Assembly: GCA_031213475.1 (NCBI GenBank)
Contig: JARUPZ010000005.1
Location: 12,161,260 to 12,225,259, forward strand
DNA from: Nereocystis luetkeana
Lineage: Eukaryota > Sar > Phaeophyceae > Laminariales > Laminariaceae
Direction: 5' to 3'
DNA: 64,000 nt
A program made the position numbers and the translations under genes. The notes below the pieces were generated by a model. That model was given only the letters and a program-made list of their open reading frames with translations, was not told where the DNA came from and did not search any database. Numbering within the stretch: position 1 is the stretch's first letter; the number at the start of each line of letters is the position of its first letter. Positions 1 to 64,000 of this stretch are shown piece after piece.

Positions 1-1640
1 CAGGAAAAAAAACATCAGAGGGAAAAAAACAGGCAGACCAAAGACCCTCCAGGTGGTGGCAGCAGTTTGTGGTACGAGTAATATAGCCAGGTTCTCCCTG
101 CTAATCCGCCTGGAAACTTGCTGCCCAGACTGCCGTCTCCGCCCTGCGTTCGTCAAACACGCCCAGTCCCTTGCCGTCAGAAAATACGAAACGAGCAGAG
201 CAGGTTCGTCATCGTACCACGCCACACGAATATTTCAGTACGGCTTATCAATCAGAAAAGGAAGAGAAATAAATAAAATAAAAATCACGGAGAATCAGCG
301 CAAGAAAACAAAAACGAAACGAAAAGAAAAGACAAGGAAAGACCAAGTTCGAACCAGCTGCACCAGTTGGTGGCACTAATATTATGGTCATGTTCTACTT
401 CCTAGTCGGCCTGGTGCCTTGCTACCCTGTCTGCCATCTCCTTCCTACTTTCGTCCACGACAGTTTCCCTTCTACTCCTCCTGTTCCCCGCCCTTTCCGC
501 AATCCCTTTGTCGGGTTTTCTGCCACTTCTCCTGTTGCCCCCTCCACCCCCACTCCTTTGGACACCATCCACGGCGGATGCGCGGCGCTGCCTACTCATC
601 TCAGCCTCAGCCTCGTGCCACCTCACCATGAACCGTTCGGCTGCTTCGAGGGTCCCCCGGAACCACTTCCCCGCCTTTTTGGCTGCAGTGGAGCACAACG
701 CGGTCTCAACTCCAAACACCAAGGGGGCAACTTCCGTTGACCCTTCGGTGGCTCGGAACTTCCTAAGGTCTTCGACTATGCATCTATGCCAAGTCTTACA
801 CTGCCCGCCTGGTCTCGGGTTCTCCCCACCAGCTATCGTCCCGAACATTACCCGACTGGGTTATCGCTCCTTGCTTTGCCGTGCCTCGCCCCCGCAAAAA
901 AGATCCGCCGTTTACGAATAGTCGTTTCGATGCTCTCGCAACGTGTCATCTTGAGGGCCTTCGCGTACGAGAGGGTGGCATGGTCAGTACGAAGTCGGCG
1001 CTGGAAGCCAATGACTCGCAACAGGACTTACTTGGTGGTGCGCCGTTCGAAGCTTGGCAAAGTGTTCCACTCTGAGGGTCCACGTCACATACCCGTACAG
1101 CAGGGTCTCAATCACCTCGGCCTTCTGCATTCGGACTTTAAGGCTACGGAGGGCGGTCGTCCTATCATACAACTCCGGGCCGAACCGTTAGAGGCATGCT
1201 TGCATGAGGCGGATCCGTCGGTCGATTTCGATCGAGAGGTCAGCGTTTTCGTGGATATTGCCATCTAGGTATAAGAACTGGGTCGCCTGCTTGTACCTCT
1301 AGCCTTGTACTTCGATGATGAGCGGTGGTGCGGGGGTTGTCTGGTCTGGTGTTTGTAGGACCATTGTCTCTGTCTTCTTTTCCGACACCGTGAGGCCTGC
1401 TGCTTCGAAGACAGTCACGATGACTGTCATTATTTTCGCGAGCCCTTCAGCCGACTTCGAGACAATTCCTGCATCATCGGCGTACAACATGCCCCACAAA
1501 ACCCTTCGCAAGAACGCCAATGTATGTCATTATGGCTCCTGCTTCTCTGTTCGAACTACTCCAGCATCACTGAGTTAGACCAAATCCCTTACGATGGCTT
1601 CGTCTTGACTGAAGCGTACTAGTACGACGTGTGGCGATGA
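1..1640 (-). mobile_element. LINE-A copy 1, 5'-truncated non-LTR retrotransposon
   Basis: Minus-strand LINE-A fragment running from about 1,640 (5', inside the reverse transcriptase) to the window edge (3' untranslated region). The same order of blocks occurs in the copy at 35,081-36,756: RT C-terminus, GTGCCACCAACTGG segment, a second diverged copy of the coding end (near 100-180 here), then a T-rich UTR. The extreme 3' tail lies outside the window. The 5' break is inside the RT palm, as expected for 5'-truncated target-primed insertion. Confidence 0.85.
402..1635 (-). pseudogene. LINE-A reverse transcriptase, C-terminal part (broken)
   Basis: Read on the minus strand, the 1,299-1,520 segment carries the RT active-site box YADD (about 1,473-1,484) followed by the [12 protein letters not shown] block. 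The 984-1,172 segment carries the 'EVIETLLYGYVTW' block, and 402-848 carries the conserved C-terminus from 'MFGTIAGGENPRPGGQ' to the end 'DRVARHQAD'. These blocks are in order but in different frames, so at least two frameshifts separate them. The protein would be the polymerase of an APE-type LINE; the N-terminal endonuclease is missing. A Gly-rich run precedes the C-terminus, as in LINE-B. Non-functional. Confidence 0.8.
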
Positions 1641-3060
1641 GTTAATGTAAAAACAACAACAATATTCCAAAGGCCCAGTCTATGAAATATATTCCAAAAG
1701 GAAAGAAGATACCTGAAGTAATTACTCGTACGGAAACAAAGGTACCGTGTATGTTTTTCACGATGCATCGAAGAGGGGAACAAAAGCGGCAAAACGGAAC
1801 TGCAGTACTAAAAGGGTTTAATCTCCCGCCCTAAACCAACAAGGGGCAACACACACCACGCGCTGCTGTACTGCAGTTACTTAGTAGTAGTGATGCACAC
1901 AAGGCAGTGTTTCTTTTGAGACTGAAAGAAAGTGGGGTCCTGCTCTATTGACGACAGTAGTAGTAAAGCACACAAGGCAGTGTTCCTTTTTAGGCCGGAT
2001 CTTATGCAACTTTTTTTTAGTTGATTGTATGACTGTTTACGGAGGCTTCGGGGTATCTGGTCCCATATCTGATCAGATTTTTATCAAAATCACGTCTTCT
2101 GGAGCCTGTTTGGTGGAAAAAAAGTCCCTCCGAGATTTTATCACTCCTGAACTTCCATGAAATGATTTATTTTGGCAGCCTTTTCTGATCAATTCTGAAA
2201 AACAATGGTACAGCGAAGTTGCAATAAAAAGTTTGAATTTCAAAGATACCCGCCAAAAAAAAATCAGAACACGCTTCCTATGAGCCACCTAAAAAAAAAC
2301 AAAAAATCTTAACTTTTGGAAAAGCCCAAACAAAGCAAACCTGGGGCCGATGTCCAATATCGGCTTGAGAAAAACTCAGGCCGATCTTAGGCTCGAAGCG
2401 GCGAGATTCCGAGTCCTCGACAGACATCGATCAACAAAACCAACGATTGCGTCATGAATTCTGAACGGAGTGCGCTCGTTAGGGGTTCGACCCACCCTAG
2501 GGTCACCGTCTTCACACCATGGCCGGTGGCATGTGGCGGGAGCTGACCAGGCGTGTGATAAAAAAACAGTTGGCCCCTGGTTTGGACAAAACAGAAGACA
2601 AAACTTCTCCATCCGTCTCGAATTTCAAAAAATAGTCTTTTTTTCAGGTTTGGGAGGATACCGTAGGACGCCGCCGGCAAGCTCTCGCCCCCTAGACCAT
2701 GGATCCACCTGATATCTTCGAGGCCGTCATCTATACTCGTCGGGCTTGCCCGATACAGCGTGGGTCGGCCGTGGGCTGAGTCTATGTCGAGATCGAGCGC
2801 CAATCGTCGCACGAGCTGGTTTCGATCACCGTGTTGACAATTTGCGACCAGAAAAACACAAATTGCGCCGCCTGCAGCCGTTGGGGAAAAAAAAAGAAAA
2901 AATCAAACATTTTTCTCTTTTTTCCCCACACCAGCGGTACGAGAAAATGTTCGGCTGTTTTTTTAAAGCGATATATTTGGAAAAACACTTTTGAACTTCG
3001 CGTTTCCATTGGCATAGAAAGGTATAATTCTCACAAAACACTGCATGTGCCAAACAAGAG
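1641..3060. other. Unannotated AT-rich stretch, no convincing gene
   Basis: No ORF here resembles a known protein. A short block (GCACACAAGGCAGTGTT) occurs twice, near 1,893 and 1,968, so part of this is decayed repeat. T- and A-homopolymers are frequent. Confidence 0.5.
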
Positions 3061-3328
3061 TACCTGGTATATAAAAATGACGTGGTTGGTATACGACAAG
3101 ACCTCGGCAAGATATCGGCGAAAACTCAAAACTACCAACTGTTCAACTCGAAGTTCGTATTGGAATCGTCTATCCCGATCAGGGCGAAAATTGGCGAAGA
3201 CTTAGCCGAAAACCCTACGAGAAGGCCGACATACAACTTTCATTGCCCGGTTTACCACCCATCAAGATATATATTGCCGAAACGCAATTTCCATACGTAC
3301 GTAAAACAAGTATTATATATACCAGGTA
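3061..3328. repeat. MITE-like segment bounded by inverted TACCWGGTA ends
   Basis: The segment starts TACCTGGTATATA (3,061) and ends with the reverse complement, TATATACCAGGTA (to 3,328), giving a terminal inverted repeat of about 13 bp around 268 bp of AT-rich DNA with no coding capacity. It could be a short TA-inserting element, or two independent TACCWGGTA scars that happen to face each other (see findings). Confidence 0.4.
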
Positions 3329-3418
3329 GGTGGTGTACGACAATAAATACTGTTTTTTCTGCGCTCTTTATTGCGAGTTTCGATCTGAACATTTAACCTC
3401 GTATTTGCGCATACCGTT

Positions 3419-3490
3419 ATAAGGATCACCTTGGGCTGGGTAATCGATCGGTCTCTTACCCCTATAGCTCAGTAGGTAACACGTTCACAA
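3419..3490 (+). repeat. tRNA-like SINE head (family 2), fragment
   Basis: Contains CCCCTATAGCTCAGTAGG, which has a good RNA polymerase III A-box (TAGCTCAGTAGG), after the family-specific leader CACCTTGGGCTGGGTAATC. The same leader plus A-box recurs at 6,860 and 7,128. No B-box follows in this copy, so it is truncated. Confidence 0.5.
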
Positions 3491-4307
3491 TACAGTAATA
3501 TTATGCAGACAAAGAAACGGAAAACGAGCCTATTTTCTTTTTCTCAGACGAGTTACGGTCGCTTATTTTATGTTTTTCCAGATACCAGGGTATATATTTG
3601 TATCGGTCATACATCTCTCGAACAAAAAAACAGGGCTTGTTTTCCATTATTTGTGGGTTGGTGGATGATCAACACCGTGAAAAAAGCGCATCCCAATGGT
3701 ATTGGAATAGAAGGTAGTATTGAGCGAGGCGTGGCCAATCTACCGCTTTGGCAGCACTTTAGATGGATGGCATGATAACACGGCACCCGTCGACGTGTGC
3801 GGTGCAGAGCGGCAGGACCTATTCAACTCGTGGTAGAAACGTTGTAAGGCTTGAGACGCTAATCATCCAGGGTCTCGTGTGGATCACGCGACAACAAGTG
3901 AATTGGGCGGGCGTGTTTTGCGGGCTTTGTGCGCCGATTTTTGCCTCCATTATCGTTATCGTTATCTTTATCGAAGTTATTTCGGCCTTATCGTACCGAA
4001 ACCTTTCTGGTTTCGATATCCAACAATATTAAATAGTTGTTGTGATGTGTCGTGCTGTCCTGCTGTGGGTTGTTTTCTTCTTATGGTTACAGCGGTTTAC
4101 ACAGCACCATGGTCGTTATCCGCACTCTGCACCACCCCGCGTCGAGGTGGTCTCAGGTTTGGTACGGCACGACAATTTCGTACCGAGCAGGCGGTTCCGC
4201 GAGGACGTTCTAGAAGATTTAGAGCTGCCAACTAGGGGGGGCTCCAGAGTAAATACTCGTGTTGGCGCTCCCGCCGTGGTAAAACAAACGCTCTGAAGCC
4301 TATTAAT
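3491..4307. other. Unannotated stretch, no convincing gene
   Basis: Short ORFs on both strands show no recognizable domain. No repeat shared with the rest of the window was noticed. Confidence 0.4.
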
Positions 4308-4420
4308 AATGAGGCGCGCGAGCGAAGCGAGCCATTTTTTCTTGGTTTTTAACCAAGGAAAAAAGCCTCTTCATAGCGGCTCGGATACGAGGGTAGGGTG
4401 CCTTGTTTTGAGTGTTTCTG
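4308..4420 (+). repeat. Dispersed repeat with hairpin, also at 36,757-36,868 (inverted)
   Basis: About 110 bp shared with 36,757-36,868 in reverse complement: GGCGCGCGAGCGAAGCGAG, then a hairpin (TTCTTGGTT / AACCAAGGAA with TTT loop), CGGCTCGGATACGAGGGTAG and GGGTGCCTTGTTTTGAG. Here it runs into a TG-rich stretch; at 36,757 the corresponding TG stretch is where LINE-A is inserted. Confidence 0.65.
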
Positions 4421-4675
4421 TATGGTGTGTCTGTGAGTTGGTGTGTGTGATTCAACATATTTTTGGACCACCTTCCACTACCGCGCTCTACGCACAGGCC
4501 ACCAACTCCAGTTCCCGCGGGCTCTGTGCACGCACACACACGCAAGACACTCTCTCGTCCTGGTGGGGTGGAAAATCGTTATCAGTTCGCTAGGTCCTGG
4601 TGCGGCAACGTGTGTAGGCACATACATGTCTGTGCTGGGACGTGTTCAAAATACAAAATCATCACGTTTTTTTTT

Positions 4676-4808
4676 CGTGCCTGCCAACAGCAGGCACACT
4701 GTGCCTGCCCACAGCCGGCAGACTATGCTTATCCACCGCAGGCAGATTGAGCCTGTCCGCAGCACTCCACAGCTGGCAGACTGGGCCTGTCCACAGCAGG
4801 CAGACGGC
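4676..4808 (+). repeat. 24-bp minisatellite, about 5 units
   Basis: Units of the type GCCTGTCCACAGCAGGCAGAC; the equivalent array in the other arm (19,917-20,222) has about 13 units. Confidence 0.85.
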
Positions 4809-5579
4809 TTTTTTTTTTGCTTTTTCTTTTTAATTACGTAATAACTAGCGAAAACCAACTCCGAGCAGTCATAGGCAGACTTCGCTTGTCTGTCCCCAGC
4901 AACTTTCGGGTCATGTACTGCAGGTGATATTGTCAGACCTACCCTCCTACTGATGAGGGGACGGAGAAGCAGGAGAACATCTGCTCTAGATGTTGTACAG
5001 CAGTCAGTAGGAGTGGTGGCACCTACCTGCTACGAGAAGCTCTGTTGGATAAATGTATGTCATGTCAGGTTCTACATACATCCTCTTCAAATTATGAGCG
5101 TGGAATCAGGAACCACACACACAACATCGAGTACGGTGTACAAAGGGCTCAAGGGTTAAACCGACACAAGCCGGGCGTACTGCAACGCTGACCTTGGCCT
5201 CGTGGATCCTACTGCTGCTACTGCTGCTGCTGATTTGCTGTTGTAGAAGCTCTGATGTAGATGTAGCACAGCAGCAGTAGTTGCTAGGCACCTGCCACGA
5301 GAAGCTCTTCTTGTTGGGCATGCCATGTTCGTGTTGTCGTCTCGAAAAAATGTTTCCGACTTTCGAGGTGGGAAGCAGGAAACATGAAAAAAAGACGAGT
5401 GCAGGGTACGTACTACGTAGTATGTGAATATGTACGCGTACAAAGGGTGCAAAGGTTAGACCGACAAGACGAGCGTATCGCGACGCTGACCCTGACCTCG
5501 TGTATCCTACTGCTGCTGCTACTGCTGCTGCTATGGGGCGGAAGGCGCACTGCTGCTGTAGATGTCGTACAATAATAGT

Positions 5580-5912
5580 GAGGACCTTTAACAATCTGGG
5601 AGAAGGGATCTTTAGGTTGGTAGGCTGTTCGGATGTTTTGGTTCCTGTTAGGATCAAGGCACGGGCGGAGACCCAACCCAACCCCTGACTCTAACCCTAA
5701 CCCTAACCCTAACCCAAACCCTGATCCCAAACCGCAGCCGAAACGGGCCAAAACTCGCCATAAACGAGGCTACGCCGAGTTTGCATCGAACCAGGAACTT
5801 TCTCAGATAGATATAGATGCGGACGACGATTCCGAAGTGCAGACCACGCTACACATTTTTCAAGTGAAAAACACCCCTAAAGATCCCTTCTCCCAGACTG
5901 CTAAACCTACTC
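5580..5912 (+). mobile_element. hAT-like MITE carrying telomeric repeats (TEL-MITE copy 1)
   Basis: A 333-bp element flanked by a perfect 8-bp duplication ATAATAGT (5,572-5,579 and 5,913-5,920). Termini are inverted repeats: left GAGGACCTTTAACAATCTGG, right end read inverted GAGTAGGTTTAGCAGTCTGG, both continuing GAGAAGGGATCTTTAGG. An 8-bp duplication is typical of hAT-superfamily elements; no transposase is encoded. The interior holds a CCCTAA array (5,691-5,720) and a conserved block ending GACGATTCCGAAGTGC. Related copies lie at 17,789-18,369 and 38,238-38,330. Confidence 0.8.
5691..5720 (+). repeat. Interstitial telomeric repeat (CCCTAA)n inside TEL-MITE
   Basis: Four to five CCCTAA units with slightly diverged flanks (TGACTCTAA, CCCAAACCCTGA). 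It is an internal part of the MITE, not a chromosome end, because the same block recurs in each MITE copy. Confidence 0.85.
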
Positions 5913-6054
5913 ATAATAGTCCAAGTAAAGTTGTGGTGGCACATGTTTTTTCCAGCAGTGTTTTCTGGTTGAAATTCAGCACAATAATAATTTGAGAATG
6001 AAAAATCTGCATCTCAGATGTTTTGTCCCAACAGAAAGAGCTTCTTTTTCGTAG

Positions 6055-6240
6055 CAGGTAGGTAAAGTGTCGTGTGTTGTGTGTTCTTGACTCTTTCTAC
6101 CCGTCGACATCCCGGCACCACAGCAGTGTCCGTGTCAATTCCTTAATGCCTGATGAGAGTTCTGTGGTCACAGCATTTCAGATTTCTTCTTCAAATTATT
6201 ATGCCGGATTTCGAGCTGGAAACCAGGTGACACACGACGA
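6055..6240 (-). repeat. LINE-3'-end-like block in left arm
   Basis: Minus-strand sequence related to the LINE-A 3' terminus (TTTCTACCCGTCGACATC, CAGTGTCCGTG, TTCTGTGGTCACA on the plus strand), but followed by a distinct segment shared only with 17,330-17,480. It is probably the 3' end of a sister LINE family, older than the arm duplication. Confidence 0.6.
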
Positions 6241-6859
6241 AATCCGGTACTTTTTCATATTTATTTCAAGAGCAGGAGAGGCCAAGACCATTAAAATTTG
6301 AGAAATTTTTTGAGATGCACCCACGACGGCGTACAGTAGTACAGCAGGAGTACCTACGTGGTAGATATTATTATTATTTATTTTGCCATCCGACAATGTG
6401 CAGCATGATCTTCAACATGGATCACTCATAACTTTCCCGAAAGAAGAAAACCTCGGAAACGTGGTATTAATAGATATTCCTCCGAGTTCGTTCACACTAA
6501 TAGAAAAATAAACGTATGCCCCCAGCATGATGCATCGCAGGTGTGACTACTGCAGGTATTCCCGAGGTCGCGCCTCATTACCACCAATTACAACTAATAG
6601 TAGTGACTCTCTGCAGGCCCAAGTGAAGCCCGTGGTATTTACACTCTAAAGAAACTAAACGATTTGGATTATGGAGGCCATGTGGCACGCTTAATTTTTT
6701 AACCGACTTTCATGGACACAACACCGCTCGTGGCGCGGGTTTTTCACTTGGTTTTAATATGTACCTGATTTTGGCTCAAAAGGATCAGAAACAACTTATT
6801 TTGGCATTTGCCCTTATTCTTTTCTCTTATTAAATAGCTCGGTCTATTTCAAGCGGTTG

Positions 6860-6990
6860 TTATAAGGATTACCTTGGGCTGGGTAATCGATCGGTCTTTT
6901 ACCCCTATAGCTCAGTAGGTAACACCTTCACATTTGACGTCGTCCAGGTCACGGGTTTGAACCTCACTCCGAACGTTTCTTTTACAGAAA
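6860..6990 (+). repeat. tRNA-like SINE head (family 2)
   Basis: Leader TACCTTGGGCTGGGTAATCG, A-box TAGCTCAGTAGG (about 6,908-6,919) and B-box-like GGGTTTGAACC (about 6,952-6,962), spaced as in a tRNA. The acceptor and D stems do not pair, so this is a tRNA-derived SINE promoter and not a functional tRNA gene. The body downstream (to about 7,120) is unidentified. Confidence 0.55.
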
Positions 6991-7127
6991 CGCTTGCGCG
7001 TGCACACCTAAAAAAACACATCTCCCTGGTTCCCCAGGTAATGAAACGAAGCGGGTAGGTCAGCGTACGGACGTATACGGTTCCGACGCCCCAAAGACCC
7101 CGCGGTTCAGAGGGGGGGAGAGTGTCT

Positions 7128-7330
7128 TGAGGATTACCTTGGGCTGGGTAATCGATCAGTTTTTTACCCCTATAGCTCAGTAGGTAACACCTCCACATGT
7201 TGGCCACCTCGCCTGCGGGGGGGGGGGGACGACAGATTGTTTCTTCTAGTTTCCTTTCCTTTCACTTTTTTTTTGTTTTCTCTTTCGGTTTATGTCTTCT
7301 TTATTTCTGTGTTCTTTTTTTATTATTATT
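7128..7330 (+). mobile_element. tRNA-like head fused to LINE-A 3' segment (chimeric SINE?)
   Basis: A third copy of the family-2 leader and A-box (7,128-7,197) runs straight into LINE-A 3'-UTR sequence: GTTGGCCACCTCGCCTGC plus a long G tract, then ACGACAGATTGTTTCTTC and T-rich sequence (7,198-7,330). A pol III head joined to a LINE 3' UTR is the architecture of a SINE mobilized by its partner LINE, but the LINE-A terminal tail is missing, so a chance junction is possible. Confidence 0.45.
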
Positions 7331-7412
7331 ATGCTTGCAATCCGACAACGTGTAATGTTGTTCTAATAAACGACTTACAGAAAGTAAGTGAAGAACTCTC
7401 CAGAACAAAAGC

Positions 7413-7850
7413 GCGGCAGTTGTTGTCGTTGTTGTTGTCTTCACATTAAATCGTCCTTTCTACCCGGCTTCATCAGCACACCCAGTGTCCGTCCTGATCC
7501 CCTATCCTAGAGAGATACTGATTCTGCGGTCACAGACTGTGAGACAGAAGAAGACCAAAAATAAAACTAAATCGCAAATTCAAGTGTCAAGCAAGTGAAG
7601 TGTCAGCGTACTGGGTACGAGAACACAACAACACAATCAAGACCGGAAAAATAAGAGCAAAAAACAATAAAAAATACCTGGTACGTGATAAAAAACTGGA
7701 ATGAAACAAGAAGAAAGAGAAAAAGAAAAAAAAGAATGCAAACGACGTAAGGACTTCAAAAAGCCTGCTAGACGGACAACATACGTGCTCAGGAAGGGCA
7801 GGTATCTGCTGCACGGACGAAGCAGCACGAAAGAGAGGGAGATACAGTAT
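7413..7850 (-). mobile_element. LINE-C 3' end, fragment
   Basis: Near-identical to 53,303-53,725: the plus strand reads GTTGTTGTTGTCTTCACATT, ATCGTCCTTTCTACCC, CACCCAGTGTCCGTCCTGAT, and ends at CACGAAAGAGAGGGAGATAC. It contains only LINE-C 3' UTR. Relative to the 53.5-kb copy it carries TACCTGGTA at 7,675-7,683. Confidence 0.8.
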
Positions 7851-7861
7851 CCTACGAGAAA

Positions 7862-7932
7862 TCAGAACCGATTGTTTCCTTTCGTTTCTCTATTTCATAG
7901 AATGTGTATGTCGTGCCAGTCGTATTTACCTA
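7862..7932 (+). mobile_element. LINE-A 3'-UTR scrap
   Basis: About 70 bp matching the LINE-A 3' UTR (TTGTTTCCTTTCGTTTCTC, TATGTCGTGCCAGTCGTAT), sandwiched between LINE-C and LINE-B. Confidence 0.55.
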
Positions 7933-7934
7933 TC

Positions 7935-10165
7935 AATAACACCTTGGGAAGCTTCTACGAGATTATCGTCGCTGTGTGGAGGGGAGGGGTCGTGCCGCAG
8001 CAATGAAAGAATGCAACGATTAAGGTGCTGCACAAGAAGAAAGACAGGACGGAGTATGGTAACCACCGTGGCCTTTCCCTTGTCGCGCATGCCGGCAAAG
8101 TACTCCTCGAAGTCATCGCGCGCCGACTCAGCGACTACTGCGAACGGGAAGGCATCCTGCCAGAGGAGCAGTGTGGCTTTAGGCCCGAATGATCGACGGT
8201 CGACATGATGTCCGTGGTGCGACGCTTGCAGGAATTGGCAAGGAAGAAGGACACTCCGCTGTTCATGTGCTTTGTCTACCTCACCAAAGCCTATGACTCC
8301 GTCGACCGAACCCTCCTGTGGGCTGTTTTGGCTCGCTTTGGCGTGCCACCTAGAATGCTCCCCGTTATCCGCCAATTCCACGACGGCATGCGAGTATGCG
8401 TGCGGCTGGATGACGGCGAGTGATCAGATATGTTCGACGTGAAACAGGGCCTACGGCAAGGGTGTGTGCTCGCGCCATTGTTGTTCAACATGTTTTTTAC
8501 AGCGGTGCTGCGTGTGGCGGAGAAACGTTTCGCTGCTGGTAAAGCCATCACGGACAGCTTGGTGCAACTCCAACAAAAGCAGGAGACGAAGAAGAAAAAG
8601 AAGAGGGGGAAGGCACGGGGCGGGCACGCCGACGGACAGGGGAATGATAAAGAGGCCCAGACACTGTGGGTTATGCTCTATGCTGACGATGCGGGCATAG
8701 TATCGAGATCACCCAACGGCCTGGAGAGGATGATGACGGTGATCGTGTCTGCATGATGTGCCGCTTTCGGCCTGACGGTCTCGGAGGCCAAGACGGAGAT
8801 AATGTGTCTGCAAACGAAAGATGGGGGGAACGTGCCGTTCACCGTCACCGCCGCCGGCCAAGTATACAAACAAACGACCGAGTTTGTGTATCTGGGCGGG
8901 GCTATCAGCGCAGATTGGACGCGCAGAAGTGTCGATGTAACGCGTCGACTCCAGAGGGCATGGGCATGCTTCGGACGGTATAAGATGGAAATGTATGACC
9001 GCCCGGGTGTGCGCCTACCACTGAAGGTGCGAATGCTGAGAGCCGAGGTGATCGAAACGTTGCTCTACGGTTGCGTTACTTGGAGCCCGAGCAAGACTGA
9101 TTACGGTAGGCTACGGGAGGTCCACCCCAAGATGCTCCTCCGATGCATCGGCTGGCGAAAACGAAAGCGCGAAGACCACAATCTATCCTATGCTAGCGCG
9201 CTTCTCAGGACAAAATCTGAAAGCGTTGAGACGACGGTACGCAGACGTAGGCTCTTGTTTGCGGGCTTTGTGACACGCATGGGAGAGGAGCGTTTGCCGA
9301 AGAGGGTGACGTTTGGGGAGATGGTTGGGGGTAAGGGTTACTCCGGAGGACAGGAGTGGGACTGGATGAGGTATCTAGAGGAGGACCTCAAGGAGTTCGG
9401 TATCAAGCCCAAAGGGTGGCGCGAGGCAGCACAGAAAGCCGGCAGATGGTTCCGACGGGTCGAGGAAGGGGCGGAGGCCTTCATGCGGAAATTTTAATGG
9501 CATACAGATGAGAAGGAGGCATCGGCAGAACGGCATAGGATAGCTGCAACCACGACCACAGCCGTTGACGCCAACGCGAGTGCGCAGAATGGCAGGGAAG
9601 AGGGGGGGGGCGAAAGGGGGACGAGGGGGAATGGGGGGGGGAGGGGGGAGGGGCGGTCTGCCCAACAGACTGAAGCCTGGTTATGGCCATCATCGTCATG
9701 ATGCACTCCCTTCTTTGGGACCCAAGTAACTAGCATGGTGGCACCTGGGTAACTTTGCGTGTCTGTATGCTCCAGTGCCTGCCTTTCGCATTTTCTTTTC
9801 CCCCCGCCCGTGATTATCGCTTTTTTGTCCCAACTTTTTTTCATTTTTCTTTCATTCCCGTTTGTACCTCTTTGTGTCTTTGTTAGTATGGTCCGTTATG
9901 CCTTTTTTGCGCTTTGCTATCTGCTTCTGTTTTTTTTTTTTTTTTTTCTTCGCTTCATCTTGTTTTTTAGGTTTTTGTCTGCTATCAACACTCTCCTTTT
10001 TGCTTCCCTGGTGTCCGCAGTCAGTGCGTATGCTTCTTTCGTGTATTTTTGCCTATGTTTTACTTGAGGTATTTCTTCCACTCCAGAGTTATTGGAGCCT
10101 GTCCTGCAACCCCGGACTGTATTGTATTGAGAATTAATGTGAGAACAACAACAACAACAACAAAA
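7935..10165 (+). mobile_element. LINE-B copy 1, 5'-truncated
   Basis: Collinear with 61,496-63,722, starting at CACCTTGGGAAGCTTC and ending with the tail TTAATGTGAGAACAACAACA (10,134-10,163). The UTR contains long T runs and TTATTGGAGCCTGTCCTGC. Truncation falls at the start of the RT domain. Confidence 0.9.
7940..9497 (+). pseudogene. LINE-B reverse transcriptase (copy 1, broken)
   Basis: RT blocks in order: NYRGISL-type region (degenerate), 'EEQCGFRPE' near 8,160, '[11 protein letters not shown]' near 8,290, '[14 protein letters not shown]' near 8,450, intact active-site box YADD near 8,680-8,691, 'GLTVSEAKTEIMCL' near 8,770, then the C-terminal part '[13 protein letters not shown]' (about 9,046) to about 9,497. 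Against the 61-63-kb copy there are TGG to TGA at about 8,004, CGA to TGA at about 8,190, TGC to TGA at about 8,421, and a 3-bp gain creating a stop near 8,754. It ends early, at TAA 9,495-9,497, where the other copy reads through. Inactive, though the YADD box itself survives. Confidence 0.85.
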
Positions 10166-10167
10166 GT

Positions 10168-10376
10168 ATCATGGCATGGCATTGCATTGCCCACGCACTG
10201 CAGCTGCGCTTACTACATATATATGTGGCAGCGTAGTATCTCCGTGGCGTAGCTTTGTGACCACATAACCTGTACGAGTATCTCTTCTAGGATTGGAGAA
10301 TCGGCACGGACACTGGTTGTGCTGGATGTCGACGGGTAGAAAGAACGGTTTAATGTGAAGAACACACACACATATG
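10168..10376 (+). mobile_element. LINE-A 3' terminus, fragment
   Basis: Last ~200 bp of LINE-A (GGCATTGCATTGCCCAC ... GGCACGGACACTGGTTGTG ... GTCGACGGGTAGAAAG) ending GGTTTAATGTGAAGAACACA. It abuts the tail of LINE-B copy 1. Confidence 0.8.
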
Positions 10377-10384
10377 AAGGGAGC

Positions 10385-10680
10385 CGTGTGGGGTGGGTAG
10401 ATCACGAGCCGGCTTTGCTTGTTTCGTATTGTCTGACCAAGTGAGGCCAACGGGCGGGGCATAGTTGACGAAGGCGGGATGGGGACGGCAATCAGGGTAG
10501 CAAGGTACCAGGAGGATTATCAAGGAGAACCTGGCTATGCTACTCGTACCACGAACTTCTGCGGCTGCCTTGAGGGTGCTTTGTGCTTTGGTTTGCCTTT
10601 GATTTTCCCTTGGTTTTTCGTCTTGCTATGTTCACGTACTACTAGTAGTAGTGTCTTACTAGTACGGGTAGAAAGAACAC
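10385..10680 (+). mobile_element. LINE-A 3' UTR, internally deleted
   Basis: Starts in the second coding-end-like block of LINE-A (GAGCCGTGTGGGGTGGG, GTAGCAAGGTACCAGG) and jumps, after TTCACGTACTACTAGTAG, to GGGTAGAAAGAACACATACA near the terminus. The middle of the UTR, including the G tract, is deleted. Confidence 0.65.
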
Positions 10681-10689
10681 ATACACTTC

Positions 10690-11195
10690 TGTACTATGTG
10701 CTGAAACTTTATTGCGTCAGACAGTCCAGGAAGAGATGGCGATGGTTGATATTCGTGTGGTAGTAAGGTTCGATTGCTCCTTTTTTCACTGCATACCCGC
10801 GAGTCTTCACTCTGACAACACTCCAGATAGCAGGCAGGTAGGTGTGTTCCTCTTTCGTTTTCACGACTACCGTGCGTTTCGTAGGGTGCAGGCAGCACTT
10901 CACACAGCATCCGCTGTAGTCAGCAGCCACGAGTTGGATAGTGGTGGGAACGGGGGTACTCTTCTATCTAGGTTATAGTTGAGAGGAAATACCCGCGGCC
11001 AAGTTAGTTCAGTTTTGCACATTGGTTTTATCTTGCGTGCGCTTTTTTCGTCTCGTGTATTTTGAGGCAGCCAAATTTTCGATTTTTTTCGTTTTTCGGA
11101 TCTTCCTAAGGCTCCAGCACCTTTGTGTGACCACGGTCTCCTTCGTCAGAGATTTAATGTAAGAACAACAACAACAACAACAACAACTACTGTCC
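10690..11195 (+). mobile_element. Element X copy 1 (LINE 3' end or SINE, unnamed)
   Basis: Shares 10,783-11,165 with 13,288-13,650 (CACTGCATACCCGCGAG, CGACTACCGTGCGTTTCGT, ACGAGTTGG, TCTCGTGTATTTTGAGGCAG). It ends in TTTAATGTAAGAACAACAAC, the same 3' motif as LINE-A, B and C, so it is probably the 3' end of a fourth LINE or a SINE using the same machinery. No coding region is visible. Confidence 0.6.
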
Positions 11196-11239
11196 AGGGG
11201 GAAGTCATCGAGCATGACCAATCGCGGGGGTCCTGGGGT

Positions 11240-12030
11240 GTGTGTGTGTGTGTGTGTGTTCTTCACATTAAACAGTTCTTTCTACACGTCGACATCCAGC
11301 ACAACCAGTGTCCGTGCCGATTCTTCCATCCTAGAAGAGATACAAGTTCTGTGATCACAAAGCTACGCCACAGAGATACTACGTTGCCACGTGTGCAGTG
11401 TGAACTGCAGTGGGCAATGCAAAGCCATGTCATCATACTAGATACGACAGGCACGACATACGCAATCTATGAAATAGTGAAACGAAAAGAAACAATCAAA
11501 GAGAAAACAAAAACAAGGTAGACAAGTCGAAAAAGAAAAAGAAGAAAAATGAAAGCAAAATCTAAGAGAAACAATCTGTCGTGCCCCCCCCCCCGCAGGC
11601 GAGGTGGCCTACACTTGAAAAAGAACGAGCTGGAAAAAAGAAGAAATAACAAAAGACACCACTGCTTGTGAACAGAGTAAGACAAAGAACCAAGGAGAAA
11701 GTAACAAGGAAAAATAACAAAGGGGAAATAACAGGCAGACCAAAGCCCAAAGCACCTTCTAGGTGGCGGCAGCAGCTTGTGGTACGAGTAGTATAGCCAG
11801 GTTCTCCCTGCTAATCCGCCTGGTACCTTGCTACCCAGACTGCCGTCTCCGCCCTGCGTTCGTCAACTATGCCCAGCCCCTTGGCGTCAGACAATACGAG
11901 CCGAGCAGAGCAGGTTCGTCTTCCAACCACGCCACACGGCTCCTTGAGTACGGCTTATCAATCAGAAAAGGAAGAGGAAGAGAAAAAATGAAATGAAAAT
12001 CACGGAGAGTCAGCGCAAGAAAAAAAAAAA
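11240..12030 (-). mobile_element. LINE-A 3' UTR, arm 1 of a 0.78-kb inverted pair
   Basis: Minus strand, from the TTGCGCTGACTCTCCGTG block (about 12,020) to the tail, read here as TGTGTTCTTCACATTAAAC at 11,253. Nearly identical to 14,155-14,945 on the other strand: a 62-residue stretch of conceptual translation of the UTR is the same in both. Confidence 0.85.
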
Positions 12031-12232
12031 ACAAAAAAAAAAAAACAAGAAAAAAAAAAAAACAAAAAAAAAAAAAAAGTACTTTTACTTGATTTCAGTA
12101 TATACCCAGATAAATCAGGTATCTTGATTTCAGCCCTGTGGGGAGGAGGGGGTACGGGAGTCCCCTATGAGGGGACGGACGCCTTGAAGTTGATGACGTG
12201 TTACCAAAGGGTTTCCACATATATATATATAT
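12031..12232. other. A-rich low-complexity and unassigned sequence
   Basis: Poly-A with sparse C/G (12,026-12,080), then an unassigned block, then an AT dinucleotide run near 12,222-12,234 just before the next LINE tail. Confidence 0.6.
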
Positions 12233-12410
12233 ATGTTGTTGTTGTTGTTGTTCTCACATTAACTCACAATTCAATGCAGTCCGTGGTCGCAGGACAGTCT
12301 CCAATAACTCTGGAGTGGAAGAAATACCTCAAGTAAAAACAGAGGCAAAAAACAAAAAACAAGAATACGCACTCCACCACTGCGGACACCAGGGAAGCAA
12401 AAATATGTGG
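12233..12410 (-). mobile_element. LINE-B 3' end, fragment
   Basis: Plus strand reads GTTGTTGTTGTTCTCACATT, then CAGTCCGTGGTCGCAGGACAG and ACTCTGGAGTGGAAGAAATA: the reverse complement of the LINE-B 3' terminus. Confidence 0.75.
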
Positions 12411-12498
12411 CATGTTGGTACAGGGGACCTGATAGTAACATCACCCCCCAGGTTTTGTGGTGTCGAATAGTACCCCTCGAAAACTAAGTAACGTGACC

Positions 12499-12846
12499 TT
12501 TTTTTTTTTTTTTTTTTTCCATTCCATTCATTATCTTCGCACATCTTCTTCTCTCTCTCCTTCCAACTCGTAACTCAGATCCGGGGTCACATAGTAGGCT
12601 CTTCTTCCCCCTTCCCGCTACGGTATGTGCCTTCATTTTTATCGCGAGAAGATTTCAGCCTTTTCTTCCCTCGTCGACTCGCATCGAATTGTGCCTACCC
12701 ACGCTGCAAGGCGCTCTCAACAATTGAATCTTTTTTTTATTTTTTATTTTTGCAAATAAAGTCAAAGTCCGACCCTCCTGGGGCTCGAACCCAGGACTCA
12801 CACAAGTAGAATTCGAGGTTAACCACTTGAACCACCGGGGCGACCG
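12499..12846 (-). mobile_element. tRNA-derived SINE (family 1), copy 1
   Basis: Minus strand: a tRNA-like head starting GGTCGCCCCGG, A-box TGGTTCAAGTGG and B-box GGGTTCGAGCCC inside a well-paired T arm (CTGGG/CCCAG), then a body of about 270 bp and a poly-A end (the poly-T at 12,499-12,518). A same-length copy lies at 18,850-19,193. Acceptor pairing is poor, so it is a SINE promoter and not a tRNA gene. Confidence 0.8.
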
Positions 12847-12899
12847 GCTGGAGGGTGGTTGTCAGTACGGTTCATAATATGGTAGCCAAGTATGTTGTT

Positions 12900-13268
12900 C
12901 GTTGTTTGTTGATGTTCTCACATTAACTCAGAATACATTGCAGTCCGTGGTCGCAGGACAGGCTCCGATAACTCTGGAGTGGTGGAAGAAATACCTCGGT
13001 AGTAAAACAGAGACAAACACAAAAAACAAGCATACCCACTCCCCACTGCGGACACCAGGGAAGCAAAAAGGAGACTATTAATAGCAGACAAAAACCTGAA
13101 AAAAAAGATGAATCGAAGCAAAAAAAAACAAAACAAAAACAGAAGCAGATAGCAAAACGCAAAAAAGGCAAAACGGACCATACTAACAGAGACACAAAGA
13201 GGTACAAACGGGAATGAAAGAAAGATGAAAAAATGAACGGACAAAAAGCGATAATCACGGGCGTATAG
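12900..13268 (-). mobile_element. LINE-B 3' end, fragment
   Basis: Reverse complement of the LINE-B 3' UTR, from the tail (GATGTTCTCACATTAACTC) to ATAATCACGGGCG at about 13,262. Confidence 0.8.
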
Positions 13269-13287
13269 CACCTTAGCATGACATATG

Positions 13288-13655
13288 TTTTTTTTTCACT
13301 GCATATCCGCGAGTCTTCACTCTGACAGGACTCCAGATAGCAGGCAGGTGTGTGCTTCTTTCGTTTTCACGACTACCGTGCGTTTCGTACGGTGCAGGCA
13401 GCATTCCAGACAGCATCCGCTGTAGTCAGCAGCCACGAGTTGGTTAGAGGTGGGAACGGGGGTACTCTATGTTATAGTTGAGAGGATATACCCGTGGCCA
13501 TGTTAGTTCAGTTTGCACATTGGTTTTAGCTCGTGTGCGCTTTCTTCGTCTCGTGTATTTTGAGGCAGCCGAATTTTAGGGTTTTTTTAGTTTTTCGGAT
13601 CTTCCTAGGGCACCTTTTGTGTGACCACGGACTCCTTCGTCAGAGAGTTAATGTG
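13288..13655 (+). mobile_element. Element X copy 2
   Basis: Second copy of X. It ends TTAATGTG at 13,648-13,655 and meets the inverted LINE-A tail (CACATTAA, 13,669-13,676) across a shared GT-rich linker of 13 bp. Confidence 0.6.
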
Positions 13656-14030
13656 TGTGCGTGTTCTTCACATTAAACCGTTCTTTCTACCCGTCGACAT
13701 CCAGCACAACCAGTGTCCGTGCCGATTCTTCAATCCTAGAAGAGATACAAGTTCTGTGGTCACAAAGCTACGCCACAGAGATACTACGTTGCCACGTGTG
13801 CAGTGTGCACTGCAGTGGGCAATGCAAAGCCATGTCATCATACTAGATACGACAGGCACGACATACGCAATCTATGAAATAGTGGAACGAAAAGAAACAA
13901 TCAAAGAGAAAACAAAAACAAGGTAGACAAATCGAAAAAGAAGAAGAAGACAAATGAAAGCAAAATCTAAGAGAAACAATCTGTCGTGCCCCCCCCCCCG
14001 CAGGCGAGGTGGCCAACACTTGATTGAGAA
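13656..14030 (-). mobile_element. LINE-A 3' end, fragment
   Basis: LINE-A terminus to just past the G tract (read here as C tract near 13,989-13,999, CGCAGGCGAGGTGGCCAACA). It is truncated at 14,025, followed by a CAA-rich stretch. Confidence 0.8.
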
Positions 14031-14154
14031 CAACAACAACAAACAACAATGTGACGGTTGGGCCGAGCTGCTACCCTTTGCCCAGCTCGCCCATAACATC
14101 GGTAATTAACAATATAAATATTAAAAAAATGTTACCAACTGCGATTTTTTTTGT

Positions 14155-14945
14155 TTTTTTTTCTTTCTTGCGCTGACTCTCCGTGATTTTCATTTCATTT
14201 TTTCTCTTCCTCTTCCTTTTCTGATTGATAAGCCGTACTCAAGGAGCCGTGTGGCGTGGTAGGAAGACGAACCTGCTCTGCTCGGCTCGTATTGTCTGAC
14301 GCCAAGCGGCTGGGCATAGTTGACGAACGCAGGGCGGAGACGGCAGTCTGGGTAGCAAGGTACCAGGCGGATTAGCAGGGAGAACCTGGCTATACTACTC
14401 GTACCACAAGCTGCTGCCGCCACCTAGAAGGTGCTTTGGGCTTTGGTCTGCCTGTTATTTCCCCTTTGTTATTTTTCCTTGTTACTTTCTCCTTGGTTCT
14501 TTGTCTTACTCTGTTCACAAGCAGTGGTGTCTTTTGTTATTTCTTCTTTTTTCCAGCTCGTTCTTTTTCAAGTGTAGGCCACCTCGCCTGCGGGGGGGGG
14601 GGCACGACAGATTGTTTCTCTTAGATTTTGCTTTCATTTTTTTTCTTCTTTTTCTTTTTCGACTTGTCTACCTTGTTTTTGTTTTCTCTTTGATTGTTTC
14701 TTTTCGTTTCACTATTTCATAGATTGCGTATGTCGTGCCTGTCGTATCTAGTATGATGACATGGCTTTGCATTGCCCACTGCAGTTCACACTGCACACGT
14801 GGCAACGTAGTATCTCTGTGGCGTAGCTTTGTGACCACAGAACTTGTATCTCTTCTAGGATGGAAGAATCGGCACGGACACTGGTTGTGCTGGATGTCGA
14901 CGGGTAGAAAGAACGGTTTAATGTGAAGAACACACACACACACAC
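14155..14945 (+). mobile_element. LINE-A 3' UTR, arm 2 of the inverted pair
   Basis: Plus-strand partner of 11,240-12,030: TTGCGCTGACTCTCCGTG, GTTGACGAACGCAGGGCGG (second coding-end-like block), the G tract at 14,591-14,601, and the tail TTTAATGTGAAGAACACACA with a CA run. Confidence 0.85.
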
Positions 14946-15442
14946 ATACGCAGGCCGTGGACGTTTTCAACCCTTCTAGGACTGTAGTCCCGAATTCGGG
15001 ACAGATTACCTAGAATTTGAATCTTTTGTCCCCAAAACGGGACTGCGGTTCTAAAAGGAAAAGAGCATACTCAAACCATACTCAAACCCCAACTGTTTCT
15101 TTTAAAAGGCTGCAGACCTAACGTTTTTCAATTTATTTGTTTTTCGCTATTATTATTGAGACGGAATTTCGCGATGCCTTTCATTGTTTTGAGAAAATTA
15201 GTTAATTTTGGCCCTCGACAATATGTAACTCACTTGATTATAGAGTTGGTTAACAAAACAACATCCGGAGTAACAAATGGTCGGTCATCCCCTGACAGAA
15301 GTAACAGCAGAAACTTGGTGCTGGGGTGATTTTGGACTTTTTCATTAATAGGTACCTGGTACCTGGTAGATGAGCAATCCATCTATTATGCCAAGACTGC
15401 AGTTGGTGGGATCACGTTTTGAATTTTATGAGTGTAGCGACT
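14946..15442. other. Unassigned AT-rich stretch with tandem TACCTGGTA
   Basis: No gene is supported. Contains TACCTGGTACCTGGTA at 15,353-15,368, two overlapping copies of the 9-mer sharing one TA. Confidence 0.5.
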
Positions 15443-15945
15443 GCTGTGTGTGTGTTCTTCGTTTTTTCTACCCGTCGAGATCTAGCACAACCAGTGTCCG
15501 TGCCGATTCTTCAATCCTAGAAGAGATACAAGTTCTGTGGTCTCAAAGCTACGCCACAGAGATACCACGTTGCCACGAACCTGGCAAGCAGTAAGCACAG
15601 CAGCAGAGGGCAATCAATGCAATGCCATGTCATCATACTCTCAATAGATGGGGCAGGCACGACACACACGTTCTATAAAATAGAGAAACGAAAGGAAACA
15701 ATCGAAGGGAAAAAAAAAAAAAAAGACAAATCGAAAGAGAAAAAGAAAAAAATGAAAGCAAAAACTGGAAGAAACTATCTGTCGGGCCCCCCCACCGCAG
15801 GCGAGGTGGCCAACACTTCAAAAATAAGAAGCTGGAAAAAAAAAAAAAAAAAACGAAAACACCACAGTTTGTAAGAGTAAGACAAAGAACCAAAGGAAAA
15901 AATAACGAAGGGAAAATAACAGACAGACCAAAGCCCAAAGCTAGG
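15443..15945 (-). mobile_element. LINE-A 3' UTR, fragment
   Basis: Reverse complement of the LINE-A UTR: tail read as TGTGTTCTTCG, GTCGAGATCTAGCACAACC, the G tract (C-rich at 15,787-15,797, broken by an A), and the AGACCAAAGCCCAAAGC block at the 5' side. Confidence 0.8.
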
Positions 15946-16251
15946 CAGCAATGAAAGCTTAAAAGTCGTACGTGAGTAATACGTGTCACGCGGCGTTCCG
16001 AAATACGGCTGGGTAGACCCACTGGAAGCTATGACTAGCTGACACGAAGCACATCCCGCGGATCAACGATGATCATGCTGTGACCATGCTCTTTTATTGA
16101 GTCTTTCGGACCTAAGCGAACCCGATGATCTCCAACCTGAGCAACAATAACCGGCCAGAGCAACCAACGAACAGACACGAAATCGTGCAGCAAGTACTAT
16201 TATCAGGGATGAGGTAACATGACAAAAATACTAAGTGTGTTTCACTCTCAC

Positions 16252-16390
16252 CGGCTTTGTCCTTGTCGTCAACAACACCGAGGTACTCCACCATGAAACC
16301 CGCGTAAGAGAAGACACTCATCTGCACGACCAGGCTGCTCACCATGCTTGCCAGGATGGCCGCCATGGGCATATACGGAAACGGCGCCAT
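16252..16390 (-). pseudogene. Captured exon resembling an MFS transporter N-terminus
   Basis: From a Met codon at 16,390 the minus strand encodes 46 residues containing 'MPMAAILASMV', 'FSYAGFMVEYLGVV' and 'DDKDKAG', the pattern of a first transmembrane helix plus the acidic loop of major-facilitator drug/zinc-type carriers. Codon use and hydrophobic pattern differ from the surrounding transposon debris. Translation leaves the family at a splice-donor-like GCCG|GTGAGAGT (exon end 16,252). I could not find the next exon on the minus strand: the acceptor-like TTGCTCAG at about 16,140 opens a short ORF without MFS features. It is probably a gene fragment, perhaps carried here by a transposon. Family assignment is by eye. 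Confidence 0.4.
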
Positions 16391-16461
16391 GACACACCCT
16401 GGCTTGTGGAACAAACGACGATTCGACTGTTGGATGTGGTTGTGAGGGCACGATATATATG

Positions 16462-16548
16462 TTTTCTTCACATTATTTCTACCTCTCGACATCGAGGACA
16501 ACCAGTGTGCGTGCGTCAGCAGTGACCGCAAGATACTACAAAAATTAT
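16462..16548 (-). repeat. Decayed LINE-A-like 3' terminus
   Basis: Plus strand reads TTTTCTTCACATTATTTCTA, TCGACATCGAGGACAACCAG and TGTGCGTGC, a diverged inverted LINE-A end immediately upstream of the MFS-like exon. Confidence 0.6.
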
Positions 16549-16557
16549 CATCACGGT

Positions 16558-16825
16558 ATTTCGGCAGGACGGTAACGGCGGTAACGGCGGGACGGGACGG
16601 GACGAGACGGGACGATAAAGCCGCCGTCAAAATGGTCCCGCCGTCCCGTCCCGCCGACAAATTCCCTGACCGTCGTCACATACCGTCCCGTCCCGCCGAT
16701 AAAACCTCTCCCGTTGAATATTACCGTCCCGTCCCGCCGTGACATCGAACAATTACTGTCCCGTCCCGCCGTGACACCGAAAAACTACCGCCCCGTCCCG
16801 CCGATAAAATCTCTCCCGCGAAATT
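16558..16825. repeat. CCGTCCCGTCCCGCCG array 1
   Basis: Degenerate tandem repeats of a CCGTCCCG/CCCGCCG core separated by 15-25 bp A-rich spacers. The first ~70 bp are in the opposite orientation to the rest, so the array has an internal inversion point near 16,625. The same core forms a second array at 37,790-38,190. Confidence 0.75.
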
Positions 16826-17788
16826 ATGGCCTCCGGCGGACATAACGTGCCTCTTTCCCTCCCTGCGAGAAACATTCATTCGTGGTCGTCTGTTCCCATC
16901 CATTCCCACCACGAATCACGAAAGAAAGTAATAAAATAAAATCGAGTTGTACTAAAATTAAGTATTGTAGTAACTCCAAAAAACCAGGTAACTACCAGGT
17001 AATATACGCAACTCCCGTACAACTCTGAATGAAATACGTACCAGGTATGGAACAGCACAGTAGTACTACTAGTAATTGTGGTAGTAATGAGGCGCGACCT
17101 CAGCAATACCTGCAGTAGAAGTCATATCTGCGATGCATCATGCTGGGCGCTAACGGATTTTTTGTGTCGTGCTGAACGAACGAACACGAAGAAAAATCTA
17201 CCACGAACGTACTACTGTACTACTACTATACGCCGTCGTGGGTGCATCTCAATAATGTTTGTAAATGTTCTTGGCCTCTCCTGGCTCTTGATATGAAAAA
17301 GTACTGGATTTGGTCTTGTGTATCCTGGTTTCCACCTCGAAATCCGGCATCATTATTTGAAGACGAAATCTGCACTGCTGTGACCACAGAACTTGTATCT
17401 CCCAGGGATTGAGGAATCGGCACGGACACTGCTGTGGTGCTGGATGTCGACGGGTAGAAAGAGTCAAGAACACACAACACTCGACATGTTTTGTCCAGCA
17501 GAGTGTTTTCTAGTTGAAATTCAGCACAATCAAAATCTGCATCTAACATGTTTTGTCCAACAGAAAGAGCTTCTTTTTCGGAACAGGTGTCACCACAACT
17601 TTACTTGGACTGTCTGAACCCCCCCCAGAGAGCATTGGAACGTGCCGAATGGAATATTATTTGCCGCATGAATTGGTGTTAATTGGTTTTGGGAAACGAA
17701 TAGATTCAGTGTAGCCCGACAAAAACAGTATATATATCTCGATCTAGAAAGAGGAAGAAGAAGTGTTGCACCCCTTTAGAGTAGGTTT

Positions 17789-18040
17789 AGGACCTTTAAC
17801 AATCTGGGAGAAGGGATCTTTAGGTTGGTAGGCTGTTCGGGTGTTTTGGTTCCTATTGGGATCAAGGTACGGGCGAAGAGCCAACCCCACCCCTGACTCT
17901 AACCCTAACCCTAACCCTAACCCTGACCCCAAACCGCAGCCAAAACGGGCCAAACCTCGCCATAAACGCGGCTGCGCCGAGTTTGCATCGAACCAGGAAA
18001 TTTCTCAGTTAGTTGCGGACGACGATTCCGAAGTGCTACT
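17789..18040 (+). mobile_element. TEL-MITE copy 2, right end missing
   Basis: Left terminus GGACCTTTAACAATCTGGG, CCCTAA array (17,899-17,934) and the GACGATTCCGAAGTGC block, then an abrupt stop where copy 3 begins in the opposite direction. Just outside, GAGTAGGTTTA (17,780-17,790) looks like a right-end terminus joined to this left end. Confidence 0.7.
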
Positions 18041-18369
18041 TTAGCAGGTTGGGAGAAGGGATTTTTAGGGATGTTTTTTACTTGAAAAATGTGTGGCGTG
18101 GTCTGCACTTCGGAATTGTCGTCGACATCTATCTATCTGAGAAATTTCCTGGTTCGATGCAAACTCGGCGTAGCCTCGTTTATGGCGAGTTTTGCCCCGT
18201 TTCGGCTGCGGTTTGGGGTCAGGGTTAGGGTTAGGGTTAGGGTTAGGGTTAGGGTTAGAGTCAGGGGTTGGGTTGGGTTTTCGCCCGTGCCTTGATCCCA
18301 ACAGCAACCAAAACATCCGAACAGCCTACCAACCTAAAGATCCCTTCTCCCAGATTATTAAAGGTCCTC
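18041..18369 (-). mobile_element. TEL-MITE copy 3, inverted against copy 2
   Basis: Full-length copy on the minus strand (termini TTTAGCAGGTTGGGAGAAGG at 18,040 and CCAGATTATTAAAGGTCCTC at 18,350-18,369). The TTAGGG array at 18,222-18,259 has about six units, more than copy 1. Copies 2 and 3 together form a 580-bp palindrome. Confidence 0.75.
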
Positions 18370-18796
18370 CCCCTTTTTCTTGTTTGGGAGGACCGAACGG
18401 CCCGACCGAACGGGAACAAATATCAGATTATTTGATGTAGATGGACACCACCGAAGATTATGTGGATACCAATTGGTCGTGGCATGCGCAAACGATACCG
18501 TTCGTGCCGATTCGGCTGGCAAGGCCCAGGGATCTGCGTGGACCAAAGCACGTTTTTTCAGATAGGAACGGAACGAATGACCACGAGCAGCCTCGTTCCG
18601 TTCCGCTCGTTCCCATGCTCTCTGGGAGGGTTTGATGATGTACGACACATCTACAGCAGCAGTGGTCCTCCCGCACCATAACAGCAGCAGCAGCAGTAGC
18701 AGTAAAACACACGAGGCCAGGGTCAGCGTCGCCGTATACGCTCGGCTTGTCGGTCTAACCCTTGCACCCTTTTTACGCGGATATATACACATACGG

Positions 18797-19375
18797 ACTG
18801 TAGTTGCTTGTTGTTGTTGTTCTCACATAAACTCACAATACAACGCACTTTTTTTTTTTTCTTTTTTTTTTTTCATCCCATTCATTATCTTCGCACATTT
18901 TCTTCTCTCTCTCCTTCCAGCTCGTAACTCAGATCCGGGGTCACATAGCAGGCTCTTCTCCCCCCCTCCCGCTACGGTACGTGCCTTCAATTTTTATCGC
19001 GAGAAGACGTCAGCCTTTTCTTCCCTCGTCGACTCGCATCCAATTGTGCCTACCCACGCTGCAAGGCGCTCTCAACAATTGGATCTTTTTTTTATTTTTG
19101 CAAATAAAGTCAAAGTCCGACCCACCTGGGGCTCGAACCCAGGACTCAAACAAGTAGAATTCGAGGTTAACCACTTGAACCACCGGGGCGACCGCACTAC
19201 GTGGTCGCAGGACAGGCTCCAATAACTCTGTAGTGGAAGAAATACCTCAAGTAAAACACAGGCAAAAACAAAAAACAAGCATACGCACTCCACCACTGCG
19301 GACACCAGTGAAGCAAGAATGAGACTATTAAGACAAAAACCTAAAAAAGAAGAAGCGAAGCAAAAAAAGTAGCAC
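18797..19375 (-). mobile_element. LINE-B 3' end inserted in the right arm
   Basis: Plus strand begins TTGTTGTTGTTGTTCTCACA and continues, after the nested SINE, with GTGGTCGCAGGACAGGC and AGAAATACCTCAAGTAAAAC: the inverted LINE-B UTR. It is absent from the left arm at the matching point (about 5,410), so it arrived after the arm duplication. Confidence 0.8.
18850..19193 (-). mobile_element. tRNA-derived SINE (family 1), copy 2, nested in LINE-B
   Basis: 344 bp, head GGTCGCCCCGG at 19,193, A-box TGGTTCAAGTGG, B-box GGGTTCGAGCCC, poly-A end at 18,850. Flanked by a perfect 5-bp duplication GCACT (18,845-18,849 and 19,194-19,198). Removing the SINE and one duplicate restores a normal LINE-B 3' end. 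Confidence 0.85.
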
Positions 19376-19916
19376 GTGCCCTGGACTCGTTTTTTAATAT
19401 GTATCCTGCTTCCCAAGTCGGCATAATATTTTCGAGACGACAACACGGACATGGCATGCCCAACAAGAGTTTCTCCAGCAGCATAACAGCAGCAGCAGTA
19501 GCAGTAGGATCCACGAGGCCAGGGTCAGCGTCGCAGTACGCTCGGCTTGTGTCGGTTAAACCCTTGAGCCCTTTGTACACCGTACTCGATGTTGTGTGTG
19601 TGGTTTATGATTCCACACTAAAAATTTGAAGAGGATGTATGTAGAACCTGACATGACATACATTTATCCAACAGAGCTTCTCGTAGCAGGTGCCACCACT
19701 CCTCCTACTGACTGCTGTACAACATCTAGAGCAGATGTTATCCTGCTTCTCCGTCCCCTCATCAGTAGGAGGGTAGGTCTGACAATATCACCTGCAGCAC
19801 ATGACCCGAACGTTGCTGTGGACAGACAGGCGAAGTCTGCCTAAGACTGCTCGTAGTTGGGTTTCGTTAGCTATTACCTGGTACGTAATTAAAAAGAAAA
19901 AAAAAAAAAAAAACGT

Positions 19917-20222
19917 CTGCCTGCTGTGGACAGGCCCAGTCTGCCTGCTGTGGAGTGCTGCGGACAGGCTCAATCTGCCTGCTGTGGATAGGCCCAGTCT
20001 GCATGCTGTGGACAATCCCAGTCTGCCTGCTGTGGACAGGCCCAGTCTGCCTGCTGGGGATAAGCATAGTCTGCCGGCTGTGGGCAGGCACAGTGTGCAT
20101 GCTGTGGGCAGTCTGCCTGCTGTGGACAGGCACAGTCTGCCTGCTGTTGACAAGCATTGTCTGCCGGCTGTGGGCAGGAACAGTAGTGTGCATGCTGTGG
20201 ACAGTCTGCCTCCTGTTGGCGC
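19917..20222 (-). repeat. 24-bp minisatellite, about 13 units
   Basis: Plus-strand unit CTGCCTGCTGTGGACAGGCC plus CAGT. Two units have extra or missing segments. As 24 is divisible by three, long spurious ORFs run through it. Confidence 0.9.
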
Positions 20223-20477
20223 AGGCACAAACAAAAAATTATGATTTTGTATTTTGAACACGTCCCAGCACAGACATGTGCCTACACACGTTGCCGCACC
20301 TAGCTCGACGAACTGTGAACGATTTTCCACCCCACCAGGACGAGAAAGTGTCTTGCGTGTGTGCGTGCATAGAGCCCGCGGGGACTAGATTTGGTGGCGT
20401 GTGCGTCGAACGCAGTGGTGAAAGGTGGACCAAAAAAATGTGGAATCACACACACCAACTCACACACACATAAGCCT

Positions 20478-20794
20478 GGCTACAAGGTGAAGAGGGAAAA
20501 CAAGTCACAGGCGAGAGCAAAAGAGTGATTTTACCTTGGCCCTGCACCTAACTACCCCCGAGACTCAGTATGAGTATTGACGAGGCAACGCACAGTGCTA
20601 ATCACGCCAAATATCACCTGGCAACGCGTGTCGCCTGCACCACCTGTACCTGCCCAGGCGAATGACTCCCTGTCTACGGAAAAGGGGGGGTTCGAGGCGG
20701 ACGACGTGGGCACGTCGGATCGAGGTGGTGGGGGGGTGATGAATGAGCTGGACGACGGTCTGGCTCACTTGAACGACCTCGACGTGACGTGGGG
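20478..20794 (+). pseudogene. Ty1/copia integrase C-terminal end (part 1 of split ORF)
   Basis: Begins at the arm boundary with 'YKVKRENKSQARAK', then 'FYLGPAPNYPRDSV' and 'TWQRVSPAPPVPAQ', the end of a copia integrase where it passes into the linker before RT. In-frame stops occur near 20,525 and 20,572. It runs into the LTR element at 20,795 in the middle of a codon path that resumes at 24,675. The 5' part of the copia element (gag, protease, integrase core, 5' LTR) is missing. Confidence 0.7.
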
Positions 20795-21055
20795 TGTTGA
20801 TTGATCTCTAAAGGTATAGACGCAGCTGGCACGGGAACGCGTGGTTGCTCCAGACAATAACACGGAACTCATCTAATATAATACATCCGAGCTGTCGAGC
20901 TGACTCGTCTCCTATGGAACTACTTCTAACGAGTGGTATTGGTGGGGTACACGTTACCCCGACATCCCAATACCCTACACCAGAATCCCTGTTCAGCATG
21001 GAACTCCTCAATCTACGATGGATCTTACGGATCGTGTTCTTGAGCACAGTCAACA
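20795..21055 (+). repeat. 5' LTR of the non-autonomous element
   Basis: TGTTGATTGATCTC ... GCACAGTCAACA, with TG...CA ends and a 6-bp inverted terminus TGTTGA/TCAACA. It differs from the 3' LTR at about five positions out of 261, which indicates a young insertion. Confidence 0.9.
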
Positions 21056-21631
21056 TCCCCCCTGCTCACTATACACGACCATACTCCAATATTCCCCCAG
21101 GTCGGTAACACTGTACGCGACCCTATTAATGTCCCCCCTGCTCCGGTGCATGGCAAGGCACGAAATAGCAGGGTTGATAGATCGCAATATCAAATCACCT
21201 CATACCAAACTCAGAAACTCAAAACTCCAATCTGCAACTCAAAAATCAAATCCTCGAATCAACAATCAAATCGTCATATCATTATTCAAACGATCGAATC
21301 CAAAGCCTCTCTGTTCCAAACATGTAAAACTCTCGAAATCCAATGCCAGGTAAAACAGCACTCTTCTCGGGATTCAGCCAGGTAAAACGGCATTTCCGCG
21401 GAATTGATTCAAACATATCAGTGTCTCTTCAGTCCTACCGACCTCTCTCAATTTCCAAATACTATCCAGACCTTCCCTCGTCGGAAAACATTTTCATGTG
21501 GACCGCACACGCCCTCAGGCGCTTCCTAGTCTCACTTCAGCCTTGTCAAAAACCTAATAAATCACAAGCATCATCAGAAAAATACCACAGGAGTGGTCAT
21601 GCCAATCAAAAAAATCAAGTCAAGAAACTAA

Positions 21632-21735
21632 ATGCCAGAGATCGCGAGGAACCCCGTTCCTCCGGACAAGAGTCTCCCCTCATCCCCTACTCCCGCCATA
21701 GATACACAGATCGCGACGGTAATGCGAGATAGCAC
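21632..21735 (+). repeat. ~100-bp block shared with gypsy-2 3' region
   Basis: GCCAGAGATCGCGAGGAACC, CCGTTCCTCCGGACAA and CCCGCCATAGATACACAG match 47,572-47,668 in reverse complement. This is the only sequence link noticed between the non-autonomous element and an autonomous one. Confidence 0.7.
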
Positions 21736-22664
21736 ATAGGTTTCCCCACTAGAAATTTATTTGACGTTGCGACCACTCGGAAAACACCAAAAAAACATCA
21801 TGGAATCCAAATCGACCGGAAACACAATTCAAAAACAAAAAACAATGAAATCATTCATTCAGACTCACAGGCAATCACATTTCATTAGAAACCACCCCGA
21901 TACCCCAGACACTACTGCTGTTGCCTCCGCCGCGGCTGCCTCTCCGTCCGGTCTCGTGGCGTCGCCGCAGCTCGGGTCATCCAGCTTATCCTCTTGGGTG
22001 GATCAAACGTCGCCTCCGCAGTAATGACCCGACACACACAAGGGATGGGGCGTGCAATCGAGCGATTAGGTCTGCATTGCGATTGGGTGTTTTGCTCTTC
22101 CCATGTGTTAACAGCTTTCCAACTCCTCTTTACCACTAAAGTTTCAAATGCGACTGTAAATAAACGGATGCTTGTCAACGAGAATATCTGGTCCCACATC
22201 AAATCCATGAATTCCTCAACCACTACATTTTTTTATTTTATTTTTTTACCCGGATGTTTCTCTTTCCTTTCTTCTTCTGCTGCTGTACTCTTATTGAATA
22301 TTACCCCGTTCGCATACGAACATCTCGCCTTTTTGATACGTATCAAGTAGCATGGGTGGTCCTATACATCAACTCTAAAAGTTGAAAACGAGATGTCCGC
22401 GTATGAAGATCTAAAGATGTGGAATGCCGCAAACTAACGGAGTCTCAACTAACGTGTTGCTGTACGTGGTTGGGCTTAAGGGTTCAACACATACATAGAT
22501 GCTCAGACAAAACTGTAACCTGCATCTCATGCCCATATTTGCCCAACTAGGTAACAGTTATCTCCGGGGCCCTCCCCTCGGCAAACGCTACTGGTGTCTG
22601 GAGGCACACTGTCATAATAATTCGTATTGTCTCCAGCGCGCACGCTCGAAAAGCACAAATTACG

Positions 22665-22785
22665 AAATTCGGCGAGATTCGAACCCCCGACCCACCCTTG
22701 GGAATTATACAGCACTACCTGCTAGACCACTCATTCCGCGTAACTTAGAAGGAATGGACCACTGAGCTACTCAGTCACTGCTAGA
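22665..22785 (-). repeat. tRNA-like SINE head, possibly two in tandem
   Basis: On the minus strand a perfect A-box TAGCTCAGTGG (about 22,764-22,774) is followed 40 bp on by a second A-box-like TGGTCTAGCAGG and a B-box GGTTCGAATCTC (about 22,673-22,684). An anticodon-loop-like TTCCCAA is present but its stem does not pair, so it is not a working tRNA-Gly. Dimeric tRNA SINE or decayed tRNA gene. Confidence 0.5.
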
Positions 22786-24408
22786 TAGATGGGGGGAAAA
22801 GGGGTTGGATAGGGAAGAGCTGAAAGACATACGTTTTTACGCCATATAAAATGAACGCCATGCAGCGGTCGCAGGCATACAGCAGTATGAATATCATAAC
22901 GAAATTCTTCATTGTTCATTCTTCAATAGTTGCATAAAATACAGACAGATGCTTGTACCAGATACAACTTGACATTGTGGTGCTCCGCAGGCCAAAGCAA
23001 CGCGATGGGCATGATAGTCCTGTGCTGGGCGAACAACTCAATAAAAAAACATCCAGCATCAGCGCGTATCGGCTTCCATGCCCAGTACATCAATGCAACT
23101 TAACTCGGCGCCAACTTTGCGCACTTGTCTTCGATACTTCATTCTCCCCCGAGTTCTCAGCCACAACTCGAATTTTACGCTTTCGCATATACTTTACATT
23201 CATCTCGTACTCGCACTCGCATCGATGCCCAACCAGAGCCCTCGACCAGTCAACTATAAAACAGACAGACGTCATTGTCCTGCAATCGTCTACATAATAA
23301 GTTCAGTGAGGGAAGCTATATACGAACACGTCTGTGCATTTCATTCTAATTCCAACATTTTCAATTCTCAATCGCAATGTTCGGATATTATCTACAACTC
23401 TTAAATCGATATAAAATCAATCTAAAAACGGAAATTACCGACAGCAAACAATAAAAAAAGTCAAACGTGCCTGTTGCGGACGTAAGTCCTTGCTGGTGGC
23501 GCCTCGGTCTCTTCTCTTTCACCCTCTCTCGCTTGGGGCAGTGCATCCTGTCGCGCCCGTGCGCTGATCCCGAACAGCAGATGCAAATTCCCCCCCCTGC
23601 GCCCATCCTCACTCTCCTTCATCTCCTTCCTCGGGGGCAACGTCCCCCCTTCATCAACCACCTGCGGGCGCTGTGTTTCAGCAGTCCAGGAAAACGATTT
23701 TGCCCAAAAACACTTTCAGCTTCCACCCGCGGTCTCCACCTTCCACCCGGCTCCTCCCGGCGATACACATACGCGTCCTTCACCCTATCATATATTCTTA
23801 CTCATTTCTACTTCTGCTTCGCCAGCGCGAAACGAACCCACAGATAGATTCAGGCAGATACCTGGCTCTCCTGGGGTGTTGCAGCATCGACGGTAACGCG
23901 GCGGTCGAGACGACGGCGGCGGCAGCGGCGGTAGCGAAGACGGCGGTTGCGGCGGCGGTGGTGACGGCGGCGGCGATGACGGTGGTTGCTGCGTACGCTT
24001 CATCATCGCAACATGCGCAGCAGTCCTCTGACTGCTGCTGTTGCGATGGACGGTGCTACTGGAGGTGCTGTTGCCCCTGCAACTGCTGCTCTCCAGAGCC
24101 TTCGCCACCAGTGCCAAGCGAATCTACCAGGTCCGGCTCAAACTTGGCCCTGCTGGGATCGCTGCTGCTTCTGGTGCGGCATCTTCTTCTTGTCATATTA
24201 CGTCCTTTCCACCAGGACCTCGATCCTCTCCGGGATCATCAGCAGCAGCAGCTTCTCTACGTGCATATACATGCATATTCTACTAATTTCCAACGTTGGC
24301 TTCCAGACTAGACACGCCATCTAAACCAGACATGCCGGAAGGTTCCCACCTCTCTAGGTTGGCCTGGGCCACGCTTGCCAATAGAAGGTCACCGGTTCTT
24401 CACTAGTG

Positions 24409-24669
24409 TGTTGATTGATCTCTAAAGGTATAGACGCAGCTGGCACGGGAACGCGTGGTTGCTCCAGACAATAACACGGAACTCATCTAATATAATACAT
24501 CCGAGCTGTCGAGCTGACTCGTCTCCTATGGAGCTACTTCTAACGAGTGGTATTGGTGGGGTACACGTTACCCCGACATCCCAATACCCTACACCAAAAT
24601 CCCTGTTCAGCATGGAACTCCTCAATCTACTCTGGATCTTACGGATCGTGTTCTTGAGCACAGTCAACA
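24409..24669 (+). repeat. 3' LTR of the non-autonomous element
   Basis: Same length and termini as 20,795-21,055. Differences include ACTACTTC/GCTACTTC and CACCAGAAT/CACCAAAAT. Confidence 0.9.
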
Positions 24670-26873
24670 TGGGGCTTTGACCTAGACGCGTTTATGCAGA
24701 AGCGCATACACCAGGTACCTGTCGCCGGCGAGGCCGGCGACGAAACACCGGAGACGATGGGTTCGTCTCAAGGGGGCGCCGTGGACGCCTCCTCGGTCCC
24801 GTCAGGGAGGGCCGAAAGCGACCCGGGTGCAGCATCAGTCTCTGACACCGGCCAAGGGAACGGTGAGGGTCCCCCCGCGATCCTGTCGGGCAGGCCAGCA
24901 CACGAGCTGAGCAGCTGGGGACGGCTCCCTCCAACAGTACGGGGCCGGACCCGGGGTCAGAGCCAACGCCTGGAGGGTGAACCTGCTGTTAAACAGCTCA
25001 GGATGGATATAGAAACCGCAGACACGCTGCTTGCGGCAGCGTATGAGTGGTCGACGACACCTGGGAGTATCTTGAATCGTTCGTCATGGACGACGGAGGA
25101 CGCAGTGGCATCGATGGCCGGAGGACCTGCTGTGGAGAATAAAAAGGGGAGTTGAGCGTGTGCATGCCGAGTGGTATCCCGGAAGACGTAGAACCGCCGC
25201 CGCAGTCCGTAGCAGATGTAGAGCGTTCCCGATATAAAGCGGCGTGGCACGAGGCCATGCAGATTGAGTTGGACGGTCACAAAACGACCGGTACAGATGA
25301 AGCGTCGACACCGCCACGAGGGCGGAAACCTGTAGGCGCGAAGTGGGTGTTCACCTAGAAGACGGATAAGGGTGCTATGACTGTAAGACGAAGGCCAGAC
25401 TTGTGGCTTTTAGCCAGGTGCAGGATGTAGATTACTTTCAAACGTTTGCACCAACTCCTTCGTCAGCATCATCAATCAGTTAAAATTCTGGCGGCTGTTG
25501 CCAACGAATACGGTCTGAAGATTTTCCATCTATCACGGGGGGCCATAGTTAACAGGACCAAATATTGTTAGTAAAAATGGTTAAACATATACGTTTTTAG
25601 GTATACCATAGGTCCTGTGAACTATGGTCCCCCGGGATAGACGTCGCACAAGCTTTTGTTCGCGCGAAACTCGACGCCGAGATATACATGAAACTACCCG
25701 GTAGGTGTGGTGACATGTCAGGAAGGATCGTCCTTTGAACAGATCACTGTATGGTCAGTCTAAAGCAGAGCGGACGGCAGTGGGCCGGATTATTGGTAGA
25801 AACCGTGGTAGAGTACGGTATGGAGCAGTGTAGGTCTGACCCGTGTGGTTTTCGCATGGTTGTGGACGGCAAGGTAGAACTGATCATGGCCGTCCATGTA
25901 GATGACATAGTGATCGCAGGATCGGACGAGACATGTAGAGATTTCCATGTCGCGCTAGTTACGAATTTCCCCACAAATAACCTCGGCGAACTGACTTGGT
26001 ATACTGGTTGTGCTTTCAAACACGACTGGGAGTTGGGAACATTGGAGATTACGCAGAAGGCGTTTATTGAGAGCATGCTGAATCGTTTTGGTGTCAACTC
26101 ATCCTCTGAAATCCCCGCGACCCCCGGTGTGGAACTAGGTCCAAGAGAGGAGGGCGAAATTGGAGGAGACTGGCCGTACAGGGAGGCTGTGGGCAGCTTG
26201 ATGTGGCTGTCGACCATGACGAGGCCGGACATCTCGAAAGCTGTACGTGGTGTGGCGCGCCACTCCCACAACCCAACAGAGAGGCACTGGAAGGCAATTT
26301 TGAAGATTATGGCTTACCTCCATGGGACCAGGTTTATGGGATTGACTTTTGTGCGGAGTTCGGAATTGGATTTGACTGCGTATAGTGATATTGATTATGC
26401 TGGTAAGTCGAACGATAGGCGCTCGGTATCGGGGACGGTAATTACCCTAGGGGGTGCGGCCGTCAGTTGGGCAAGTAGCACGCAGAAGTGTGTTACGTTG
26501 TCGACAGCAGAAACAGAGTATGTCGCCCTGGGTGATTGGGTGAGTATGCCGCCCTGGGTGATTGGGTGAAGGAAGCTTTGTTTACGGGCGCGGTGTTGTC
26601 GTATATTTGTCCAGAGCGAAGCGGATCCTGTGTTCGGGTTTTCGAGGATAACATGGGGGGCCATAGCGTTGGCTGAGAACCCGGTTCTGCGCGGAGTAAG
26701 CACATTGACGTGCGTTTTCATTTTGTCAGAGAACTACGTCTTGCTAAGAAGATCGACATTCAGTTCGTAGCTTCGGAAGAGCAGCACGCGGATATTTTGA
26801 CGAAATTCCTTTCTGCGACCCCTTTTAAGTATCATCGTAGGTTGTTGCTGAATCTGCCTTTGGACGGCGAATA
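24670..26873 (+). pseudogene. Ty1/copia reverse transcriptase and RNase H (part 2, broken)
   Basis: Linker and RT start (24,675-25,358: 'AWHEAMQIELDGH', 'PVGAKWVFT'), then degenerate RT to 'KIFHL' at 25,530, a MITE, and 'DVAQAFVRAKLDAEIYMKLP' from 25,638. The 25,751-26,569 ORF holds the RT active site 'VHVDDIVIAG' (VDD at about 25,898-25,906), 'LGELTWYTGCAF' and RNase H ('AYSDIDYAGKSNDRRSVSG', 'STAETEYVAL'). After 26,570 the frame breaks: an extra G in the G run near 26,655 disrupts the 'EDN.GAIALAENP' block, and the protein resumes as 'RSKHIDVRFHFVREL' and 'HADILTKFLS', ending at 26,873. The order RT-RNase H after integrase identifies Ty1/copia. Confidence 0.85.
25533..25637 (+). mobile_element. 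105-bp TA-inserting MITE (MITE-M copy 1) in copia RT
   Basis: Terminal inverted repeats TCACGGGGGGCCATAGTT and, inverted, TCCCGGGGGACCATAGTT, then AACAGGACC/CACAGGACC, flanked by TA (25,531-25,532 and 25,638-25,639). Removal with one TA restores the copia frame across 'FHL-DVAQAF'. A TA duplication fits the Tc1/mariner type; no transposase is present. A second copy is split across 50,528 and 52,268. Confidence 0.85.
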
Positions 26874-27175
26874 AGGGGATATGAGCATTGTTCGTTTTGT
26901 GATGCGAGGATTGATTTGTCAGGTCGCCAACCCTGCGCTACTTTGAGGGGCACGGGGGAGGAGGGCACAGCTTGGCATTTTATTTTCTGGCCATGGTCAT
27001 CGTTTGGAATGCGGCCGTTGTTCAATTGCAATGGTTTGGAGGATGTGTGTTATACAGGGTTTTTTGACCCGGTGGCCGGGTTTCCTCCTGCGGAACTGTC
27101 GTTGGCTGTTCTTACGTCCTAGCAAGTCTTGAATGTCTCTTCGGTCTCGTCGCTGCTGTGAAGCGCCAGGGAGGG

Positions 27176-27422
27176 TGTTCGTTTGGATCGTTCCAGCAGC
27201 GACGGTTACAAATTGTAGAGGGTTAAGTATATCTTCGCAGACGTTATTGTGAATTTTGCCGTGTGTTCATGAGGAGAGCTCGAGTACTCCGTTCTCCGCT
27301 CCTAGCTACGAGCTAGGCTCCGCTCCCTCTCTCCTCCTCTCTCCTCTAATACAACGACTATAAGTAATCTCATCAGACCACGTCGTCGTCAGGGCATCCA
27401 GGTTTGGACTCTACGAGCAACA
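27176..27422 (+). repeat. Probable 3' LTR of the copia element
   Basis: Starts TGTTCGTTTGG directly after a purine-rich tract (CCAGGGAGGG, a polypurine-tract candidate) about 300 bp past the copia stop, and ends ACGAGCAACA (TGTT...AACA). Contains a TATA-like GACTATAAGTAA. No 5' LTR exists in the window to confirm it. The end abuts a CA-rich stretch into which LINE-A is inserted. Confidence 0.5.
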
Positions 27423-27439
27423 CACGCACACACACAAAC

Positions 27440-28049
27440 ACAGATGCAGAGAATTATCCGTAATTTCCACGATGGCATGCGGGCTCGCGTGCGTACTGAT
27501 GACGGCGAGCGCTCGGAATGGTTTGATGTCACGCAGGGGCTGCGGCAAGGCTGTGTACTATCACCGTTCCCGTTCAACGTGGTATTTGCTGCTGCGTTAC
27601 ACGTCGTACTAGTACGCTTCAGCCAAGACGAAGCCATCGTGAGGGATTTGGTGCAACTCAGTGAAGCTGGAGTAGTTCGGCCAGGGAAGCAGGAGCCATT
27701 GGTGTGCGTGCGAAGGTCTGTGTGGGGCATGTTGTACGCCAATGATGCAGCAATTGTCTCGAAGTCGACTGAAGGGCTCGCAAAAATGATGACAGTCATC
27801 GTGACTGTCTTCGAAGCAGCAGGCCTCACGGTGTCGGAAAAGAAGACAGAGACAATGGTCCTAGAAACACCAGACCAGACAACCCTCGCACCACCGCTCG
27901 TCATCGAAGCGGCAGGCAAGAGGTATAAGCAGACGACCCAGTTCTTATACCTAGGCGGCGTTATCCACGAAAACGCTGCCCACTCGCTCGAAATCGACCG
28001 ACGGATCCGCCTCATGCGAGCATGCATCAAACGGTTCGGCCCGGAGTTG
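27440..28049 (+). mobile_element. LINE-A copy 8, 5' part (split by gypsy-1)
   Basis: RT palm region in one open frame from 27,444: '[15 protein letters not shown]' and the active-site box mutated from YADD to YAND (about 27,735-27,746). It stops matching LINE-A at GGAGTTG (28,043-28,049); LINE-A resumes at 35,081 exactly where this leaves off. 5'-truncated in a CA-rich target. Confidence 0.85.
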
Positions 28050-28180
28050 TGTTATGATACTGCTTTGTATGAGGTTGAAAGCCCGGTAATTACCTGGGTT
28101 CTGGCACTGGGATCGTATTTGTAGTACTTGGAAGGCGTATCTTAGGTGGTAAACCAGGGGTTTTCCAAAGAGGCACGAGC

Positions 28181-28552
28181 GTGGCCCTAGTCTCCGTCTC
28201 CGAAAATAACGCACGGCCGAATAAGAACAACCACAAGAAAAACAGGCGACGTTCAGGCCATTCGCGTGGACAGCATCACGGCCAGGGCCACAAACAAGGT
28301 AACGGCTACAACACACAGGCGGGACGAGGGCACCAACAGTCTCTTTCCGGCTACCACGGTGGTAGTTCGACCAACTCTGCCCCTTTCACCGCGGCTCCCG
28401 CGTCGGGGGTTCGCTACGGTGCATCGCATAATTCGGACGGTAACCCCAAAGGACGCCATCCAGGCACCTTCCGTCCGGTAACTGAAAGGTCGACGGCGGT
28501 TCGGCTCCTCCAGCCCGCCCGCCGCCAGCATTGCCGGGAGAAAATACATTGA
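28181..28552 (+). pseudogene. Gypsy-1 nucleocapsid-like basic segment
   Basis: About 120 residues rich in Arg, Lys, Gly, Gln, His and Asn ('NNHKKNRRRSGHSRG'), resembling the RNA-binding end of a Gag protein but without a CCHC knuckle. Only 130 bp separate it from the element edge, so the capsid part of Gag and any 5' leader are missing. A frameshift then leads into the Pro/Ser-rich frame at 28,531. Confidence 0.4.
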
Positions 28553-29549
28553 TTTCACAAGATACACGCGTCCCAGGCTCGCTCAGCACTCAGCGTCGCC
28601 CTGCGCCGCTCCCCCCCCGCGCATTCCTCCGTACTTCGGACCGACACAGCGACTCAGCTCCACCGGTTCTACCGGGGAGTCCCCGGGCGTCGTCGCCGAC
28701 GTCGGGAGCCCGTGCCTCGAACGCCGCTCCCCTCACCCGGCGCACGAGAGTAGGCGAGATAAACGCCCCTCTCCCGAACCACGCACCGCACGGCACCACG
28801 CGTGTCGCGCCGTCGCGTCGTTCTTTTCAGCGAGAGTGTCCCTTTCTTTCACCTCCCGGCCATGCGGTGGCGGTCGGTTTGAGGTGCGGGAAGGCAAACA
28901 CCGAAACCCCGAGATCTCGGTTGAAGCTCGACTCGGCGTTTCCTCGCAATAACGGTGGCCATTCAATCATTTCTCCTATTAAGGAAGAGTCAATCTAATT
29001 AGCTACCTCGTCCCCCTTCCCCACCAGGTCTACAGGACGGAAGCCCTCTCCGGAGGACCCTTTGTTGCCCCCCACCGGAGCACCGTTCTTGATTTCGTCT
29101 ACAGGGTCTGCAGGCCCTCTTTCGTCTTCGCGCACGCCACTCCACGTGCGCCGCGCTCCTCCGGCTCCAGTGGAACAGGAAAAACCTGGTACTGCCCGTC
29201 GAGCCAGTGGTGACTCCACAGCCTCTGGTCAGATCAACCGGACTGCATACCCGTTAAATTCGGAAGAATCGCAGCTCTCGTCAAGCAGAACGGGCTCAGA
29301 GCCCCCTGCCCCCTTTGGTCCAGGACAGAGATATTCGGGCGCAGTAAGAGAACTTTCTGGCGATTTTTTGCCCACGGGCAATGGTGACGATGAGCCAGTA
29401 CACGTGGAACCGGACTCGCCTCGTGCACCAGGGGCTCAGTGTTCTCAGAGAAGCACACTCCCCAAAACACACACCGCAACGGCGGCCACCGACGACTCGA
29501 CACCTTCGGTCTTTGACCCTACTCTCGAGTATTCAACGGAGCGGGCGGT
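28531..29549 (+). pseudogene. Gypsy-1 Pro/Ser-rich linker region
   Basis: One frame with a single TAA at 28,996-28,998. It encodes a Pro/Ser/Arg-rich, low-complexity stretch with no recognizable fold, probably the hinge between Gag and the NADAR-like domain. Confidence 0.4.
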
Positions 29550-30000
29550 ACTTTCTGGCTGCCCCCCTCCTATGTTTCGCAGTGGTCCCCCTCGGTTTTT
29601 GTCATTGACAGAGTGGCATATTCCTGCGCGGAGCAGTAGATGATGGCTGAAAAGGCTCGCCTTTTCTGGACCACGACACAGCGGAGCGGATTATGGCCTC
29701 GCCAGACCCTCGCGAGCAGAAACACCTCGGTCGAGGCGTGCATAACTTCGACTGCGCTACTTGGGACCTCGTTCGGGGAGACGCCGTCCTTGCTGGTTCC
29801 TTTGCCAAATTCACGCAAAACCCGGTCTTGAAGCAGCACTTATTGAGCACTGGCAACAAAATTTTGGCTGAGGCCAGCCTTTTGACTCCGTGTGGGGCAT
29901 CGGTCTCCGGGCAGGTGACCCCGAGGCTCAAGACCCCTCTCGGTGGCGTGGCAAACATTTTCTCGGGGAAGCTCTTTCCGCCGTTCGCGACACCCTCCGC
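29550..30000 (+). pseudogene. NADAR-like (YbiA/DUF1768-type) domain in gypsy-1
   Basis: About 150 codons read in three frames: 'FWLPPSYVSQWSPSVFVID' and 'VAYSCAEQ' (29,550-29,636), in-frame TAG (29,637-29,639), 'MMAEKARLF', a 1-nt shift near 29,665, then 'RIMASPDPREQKHLGRGV', 'FAKFTQNPVLKQHLLSTG' and 'ILAEAS', a second shift near 29,880, then 'VWGIGLRAGDPEAQD' and 'LGEALSAVRDTL'. The order Phe-Ser-x-Trp / AEQ-x-MMAEKA / LGR / KF-x-QN / L-x-x-T / EAS / WG-x-G / LG-x-x-L-x-x-VR is the NADAR pattern as I know it. Characterized NADAR proteins act on ADP-ribose-type substrates, including removal of ADP-ribose from guanine in DNA. What it does for a retroelement is unknown. It lies 190 bp before the protease. 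The 1 stop and 2 shifts make this copy dead. Confidence 0.8.
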
Positions 30001-30192
30001 TCAAGTGAGGCCGGGTTGGCACCCCCCGCCTCTTCTCATCACTTTTGCGCTCGAACCACGACTGACAGAATACATGAGATTTCCACAGCGCCGCCTGGCC
30101 CTTTGGCCGTGGCCCGCGCTTGCCTAGGTCGTCCCTTGGAGTTTTCGACCTATTTTTCTGAAGCGCCGGCTGATCACAGCCCCGAGGTTTAG

Positions 30193-30567
30193 GCTGTCGC
30201 ACCTAGTGTCGACCCCTCCCTCGCGCTGCCAGAACACGGCCCCTGCCTCGTCGAGGGCACCATTACCCTCGATGACGCCTCTTTTACAACCAAAATCGCG
30301 ATCCACAGCGGAGCTGGCGTTCTTGCATTTTTTGGCTGCGTAGCTCTTCTTGACACTGGCTCCCCACAGACCTTCATTCATCAAGATGTTTTGGATCGCA
30401 TGCTCACGGTTGGTGCGGCATCCATCGCGTGCGAGGAGAAATGCGCCCCTCGTTCCTGGGAGGGTTTTGGCGAATCAACCCCTCTAAAGAAATCGACGAG
30501 AGTGCGCCTGAGCGTCCAATTTGTTTGAGAAAATGAGCCTAAAGGCTCCCGCAAAGTTTGGGCCTGC
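30193..30567 (+). pseudogene. Gypsy-1 aspartic protease
   Basis: Frame shared with the RT ORF downstream: 'GTITLDDASFTTKIAI' then the active site 'ALLDTGSPQTFI' (Asp codon 30,352-30,354). A TGA at 30,526-30,528 separates it from the RT ORF, which continues in the same frame with 'AVLLGHDSWMRF', matching the second half of a retropepsin ('LLG-D'). Confidence 0.75.
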
Positions 30568-32298
30568 GTGGTTCCCCCCTCAGTGATGCAGCATGCAGTA
30601 CTGCTGGGACATGACAGCTGGATGCGTTTTAACAGCCGCTCCTACCGCTCTCTCCCACCCCGGCCGTCAGACAATCGCGTTTTTGGCGAGTTGGAGTTAC
30701 TTCACCACACCCCGACAGGCATGTCCGTGTACGCCATCGACCCCGCCGCTTCGGGTGGAGGCTCTCATCTCCGCTACGAGGGTGCGGCAGGCGTCACCCT
30801 GTCTGACGATCCTCAACTCCTTGTGGTTAATTTGGTTCGAAGCGATGGCTCCCCAGCACTCACTGGGCACTACTTGGTCGACATGATACCTCAGTCCGAC
30901 CTGCCCTCGGTTGAGGAGCACTTCGTTGCCTCCGGGCGACAGGTTCTTCCCCTCGTTGGAGTGGCGGCCCTCGAGCCTGGAGATATCCTCGGCGCCGCCC
31001 ACGCCCCACTGCTGAGCGTTCCACTGGACGTTTTGCATCAGGACAACCGAGCCCCCAGCCCTCCGTCAGGACTATCTGAGGTGGCTCTGGTCTCGCCAGT
31101 TTCAACTTCCCCCATAGCAGCTCCGAGCTCTCCTTCGCCTGCACTGCTTGGGCGTTTGAGCTTAGAACAGCGCGTTTCGTTCCTGGGCGTCTGGGCACGT
31201 TTGCCGCTGCATCTGCGGGAGGTGGCTTTTGACCTTCACGGCACGGACTGGACCCCTGAGACCATCGAACAACTGGAAGATGTTCTCTGCGATTTTCCGC
31301 ACGTATTCTCGAAGTCCAAATCTGATTTTGGTTCCTGCTCGTTGATGCCGTTCGTGATTTCGGCCCCGGAAGGAAGCCCTCCAGTCACGTCCAGGCCGCA
31401 CCGAATCAACCCCATCCTGGCCAAGGAAGTGGAGGCCACCTTGGATCAGTACCTAGCAGCGGGTCTGATCCAGCACTCGACCTCTCCGTATTCGAGCCCG
31501 CTGGTGGTCATCCCGAAGAAGTCGGGAGGCGTTCGGATCACAGTGAACTGCACGAAACTCAACCAGATCAGCAACCTCAGACAGCTGCCTATTCCTCGCG
31601 TGGATCAAATTATCGACTCCCTGGGGAAGGTACGGGTGTTTTCTCCCTTCGATATGGTCTCCTCGTTCCACCAAATTACGGCGCACAAAGACACCGTCCC
31701 CCTCACGGCATTTTGCACTCCTACGAAACTCTACGAGTTGCTCGTCATGCCCCAAGGCAGCAGTGCTTCGCCCGGCTGGTTCGTCAAAGTTATTAACGAA
31801 GTCATCAAAGGCCTGGCACAGGTGGCGGCCTACCTCGATGATGTCATCGTTTTCGACTCTGATCCGACGGCCCACGTCAAGACGATACGAGCCCTTTTCT
31901 AACGCCTGCGCAACCACAACCTCAAGCTCTCCCCCTCGAAGGCTCGCCTCGGCGCCACGGGCGCTAGTTTTCTGGGCCACTCCATTTCGCCCGCGGGTAT
32001 ACGCCCCAATGCGGAAAAAGTTTCGGCTTTGTTGAAAATGCCCATGCCCAAGAACCTCAAGCGGGTCCGAGCATTGATAGGCGGCGTGGGATATTATCGC
32101 AAATTCCTGCCCGACCTGTCTAAAAGGATCCGGCCCATCACTGCCCTCCTCCGGAAGGGGGTTAAGTACGTCTTTACGCCGGCCATGGAAGGTATCGTTC
32201 GCCAGATCCTCGCCGAGCTCGCTGCCTCACCAGTTTTGGTCTTCCCGGACTGGGACGCTGTAGCCGACGACTCCCGCCCCTTTTCGCGTGTACTGTGA
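30568..32298 (+). pseudogene. Gypsy-1 reverse transcriptase
   Basis: Residues 1-210 of the 30,568-31,902 ORF are a protease tail plus variable connector. RT proper follows: 'RPHRINPILAKEVEATLD', 'SPYSSPLVVIPKKSGG', 'LPIPRVDQIIDSLG', 'FSPFDMVSSFHQI', 'YELLVMPQGSSASPG' and the active site 'VAAYLDDVIVF' (about 31,828-31,860). An in-frame TAA at 31,900-31,902 interrupts, then the same frame continues with 'LSPSKARLG', 'FLGHSISPAGIRPN' and 'VGYYRKFLPD'. Canonical gypsy residues such as D in 'DMVSSFHQI' and the YLDD box survive. Confidence 0.85.
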
Positions 32299-32660
32299 CG
32301 CCTGCATCGACGGTTTTGGTGCCGCGCTTGAACAATAACAACTGGACGGCTCGGTACGGCACATTGCATATATCAGCCGCGCTACTCTCGATTCCGAGAG
32401 ACACTGAACCCCGTTGGACCTCGAAGCGGGCAGCATTGTCTGGGCTATCAAGCGACTCCGTGGCTACCTATGGGGGACAAAGTTTCGCATCTTTTCGGAC
32501 CACAAGGCACTTGAGAGCATCGGCAAAGTAGGGGATCACAACGCGCGAGTTCAGTTGTGGCTCGAGTTCCTCACAGCGTTCGACTACACCCTCGAGTACC
32601 GCAAGGGCAGCGCCAACGGCAATGCTGATTTTCTCTCTCGCTTGCCAGAGCTGGCCACGG
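32280..32660 (+). pseudogene. Gypsy-1 RNase H
   Basis: After a frameshift near 32,283: 'VYCDACIDGFGAALEQ', TAA, 'IAYISRATLDSERH', TGA, 'DLEAGSIVWAIKRLRGYLWG', 'IFSDHKALESI' and 'EYRKGSANGNADFLSRLP'. The catalytic Asp (CDAC), Glu (LEAGS) and Asp (SDHKAL) are visible. Confidence 0.8.
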
Positions 32661-33710
32661 AACACGACCGCAATGGGTCTATTTGCCTCACACCCGTAGA
32701 AGACGGGGGTATCTTCCTCATCCAGGCCTGCGGGCTTCGCACTCGCTCTTCCCCGACCCCCGGTGTCGGTTTGGGTGGGCTGGTGCCCCGCATCGAACGT
32801 GCCGTCTTGGGTGAGCTGCTTTTCACCTCTTCGGATTTTCGTGATTTTCGCACACACGGGCCATGTATGAGGATTAACGACCTCTCTGCTCCTTCGGGGA
32901 GATTCGTCCCTCGTGCCTCTGCTTCCGTCGCCACCGTCGATCGCCGTCCTGGCTTGAGGGTGTGTTCACCTGCCGCCAACACCGCTTTCGCTTCGGTTTT
33001 CGTCGTACCCTCCGGGGGCGACCAGGGCTCTGTAGAAGCCCCCGCTGCAGCGACGATTGTCGCCCAGCACGCTCCTCCCCCGACGAGCACTTTACAGGGA
33101 GAAAATTCCGCTGTGATCACTGATCCGGCCGCGTCTGCCCCTCCCGGCCAGGACAATGCCGAAGCCCCCGCTGCAGCGACGATTGTCGCCCAGCGCACTC
33201 CTCCCCCGACGAGCATTTCACAGGGAGAAGGTTCCACTGTGATCACTGATCCGGCCGCGTCTACCCCATCGCCACCTGGCACCCCGGCGCCTCCGACCGT
33301 TTTGCCGTCTTCCGGCCGCATCTCCACTCGGACGCACCGACGAACAACCGCCACCGCTGGCTCCGCGCCGCCTGCTGTTGATAATGGCTTCGGGCCCGGC
33401 GGGGCCCCTAGAGCCCGGCGCGCTATCACCCCGCCGCGAGCCCCACGGCCGCGACCGACCGCACCAGCCGTGTTGGCCCCGGCTCCTGCCGCTTCGTTGG
33501 TCCCGACGGTACCCATCCCGTCCGAACGCGACCGCGCCGAACCCGTGACCGCGCCGAACCCGTGGGAACCCCTCTTTTACGGCTTCCGCTGCCAACTGAC
33601 GCACCGCCCGTCCCCACGAATGACTTGCACGCCCTCGGCGCAGCTGCCGAATTTCAGTTCGCCCTCGGCTGCCACGCCTTCCCCTCACGATTTTCGAGCG
33701 TGCTGGAGTC
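32661..33710 (+). pseudogene. Gypsy-1 Pro/Ala-rich linker, integrase core absent
   Basis: Where the H2C2 finger and DDE integrase core would be expected there is only a Pro/Ala/Arg-rich stretch in the 32,414-33,787 ORF. It contains an in-frame 126-bp direct duplication (33,035 and 33,161 start 'EAPAAATIVAQ'). Either the core was deleted or this lineage carries a non-canonical arrangement. Confidence 0.5.
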
Positions 33711-34361
33711 ACCGGCCACCCAAGCTTTGCCCGCGACCACCTCGCCTACTGCGACTTGGCGGTGGACCGCCAGCAGCGCGCGTATGATATCGTTCGTGAA
33801 CACCACGCCCTCACTGTTGCCCGCGTGAACCGCCGCAACTCCGCCCTCGCCGACGCTTTGCGTCCGGTCCCCAGATTATATGTTGGCGGCTGGGCGTGGG
33901 TGTACAATACGGCGGCCACCATCCGCCAGGGGGCAAAACCCGACACGGACGCCAAGGTCCTCAAGGCCAAACTCTCACTCAACTGGACAGGCCCCTACAA
34001 AGCTCTCGCAGTTGGCCCCTGCTCCGCACCGGACACTCCGGACGGATCTCCCCTTGGGGCAAAGCTCCTGTATTTGGACCTCCCCTCCGATATGCCCGGT
34101 GCGGATGCTCGTCGGCGCGTTTCAGTTCAACGCTGCAAGCCCTCTGCCAACCCCCACGACCGTTGTGACATGCCGAAGTATTTGCCAGCGGGGTTGACGC
34201 AGTACGTCCTTAACAACTTCTCCAAGAAATCTCCCCCGTACCACGTCACCCAGGACGACGTCTCGACACCTCTTCACCGACTCGAAGTGGAAAAGATTAC
34301 CGGACACCAATCGGTTCGAGGTCGAGGTGGCGTCATCGCGGGGATGTACGAGACGCACTGA
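33711..34361 (+). pseudogene. Gypsy-1 integrase C-terminus (GPY/F-type) and chromodomain start
   Basis: The ORF from 33,756 reads 'AYDIVREHHALTVARVNRRN' and 'LKAKLSLNWTGPYKALAV', the GPY/F module, then 'PSDMPGADARRRVSVQRCKP' and a chromodomain-like 'LEVEKITGHQSVRGRGG'. It ends at TGA 34,359-34,361, where related proteins would keep a Trp. Confidence 0.75.
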
Positions 34362-34873
34362 ACTGGACTCTCCCGTCAATCCTGGGAACGGGAAAAAGAC
34401 CTTCGGCTTTCTCGCCACGCAAGTTTGCGCTACTGGGCCGGCACCCCGAACCAGCATGGTCAAACCAGCCGCCTGTACCACCGAATGGAAATCGGCGCGG
34501 CACAACGGAAGCTCTCTCGGAATAACGGCCAGCGGCTTCTGGCACCCGGCTATGGCTGCGTCTCGCACGCCGACTGGCTCCGCCGATACTGCAACACTTT
34601 GCTTCCCAACGGGGCCCCTTTTTGGTACAAGTGCGACGACGGGCTGTGGTGGCTGGAGAAAATCAGCGCGACTACGCCCACGGATGGAGTATATTGAGTT
34701 CGATTTGGACGACCCGGGGCCGGTCAAGCTTCCTTTTTCTCCGGCGCGCTACCCGACTTCGACGAGAGCTGTACGTGGTTCTTGGTGTCTGCAAATTTAC
34801 TTGGCTAACACGTCTGCAAGGGGGGTCCAGCGTAACGTAGACGAATCTCGAGGTGCCGCCGTGGATAGCTGAT
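34362..34873 (+). pseudogene. Gypsy-1 C-terminal tail with Tudor-like segment
   Basis: The same frame goes on past the TGA: 'TGLSRQSWEREKDLRLSRH' (end of the chromodomain-like fold), 'LLAPGYGCVSHADWLRRY', then 'FWYKCDDGLWWLEKI' and 'DGVY', which looks like a Tudor/Agenet-type reader module. A frameshift after 34,697 leads to a last conserved stretch 'RNVDESRGAAVDS' ending at 34,873. Confidence 0.5.
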
Positions 34874-35080
34874 TTTCGCTTCTCGGCTGCGCTCGATTTG
34901 TTTTTTTTTTCTTCAAGTTTTGCTGGATTTTGGGCGTGGTCCCAGTCTCCGTCGTGCACGAAAGGAATAAAATGTTTCTTCTATCACTAGGCGAACATCA
35001 ACGTGAGTACCAACGAGTGCCGGCTTAATAAGCAGACCTGTCCAGGGATACAAAGTGTCCCGCTCTCCGTGATCTTAACA
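34874..35080 (+). other. Gypsy-1 3' untranslated end
   Basis: Contains an AATAAA signal (GGAATAAAATG near 34,966) and ends CTTAACA at 35,080. No sequence here repeats the 5' end of the element, so an LTR pair is not supported. Confidence 0.5.
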
Positions 35081-36756
35081 GTTGTATGATAGGACGACCG
35101 CCCCCCTTAGCCTTAAAAGTCCGAATGCTGAAGGCCGAAGTGGTTGAGACCCTGCTGTACGGGTGTGTGACGTGGACCCTCAGAGCGTAACACTTTGCCA
35201 ATCTTCGAACGGCTCACCACCAAGTCTTGTTGCGAGTCATTGGCTTCCAGCGCCGACTTCGTACTGACCATGCCACCCTCTCGTACGCGAAGACCCTCAA
35301 GATGACACGTTGCGAGAGCATCGAAACGACCATTCGTAAACGGCGGTTCTTCTTTGCGGGGGGCGTGGCATATCAAACCAAGGAGCGACTACCCAGTCGG
35401 GTAATGTTCGGGACGATAGCTGGTGGGGAGAACCAGAGACCAGGCGGACAGTGTAAGACTTGGCATAGATGCATAGTCGAAGACCTTACTTAGGGACTTC
35501 CGAGCCACCGAAGGGTCAACGGCAGTTGCCTCATTGGTGTTTGGAGTTGAGACCACGTTGTGGCCCACTGCAGCCAAAAAGGCGGGGAAGTGGTACCGGG
35601 GGATCCTTGAAGCAGCCGAACGGTTTATGGTGAGGTGGCACGAGGCTGAGATGAGTAGGAAGCGCCGCGCATCCGCCGTGGATGGTGTCCAAGGGAACGG
35701 GGGTGGAGGGGGCTCTTAGAGGAGAAGTGGCAGAAAGCCCGACAAAGGGAATGCGGAGAGGGGGGGGAACAGGATGGTTAAAAGGGAAACTGCGGTTGGC
35801 AAGTAGGAAGGAGATGGCAGACAGGGTAGCAAGGCACCAGGCCGACTAGGAAGTAAGTAGAACATGACCACACTACTAGTGCCACCAACTGGTTCTTCAG
35901 CTGGTTCGAACGTGGGTTTCCCTTGTCTTCTCTTTTTGTTTTTGTTTTTCTTTCTTGCGCTGACTCTCCGTGATTTTCATTTTTTGTTTTCCTCTTCCTT
36001 TTCTGATTGATAAGCCGTACTGAAGGAGCCGTGTGGCGTGGTTAGATGACGAACCTGCTCTGCTCGTTTCGTGTTTTCTGACGCCAAGGGGCTGGACATA
36101 GTTGACGAACGCAGGGCGGAGACGGCAGTCTGGGTAGCAAGGTACCAGGCGGATTAGCAGGGGGAACCTGGCTATACTACTCGTACCACAAACTGCTGCC
36201 GACACCTCGAGGGGGCTTTTGGCTTTGGTCTGCCTGTTATTTTCCCTTTGTTATTTTCCCTTTGTTATTTTCCCTTTGTTTTGTTTTTTTTCCTTGGTTC
36301 TTTGCTTACTCTGTTTACAAGAAGTCGTGTTTTTGTTATTTTTATTTTTTTTCCAGCTCGTTCTTTTTAAAGTGTTGGCCACCTCGCCTGCGGGGGGGGG
36401 GCACGACTTCTTATTTCTCCTTGTTTTTTTCTTTTATTTTTTTCTTTTTATTTTTCTCTTTCGATTCGTCTACTTTGTTTTCGTTTTCTCTTTGATTGTT
36501 TCTTTTTGTTTCTCTATTTCTCTGATTGTGTATGTCGTGCCTGTCGTATCTAATACGAGTATGATGACATGGCATTGCATTGCCCACTGCAGTGCTTACT
36601 GCATACGTGGCAACGTAGTATCTCTGTGGCGTAGCTTTGTGACCACAGAACTTGTATATCGGCACGGACTGAAGAATCGGCACGGACACTGAACTGGTTG
36701 TGCTGGATGTCGACGGGTAGAAAGAACGGTTTGATGTGAAGAACACACACATACAG
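35081..36756 (+). mobile_element. LINE-A copy 8, 3' part (reference LINE-A 3' end)
   Basis: Resumes LINE-A after gypsy-1. RT C-terminal blocks run to about 35,850 ('[15 protein letters not shown]', 'RVIGFQRRLRTDHATLSY', 'RVMFGTIAGGENQRPGG'), with stops and a shift near 35,490. Then comes the 3' UTR: first coding end 'VARHQAD' (about 35,827-35,850), a second diverged copy of the coding end ('VDERRAETAVWVARYQAD', about 36,099-36,155), the G tract (36,391-36,400), and the tail TTTGATGTGAAGAACACACA to 36,756. The target is CA-rich on both sides. Confidence 0.85.
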
Positions 36757-36868
36757 AAAAACTCAAAACAAGGCACCCTACCCTCGTACCCGAGCCGTTA
36801 TGAAGAGGCTTTTTTTTCTTCGGTGAAAACCAAGTAAAAAAAGGCTAACTTCGCTCGCGCGCCTCTTT
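36757..36868 (-). repeat. Dispersed hairpin repeat, partner of 4,308-4,420
   Basis: Reverse complement of 4,308-4,420, truncated at the TG-rich edge where LINE-A inserted. Confidence 0.65.
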
Positions 36869-37380
36869 ATAATTGTAAATAGTTGTATAGGCGTATTACG
36901 CAGCTTGCAAAATTACAAAATTCGACAATAAGTGTATCAACTATAATACCAGTCGAACTCATAGCTAGCTGATGACCGATGACGGCGTATTTTCGTATTT
37001 TCATCATTTTAATCATGGAAAATATGAAATTGCTCCACACCACATTTAGTGTTTGTTTTTTAACAAGTTTTAAAAGCTGCTGGCATTGATGATCAGCAGC
37101 AGTATGGCCGGACTTTATTTTTATACTCTTATGTTGAAATGAAAGTAAGTACGGCCTGCCACAGCAGATATTCCGTACTGTGGTGTGGCCCAAGAGGATG
37201 TCAGGTGACAAGTCATCAAGCGAGACGCAAAACGTGCGCTGTCAACTGTCAACGATGTAGGCCGAGTGTTCCAGACTCAACATAGCAGTTTTGTTGTCAG
37301 TCAAAGCATATATGTGTCACAAGGCAAACTTGCTGTCTGTCAAGGTGTAAACATGCTGTTTCCTACACTGTATCTTTGGT
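36869..37380. other. Unassigned stretch, no convincing gene
   Basis: AT-rich, no domain recognized on either strand. Confidence 0.4.
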
Positions 37381-37790
37381 ATGACCGGTACGGACGCCAT
37401 GGAGGCCTATCTCATGGGCGGGGTCGATCGATCAGCAGCGAGCGGCACTAGAATCACCGCCGCCGCCGCCACCACCTCCACCACCACCTATCTCCACCTA
37501 CCTCCTCAACAACCACCAGTAACCCAGCGCAAGCACAATAACCATCAGAACAGCCACCATGAGCTGGCACCGCAACAAGAAGAGTACTTGGGGCAGGGGT
37601 GGGAAATAATCAGAAAAAACGCCGCCCATGTAGTGGTAGAACTTCTCGGAGCTTGTGGGCCGCGGGTCGAAAAGAACAACGCCTGCGTCGGGCCGGCTCC
37701 CTTCGCGCAATCAGCAGTGGTAGAGTGCGGGAAAGTCTTCACGTACAACCGCGCCGACCTTGCAGCAGGAGAAAAAGATATATATATTTA
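37381..37790 (+). other. ORF of unknown nature upstream of repeat array
   Basis: An open frame from ATG 37,381 (Thr/Ala-rich start, then 'QGWEIIRKNAAHVVVELLG' and 'VVECGKVFTYNRADLAAG') runs into the CCGTCCCG array, where translation becomes repetitive. I do not recognize it. Its composition is less biased than the flanking repeats, so it may be a fragment of a captured gene. Confidence 0.2.
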
Positions 37791-38190
37791 CCGTCCCATT
37801 CAGCCCAGGAAAAACAATTACCGTCCCGCCCCGTCGAAGAAAACAAAAATTACCCTCCCGTCCAGCCGTGAGAAAAAAAATTGCCGTCCCGTCCCGCCGA
37901 GGGAAAAAATGTTTACCGTTCCGTCCCGTTGAGGGAAAAAATAATTACCGCCCCGTCCCGCCGAGGAAAAAAATAATTACCGTCCTGTCCCGCCAGAGAA
38001 AAACAAAATTACCGTCCCGTCCCGTCGTGAAAACCAGTCCCGTTGAGTTTTACCTTCCCGTTCCGTCGAGAAATTGTGCACCCGCCGTCCCGTCCTGCCA
38101 ACTTTTTATATCTTCATTTTACCGTCCCTTCCCGTCCCGTTGTCATTTTTTCCCGCCAAACGAGAAAAACCTGTCCCGTCCCGTCCCGCC
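37790..38190 (+). repeat. CCGTCCCGTCCCGCCG array 2
   Basis: About ten degenerate units of 35-45 bp, each AATTACCGTCCCGTCCCGCC plus a purine-rich spacer. Same core as 16,558-16,825. Confidence 0.8.
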
Positions 38191-38237
38191 ACGATTCTCA
38201 GTCACTGTGAAAGACCTTGAAAAATTCAAGGCCTCAA

Positions 38238-38330
38238 TTGCGGACGACAATTCCGAAGTACAGACAGAGCTTCGCAATTTCAAGTCAAAACACCCCTAAA
38301 TATTATTTCCCCAGATTGCAAAACCTACCC
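38238..38330 (+). mobile_element. TEL-MITE remnant (right part)
   Basis: GCGGACGACAATTCCGAAGT, CAAAACACCCCTAAATATT and CCCCAGATTGCAAAACC align with the right third of TEL-MITE. The telomeric array and left end are absent. Confidence 0.6.
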
Positions 38331-38463
38331 GAAAATTCCTCAATTAATTCCCGTTTTTGTGAGGTCCCCACTCATTTTTGTTGTAAATAGTACCAGGTAA
38401 ATAGTAAATACCAGCATCCAGAGGAGTCACCGGCCAGCAGTCAATCGCTATAGGGAAATAATG

Positions 38464-38553
38464 GAAAACGTGCGAACGGTTCACGCAGCTTCCAAAGTTT
38501 AGACTTTGCAAAGTTTAAACTTTGCAAGCTGGGTGAACCGTTCGCGCGGTTTC
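38464..38553. repeat. Near-perfect 90-bp palindrome (foldback)
   Basis: Core arms 38,472-38,508 and 38,509-38,545: GCGAACGGTTCAC, CAGCTT, CAAAGTTTA and CTTTG mirror each other with only a few mismatches. The outer GAAAACG/CGGTTTC extends it. Probably a tiny foldback MITE or a transcribed hairpin. Confidence 0.7.
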
Positions 38554-38587
38554 AATTACTTCTATTAATAGTAGTGTTAGATATCAT

Positions 38588-38665
38588 ACCGAAACTTTCG
38601 ATATATCGTTCGATAAATTATACCAGGTATATATTATCGAACCGAAAAAAGTTCGGTATTTCGAT
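38588..38665. repeat. AT-rich palindrome centred on TACCAGGTA
   Basis: GTTCGATAA ... TTATCGAAC arms surround TACCAGGTA at 38,621-38,629. The outer arms (ACCGAAACTTTCG / AAAGTTCGGT) also pair imperfectly. Possibly a relic of a TA-inserting element. Confidence 0.45.
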
Positions 38666-39589
38666 TATTAGTTTGGACAATTCGATAAACGATAGCGATA
38701 CGACAAAAAGACAAAATGCTGAACGTCTCCCAGGGGGATGGGGGACATGGCAACAAACAGCACCATACCCTATTTAATAGGATGATAGAGAGCGTAACGG
38801 ATAATATCAGGTCATGCGTGTAACACCATCACATCAACACTTTTGGTTGATATTTTTAGTACCACAGGTGTATGTACGTACGTGGTACGTTTGTGGCAGT
38901 ACTACAGCAGTGTTCCTTTCTCGATGCTCGTTTTCTTATTAGGTACGTACATATTAAGAAAACGACGGAGAAATAAGAATGACGGGCGGAGACTAAGGGT
39001 TATTCTTATCGGAAAAAAACAAGAGAATTTTCAACTCGGGATTCGTTACTGTTTGATGGAATTAAGGTAAAACGCCCCCATGCTCATAGCAGAATTCCAT
39101 CCTGGGCCAGCTTCCCTGTTTCTTAGAGTAGAGTGTTTGTGCTTTGGATACGAATGGTAATAACAATATTAAGGTGAGTGGAAAGCGGTGTCATCATCTG
39201 CTACATGTTGTGTAGCAAGGTATACGGTGTGGGGTGGAGAGGAAATACGGCTACAACAGAGGAAGCAGGACGGTGTGGGAAAAGCTTCCAAGGTACGAGT
39301 GTACTTGGTTTTGGGCAGCTGCACCGCACAACCTTCTTAGTATGCGCGTTGCAGTCAGAACCCGGCCATTTATTCGAACAACGAACTGCCATTCAAAGCA
39401 TTCTAAACAATACTTGAGGGGAGAGAACTTGGGTTTTGCAGTATACTGGTAGCAGGTATCAGGGTGGTGGCTGCAGGGGGGTAGCGGAAATTACAGAAGC
39501 AAGGGCGGGTAGAAGTGATTATTACAGGAGTAATGACGTGGTTCACGTTCGTTTTTGGTCTCTAGTTTCGTCAAGGATTCAGGTATTAA
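38666..39589. other. Unassigned stretch, no convincing gene
   Basis: Short ORFs without recognizable domains. It leads up to the gypsy-2 5' LTR. Confidence 0.4.
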
Positions 39590-39933
39590 TGTTACGGGGG
39601 TAGCCCAAGGATCCGAGGGGTTTCCAGAAGGGGACATGGCATGTAGGAAAAGGGGATATTGAGAGTTGAACCCTGAGACGGGGGATGTGAGCAGACGGCC
39701 ACAACCTTTCTCCGCCCCTTCAGCTCCTTATACTTCGTCTCGTGGCCGGCAGTGTGTGCCTACACTATAACAACTGAGACAACTGTGAGATTGATCAAGC
39801 GTATGTTCCGCAAGCTGGGTGGAACCACGGGAATGCCGGTGGCAGTCTTTGCAGCAAACTGAAAGAGCTTGAGCGTGTGAATGAGTGCCAGACGGCCTAA
39901 ACGAAGTAATACATGATGATTTCAGCTACAACA
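39590..39933 (+). repeat. Gypsy-2 5' LTR
   Basis: Starts TGTTACGGGGGTAGCCC and is alignable with 47,944-48,276 over about 330 bp (AAGGATCCGAGG, GGCAGTGTGTGCCTACACT, GGGTGGAACCACGGGAATG). An end at CTACAACA (39,933) gives TGTT...AACA. A CTTATACTTCG stretch (about 39,728) may be the TATA region. Confidence 0.8.
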
Positions 39934-40026
39934 CCAAGACGTTTCATGACGCGGATCTCCTAACTCTGATCAGGCTCGACCGAGTAGCTCGGGGGCCGAG
40001 CCCAAGCAGTTAGTGGGTACGCTTCG

Positions 40027-41913
40027 TTGTTAGGAAAGGCACTACTGACCACGTCGCAGTTCTTTGTCCCGCCCAATTTAACGACAGGGGATCCTGTGCA
40101 GTCCCCTCTACCTCCGGGGCCACCGCCGGAGGATCCTTACCAAGGGCAGCCTCCCCTACCGCAAGACCCCCCACAGCAGTGGCAGCCTCCTCCACCGCAG
40201 AGCCTTCCGCCTTCGTCCCTCGCAGCACTGCCGCTTCCTCAGCAAGTCCCTCTAGCGGTGCAGCAACTCCTGGCCCACTACGGCGTACCAGCGCCAGCGG
40301 CACCAGCAGCACCAGCGGCACCAGCGGCCCACGCCGCGCCGATGGGGGCAGGTGAGATGCGCGTCCCAAGGGCGTTGCAAGATCCCAACAAGAAAACTCG
40401 GCGAATTCGGGGCAAGATACACAGCAATGTCACGGGGCCCATCTATACTGGGGCGTCCCAGGAGGCGCTGTCGATTAGCAATAACGCGGTCCTGTTCCAA
40501 GACAAGTTAGCGAAAGTGCTCAGCACGACGGACGGTGGGGTCTGGGCGCTCACGCCGGATCGCCCATCCAGCTCGGGCTTGTCGCATCACCACCCCTGAT
40601 TGGACAACTTGACGCCGCTGCGTAGGGAGTTGCTGCAGGACGTCCTGGGCGACCATTTGGACACGTATGACGAACTCTTGTCCACCGAATTGGTCGAAGT
40701 ACCGACGATAGACGGCTCGTTTACTCAAATCGAGGCGCGAAAGGTTTCCGCGACTGAGTGGTTGCGGAAATTGGTGCGAGAGGGGCTGCAGCAGTCTGGG
40801 GCGAAAGAAGCAGCCGAAGAAGCACTGCTCGCCGTCACGGTAAGTGGCACGGAGGCTTGGAAAGCCGCCGCGCGCAGGCTAGTGGTGTTATACCGTGCTT
40901 TCAAGGCCGACCCGGTTCGTCCTCACATATCAGAAGTGACATTTTTCTGGAGATATATCACGGAGGCGCAACTGACGAACCCCCGGGAACGCCTGGTCCA
41001 ACTGTTATTGCCGAGCGCGTTCGACCAGTCCGGCCTGCAGGGGGTGGTGCATGAGCGATTCCTGCGTATACACGAAGAGATTCGCCCGCTGCAGGTAGAT
41101 TTCTGGAACCCTTTGGGTGCACCCATGGTGGAGAGAGGTGAGAAGACAGAAGCATTCTTTGTGGAAATGGTCGCCTTCGTGTCCACTCGCCGCTCGGTGT
41201 ACCAGCACTCCATCCGCAACTCGCTTAAGGGAAGCTTCGGAACGTCACAGCGCCTCGCATCTATCGGTGCGGAGTCAATGGCAAGTACGCGGCACCTTTT
41301 CCGCCAGTCGCGGGCCGATATGGCCGCGTTCATGGGTGGGGGAACTTCCAAGGGGAAGAGCAAGGACGTGCTTGCCGCGATGGGCCGGTACGAGGACAGC
41401 TTCGACGAGGAGAACCACGGAGCCGTCGCGGCGATCGCGAACCAGACGCCCTCCACGCTGGGGCAGCACGGGGTGCCCTTCGGAAAGGACGGTCCCTCCT
41501 CGGGTCTCCCCCGCTCGCAGGGGCCGCCCCGGGAAAACAACCAAAGTACGGGCAAGGGGTGGGGCACCGGTTCAGTGGGGTCATCGGGGTTGCCACGGGC
41601 GGACGCCCCGCGCCAGGAGCGTGCTGCCTTTCTGTCGAGGCATACGATTTGCTTCGCATTTGCGTTCCAGGGCGCCTACCCCCGCCACGACTGTTCGTTT
41701 AACCACGATGACTCTCTCATCCCCGCACGCTACGTTAGGGCTCACGCCAGCAACAAGCGTTCAATGACTCAGAGCGAGGGAGGACGCGAGGGGTCGCGTC
41801 CTAAGCGCAGGTTGTACGCTCTATCCGACGAGCAGGTCGACCTTGTAGCCGCATACTTCGACGAGGATGTGGAATCGGCCGGCGGCGCGGGCGGCTACCG
41901 GCGTGACACTTGA
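40027..41913 (+). pseudogene. Gypsy-2 Gag polyprotein
   Basis: The N-terminal part (40,027-40,599) is Pro/Gln/Ala-rich, with PAAPAAPAA repeats. A TGA at 40,597-40,599 is followed in the same frame by a helical capsid-like region ('LRRELLQDVLGDHLDTYDEL', 'RERLVQLLLPSAFDQSGLQG', 'VYQHSIRNSLKGSFG'). Near the end there is a zinc-finger-like 'ICFAFAFQGAYPRHDCSFNH', which fits C-x8-C-x4-C-x3-H with the second Cys replaced by Tyr. Most gypsy Gags have a CCHC knuckle instead. The TGA at 41,911-41,913 sits at the Gag/protease boundary in the same frame and could be an old stop or a read-through site. Confidence 0.7.
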
Positions 41914-43134
41914 AGACGCGCCCCGGGGAAGCACTTGCCCCCGGGGAACAAGGTGGTTGCGCCAGGACCTCCGCCAGACGCGGACATGGGCACCGATGAT
42001 AGGTTGGCAGCGACGCAGAACGGACAGCAGTTGTGGGTCCACTGCAGAATTTGGGACCCTCGGAGAGTGGCGTGGCGCATCCCGGTAGGGATACTCATCG
42101 ACACGGGCGCCGGGGGAGGCAACTACATTTCACTGGCGTTTTGGAGCAGTGCCCAGTCATGGGGAGGAAGCGCAGGACGGCGTAAGCTTAGCCGTCGAGG
42201 TAGAGGATCCCTACAAGCTGCGAATCCGGCAGGTAGCAAGGTCCCCGTGGTGGAGATCGTGGGATCGACGGTGTTACCTGTGGTGCTGCCCCCGGAAGAC
42301 AAGGCCCGGAACATCTCGGTAAGGATCGTACGAGACATGCCATACGCGTTTATCTTGGGGGCCAGCTTTTTCAAGTTGCACAGCAGCGTCATTTCGCTCG
42401 GGGAGGGCAAGGGGTTCCAGCCGTCACCCGGGGCCCCGTGGGTGACGTTCCAGCCGCGGAGCGCGACCACGAAGCATTCCTGGGACCGGTACAGTGCAAT
42501 TCAACCCGCGAATGACTTATTCAAACCCGCCTCAGCACCTCCGTTAGCTCCACCGCTGCCGGCGTGTTCCGTGGGCCAGGCAGCATGGGAGGACGACGAG
42601 ACGTTGCAATGGGAGTTGCGACTGTCGCTTCGAGTGGGAGTTGCGGGATTTGTGGGAATAGCGGTCGACGAGTTCGTGAAGGGACCCCAGCCGAGCGAAC
42701 GACAGCTGGTCTTGATCCAGCCGGTGGTGAAGTACGACACGGACAGCGGAGCGATGGTAGGGATGGCGACGGGGGTACAATGGTGGGAGCCGGGCACCCC
42801 GTTGTACTGTAAGGTGGCCAACGCGGGGAGGGCGGCCGTGGTAGTGCGAAGCGGGCACCCGATTGCGAGGGTCATCGCGCTTAACGTAAGGGGTGAAGAT
42901 CGGTTCCACGCACTGTTCGTACACCCCCCCCCCCCCCCTGACCCACATCCGAAGCGGTCCGACGTCCCCTCGTCTCTCCCAGACTCGAACGACGACGAGA
43001 CCCCGGCGCGCGGGGTAGTGCTCACCGACGCAAACATCGGTCAGCTTAGCGTGAGCCCAAAGAACCAGCTGATGAGTGCACTGAAGCCCCAGAACGTGGC
43101 GGGGTTGTTCCCGGAGGATACGAAGAGAGTCTGA
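41914..43134 (+). pseudogene. Gypsy-2 aspartic protease region
   Basis: Same frame as Gag. The active site 'GILIDTGAGGGNYIS' (about 42,087-42,131) is followed by 'YAFILGASFFKLH', the usual second half of a retropepsin. The rest is a connector to RT, with 'FHALFVHPPPPPDPHP' over a C run (42,925-42,940). TGA at 43,132-43,134. Confidence 0.8.
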
Positions 43135-43143
43135 GCTTGTACG

Positions 43144-44400
43144 TTGAGAGTGTTGCGAATTCCCCTGATTGACGAGGAGTGTGCACCGATTGCAGCAAAG
43201 CAACAGCGCTTCTCGCCAGAGCAGGCTGATACCATTCCGATAGAGGTTAAAAAGCCAGCGGAGGCGGGGATTATTCGCAAATCCACATCCGCGTGGGCCG
43301 CTCGATGCGTGACGGTTGGTAAGAAGGACGGCACCTTGCGGCTATGTCAGGACTATCGCCCGCTTAATAGCTGCATGAAAACTGATAGTGGCGGCTTGGG
43401 CGATAGTCAGGGCATTTTCCAGCGGCTGACCGGTAGTGGGGGGTTCACGTCTATTGACTTGGCATCGGGTTTCTTTTAGCTCCCGATCACGGAGCCGGGT
43501 CGCCACAAAACAGCGTTCCGGGACGCGTTCGGGCAGCTGTGGGAGTATGAGCGGTGCGGGTTCGGCTTGAAGATACTACCGCCGGCCTTCGCCAGCATGG
43601 TCGCAGACTTGTTGGGAGATTTGAAGGGTAACGGAGTAGAGACCTATCTCGACGATACTCTGATCTACAGCGCGGACGCGGATTTAGATGGACACCTCGC
43701 TCTCATAGAAGCGGTACTCGCCCGCCTGCAAGGGGCGAGATTTTCGATGAACTTCGCGAAGTATAAGTGGTGTTGCGCGAGTTTGGAGTTTGTGGGCATG
43801 GTAGTGGACCGACAGGGCGTGAGACCGGCGGAGTCCAAGATTGAAGCGGTGGCCGAGCTTTCCCCGCCCACGACCGTGGAAGCGTTGCGCGCGTTCCTCG
43901 GCATGACGGGGTACTTGAGGCAGTTTGTCGAAGGATACAGCGTATTAGCGGCACCACTAACCGACATACTGCGTGACAAGGCCTTTGCCTCTACACGTTC
44001 CCGACGCTCCCTGATCCCGTGGTTGGAGCTGCACCAACACGCTTTTCTAGCCCTCAAGTCTGCCTTAACGTCGTTCCCCATCTTAGCCTTCCCAATAAAG
44101 GACAGGCCGTTCGTGCTGCACACGGATGCTAGTGCGGCGGGGGCCGGGGCCGGCCTAAAGCAGGAGAACGAGGGGGCAGAACGACCCCTCGCTTTCGTGA
44201 GTCACAAGTGGTCTGCAACGGATTCACGGAGGGGGGGCACGGAACGGGCGTGCATGGCGGTGCTGTGGGCGGTGGAACACTTTCGTCCGTATTTGGCAGG
44301 TAGACCTTTCACGCTCGTAACTGACTGCTCCGCGCTCACATGGCTGTTCCGTAGCCGCAACCTCAACCTCAAGCTGTACCGGTGGCCGAATATGACATGA
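43144..44400 (+). pseudogene. Gypsy-2 reverse transcriptase and RNase H
   Basis: RT: 'AEAGIIRKSTSAWAARCVTV', 'KKDGTLRLCQDYRPLN', 'FTSIDLASGFF', TAG at 43,477-43,479 where Gln is expected, 'KTAFRDAFGQLWEYERCGFG', active site 'VETYLDDTLIYS' (about 43,638-43,675), 'FVGMVVDRQGVRP' and 'FLGMTGYLRQFVEGYS'. RNase H: 'FVLHTDASAAGAGAGL', 'ERACMAVLWAVEHFRPYLAG' and 'LVTDCSALTWLF'. Same frame as Gag and protease until 44,400. Confidence 0.85.
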
Positions 44401-44915
44401 CCATACGATGGAGAGCGGGCTCGTCCCACCAGCTCTCGGACGCATTGTCTCGTCTGCTAAGACCAGGCCCCGCTGCGAATCCTATCGACGATTCATTCCC
44501 CGACGACGCGACCTCCGACGAGCCCGACGCTCACATCGAGCCGCAAGGGCCGGTGTTGAAAGGTTTCCCGTTGAGAGAGCTCGAGCCGTCGAAGGAAGGT
44601 GTGGTAAACTCGGGAGGGATGCGCGAGAAGAGAGTCGCGATCACGCCGCACGCCACAGAGATCATGCCCACCCCCCCCGCTGTCGCTGCTTAGAGCCCTT
44701 GTTGACAGCATCTCTCAGACTCGCCGCGACGCCGTCTCCCTAAAGACATCGGGAGAAGAGGGCCTAACTGACAGACAGCTGGGCACACTCGCGTTTCACG
44801 ACAGGCTTGCCGCGGTAGGAGTGGGCACGCCGGCGCTGGCGCTTCGTCGATCGTCGCGGGCGTCCGCGCCGTCCGTGCGGCTTCGTCCACTCCCCAACCA
44901 CGTGGCTCGCGAGGT
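44382..44915 (+). pseudogene. Gypsy-2 RNase H end and connector
   Basis: After a deletion-type frameshift near 44,385 the second frame gives 'AEYDMTIRWRAGSSHQLSDA', the end of RNase H. It continues as an acidic/Pro-rich connector with a TAG at 44,691-44,693 and further stops before the integrase ORF. Confidence 0.7.
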
Positions 44916-46079
44916 GTGGCAGCCCCGGCCCCTCCTTCCCGCACGACGTCGGCGAATTCGCCGTCGACTGGGATGGCTGGGCAGCGTCCAAGGAGAGGCG
45001 GCGGTACGGAGAAGCAGACCTCATCAGCGGTGGCGCCAACGAGTCGTGGGATGGCCACGGCGGTACCCAGGGGTAGCTCGGATGGGTCCCCCACGAAGAG
45101 GGAAGGGTTGCATAGTGAGCAGCCGCCGGAACGAGCGGTGGTGGAGCGGGCCATCGATGCATTGCGAGACGTGCCGGGCTTGGTGAGGCGGCAGAAGGAA
45201 GACCCTCTCCTCGGTAAGGTTAGGGAAGCGCTTGGGGGCGAGGTAGAGACGAGGCGGGGAGAGCGGATGGGCGAGGAGGAGGTAGCGAGGTATCTCCTCG
45301 ATGATCAGGACCTAATATGGTACGAGGTAGAGCAGAGGGGAATCCTAACAAGAAGCCCGTCGGTCCTAGCCGTTCCAACCGATTTGGTAGCCGACGTGCT
45401 CGTGTTAGTACACTGCCAGCACGGACACCCAGGGGTCAGCGGGACGCTTGCACTCCTGCGCGACGGCTTCCATTGGCCAGGGATGTGTAGAGACGCGAGG
45501 GAGTATGTCTTGTCGTGCGGGTGCCGGCGCGGGAAGCGAACGCGAAGCCAGCGTATAGCTATGCTGCCTGCCAGATACCTCGAGCCATGGGAAGTCCTGG
45601 ACGTGGACTTGCTGAGGATCCCCAACACGTCCGGGACAGGTAACGAGTACTTGTTGCTGGTGGTGGACAAGGCATCTCGCTTCCTGTTCGCATACCCGCT
45701 CCCCTCAAAGGAGGCCCAAGAGATCGCACGACTTCTCCTGGGCCGGTGTCTAACGTTCGGAGTACCCTCGTTCATCCGTGCCGACGGAGGAGGAGAGTTC
45801 ACAGCCACTGTAATGGAGCATAGTTGCCGTTGGCTAAAGGTACGGATCGATTTCGGCCCTGTCGATCACCCACGGGGACAGGGTAGTGTAGAACGAGCAG
45901 GGGCGTGGATAGTCGATGTGCTGTCCGAGCTGTGCAAGGCATGGCCCACCCACTGGGACGAGTATGTAGCTCTGGCATGCTGGATCAAACGCACCATGCC
46001 AGACCCGTCCCTGCCTTCGGCAATGACTCCCTTCCATCTCTTGTTTGGCCGCAGCCCGCGTACGTCCCTCGATATGTGA
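44916..46079 (+). pseudogene. Gypsy-2 integrase
   Basis: H2C2-type finger 'HCQHGHPGVSGTLALLRDGF' ... 'YVLSCGCRRGKR' (about 45,410-45,540), then the catalytic core: Asp in 'PWEVLDVDLLRIP', Asp in 'FIRADGGGEF' and Glu in 'GSVERAGAWIVDVLSEL'. All three DDE residues are visible. 'MTPFHLLFGRSPRTSLDM' ends the core at a TGA (46,077-46,079), past which the same frame continues. Confidence 0.85.
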
Positions 46080-46535
46080 GTGCCTCAGATGGATGACACG
46101 GAGACCACGGGAGGCTTCGAGAACTTGTTTGAAGAGCGCCGACACAACCTACGGGAGGTCAGGGAGGCACTCGAGAGGATACACGAGGCCAGGGAGAAGG
46201 CGCGACAATGTCGCAACGCATCGATTCAGCGACCATCAGCGGGCACTCGGGTAGTGACGGGTGACCTCATCGTGGCGAAAGAGAGCGACAGCTCGCTCCA
46301 CCGGCAGGGTAGAGGGCCTAAACTGGTCCACGATAGGTGGACTGGCCCGTGGAAGGTGGTGGAGGTGGTGATCGAGGGCCTGAGCGTCGTCATCGAGATG
46401 GAAGGCAGGACGACGCGCTCCACGACGGCCTCCGCTGCATCGCTGAAGCCATTCTACACGAGGCCCTCCGACCTTCGGCACCCCATGGAGGATAAGTTCG
46501 CGCAAATGACGTGGGGCGCAGACCTGGAGCTCTGA
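46080..46535 (+). pseudogene. Gypsy-2 integrase C-terminal GPY/F-type region
   Basis: A charged coil-like start ('LFEERRHNLREVREALERI'), then 'KLVHDRWTGPWKVVEVVIEG', the GPY/F module, and 'SLKPFYTRPSDLRHPMEDKF'. Ends TGA 46,533-46,535; the same frame continues. Confidence 0.8.
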
Positions 46536-46988
46536 GGGCACTCGACTACAGCAGCACCGATGTACACGCTGCTAGACAGGAGGCGGGAGGTCTGCGCGAC
46601 CGAGTTAGCGAGATGAGAGTACCGCGGCCGGCACCTCGACGGGATGGCGTCGGAATGGGTCTCGGAGGCGGAGGCATTGGACAGCTTCACTCCGCTGCAG
46701 TTGGACACGTTTCACGCGTTGTGGAACTTGTACGACCCGAGCAGCGAGCGGAGCCGCCCCGTAGCCGGAGACGAGGAGGCGAGGAGACGCCCCGCGCTGA
46801 GTAGAAAGGAAGCTCAGAGAATGTTCCCGATCGGCACAAAGGTCATCAAACCGGTCGAGGGCGGAAAGGGGCTCGCGGGGCGGCCCGGGCAGGTCTACGA
46901 CTTTTACTCGCCGTACTGGCGAATCCGCTTCGCCGACAACGATTGGGAAACGCTGACGGCATCAGAAATGAGAAGGTTCGGAGTGTGA
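46536..46988 (+). pseudogene. Gypsy-2 chromodomain-like and Tudor-like tail
   Basis: 'YTLLDRRREVCATELAR', TGA in place of an expected Trp (46,608-46,610), then 'EYRGRHLDGMASEWVSEAEA' looks like a chromodomain. 'FPIGTKVIKPVEGGKG' and 'VYDFYSPYWRIRFADNDWET' then 'LTASEMRRF' look like a Tudor-type module (G-T-K-V ... PYW-R-I-R-F-x-D-x-D-W-E). The last ORF ends at 46,988. Confidence 0.6.
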
Positions 46989-47048
46989 GGGCGAGGGCGG
47001 GACCGTGGGCACGCCGTCTCGCGCAAGATCTCTCCTTCGATCGCTCCC

Positions 47049-47165
<117 letters not shown>

Positions 47166-47943
47166 CTCCGCTCCCGCGTCTGCTTTCGCACGTGCGCCCG
47201 CGCCTGTGTCTTTCACGCTCTCCGTATTTCGTGTTTCGACCAGGGTCCACCTTTGGGCACAGTCGCGTGAGATACCGGCGCACCTGGCTGGGCGATCGCG
47301 GCTTCGGGGCTTCGGGGAGGATCGATGGGCGAGGAGCGGCTTAGGCTGTTGCTGGCTTGGCGACGTCTATTGATGCGCGGGGGCGATTCTGGAGGCGCTA
47401 GTTTAAACCGGGGAGGATGAGAGGGATGCCGCAGGGGGCATGGTTCTAGACCAGTGGCACTTGAGAACCCACCTAGCTCGGCAACGGCACTACGAATTTG
47501 CAGGAGTCCATAGTTTTGGTAGGCGCCAGATGATTACTGGGTTGAAGTCATGCAGAAAAAGACCCTGTCATCTCACATTACCGTCCCGATCTGTGTATCT
47601 ATGGCGGGAGTAGGGGGCAATAGGATACTATTGTCCGAAGGAACGGGGTTCCTTGCGATCTCTGGCATTCTGTGTTATCCTAGCTTTCATCTTGGAGGCG
47701 CGATGTTTGTGATCGTTCCTGTCGATTGACACAATAGTGTTAGGTGGTACCAATAGTGTACGTCGTGGGATCTGTGGTGAGTATAGGGGGGCAGGAGAAC
47801 ATTCAGGAACGTAGTTGGAGTGGGCGGCCTCTCCGATCGAAAAGAAAAAACAATATGCAGGGGTTTCTGTTCTCAGTTTGATTGGGGCCCACCGTATAGG
47901 ATATCGCGTGGCTAGCCGGATCGACTAAACCAGCTGGAGAGGA
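47166..47943 (+). other. Gypsy-2 3' untranslated region
   Basis: No gene. Contains 47,572-47,668, which matches 21,632-21,735 in reverse complement, and the purine-rich tract at 47,935-47,943. Confidence 0.6.
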
Positions 47944-48276
47944 TGTTATGGTGGTAGCCCAAGGATCCGAGGGGTGTCCAGAAGTGGACATGGCATGTAG
48001 GAAAAGGGGATAAGGAGAGTTGAACCCTAAGACGGGGGATGTGAACAGACGGTCACAACCTTCCTCCACCCCTTCAACTTCTTATACTTCGTCTCGTGGC
48101 CGGCAGTGTGTGCCTACACTATAACGACTGAGACAACTGTGAGATGGACCAGGCGTATGTTCCGCAAGCTGGGTGGAACCACGGGAATGCAGGTGGCAGT
48201 CTTTGCAGCGAACTGAAAGCCCTTGAGCGTGTGAATGAGTGCCAGACGGCCTAAACGAAGTAGTACATGATGGTTT
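47944..48276 (+). repeat. Gypsy-2 3' LTR, 3'-truncated
   Basis: Starts TGTTATGGTGGTAGCCC after the purine tract and matches the 5' LTR to GTACATGATGGTTT, after which the two diverge. About 90% identical by eye, so older than the 20.8-24.7-kb element. Confidence 0.8.
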
Positions 48277-48532
48277 TGGAGTGGAAATATATCTGAGCAT
48301 CCATTCGAGGAACATGAGCTATATCGGCCGGAGAGCCCGACGATACTACGCCATCATACATGACACGCGCACCGCTCGACCCTGTGACATTATTGGTAAT
48401 TTGTGAAGTCGTTCGATTGTGGATTATCTTCTACATAATATGTGGATGATACGATTGGAATACGCGCTATGCATTACTAGATGTCAAATAAAATATTAAC
48501 AAAAAAGTCGCTCGAAATTGTCCGACGGTTCT

Positions 48533-50260
48533 GTCTCATGCGAGCATGCCTCAAACGGTTCGGCCCGGAGTTGTATGATAGGACGACCCCCCCCCTTACC
48601 AGAAAGTCCGAATGCTGAAGGCCGAGGTGATTGTGAGACCCTGCTGTACAGGTGTGTGACGTGGACCCTCAGAGCGGAACACTTTGCCAAGCTTCGAACG
48701 GCTGACCGCCAAGTCCTGTTGCAAGTCATCGGCTTCCAGCGCCGACTTCGTACTGACCATGCCACCCTCTCGTACGTAAACGCCTTCAAGATGGCACGTT
48801 GGGAGAGCATCGAAATAGACCATTCGTAAATGGCGGCTCTTCGTTACGGGGGGCGTGGCACGGCGAAGCAAGGAGCGATTACCCAGTCGGGAAATGTTCG
48901 GGACGGTGACTGGAGGAAGAACCTAAGACCAGGCGGACAGTATAAGACTTGGCATAAATTCATAGTCGAAGACCTGCTTAGGGTGTTCCGAGCCACCGAA
49001 GGGTCAACAGAACTTGCCCCCGTGTTTGGAGTTCAAACCGCGCTGTTGTCCACTGCAGCAACAAAGGCGAGGAAGCGGTAAAATCCCCTTGAAGCAGCTG
49101 AACGGTTCATGGTGAGGTGGCACGAGGCTGAGGCTGAGATGAATAGGCAGCGCCGTGCATCCGCCGTGCGTGGTGTCCAAGGGGATGGGGGGGGGGGGGT
49201 ACTCGATAGGAGAGATGTACTCGATCTCATGCATGGCCGGAGTCGTATGACCATAGACCCTCGCATCCCTTCAATGCCTGGACGGAGCATGTCGGGTTTT
49301 CACCGACCAGGCAGACGTTGCTTGCACCAAGCGCGAAGCGCCGTGAGGTGTCTGGCGAGTCCCATGAAGGGTGAGCTGCATCCTACTAAGTACCGCTTGT
49401 GAGGCGGACTTTCATATGGACGACAGCTTCAATGAGTTGGTTTAATTTCCGGTGTAGGCATTTCCAGAGACAGCAATGGGAGTACTCTGTAACTGCCTCT
49501 TGGGTGCCTTACCTTGAACACTACGTGATACGATCATTCCCACTTGTGCGGAGTAAAGGATATTTACCTCGCACAAGTGATCTAATTCGACAACCAGCTG
49601 TGGGTAACCGCAAAAAAAAAGAAAAAGGTACCCTGGTTGTCTAGCTCGCGTAGCGAGCGGCATGTTTTACAGTGTCGTTGCCAACCGACGCCAACCCAAC
49701 CTATACAACATAGGGAGGGGGATGGGGGGGGGGGGGGGGGGGGAACAGCAGGAGTGGCAGAAAACCCGACCATAAGAGAATGCGGAGAGGGGGGGGGCAG
49801 GAGGAGTAGAAGGGAAACTGTGGTGGCCGAAAGGAGAAAGGAGATGGCAGACAGGGTAGCAAGGCACCAGGCCGACTAAGAAGTAGAACATGACTATACT
49901 ATCAAGAATACTCGTGCCACGAACTGGTGTGTGTGTGGATTGAAGAATCGGCACGGACACTGGTTGTGTTGGATGTCGACGGGTAGAAAAAAGAGCACAC
50001 ACACTGGATACGACAGGCACGACATATACATTCTATGAAATAGAGAAACGAAATGAAACAAACAAAGGGCAAACAAGAACAAAGAAGACAAATCAAAAGA
50101 TAAAAACTGGTGCAGCTGGTTCGAACGTGGTCTTCTTGTGTTTTCTCTTGTTTGTGTTTATTTTCTCCTTTCTTGGGCTGATTCTCTCTGACTTTAATTT
50201 TATTTCTTTCTCTTCTTTTTCGGCTGATAAGCCGTATTGAAGGAGTCATGAGGCATGGGT
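48533..50260 (+). mobile_element. LINE-A copy 9, scrambled 3' half
   Basis: RT C-terminal blocks from CTCATGCGAGCATGCCTCAA (48,536) with several shifts, interrupted at 49,200 by a 515-bp insertion in the Gly-codon G run, then the coding end ('VARHQAD', about 49,857-49,880). After 49,930 the UTR is rearranged: a terminal block in normal orientation (49,937-49,990), then UTR blocks inverted (50,006-50,105), then normal orientation again (50,106-50,260). The tail motif is lost. Confidence 0.75.
49200..49716. mobile_element. Unknown 515-bp insertion with long target duplication
   Basis: Splits the G run of LINE-A copy 9. The target GGGGATGGGGGGG appears on both sides (49,181 onward and 49,717 onward), at least 13 bp. 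The interior has no recognized domain, no TIR that I can see, a palindromic TAGCTCGCGTAGCGAGC near 49,642, and an A-rich CGCAAAAAAAAAGAAAAAGG near 49,608. A long duplication would suit LINE/SINE-type insertion, but G-run slippage could exaggerate it. Confidence 0.5.
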
Positions 50261-50527
50261 GGATGATGTCAAAGAGAAGAGTCTCAGCAGCAGCGAGTGT
50301 GTGTGCTGTGTGCTGCGGTCGCTTCGTAGACTGTGCTCGGTACAGCAGCCTACCCACAGAGGACACTACGACAGTGGTCATAACTTGGTATGTGCCTCGG
50401 AACGAAGAAACAAAGAAAGGTACTTGATCACTGGCTGACTCCCAAATCGTGCTTCATGGTGTAGAAGTGGAGTGAGCTCAAAGGGGGGGTGAGGGTGCGC
50501 TCTGCCCATCTTTCCAGCGAAGACTCC

Positions 50528-50548
50528 TATTACGGGGGACCATATTAA
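50528..50548 (+). mobile_element. MITE-M copy 2, left terminus
   Basis: TATTACGGGGGACCATATT, the terminal inverted repeat of MITE-M, cut by the LINE-A copy that starts next to it. The right part is at 52,170-52,266. Confidence 0.75.
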
Positions 50549-52165
50549 ATGTGTGTGTGTTCTTCACATTAAACCGTTCTTTCTACCCGTCGACATCCAG
50601 AACAACCAGTGTCCGTGCCGATTCTTCAATCCTAGAAGAGATACAGTTATGTGGTCACAAAGCTACGTTACATAGATACTACGTTGCCACGTACCAGGTA
50701 TGCAGTAAGCACTGCAGGGGGCAATGCAATGCCATGCCATCATACTAGATACGACAGGCACGACATACACAATATATGAATTAGATACACGAAAGGAAAC
50801 AATGAAGGATGAAACAAAAACGATGTAGACAAATCGAAAGAGAAAAAGAAGAAATGAAAGCAAAAACTAGAAGAAACAATCTGTCGTGCCCCCCCCCCGC
50901 AGGCGAGGTGGCCAACACTTGGAAAATAACGAGCTGGAAAAAAAGAAAAAATAACTAAAGCACCACTGCTTGTAAACAGAGTAAGATAAAATAACAAAGG
51001 AAAACAAACTAACAAAGGAAAAATAACAGGCAGACCAAAGCCAAAAGCACCCTCCATCCAGGTGGCGGCAACAGTTTGTGGTACGAGTGGTATAACCAAG
51101 TTCCCCCTGCTCATTCGCCTGGTACCTTGCTACCCAGACTGCCGTCTCCGCCCTGCGTTCGTCAACTATGCCCAGCCCCTTGGCGTCAGACAATACCAAA
51201 CGAGCAGAGCAGGTTCGTCATCCAACCACGCCGAACGATTCCTTCAGTACGGCTTATCAATCAGAAAAGGAAGAGAACTAAAAAATATGAAAAACATGGA
51301 GAGACGGCGCAAGAAAGAAAAAAACAAAACAAAAAGAGAAGACTAGGGAAAACCACGTTCGAACCAGCTGCACCAGTTGGTGGCACTAGCAGTATGGTCG
51401 TGTTCTACTTCCTAGTCGGCCTGGTGCCTTGCTACCCTGTCTGCCATCTCCTTCCTACTTTCGTCTACCGCAGTTTCCCTTGTACTCCTCCTGTTCCCCC
51501 CCCTCTCCGCATTCCCTTGGCCGGGCTTTCTGACACTTCTCCTCTTGCCCCCTCCACCCCCATTCCCTTAGACACCATCCACGGCGGATGCGCGGCGTTG
51601 CCTACTCATCTCAGCCTCATCCTCGTGCCACCTCACCATGAACCGTTCGGCTGCTTCAAGGACCCGCGGGTACCACTTCCCCGCCTTTTTGGCTGCTGTG
51701 GACCACAACGGGGTCTCAACTCCAAACACCAAGGGAGCAACTTCCGTTGACCCTTCGGTGGCCCGGAACTCCCTAAGGTCTTCGACTATGCATCTATGCC
51801 AAGTCTTACACTGTCCACCTGGTCTCGTGTTCTCCCCACCAGCTATCGTCCCGAACATTACCCGACTGGGTAATCGCTCCTTGCTTTGCCGTGCCACGCC
51901 CCCCGCAAAGCAGAGCCGCCGTGTACGAATGGTCATTTCGACGCTCTCGCAACGTGTCATTTTGAGGGTCTTCGCGTACGAGAGGATGGCATGGTCATTA
52001 CGAAGTCGGCGCTGGAAGCCAATGACTCGCAACAGGACTTAGTGTTGAGCCGTTCGAAGCTTGGCGAAGTGCTCCGCTCTGAGGGTCCACGTCACACACC
52101 CTTACAGCAGGGTCTCAATCACACTCGGCCTTCAGCATTCGGACTTTCAGGCTAAGGGGGGCGGT
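50549..52165 (-). mobile_element. LINE-A copy 10, inserted in a MITE
   Basis: Minus strand, from the RT C-terminal region (52,165) to the tail, read here as TGTGTTCTTCACATTAAACC (about 50,556). It includes the 464-nt ORF 51,568-52,032 ('RVIGFQRRLRNDHAILSY', 'RVMFGTIAGGENTRPGGQ', 'RWHEDEAEMSRQRRASAVDG'), both coding-end-like blocks and the G tract (50,890-50,897 as C). Flanked by the two halves of MITE-M. TACCAGGTA at 50,692-50,700. Confidence 0.85.
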
Positions 52166-52169
52166 CTTC

Positions 52170-52266
52170 TTATATAGGACCTACGGTATATCCAAAAAAC
52201 TATAGTTTTCGCTTTTTTTACTAACAAAGTTTGGTCCTCGTATTCACTTTTTATTTGGTCCCCCGT
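52170..52266 (-). mobile_element. MITE-M copy 2, right part
   Basis: ATAGGACCTACGGTATATCC, TTTTTTTACTAACAAAGTTT and GGTCCTCG align with MITE-M copy 1 in reverse complement; ends ATTTGGTCCCCCGTAA followed by TA. Together with 50,528-50,548 it forms a complete element with matching termini and TA at both sides. Confidence 0.75.
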
Positions 52267-52371
52267 AATAGAGCACTTCAAGGCTGGCCTGGAAACGTTC
52301 CAGAACCAAAGATACCCCCTTACTAAACCGACTGCCGCTTCTGGAAACACATTCCACAAGTTCTTGAGCTA

Positions 52372-52466
52372 CTGTGATATGGGAGAGAGAAGGCAAGGGT
52401 ACCAGTGATGATGACCCACAGAAGAAGTGTGACACAGGTGTCTGTGCTTGGCCAAACTCAGACGCA
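52372..52466 (+). repeat. 95-bp direct repeat, also at 57,748-57,842
   Basis: GGGAGAGAGAAGGCAAGGGTACCAGTGATGA ... CTTGGCCAAACTCAGACGCA is shared by both positions with a handful of differences (shown in part: GAGAGAAGGCAAGGGTACC). Family unknown; the two copies lie on either side of LINE-C. Confidence 0.75.
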
Positions 52467-52629
52467 GCAAAAATCGCGATTACGACAACCCGAATTCACG
52501 TATGTGTCGTTGAAAATTTCATCACTCACGAGACCTGTGTCTAAAACTTTATTCTCATTGCGAAGTGAAGAGCGGGGAGGGTAATATTTGGCGGACACGT
52601 CAGATGGATCATCGGTGCAAAACCTACCC

Positions 52630-53142
52630 CTAAAACGTCATGCTCGTGAGACTCCACGAAAGTGGTGGGGGGGGTAGGAGCGCTGCGTTCGGGGCTTCTT
52701 GGAGGCGCATTAGGTACGAGGTCCAAGTTATTTTCAAACCCATTAGGGCTTGGTGGGAACAGGGGGGGTGGGGTATCTGCAATATATTCATAATACGCGC
52801 AAAATGACCGTGTGGTGAGGGGCGTTCGCAAACATTTTCATACAAGGCCTCATCGCGAGGATACGCGATATGAAAATCGTATCGGCTACAAACGACGGTC
52901 GCCTCTGGGGGTGTGTACAACTGAATATTTTTGGTTTTCGACCGTGATATTTGGAGCGAGTAAGCGTTCAGGGCGGCAATAGTTTCTGTTGGTGTCGACA
53001 TGAGCGCCTTCGCGTTAGCAACAGAGATGTGCCTTTCGGTGACTTCTGGTTCATCATCGAAGTCCAAACTAAAACTATTGTCATGGAAAAGAATTATCTG
53101 CGGGGAAATCACTACGGAAGGCTCGCCAGACGGGTCGGTCAT
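52630..53142 (-). CDS. Hypothetical protein, unrecognized (170 aa)
   Basis: An uninterrupted ORF from ATG 53,142 with balanced composition, unlike the surrounding transposon debris. Visible: an acidic stretch 'SLDFDDEPEVTERHISVANA', then 'YDFHIAYPRDEALYENVCE' and a Pro/His/Leu-rich end. No signal peptide, transmembrane helix or known motif. Upstream is a CG-rich patch (GCGCGCGC near 53,187 and 53,211-53,240) and then the LINE-C tail at 53,303. It could be a unique host gene fragment, an exon, or chance; I favour an uncertain remnant. Confidence 0.25.
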   Translation of the reverse strand: MTDPSGEPSVVISPQIILFHDNSFSLDFDDEPEVTERHISVANAKALMSTPTETIAALNAYSLQISRSKTKNIQLYTPPEATVVCSRYDFHIAYPRDEALYENVCERPSPHGHFARIMNILQIPHPPCSHQALMGLKITWTSYLMRLQEAPNAALLPPPPLSWSLTSMTF

Positions 53143-53740
53143 TGGAAACGCACGGTCGCGGAAGACGAACGCTGCTTAATGGGCGCGCGCGCTACAGCGG
53201 TTGTCTTTACAGGCGCGCGCAATGCGCGCGCGTTGTGTTACGTTGCGGTGCTACCCAAAGAGAATGCCAACGCTGATAAACATAAAGATAGAAAAAAACA
53301 AGGACTGTTGTTGTTGTTGTCTTCACATTAAATCGTCCTTTCTACCCAGCTTCATCAGTGCACCCAGTGTCCGTCCTGATTCCCTATCCTAGAGAGATAC
53401 TGATTACGTGGTCACAGACTGTGAGACAGAGGAAGACCAAAAATAAAACTAAATCGCAAATGCAAGTGTCAAGCAAGTGAAGTGTCAGCGTACCGGGTAC
53501 GAGAACACAACAACACAAGCAAGACCGGAAAAATAATAGCAAAAGACAAGAAAACCAAAAAACAAAAAACTGAAATGAAAAAAAGAAGAAAGAGAAAAAG
53601 AAAAAACCGAATGCAAACGACGTAAGGACTTCAGAAAGCCTGCTAGACGGACAACATACGTGCTCAGGAAGGGCAGGTATCTGCTGCACGGACGAAGCAG
53701 CACGAAAGAGAGGGAGATACAGGCAAAAGTCTGTAAAGAG

Positions 53741-56181
53741 CTAGTCGAACCGATACCTAGCCACCCGGTCTATCATTTCGTTTCTGCATTCGTCGACAGC
53801 TGTATCAGAATAGCTGCCCCTCCACCCTCCCCCCCTCCCCTTGTCGCCATTCTTGGCGTCCTCTGCTGCGTGGCGCAGCCGGCTCTTCTGTGCTTCGTCC
53901 CTGTGCCACCTCGCCCCGAAGCAGCCCGCCGCTTCGACGACCCCCCGGTACCACTTCCCGCTCTTCTTAGCCGCCCTCGGCCATAACAACGTCTCTATTC
54001 CGAACAGCAGGGGGGAGCTTTCCGTGGACCCCTCGGTGGCTTGAAAAACCCTGAGGTCGTCTGCTATGCATTGGTCCCAGTTCGTTACCGGTCGGCCTCG
54101 TCCCGGGTTTTCCCCACCAGCCATCGTCCCAAACATCACCCGGTGGGTCAGCCGCTCATTGGTCGTCCGCTGTACGGCCCCCGCAAAGAGGAGGCGTCGT
54201 TTGCGGATGGTCGCCTCAACGCTCTCGCATTGTGCCTTTTTGAGGGCCTTGGCATACGACATGTGGTGGTCAGTGCGTTGCCGGCGCTGGAAGCCAATGA
54301 TCCGTAGGAGGAGTTTGTGGTGTGCCGTTCTGCGCTCAGAGAAGTGCTCCTGACCAAGTGTCCACGTCACGCACCCGTACAGCAGGGTCTCCATCACCTC
54401 GGCCTTTAGCATGCGCACTTTTAGGGTGAGCGGGGCACCCTCCATATTGTACAGCTCCCGTTGAAACCGATTGTAGCATGCCCATGCGAGTCGGATCCGT
54501 CGCATGATCTCTGGCATAATGTCAGCGCTTGCGACGACAAGGCCGCCCAGGTACAGAAACTGCATCGTCTGCCTATACCTCTGTCCCGCTGCTTCGATGA
54601 CGAGCGGTGAGGTCCGGGGTGCCTGATTCGGTGTCCGCAGCAGCATGGTCCCCGTCTTCTTTTCGGATACGGTGAGACCTGCTGCTATGAAAACTGTCAC
54701 AATCACGGTCATAATCTTCGCAAGGCCTTCCGCCGACTTGGACACAATGCCTGCATCGTCCGCGTACAGCATGCCCCACACTGCCCTCCGTACGTAAGTT
54801 AGTGGGTCAACCTTCCCCCCGTTCTCGCCGAGGTCCTCCTCGAGGTGAACCAAGTCCCTCAAAATATCTGGGTCTTCACTGAAGCGTATCAGCACGGCGT
54901 GTATCACAGCAGCGAAGAAGATATAGAACAGAAGTGGTGACATGACACATCCTTGCCGCAGCCCCTGAGTGACGTCGAACCATTCCGAGTGCTCGCCGTC
55001 ATCCGTACGCACGCGGGCTCGCATGCCTTCGTGGAACTGGCGGATAACGGTAAGCGTCTTCTCTGGTACGCCGAAGCGTGCGAGCACCACCAACAGTAAC
55101 TCACGGTCGACGGAGTCGTATGCTTTCTGCAGATCGATGCAGCACATGGACCGGGGATTTTTCTAGCTCGTCCGAGTTCTTGCAGTCGGCGCACAACGAA
55201 CAGCATGTCAACCGTTGATCGTGCTGGGCGAAAGCCGCACTGTTCCTCGGGGAGTATCCCTTTGGCCTCGCAGTAGTTACTGAGGCGGGACGAGACCATT
55301 TTCAGCAAAACTTTGCCTGAATGGGCAACAAGCGAAATCCCTCGGTAATTGTTGCTATCAGAGCGATCCTTCTTTTTATGAAGGACCTTAATGGTCGTGT
55401 CTTTCCATTGCTGGGGGACGGCACCCGCTCTCCACACGTTGGCAAGTAGGTTGTGAAAATACCGGATGAACTCGGGGTGGTCGATTTTCAGTAACTCGGC
55501 CGGAAGGGAGTCTGGTCCCACCGCTTTCCAGTTTAGCATACCCCGAATTACCGCCGTCATATTATCCATGGTCGGTTCATCTCCAAGCGATGGCGACAAC
55601 GGCCGTAGTGGAAATAGGGCGCAAATGGTTGGGTCAAGCTTAGACGACTTCGTGGTCAGGAGAGTGCCAAAAAACCTCGCCCACCGTTCAAGAATGCGTA
55701 CCTTGTCCCTTAGTAGCGTGCCTTTCGCGTCCCGGATGAACTGTTCGCTTCTCGCCTTTCGACCGTCCAACCCCACCGTGGCCTTCAGGTGTTTGTAGAA
55801 ACCCCGCTGGTCGTTGTCGGCGAGCAGTCTCTCCGTTTCAGCGAGGTACTCTTCGAAGTAGGCGTGCAACGCTGCATCAATCGCCCTTCGTAGATTCGCG
55901 CACGCCATCCTCAGCGTCTCCCACGCGGCTTTGTCCTTTTCGATGCGCATGCCTCGTCGAGCATCCTCCCTCGCATCCCATGCTAAATGTATGGCGGCTG
56001 AGGTTTTCACGGTCTCGCACCACCCGGGTTTGTGTGAGTGCCGTGGTGGGGGAGGTACGTCTTTCGCCACTGCATCAAGATTAGCATCAGCAAAGGATTT
56101 AGCCATCTCAGAGATATGTTCGGTTGCGAGGGAAGGAAGGGCAGCTTTGAAAGGATCCGCGCCACGACTCGCTGCCTGCAA
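53741..56181 (-). pseudogene. LINE-C reverse transcriptase (one frameshift)
   Basis: Two long overlapping frames. 56,181-54,904: thumb-preceding region 'FRNLLA'-type and RT blocks '[16 protein letters not shown]', '[18 protein letters not shown]', '[16 protein letters not shown]' and '[20 protein letters not shown]'. A frameshift near 55,155, just after '[11 protein letters not shown]', moves to 55,147-53,741: '[15 protein letters not shown]', '[14 protein letters not shown]', active site YADD (54,754-54,765), '[14 protein letters not shown]' and C-terminus '[17 protein letters not shown]'. This is the best-preserved RT in the window, and its active site is intact. Confidence 0.9.
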
Positions 56182-56234
56182 TCTCCGTCAGATCGAAACT
56201 TCTGCCGGTCATAAGGCCGAATTTTGTTTTTCGT

Positions 56235-57305
56235 TCATACGTGTCTGTAGGGTGCAAAACGACAGCAGAGGCGGACCATTGCATATACGATATTATGGTC
56301 TGAATCCACCTTGGTTGGGGGCGGAGGCTGGGTGTGGACCTTACTATCATGCACGCGAGATCGGTGTGCTTGGCGGGTTAGGATGTAGTCAATCCGTTTT
56401 TGGTCGTTGCGGCTGCTGATGCCGTTGAACGTATGGGGTATTCCACCCTTGCGAGCGCTAAAAAATGTGTTCGTGAGAGCGAGCCTATTGTCTGAAGCGA
56501 ATGCCAGCAGGCGTTTGCCGTTGCTGTGGAGCTCATCACGTCCGTACGCTCCAAACACCCTACCGTTACCGCACCCTTCCATCCTCTTTCCAGTCCGTGC
56601 GATTGCGTCTACCAGTACGAACAGGCATTCCTTCGTTTGAATCTGCTCAACCATGTGCCCCATTGTTTTCCAGAACTCCCCTTTCATCTGTGCGTTGAGG
56701 TTGGCTTCCGTTGGGGCACAGGCGACAACTAGGTTGACCGCAACGCTTTCACCAGTCAGCTCGAAGCGCATAGACATAAGGCGTTCGTCAATTAACTGGT
56801 GGGTATAAACAGACTTCCGGCATATCGTTTCCTTCACTGCCAAACCAACTCCGAATAGTCCTTGCCTGCCATCCGTTTCTTCTTGCCCATAGCAGAAAAC
56901 CAGGTACACTGCTGCAGAAAACTCGTTGTGTTACGGTCTCCTTGTTTCCTGCCGGCTAACGAAGTCACAGCCCAGTTGTCGGGCCTTCGCCAGCACACAC
57001 TCGGCATGCCCGTACCCCTTCCTCCCTTTCACAGCCAGGGTACGCACATTGTAGATCGCTACCGTCACGAGTGCCGCCTTCTGTCTCGCTCGAGCCTCGC
57101 GTACTGCAAACCTTGCTAGCCGACGCGTGGTCCGACCCCTCCGTCGTTTTTGTCTTTTTCTCCATATTTTTCCTTGTATCACGATGTAGGCTCTCTGTTC
57201 TCTAGCCCGGTGCGTGCCTTCGTTTCCAATGGCTGGGTTCGGCCGTCCCAGCCCATCCCAGCCCCGACACTCTAGTCCTCGCTGTCGGGAAGTTTGCTTA
57301 CCCAC
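56235..57305 (-). pseudogene. LINE-C APE-type endonuclease (two stops)
   Basis: A basic N-terminus ('GKIWRKRQKRRRGRTTRRLA'), then the endonuclease fold: 'VTVAIYNVRTLAVKGRKG' (catalytic Asn), 'RQETRR' (catalytic Glu), a TAA at about 56,930, 'GLFGVGLAVKETI', 'LFVLVDAIARTGKR' (the usual D-A-N is D-A-I here), 'RIDYILTRQAH' and 'VDSDHNIVYAM' (catalytic SDH). TGA at 56,235, then a frameshift into the RT ORF. Same endonuclease type as LINE-B, about half identical by eye. Confidence 0.85.
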
Positions 57306-57310
57306 TCAAT

Positions 57311-57747
57311 GCCCAGTCTCTCCTCTCCCCATGCTGTACCCAATACGCTCTCCGCTGTGGCGATGCTCCTCCTCTGCTGTTGGAATAAACTCCTCGGCAT
57401 AGGGGTTAAAAAAAAAAGTCATCGCCACCACCCCGCGCCGTCTGTAGTTCACCTACCAGACCGCACAGGGTTCCTCTTTACCGAGGTTGGGGCTCGTATG
57501 ACCATCAGTAGACCGTCGTAGGTTCCGATGGACTCCGGCCCACGCCGAGGTCGGGGCAGGCCGAAGCGAGAGGAGAAAATCACTAAAATCACTAAAAAGG
57601 GAAAAGACGAAGTACTCTAAAATACAATGACTCGAATCAAGCCAAAATAAAAAAAGGAGGAAGGCTCACACGAAGGGAGGAGAAGGCTCGTAGAACAGTT
57701 CGAGGCGATGGCCACGAGCAGAGATGTAGTCCGTTAGACGCCGCCAA
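57311..57747. other. Region upstream of LINE-C, possible 5' UTR
   Basis: No convincing coding frame. A short A run at 57,408-57,417 may mark an insertion edge. Confidence 0.35.
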
Positions 57748-57842
57748 TTGTGATGTGGGAGAGAGAAGGCAAGGGTACCAGTGATGAAGATCCACAGAAG
57801 AAATGTGACACAGGTGTCCGTGCTTGGCCAAACTCAGACGCA
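57748..57842 (+). repeat. 95-bp direct repeat, partner of 52,372-52,466
   Basis: See 52,372-52,466. Here the match starts at GATGTGGGAGAGAGAAGG and ends at CTCAGACGCAG. Confidence 0.75.
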
Positions 57843-58029
57843 GTTCGTGAGAGGCTCTCTTTTATTATGTGTGTGCGGCTTGCTCGAAGGGGGCAAGAGA
57901 CGAGTGAGCAAGGAGGGGGATGGGAACCTGCTGGTTTTTGAGGACAGAACTATGATCTGTCTTCAACCGGCTATAATATACTGGCAAGGAGGCACGCGTC
58001 ACCCTCAACTAGGGGCACGCGCCACCCTC

Positions 58030-58265
58030 AACTTCAAGCGTGACATCCCGTAAAACCTCAAGTAAGAAGGTACTATTAATATGTAAGGCAACACCCCATG
58101 AGTCCTGTATGAGGATACTAAATAATGCTGCACCCCGAGAGTCCTGATATGGGAGCACTACGTATACTATGTAGTGTAACACCCCGGAAATTCTGATTGA
58201 GCGAAGTATCTGATCCTGTATGAAGATACTACGCAGCGCAACACCCCGTGGGTTCTGTATGAGCA
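58030..58265 (+). repeat. Degenerate ~55-bp tandem repeats
   Basis: Four diverged units built on 'CAACACCCCRWGRGTYCTG' followed by TATGAGGATACTA-type sequence. No gene. Confidence 0.6.
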
Positions 58266-58822
58266 TAATAGGTACCCATATCTCTATCTCCTCGGCTACT
58301 TCGATACTAGACGTACGTATCCTTTCTGCGATTACAACTATTAATATCTTATTTACTGACGGTTGGTCTATATACGTACTGATGGTTGGTCTCTACCTGG
58401 TGTACTATAAACCAAGGTACTCTATCACACTTCGGAAGCTATTCCACTGATTCTCGAAATGAAACTGTTCCAGAATATGTTCCAGAATCTGTTGTAGAAG
58501 CTGGTCTAGAAGATGTTCTATTAATGGAAACCTTTAGGACCGCTGTCCCGTTTTGGGGGCAACCTACTTAGAATTTGACTGGTTTGTCCCAACAATGGGA
58601 CTGCGGTGCTAAAGTTGAACGGACTAGAGAGCAGTATGTATGTCTATTATAAATAGACGTATCCTGTCGCCTACCGCGCTACGAGTATATCTCAACAAAT
58701 ACATGTCATTTGCGCACATACATACATGCACGTGCAATCTTGCTGTGTTGCTGCAATCGAAAAGAGAGGAAATGCGCCACATGATGCTACTACTGCTGAT
58801 ACTCATGCAAGTGATGTGCATG
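58266..58822. other. Unassigned stretch, no convincing gene
   Basis: No recognizable domain. Contains a diverged TACCTGGTG (58,397). Confidence 0.4.
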
Positions 58823-59470
58823 CCCGATAGATGACGAGCCTGCTTTGCTTGTTTCGTATTGTCTGACGCTAGGGGGCTTGGGCAGAGTTGACGAACGGAG
58901 GACGGAGACGGCAGGCGGGGTAGCAAGGTACCAGGCGAATCAGCAGGGAGAACCTGGCTATGCTATACGTACCTGGAGGGTGATTTGTGCTTTGGTTTGC
59001 CTCTTTTTTGCCCTTCGTTATTTTCCCTTGGTTCTTTGTCATACTCTTTTTACAAGTAGTGGTGTTTTTCTTCTTTTTTCTTTTTTTTCCAGCTTGTTCT
59101 TTTCGAGTGTTTGCCTCATCGCCTCCGGGGGGGAGGCACGACAGTTTGTTTCTTCCATTTTCGTTCTTTTGTTTTTCCCTCCTTCCCTTTCGATATATAT
59201 GTCTCCTTTGTTTTGTTTCTTCTTTGTTTCCTTTCGTTTCTCTTTTTCATATAAAGTGTATGACGTGCCTGTCGTATCCAGATGATGGCATTGCAGTGCC
59301 CACTGCTGTGCTTACTGCGTACCATGCTACGTGGCAGCGTATCTCTGTGGCGTAGCTTTGTGGTTACAGAACTGGTATTTCTGCTATTAATAGTATTGAA
59401 GAATCGGCACGGACACTGGTTTTGTGCTGGATATCGACTGGTAGAAAGGACGGTTCAATGTGAAGAATAC
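58823..59470 (+). mobile_element. LINE-A copy 11, 3' UTR
   Basis: Starts in the second coding-end block ('VDERRTETAGGVARYQA', about 58,886-58,940), then the G tract (59,127-59,133, short), and the tail GGTTCAATGTGAAGAATACT ending about 59,470. LINE-B starts within 45 bp of it. Confidence 0.8.
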
Positions 59471-59511
59471 TCACATATAAATATTAATAAAAATGTGAAA
59501 CAAGGCACCCG

Positions 59512-60651
59512 GTGTCACATATTTACCACTCGGCAGTATTGCCTGTGGTAGCCGTTTCGTATCACCGTCGCGGAAAGCGTGGAACTCGTATCGAACGGAG
59601 AAGAGAGGCTAGGATCCACGTGAGTAAGCACCCCATTCGACGTCATTTAGGAGATGATGGGCGTCGAGGCGCGTTGGGATTGCTGCCCCCAGCACGTCGG
59701 AACCTCGGCACGAACCGGGCCGGGCGAAAAAACACGGAGCGGAAGAAACCCACCGCCTGGGAAAAGCGGAGGGTAGAGGAGAAAAAACACGCAGCACGGA
59801 AGAAGAGGAGGCAAGTTCGGAAGGGTCGCAGAGAAGCTCGAAGGTTACGCTCAGATGCTAGGGCTAGGTACAGAGCTGGGGAACTCGTCGTGGGTACGTT
59901 CAATGTTCGCACACGCGCCTTCAACGGCAAAAATGGCATCGGCCACAGCGACGTCATCATGAAGGTATGCCAGGAACTAGGATGCGATGTCGTAGGTCTC
60001 CAAGAGACTAGGCAAGACGGGCATAGCACGTTCAAAGCAGCTGGATACACAATGTTTTGCTCTGGAGCAGACGGCAGCAAATACGAGAGGAAGGGCACCC
60101 ATGGTGTAGGACTAGCTGTCAGGGAGTCTATTGGGGCAGGTGTGGGCAAGGATGGTCTCGAGGTGGAGTGCGTTAGTGCCAGACTGATGAAAGTTCGCAT
60201 TCAACTTGAGGGCAAATCAAATGCTGTTTTTTTTGTAGTCGGCTATGCGCCGATACTGGATGCACCCGTTCGCGAGAAAGATCACTTCTGGAACGAACTG
60301 AACAAAGTCATCTCGGGGGTCCCAAGTGGGGATCACCTACTTGTGCTCTTGGATGCAAATGCTCGCACCGGCAAGCGAGAGAGCGGATGTGTCGGCAGTA
60401 AGGTGATGGGTAAATACGGGCGCGATGAATTGAACAACAACGGAGAGCGACTACTCCCCCTCGCAGATGGCAACAGGCTTGCGCTCCTCAACACGTTATT
60501 TGCCACACCTACTCGCGGAGTGTCGTACACTTTCCAATCTCCAAACTCCGGGAAGGGTCAGTGTAGGCTAGACTACATCCTTACTCGGCAAGTTGATCGA
60601 CGCCTGGTCCGCAACATGACAGTACGGAAACCCCCAGAGGATCGGCATTAA
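59512..60651 (+). pseudogene. LINE-B APE-type endonuclease (stop before the SDH motif)
   Basis: 379 codons. A very basic N-terminus (about residues 15-120, many Arg/Lys), then the endonuclease: 'VVGTFNVRTRAFNGKNG' (Asn), 'DVVGLQETRQDG' (Glu), 'HGVGLAVRESI', 'LLVLLDANARTGKR' (D-x-N), 'YGRDELNNNGERLLPLADGN' and 'RLDYILTRQVDRRLV'. A TAA at 60,649-60,651 stops it just before the catalytic 'SDHNLVV', which follows in the same frame. The protein would nick target DNA to prime reverse transcription; as read, it lacks its last catalytic block. Start not certain: the ATG at 59,512 is the first in frame. Confidence 0.85.
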
Positions 60652-62250
60652 TCTGACCACAACCTCGTGGTCTGCAATACTTGCCTCTTGGGTCGGTTCG
60701 CGCCGAATCGGAGGGTAAGAGCAGGCAGCGGAAAACGAGCTATTGATCTACAACGGCTGATGGCAGACCCAGGTCTCCGAGCGGACCTCAATAGGGAGAT
60801 AACCAAACTTACCCCTCCACAGCCTGGTACAATTGAGAGTGTCGATGATAAGGCAACTGCTCTTCTAGTGGAGACCGTGCTGTCGACTGCTGCTAAACTA
60901 GCACCTCATACCAGTCGAAAACAAGGGCCGCTGGGCTGGTGTACGCCCGAAGAGGTAAAAGCAGAGGTGCACTCACGATGGCAGGAGAAGGAAAATGCGA
61001 GGACGCAACTACGCGCTAACCCGGAAGATCAAAATCTGCGAAAAGCTGTGAAGATTGCCACTAAACAGCTCAAACGTGCGAGGACGGACGGAGAGCAGAA
61101 GTTCTTCGAGGAATACGTCCATCAAGTCGAAAGGCGTATCCAAGAAGGCGATCAGTTTGGGTTCTACAAGCACCTTGAGGGGATGAATGTGGAAGGAAAG
61201 AGGACTTTCCATTCGCAGTACATCAGGGACGAGGAAGGTAGATTACTACGAGACATAGGCCTCATCCGGGAACGATGGGTAAGGTGCTTCCATAAGCTGC
61301 TAAACACCAAGTCATCGACCCTCGACCCGACTATCGTCGATGAGCTCAAGGTCTGGCCCTCGTGCAGTCCGCTGGACGACGTCCCGTCTAAATACGAGGT
61401 GGAAGACGCGATCAGGGCGATGGCGAACCGCAAGGCGGTTGGGCCTGATGGTCTCCCAGCTAAACTTCTGAAGGTCCTGGCTGACGAGGGAGACTCGGAC
61501 ACCTTGGGAAGCTTCAACGAGATTATCGTCGCTGTGTGGAGGGGAGGGGTCGTGCCGCAGCAATGGAAGGATGCAACGATTAAGGTGCTGCACAAGAAGA
61601 AAGACAGCACGGAGTGTGGTAACTATCGTGGCATTTCCCTTGTCGCGCATGCCGGCAAAGTACTCCTCAAAGTCATCGCGCGCCGACTCAGCGACTATTG
61701 CGAACGGGAAGGCATCCTGCCAGAGGAGCAGTGTGGCTTTAGGCCCGAACGATCGACGGTCGACATGATGTTCGTGGTGCGACGCTTGCAGGAATTGGCA
61801 AGGAAGAAGGACACTCCGCTGTTCATGTGCTTTGTCGACCTCACCAACGCCTATGACTCCGTCGACCGAACCCTCCTGTGGGCTGTCTTGGCTCGCTTTG
61901 GGGTGCCACCTAGAATGCTCACCGTTATCCGCCAATTCCACGACGGCATGCGAGCATGCGTGCGGCTGGATGACGGCGAGTGCTCAGATATGTTCGACGT
62001 GAAACAGGGCCTTCGGCAAGGGTGTGTGCTCGCGCCATTGTTGTTCGACATGTTTTTTACAGCGGTGCTGCGTGTGGCGGAGAAACGTTTCGCTGCTGAT
62101 AAGGCCATCATGGACAGCTTGGTGCAACTCCAACAAAAGCAGGAGACGAAGAAGAAAAAGAAGAGGGGGAAGGCACGGATCGGGCACGCCGACGGACAGG
62201 GGAATGATAAAGAGGCCCAGACACTGTGGGCTATGCTCTATCTATGCTGA
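60652..62250 (+). pseudogene. LINE-B reverse transcriptase, main part
   Basis: Same frame as the endonuclease. SDH motif at the start, then a connector and RT blocks: '[18 protein letters not shown]', '[18 protein letters not shown]', '[17 protein letters not shown]', '[18 protein letters not shown]', '[17 protein letters not shown]' and '[18 protein letters not shown]'. Then a charged insert (Lys-rich, about 62,140-62,180) and 'LWAMLY', where a 4-nt repeat (TCTA, near 62,238) breaks the YADD active-site box; a 2-nt loss follows. Copy 1 at 8,680 has the unbroken box. Confidence 0.9.
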
Positions 62251-63281
62251 CGATGCTCATAGTATCGAGATCACCCAACGGCCTGGAGAGGATGATGACG
62301 GTGATCGTGTCTGCATGTGCCGCTTTCGGCCTGACGGTCTCGGAGGCCAAGACGGAGATAATGTGTCTGCAAACGAAAGATGGGGGGAACGTGCCGTTCA
62401 CCGTCACCGCCGCCGGCCAAGTGTACAAACAAACGACCGAGTTTGTGTATCTGGGCGGGGCTATCAGCGCAGATTGGACGGACAGAAGGGTCGAGGTAAC
62501 GCATCGACTCCAGAGGGCATGGGCATGCTTCGGACGGTATAAGATGGAAATTTATGACCGCCCAGGTGTGCGCCTACGCTTGAAGGTGTGAATGCTGAGA
62601 GCCGACGTGATCGAAACGTTGTTCTACGGTTGCGTTACTTGGAGCCCGAGCAAGACTGATTACGGTAGGCTACGGGAGGTCCACCACAAGATGCTCCTCC
62701 GATGCATCGGGTGGCGAAAACGAAAGCGCGAAGACCACATCCTATCCTATGCTAGCGCGCTTCTCAGGACAAAATCTGAAAGCGTTGAGACGACGGTACG
62801 CAGACGTAGGCTCTTGTTTGCGGGCTTTGTGACACGCATGGGAGAGGAGCGTCTGCCGAAGAGGGTGATGTTTGGGGAGATGGTTGGGGGTAAGGGTTAC
62901 TCCGGAGGACAGGAGTGGGACTGGATGAGGTACCTTGAGGAGGATCTCAAGGAGTTCGGCATCAAGCTCCAAGGGTGGCGCGAGGCAGCACAGAAAGCCG
63001 GCAGATGGTTCCGACGGGTCGAGGAAGGGGCGGAGGCCTTCATGCGGAAATGGCATACAGATGAGAAGGAGGCATCGGCAGAACGGCATAGAATAGCTGC
63101 AACAACGACCACAGCCGTTGACGCCAACGCGAGTGTGCGGAATGGCAGGGAAGAGGGGGGGGGCGAAAGGGGGACGAGGGGGAATAGCGGGGGGGGGGGG
63201 GGAGGCGGTCTGCCCAACAGACTGAAGCCTGGTTATGGCCATCATCGTCATGATGCACTCCCTTCTTTGGGACCCAAGTAA
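62226..63281 (+). pseudogene. LINE-B reverse transcriptase, C-terminal part
   Basis: Frame after the shift: 'IVSRSPNGLERMMTVIVSAC', 'GLTVSEAKTEIMCLQTK', 'FVYLGGAISADWTDRR', a TGA at 62,589-62,591 (CGA in copy 1), then 'VIETLFYGCVTWSPSK', 'LLRCIGWRKRKREDHILSY', 'RRRRLLFAGFVTRMGEERLP' and 'GRWFRRVEEGAEAF'. It ends in a Gly run over a G tract (63,151-63,205) and 'PNRLKPGYGHHRHDALPSLG' at 63,281. Copy 1 stops earlier, so the full tail is seen only here. Confidence 0.85.
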
Positions 63282-63887
63282 CTAGCATGGTGCCATCTGG
63301 GCAACTTTGCGTGTCTGTATGCTCCAGTGCCTGCCTTTCGTATTTTCTTTCCCCCCCGCCCGTGATTATCGCTTTTTTGTCCCTTCTTTTTTTTCATTAT
63401 TCTTTCATTCCCGTTTGTACCTCTTTGTGTCTTTGTTAGTACGGTCCGTTTTGCCTATTTTTTGCGTTTTGCTATCTGCTTCTGTTTTCGTTTTGTTTTG
63501 TTTTTTTTGCTTAGCTTCATCTTCTTTTTTAGTTTTTTTGTCTGCTATTAATAGTCTCCTTTTTGCTTCCCTGGTGTCCGCAGTGGTGGAGTGCGTATGC
63601 TTGTTTTTTGTTTTTTTTGCCTCTGTTTTACTACCGAGGTATTTCTTCCACCACTCCAGAGTTATTGGAGCCTGTCCTGCGACCACGGACTGCATTGAAT
63701 TGTGAGCTAATGTGAGAACAAGAAACAACAACAATTTACCAGGTGTAAAATGTCAGAGTGCCGACGTTTCATACCAACCAGTACTACGCCTCTGCTGGAG
63801 CAGTAGGAGGGTGTTTTTTTCTGTTTTAGTATTTTTCTTAAAAATGGTGTATTACCCGCTACAGGCCCTGCCAAGTCAATATAGGCC

Positions 63888-63965
63888 CCGGTGGCTTGGT
63901 AGGTAGTCCGCGTGCCTATCAAGATCAATTTCGCGCGTTCAAGTCTCACCGAGTGCATGCTCGAA
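63888..63965 (+). repeat. tRNA-like SINE head
   Basis: GGCCCCGGTGGCTTGGTAGG has an A-box (TGGCTTGGTAGG) and GCGTTCAAGTCTC a B-box about 40 bp on. The first bases, GCCCCGGTGG, equal those of the SINE at 12,499-12,846. The stems do not pair, so it is SINE-like rather than a tRNA gene. Confidence 0.45.
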
Positions 63966-64000
63966 AGGGCTTTTTCTTGCATGAAAGAAATTTTTTGATT

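Follow-up and report, generated by a model that had tools for sequence, protein, structure and literature searches.

A NADAR-bearing lineage of Ty3/Gypsy elements, Gypsy-12_Ec32, was described in Ectocarpus in Genome Biology in September 2025, and the available text of that paper also places a NADAR of the YbiA family in ORF1 of a Tx1 LINE of Crassostrea gigas (PMC12477816). Like the elements studied here, the Tx1 LINE is a retroelement with a YbiA-family NADAR; its domain, as described there, is divergent and lies in another protein of a non-LTR element (PMC12477816). No further report of NADAR in a retroelement was recognised in the literature searched, with preprints and most subscription papers outside its scope.

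In our study, a remnant of such an element was found in the window, that is, in the whole stretch of 64,000 nucleotides that was analysed. The original prediction knew of no established description of NADAR in a gypsy element, and this part of it is superseded by the Ectocarpus report, as far as its available text goes (PMC12477816). Like Gypsy-12_Ec32, the lineage of the window is a Ty3/Gypsy lineage with NADAR in what is very probably a brown-algal host. The genome of the window is 465 Mb in size and contained at least four NADAR families and 778 candidate sites, whereas the Ectocarpus sp. 7 assembly is given as 200 Mb (PMC12477816). The C-terminal chromodomain described for Gypsy-12 in that text was absent from the parts scanned here, and the ORF ends lie beyond those parts. 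New here are a further, larger genome, the evidence on active site and selection, and three proteins in which NADAR is joined to another RT/RNase H-like region. Selection appears to maintain this NADAR domain, whose type strips ADP-ribose off nucleic acids, in a retroelement lineage that has multiplied, and therefore the Ectocarpus report is no oddity of a single genome.

The NADAR-bearing remnant in the window

The NADAR-bearing Ty3/Gypsy remnant occupied positions 28201..34121 on the + strand and belonged to family B. It begins at a break on the 5' side, and on the 3' side it is delimited by the most downstream match to Pol (tblastn). When seven family-B loci were used as queries, the DNA identity to the window element ranged from 93.6 to 95.2%, and the homology to these sister copies ended at 28201 in six of the seven and at 28513 in L005. 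Just upstream of the break, a Copia-type RT (RVT_2, 25739-26566, +) and a separate RVT_1 fragment (27306-28121, +) were present, which are the remains of nested elements. No repeat pair of LTR type was found between 26001-29600 and 33901-38000, nor within 24000-40000, and the copy is cut at 28201.

The PF08719 domain was located at 29553-29999, with its parts in three different frames and a TAG inside it. The N-terminal part (29553..29666, +, frame 3) was matched by the Pol of family C with 66% identity over 38 residues, and the Pol of family A matched 29553-29753 (tblastn); the ORFs 28999-29640 and 29640-29828, each searched alone, had no Pfam match. In this part the CAEQ-MMAEK motif was broken by the TAG at 29637-29639. 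The middle part (29651..29878, +, frame 2; also matched by tblastn) lies in the ORF 29651-30124, which matched PF08719 with an E-value of 5.3e-18 and 66.2 bits over profile positions 50-123 of 163. The C-terminal part, which covers the rest of the domain from WGIG on (29872..30000, +, frame 1; tblastn from 29878), lies in the ORF 29872-30189, which matched with 1.7e-8 and 35.3 bits over profile positions 124-163. The frames were not joined in these searches; the two profile ranges adjoin, and both pieces were above the curated Pfam cut-off of 35.1 bits. The ordered NADAR motifs that had been predicted are thus a real NADAR domain, the profile search being significant on two separate pieces, and the E-values of these separately searched pieces rule out a chance motif match.

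The domain had also been placed between Gag-like and protease regions. Its position before the protease was borne out, with an LLDTGS motif at 30346..30363 (+, motif scan), about 350 bp downstream of the NADAR end; Pfam gave no protease match in the window element or in the Pol ORFs of three profiled relatives. The Gag-like part was not confirmed, since the ORF 28999-29640 had no Pfam match and the motif scan found no CCHC knuckle on the + strand of 24000-48000. Further downstream, the reverse transcriptase and the start of RNase H were found at 31510..32328 (+, frame 1; RVT_1 3.3e-16, tblastn), followed by RNase H at 32279..32962 (+, frame 2; RT_RNaseH 9.3e-12, tblastn) and by the part after the integrase core at 33666..34121 (+, frame 3), which was matched by residues 2010-2161 of the family A Pol (tblastn). 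Residues 1535-2009 of that Pol had no tblastn match in the window element, so that the zinc-binding part and the rve core of the integrase are absent. At 33019-33267, at the place in the remnant of Pol where an integrase core would be expected, a 123-nt sequence was present twice in tandem, the two copies being 89% alike. The Pol match in frame 1 extended over 29878-32328 with 54% identity (tblastn), and the frame from 29878 was interrupted by stop codons that end at positions 30192, 30528 and 31902 (ORF ends). The window copy is dead, given the TAG at 29637, the frame changes, these three additional stops in the frame of RT and the missing integrase core.

Another Gypsy-like element, this one lacking any NADAR match, was found at 40600-46400 (+), with a protease motif at 42094, RT/RNase H at 43480-44397 and integrase at 44772-46076, all on the + strand; its identity to the Pol of the NADAR-Gypsy was about 22-26% (tblastn). 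RT fragments were also present at 53744-56187 (-) and 59491-62247 (+), the latter preceded by an endonuclease/exonuclease/phosphatase ORF, an arrangement seen in non-LTR elements. An array of a 32-nt unit, with six register copies, was located at 37810-38032.

NADAR families in the genome of the window

From the 778 NADAR candidates, 150 were scored, and all 150 passed the PF08719 cut-off. A hand count of the table placed 47 of these 150 in stop-free frames longer than 2000 aa. Separately, 47 NADAR copies were typed, L029 being left out as a repeat of L004, and no fewer than four types were distinguished, with 24 copies in A, 18 in B, which is the type of the window, 4 in C and 1 in D.

Twenty copies, 19 of family A and one of family C, were picked for their long open frames. 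NADAR, the protease motif (LLDTGS) and the RT motifs shared a single frame in 20/20 of them (motif scan), and one of the 19 family A copies, L028, contained a TGA inside NADAR. In 18 of the 20, a CCHC knuckle preceded NADAR by about 1.55-1.75 kb, in another frame in 11 of these 18, and the opposite strand of the long-frame copies gave no CCHC motif in 197,880 residues. Three Pol ORFs from these 20 copies were profiled with Pfam and gave NADAR first, then RVT_1, RNase H and H2C2, and finally rve; in the Pol frame of L021, NADAR covered residues 373-520 and RT lay at 1053. These three relatives thus have the Ty3/Gypsy Pol order of protease, RT, RNase H and integrase, with the protease by motif only and rve below the Pfam cut-off.

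The 18 copies of family B had frames of 184-882 aa, none longer, and none of them was seen with NADAR and RT in one frame. The four family-B ORFs that were profiled (L001, L002, L003 and L005) contained NADAR only and ended before the expected RT position. Judging from these ORFs and from the missing long frames, family B seems to be an old family in decay; the relatives with open frames are members of other families. Five sites (G000:C10:1635042, C987, C1041, C1184 and C1795) had an equal score and a frame of 231 aa, and four of the five lie on small contigs; they are perhaps one recent multi-copy segment, and the C10 site (L047) belongs to the family of the window.

The pooled dN/dS of 18 family-A copies was 0.36 for NADAR and 0.35 for RT, values that are descriptive since the pairs share ancestry. 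The NADAR dN/dS per whole family was 0.38 in A (23 of 24 copies), 0.51 in B (18) and 0.49 in C (4). The NADAR domain of family A is accordingly under a selection like that of RT, as far as these substitution ratios indicate. Between families A and C, the identity was 47% in NADAR and 79% in RT, and in the NADAR codons 36% of third positions and 63% of second positions were identical.

The presence of other copies with the domain in frame with Pol, on which the original prediction depended, was found in families A and C and not in family B of the window. NADAR is an inherited part of Gypsy Pol, given the 150 of 150 scored matches and the frame shared with protease and RT in 20/20 copies; together with the profiled Pol ORFs, these rule out a chance insertion into a single copy. 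A passenger, meaning a piece of a host or bacterial gene caught by chance and having no role, would agree with the broken window copy and with the missing long frames of family B, but families A and C keep NADAR in frame with protease and RT and the domain of family A appears selected like RT, so that we consider a passenger extremely improbable.

Active site and proposed role

The available text of PMC11543638 defines the YbiA subfamily by a catalytic Glu at the E125 position together with E43 and K50. In the 47 copies, E125 was conserved in 45, E43 in 46 and K50 in 47, which places the retroelement NADAR in the YbiA subfamily by its residues; in the remaining two copies, the E125 position contained Lys. 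The eight side chains that contact ADP-ribose were conserved in 45-47 of the 47 copies. The retroelement NADAR model matched the ADP-ribose-bound structure 8bau, a stand-alone NADAR of Phytophthora nicotianae with 34% identity to the retroelement domain. The active site is kept. D86 of 8bau was not conserved in the retroelement copies, Y84 was Phe in 46/47, and K75 was kept in 38/47. The in-frame copies, the conserved ADP-ribose contacts, the match to 8bau and a dN/dS equal to that of RT together indicate a domain that is selected and probably catalytic, and we regard catalysis by the retroelement NADAR as quite likely.

The fold might instead be non-catalytic, only binding nucleic acid or ADP-ribosylated chromatin and aiding packaging or targeting. 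The lower conservation of NADAR relative to RT between families would agree with this, as would the chromatin readers that Ectocarpus Gypsy lineages carry according to the available text of PMC12477816, but the catalytic Glu, the Lys and six further ligand contacts are kept in 45-47 of the 47 copies, which makes a purely binding role improbable.

As a whole, the best explanation, to which we give a probability of roughly 0.6, is a captured YbiA-type NADAR acting in the Gypsy particle as an active N-glycosidase on nucleic-acid adducts or ADP-ribose derivatives. A Ty3/Gypsy lineage would long ago have captured a YbiA-type NADAR hydrolase and retained it in Pol directly ahead of the protease. Functional copies would produce NADAR within Pol, carry it into the particle together with RT and integrase, and release or use it inside. 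The enzyme may free nucleic acid of ADP-ribose or of a similar ribosyl adduct, or clear ADP-ribose derivatives, in the particle or during the handling of RNA and cDNA, and host or damage-derived adducts would thereby be kept from blocking reverse transcription or integration. The domain, its frame, its order in Pol, the conservation of its active site and its selection are observed features; an action on nucleic-acid adducts is conceivable at somewhat below even chances, and a defence context is doubtful. Counted against the explanation as a whole were the missing NADAR and RT frame in family B, the lower conservation of NADAR than of RT between A and C, the missing DarT match, and the changes at D86, Y84 and K75. 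If the domain is active, this would point to ADP-ribosylation or NAD-derived chemistry that acts on retroelement RNA or cDNA in eukaryotes.

Two rival roles were considered. NADAR could serve in RNA processing, handling ADP-ribose by-products or NAD-derived groups on the element RNA (end repair, tRNA-like ends, NAD caps). The Ectocarpus authors suggest, in general terms and in the available text, a role in processing RNA intermediates (PMC12477816), and NADARs are linked to RNA repair in the part of the literature that was accessible, but the three profiled Pol ORFs contained no RNA-repair partner domain (Pfam, E up to 0.01), and we hold this role to be rather unlikely. In counter-defence, the host would ADP-ribosylate the cDNA, RNA or proteins of the element, or make an NAD-derived alarm signal, and NADAR would undo it. 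NADAR occurs in polyproteins of RNA viruses, in phages and in giant viruses, for which counter-immunity was proposed in the available text of PMC9503650, and the active site is kept here. Against it, DarT (PF14487) gave no candidates in the genome of the window in six frames with introns ignored, a search whose control was positive in 1 of 14 named genomes, and for PARP two partial matches were obtained, of which one exceeded the cut-off, with no control genome positive. To our knowledge, no ADP-ribosylation-based defence is known in brown algae. The Asp (D171) that replaces the catalytic Glu in DarT1-linked antitoxins is a Glu here, and E. coli YbiA was active in vitro and yet did not rescue cells from DarT1 (PMC11125620). 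A DarT-NADAR toxin-antitoxin logic is thus unsupported, and counter-defence in general, which the original prediction put forward, is a hypothesis that we hold to be rather unlikely. The EsV-1-7 family, expanded in brown algae according to the available text of PMC7457493, gave 1713 repeat candidates in the genome of the window, and 150 of 150 scored were over the cut-off; the host is accordingly very probably a brown alga.

Origin of the domain and other retroelement-like proteins

The closest prokaryote NADARs were those of Myxococcota and Planctomycetota (L049-L056), with 57-59% identity to the retroelement NADAR over the domain in the eight best rows (best 80 of 563). These bacterial domains lie in short stop-to-stop frames of 187-283 aa, outside any retroelement Pol. 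The NADARs of viral contigs reached up to 55% identity (best 80 of 294). The tree that holds the retroelement NADARs together was 8.28 log units higher, with a p-AU of 0.614, in a test on 83 of 93 rows from which P0013 and nine near copies were left out; a single origin is not rejected by these alignments. In the first quick tree, B+C (support 88) and A+D (84) formed separate groups, and the support of A+D was 73 in the second. The collections scanned for the donor trees were prokaryotes and viral contigs only, and the donor was not resolved.

Three database proteins of 1236-1750 aa, P0013, P0014 and P0015, contained NADAR with E-values of 1.2e-33, 2.2e-48 and 3.1e-34, respectively. In P0014, which contained two NADAR stretches, weak matches to RT (0.0023) and RNase H (0.042) came after NADAR, and in P0013 a weak match to RNase H (0.059) did so. 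Pfam detected neither RT nor RNase H in P0015, but this protein aligned with P0013 and P0014 along the RT/RNase H-like region. The conserved blocks included FLDDN in two of the three proteins and CDNE in all three, which we take to resemble the RT/RNase H of DIRS-type elements. The profile of the three proteins matched Gypsy RT with an E-value of 0.005 and a probability of only 7%, no credible solved structure was found by sequence for the RT part, and among the 27 stretches of viral contigs that fit a pattern none was a relative. In these proteins, NADAR is linked to a region that resembles RT/RNase H but differs from its Gypsy counterpart. If the DIRS-type reading is true, a third retroelement class took up NADAR. 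A wider and rather unlikely reading would see NADAR as an enzyme that eukaryotic retroelements have acquired repeatedly, with separate captures by brown-algal Gypsy, oyster Tx1 LINEs and the P0013-P0015 group with its DIRS-like RT/RNase H; the reason would be that adducts of ADP-ribosyl or related type on the nucleic acid of retroelements are a common obstacle or host defence in eukaryotes. The N-terminus of P0015 contained a weak match to an OTU protease (0.0031).
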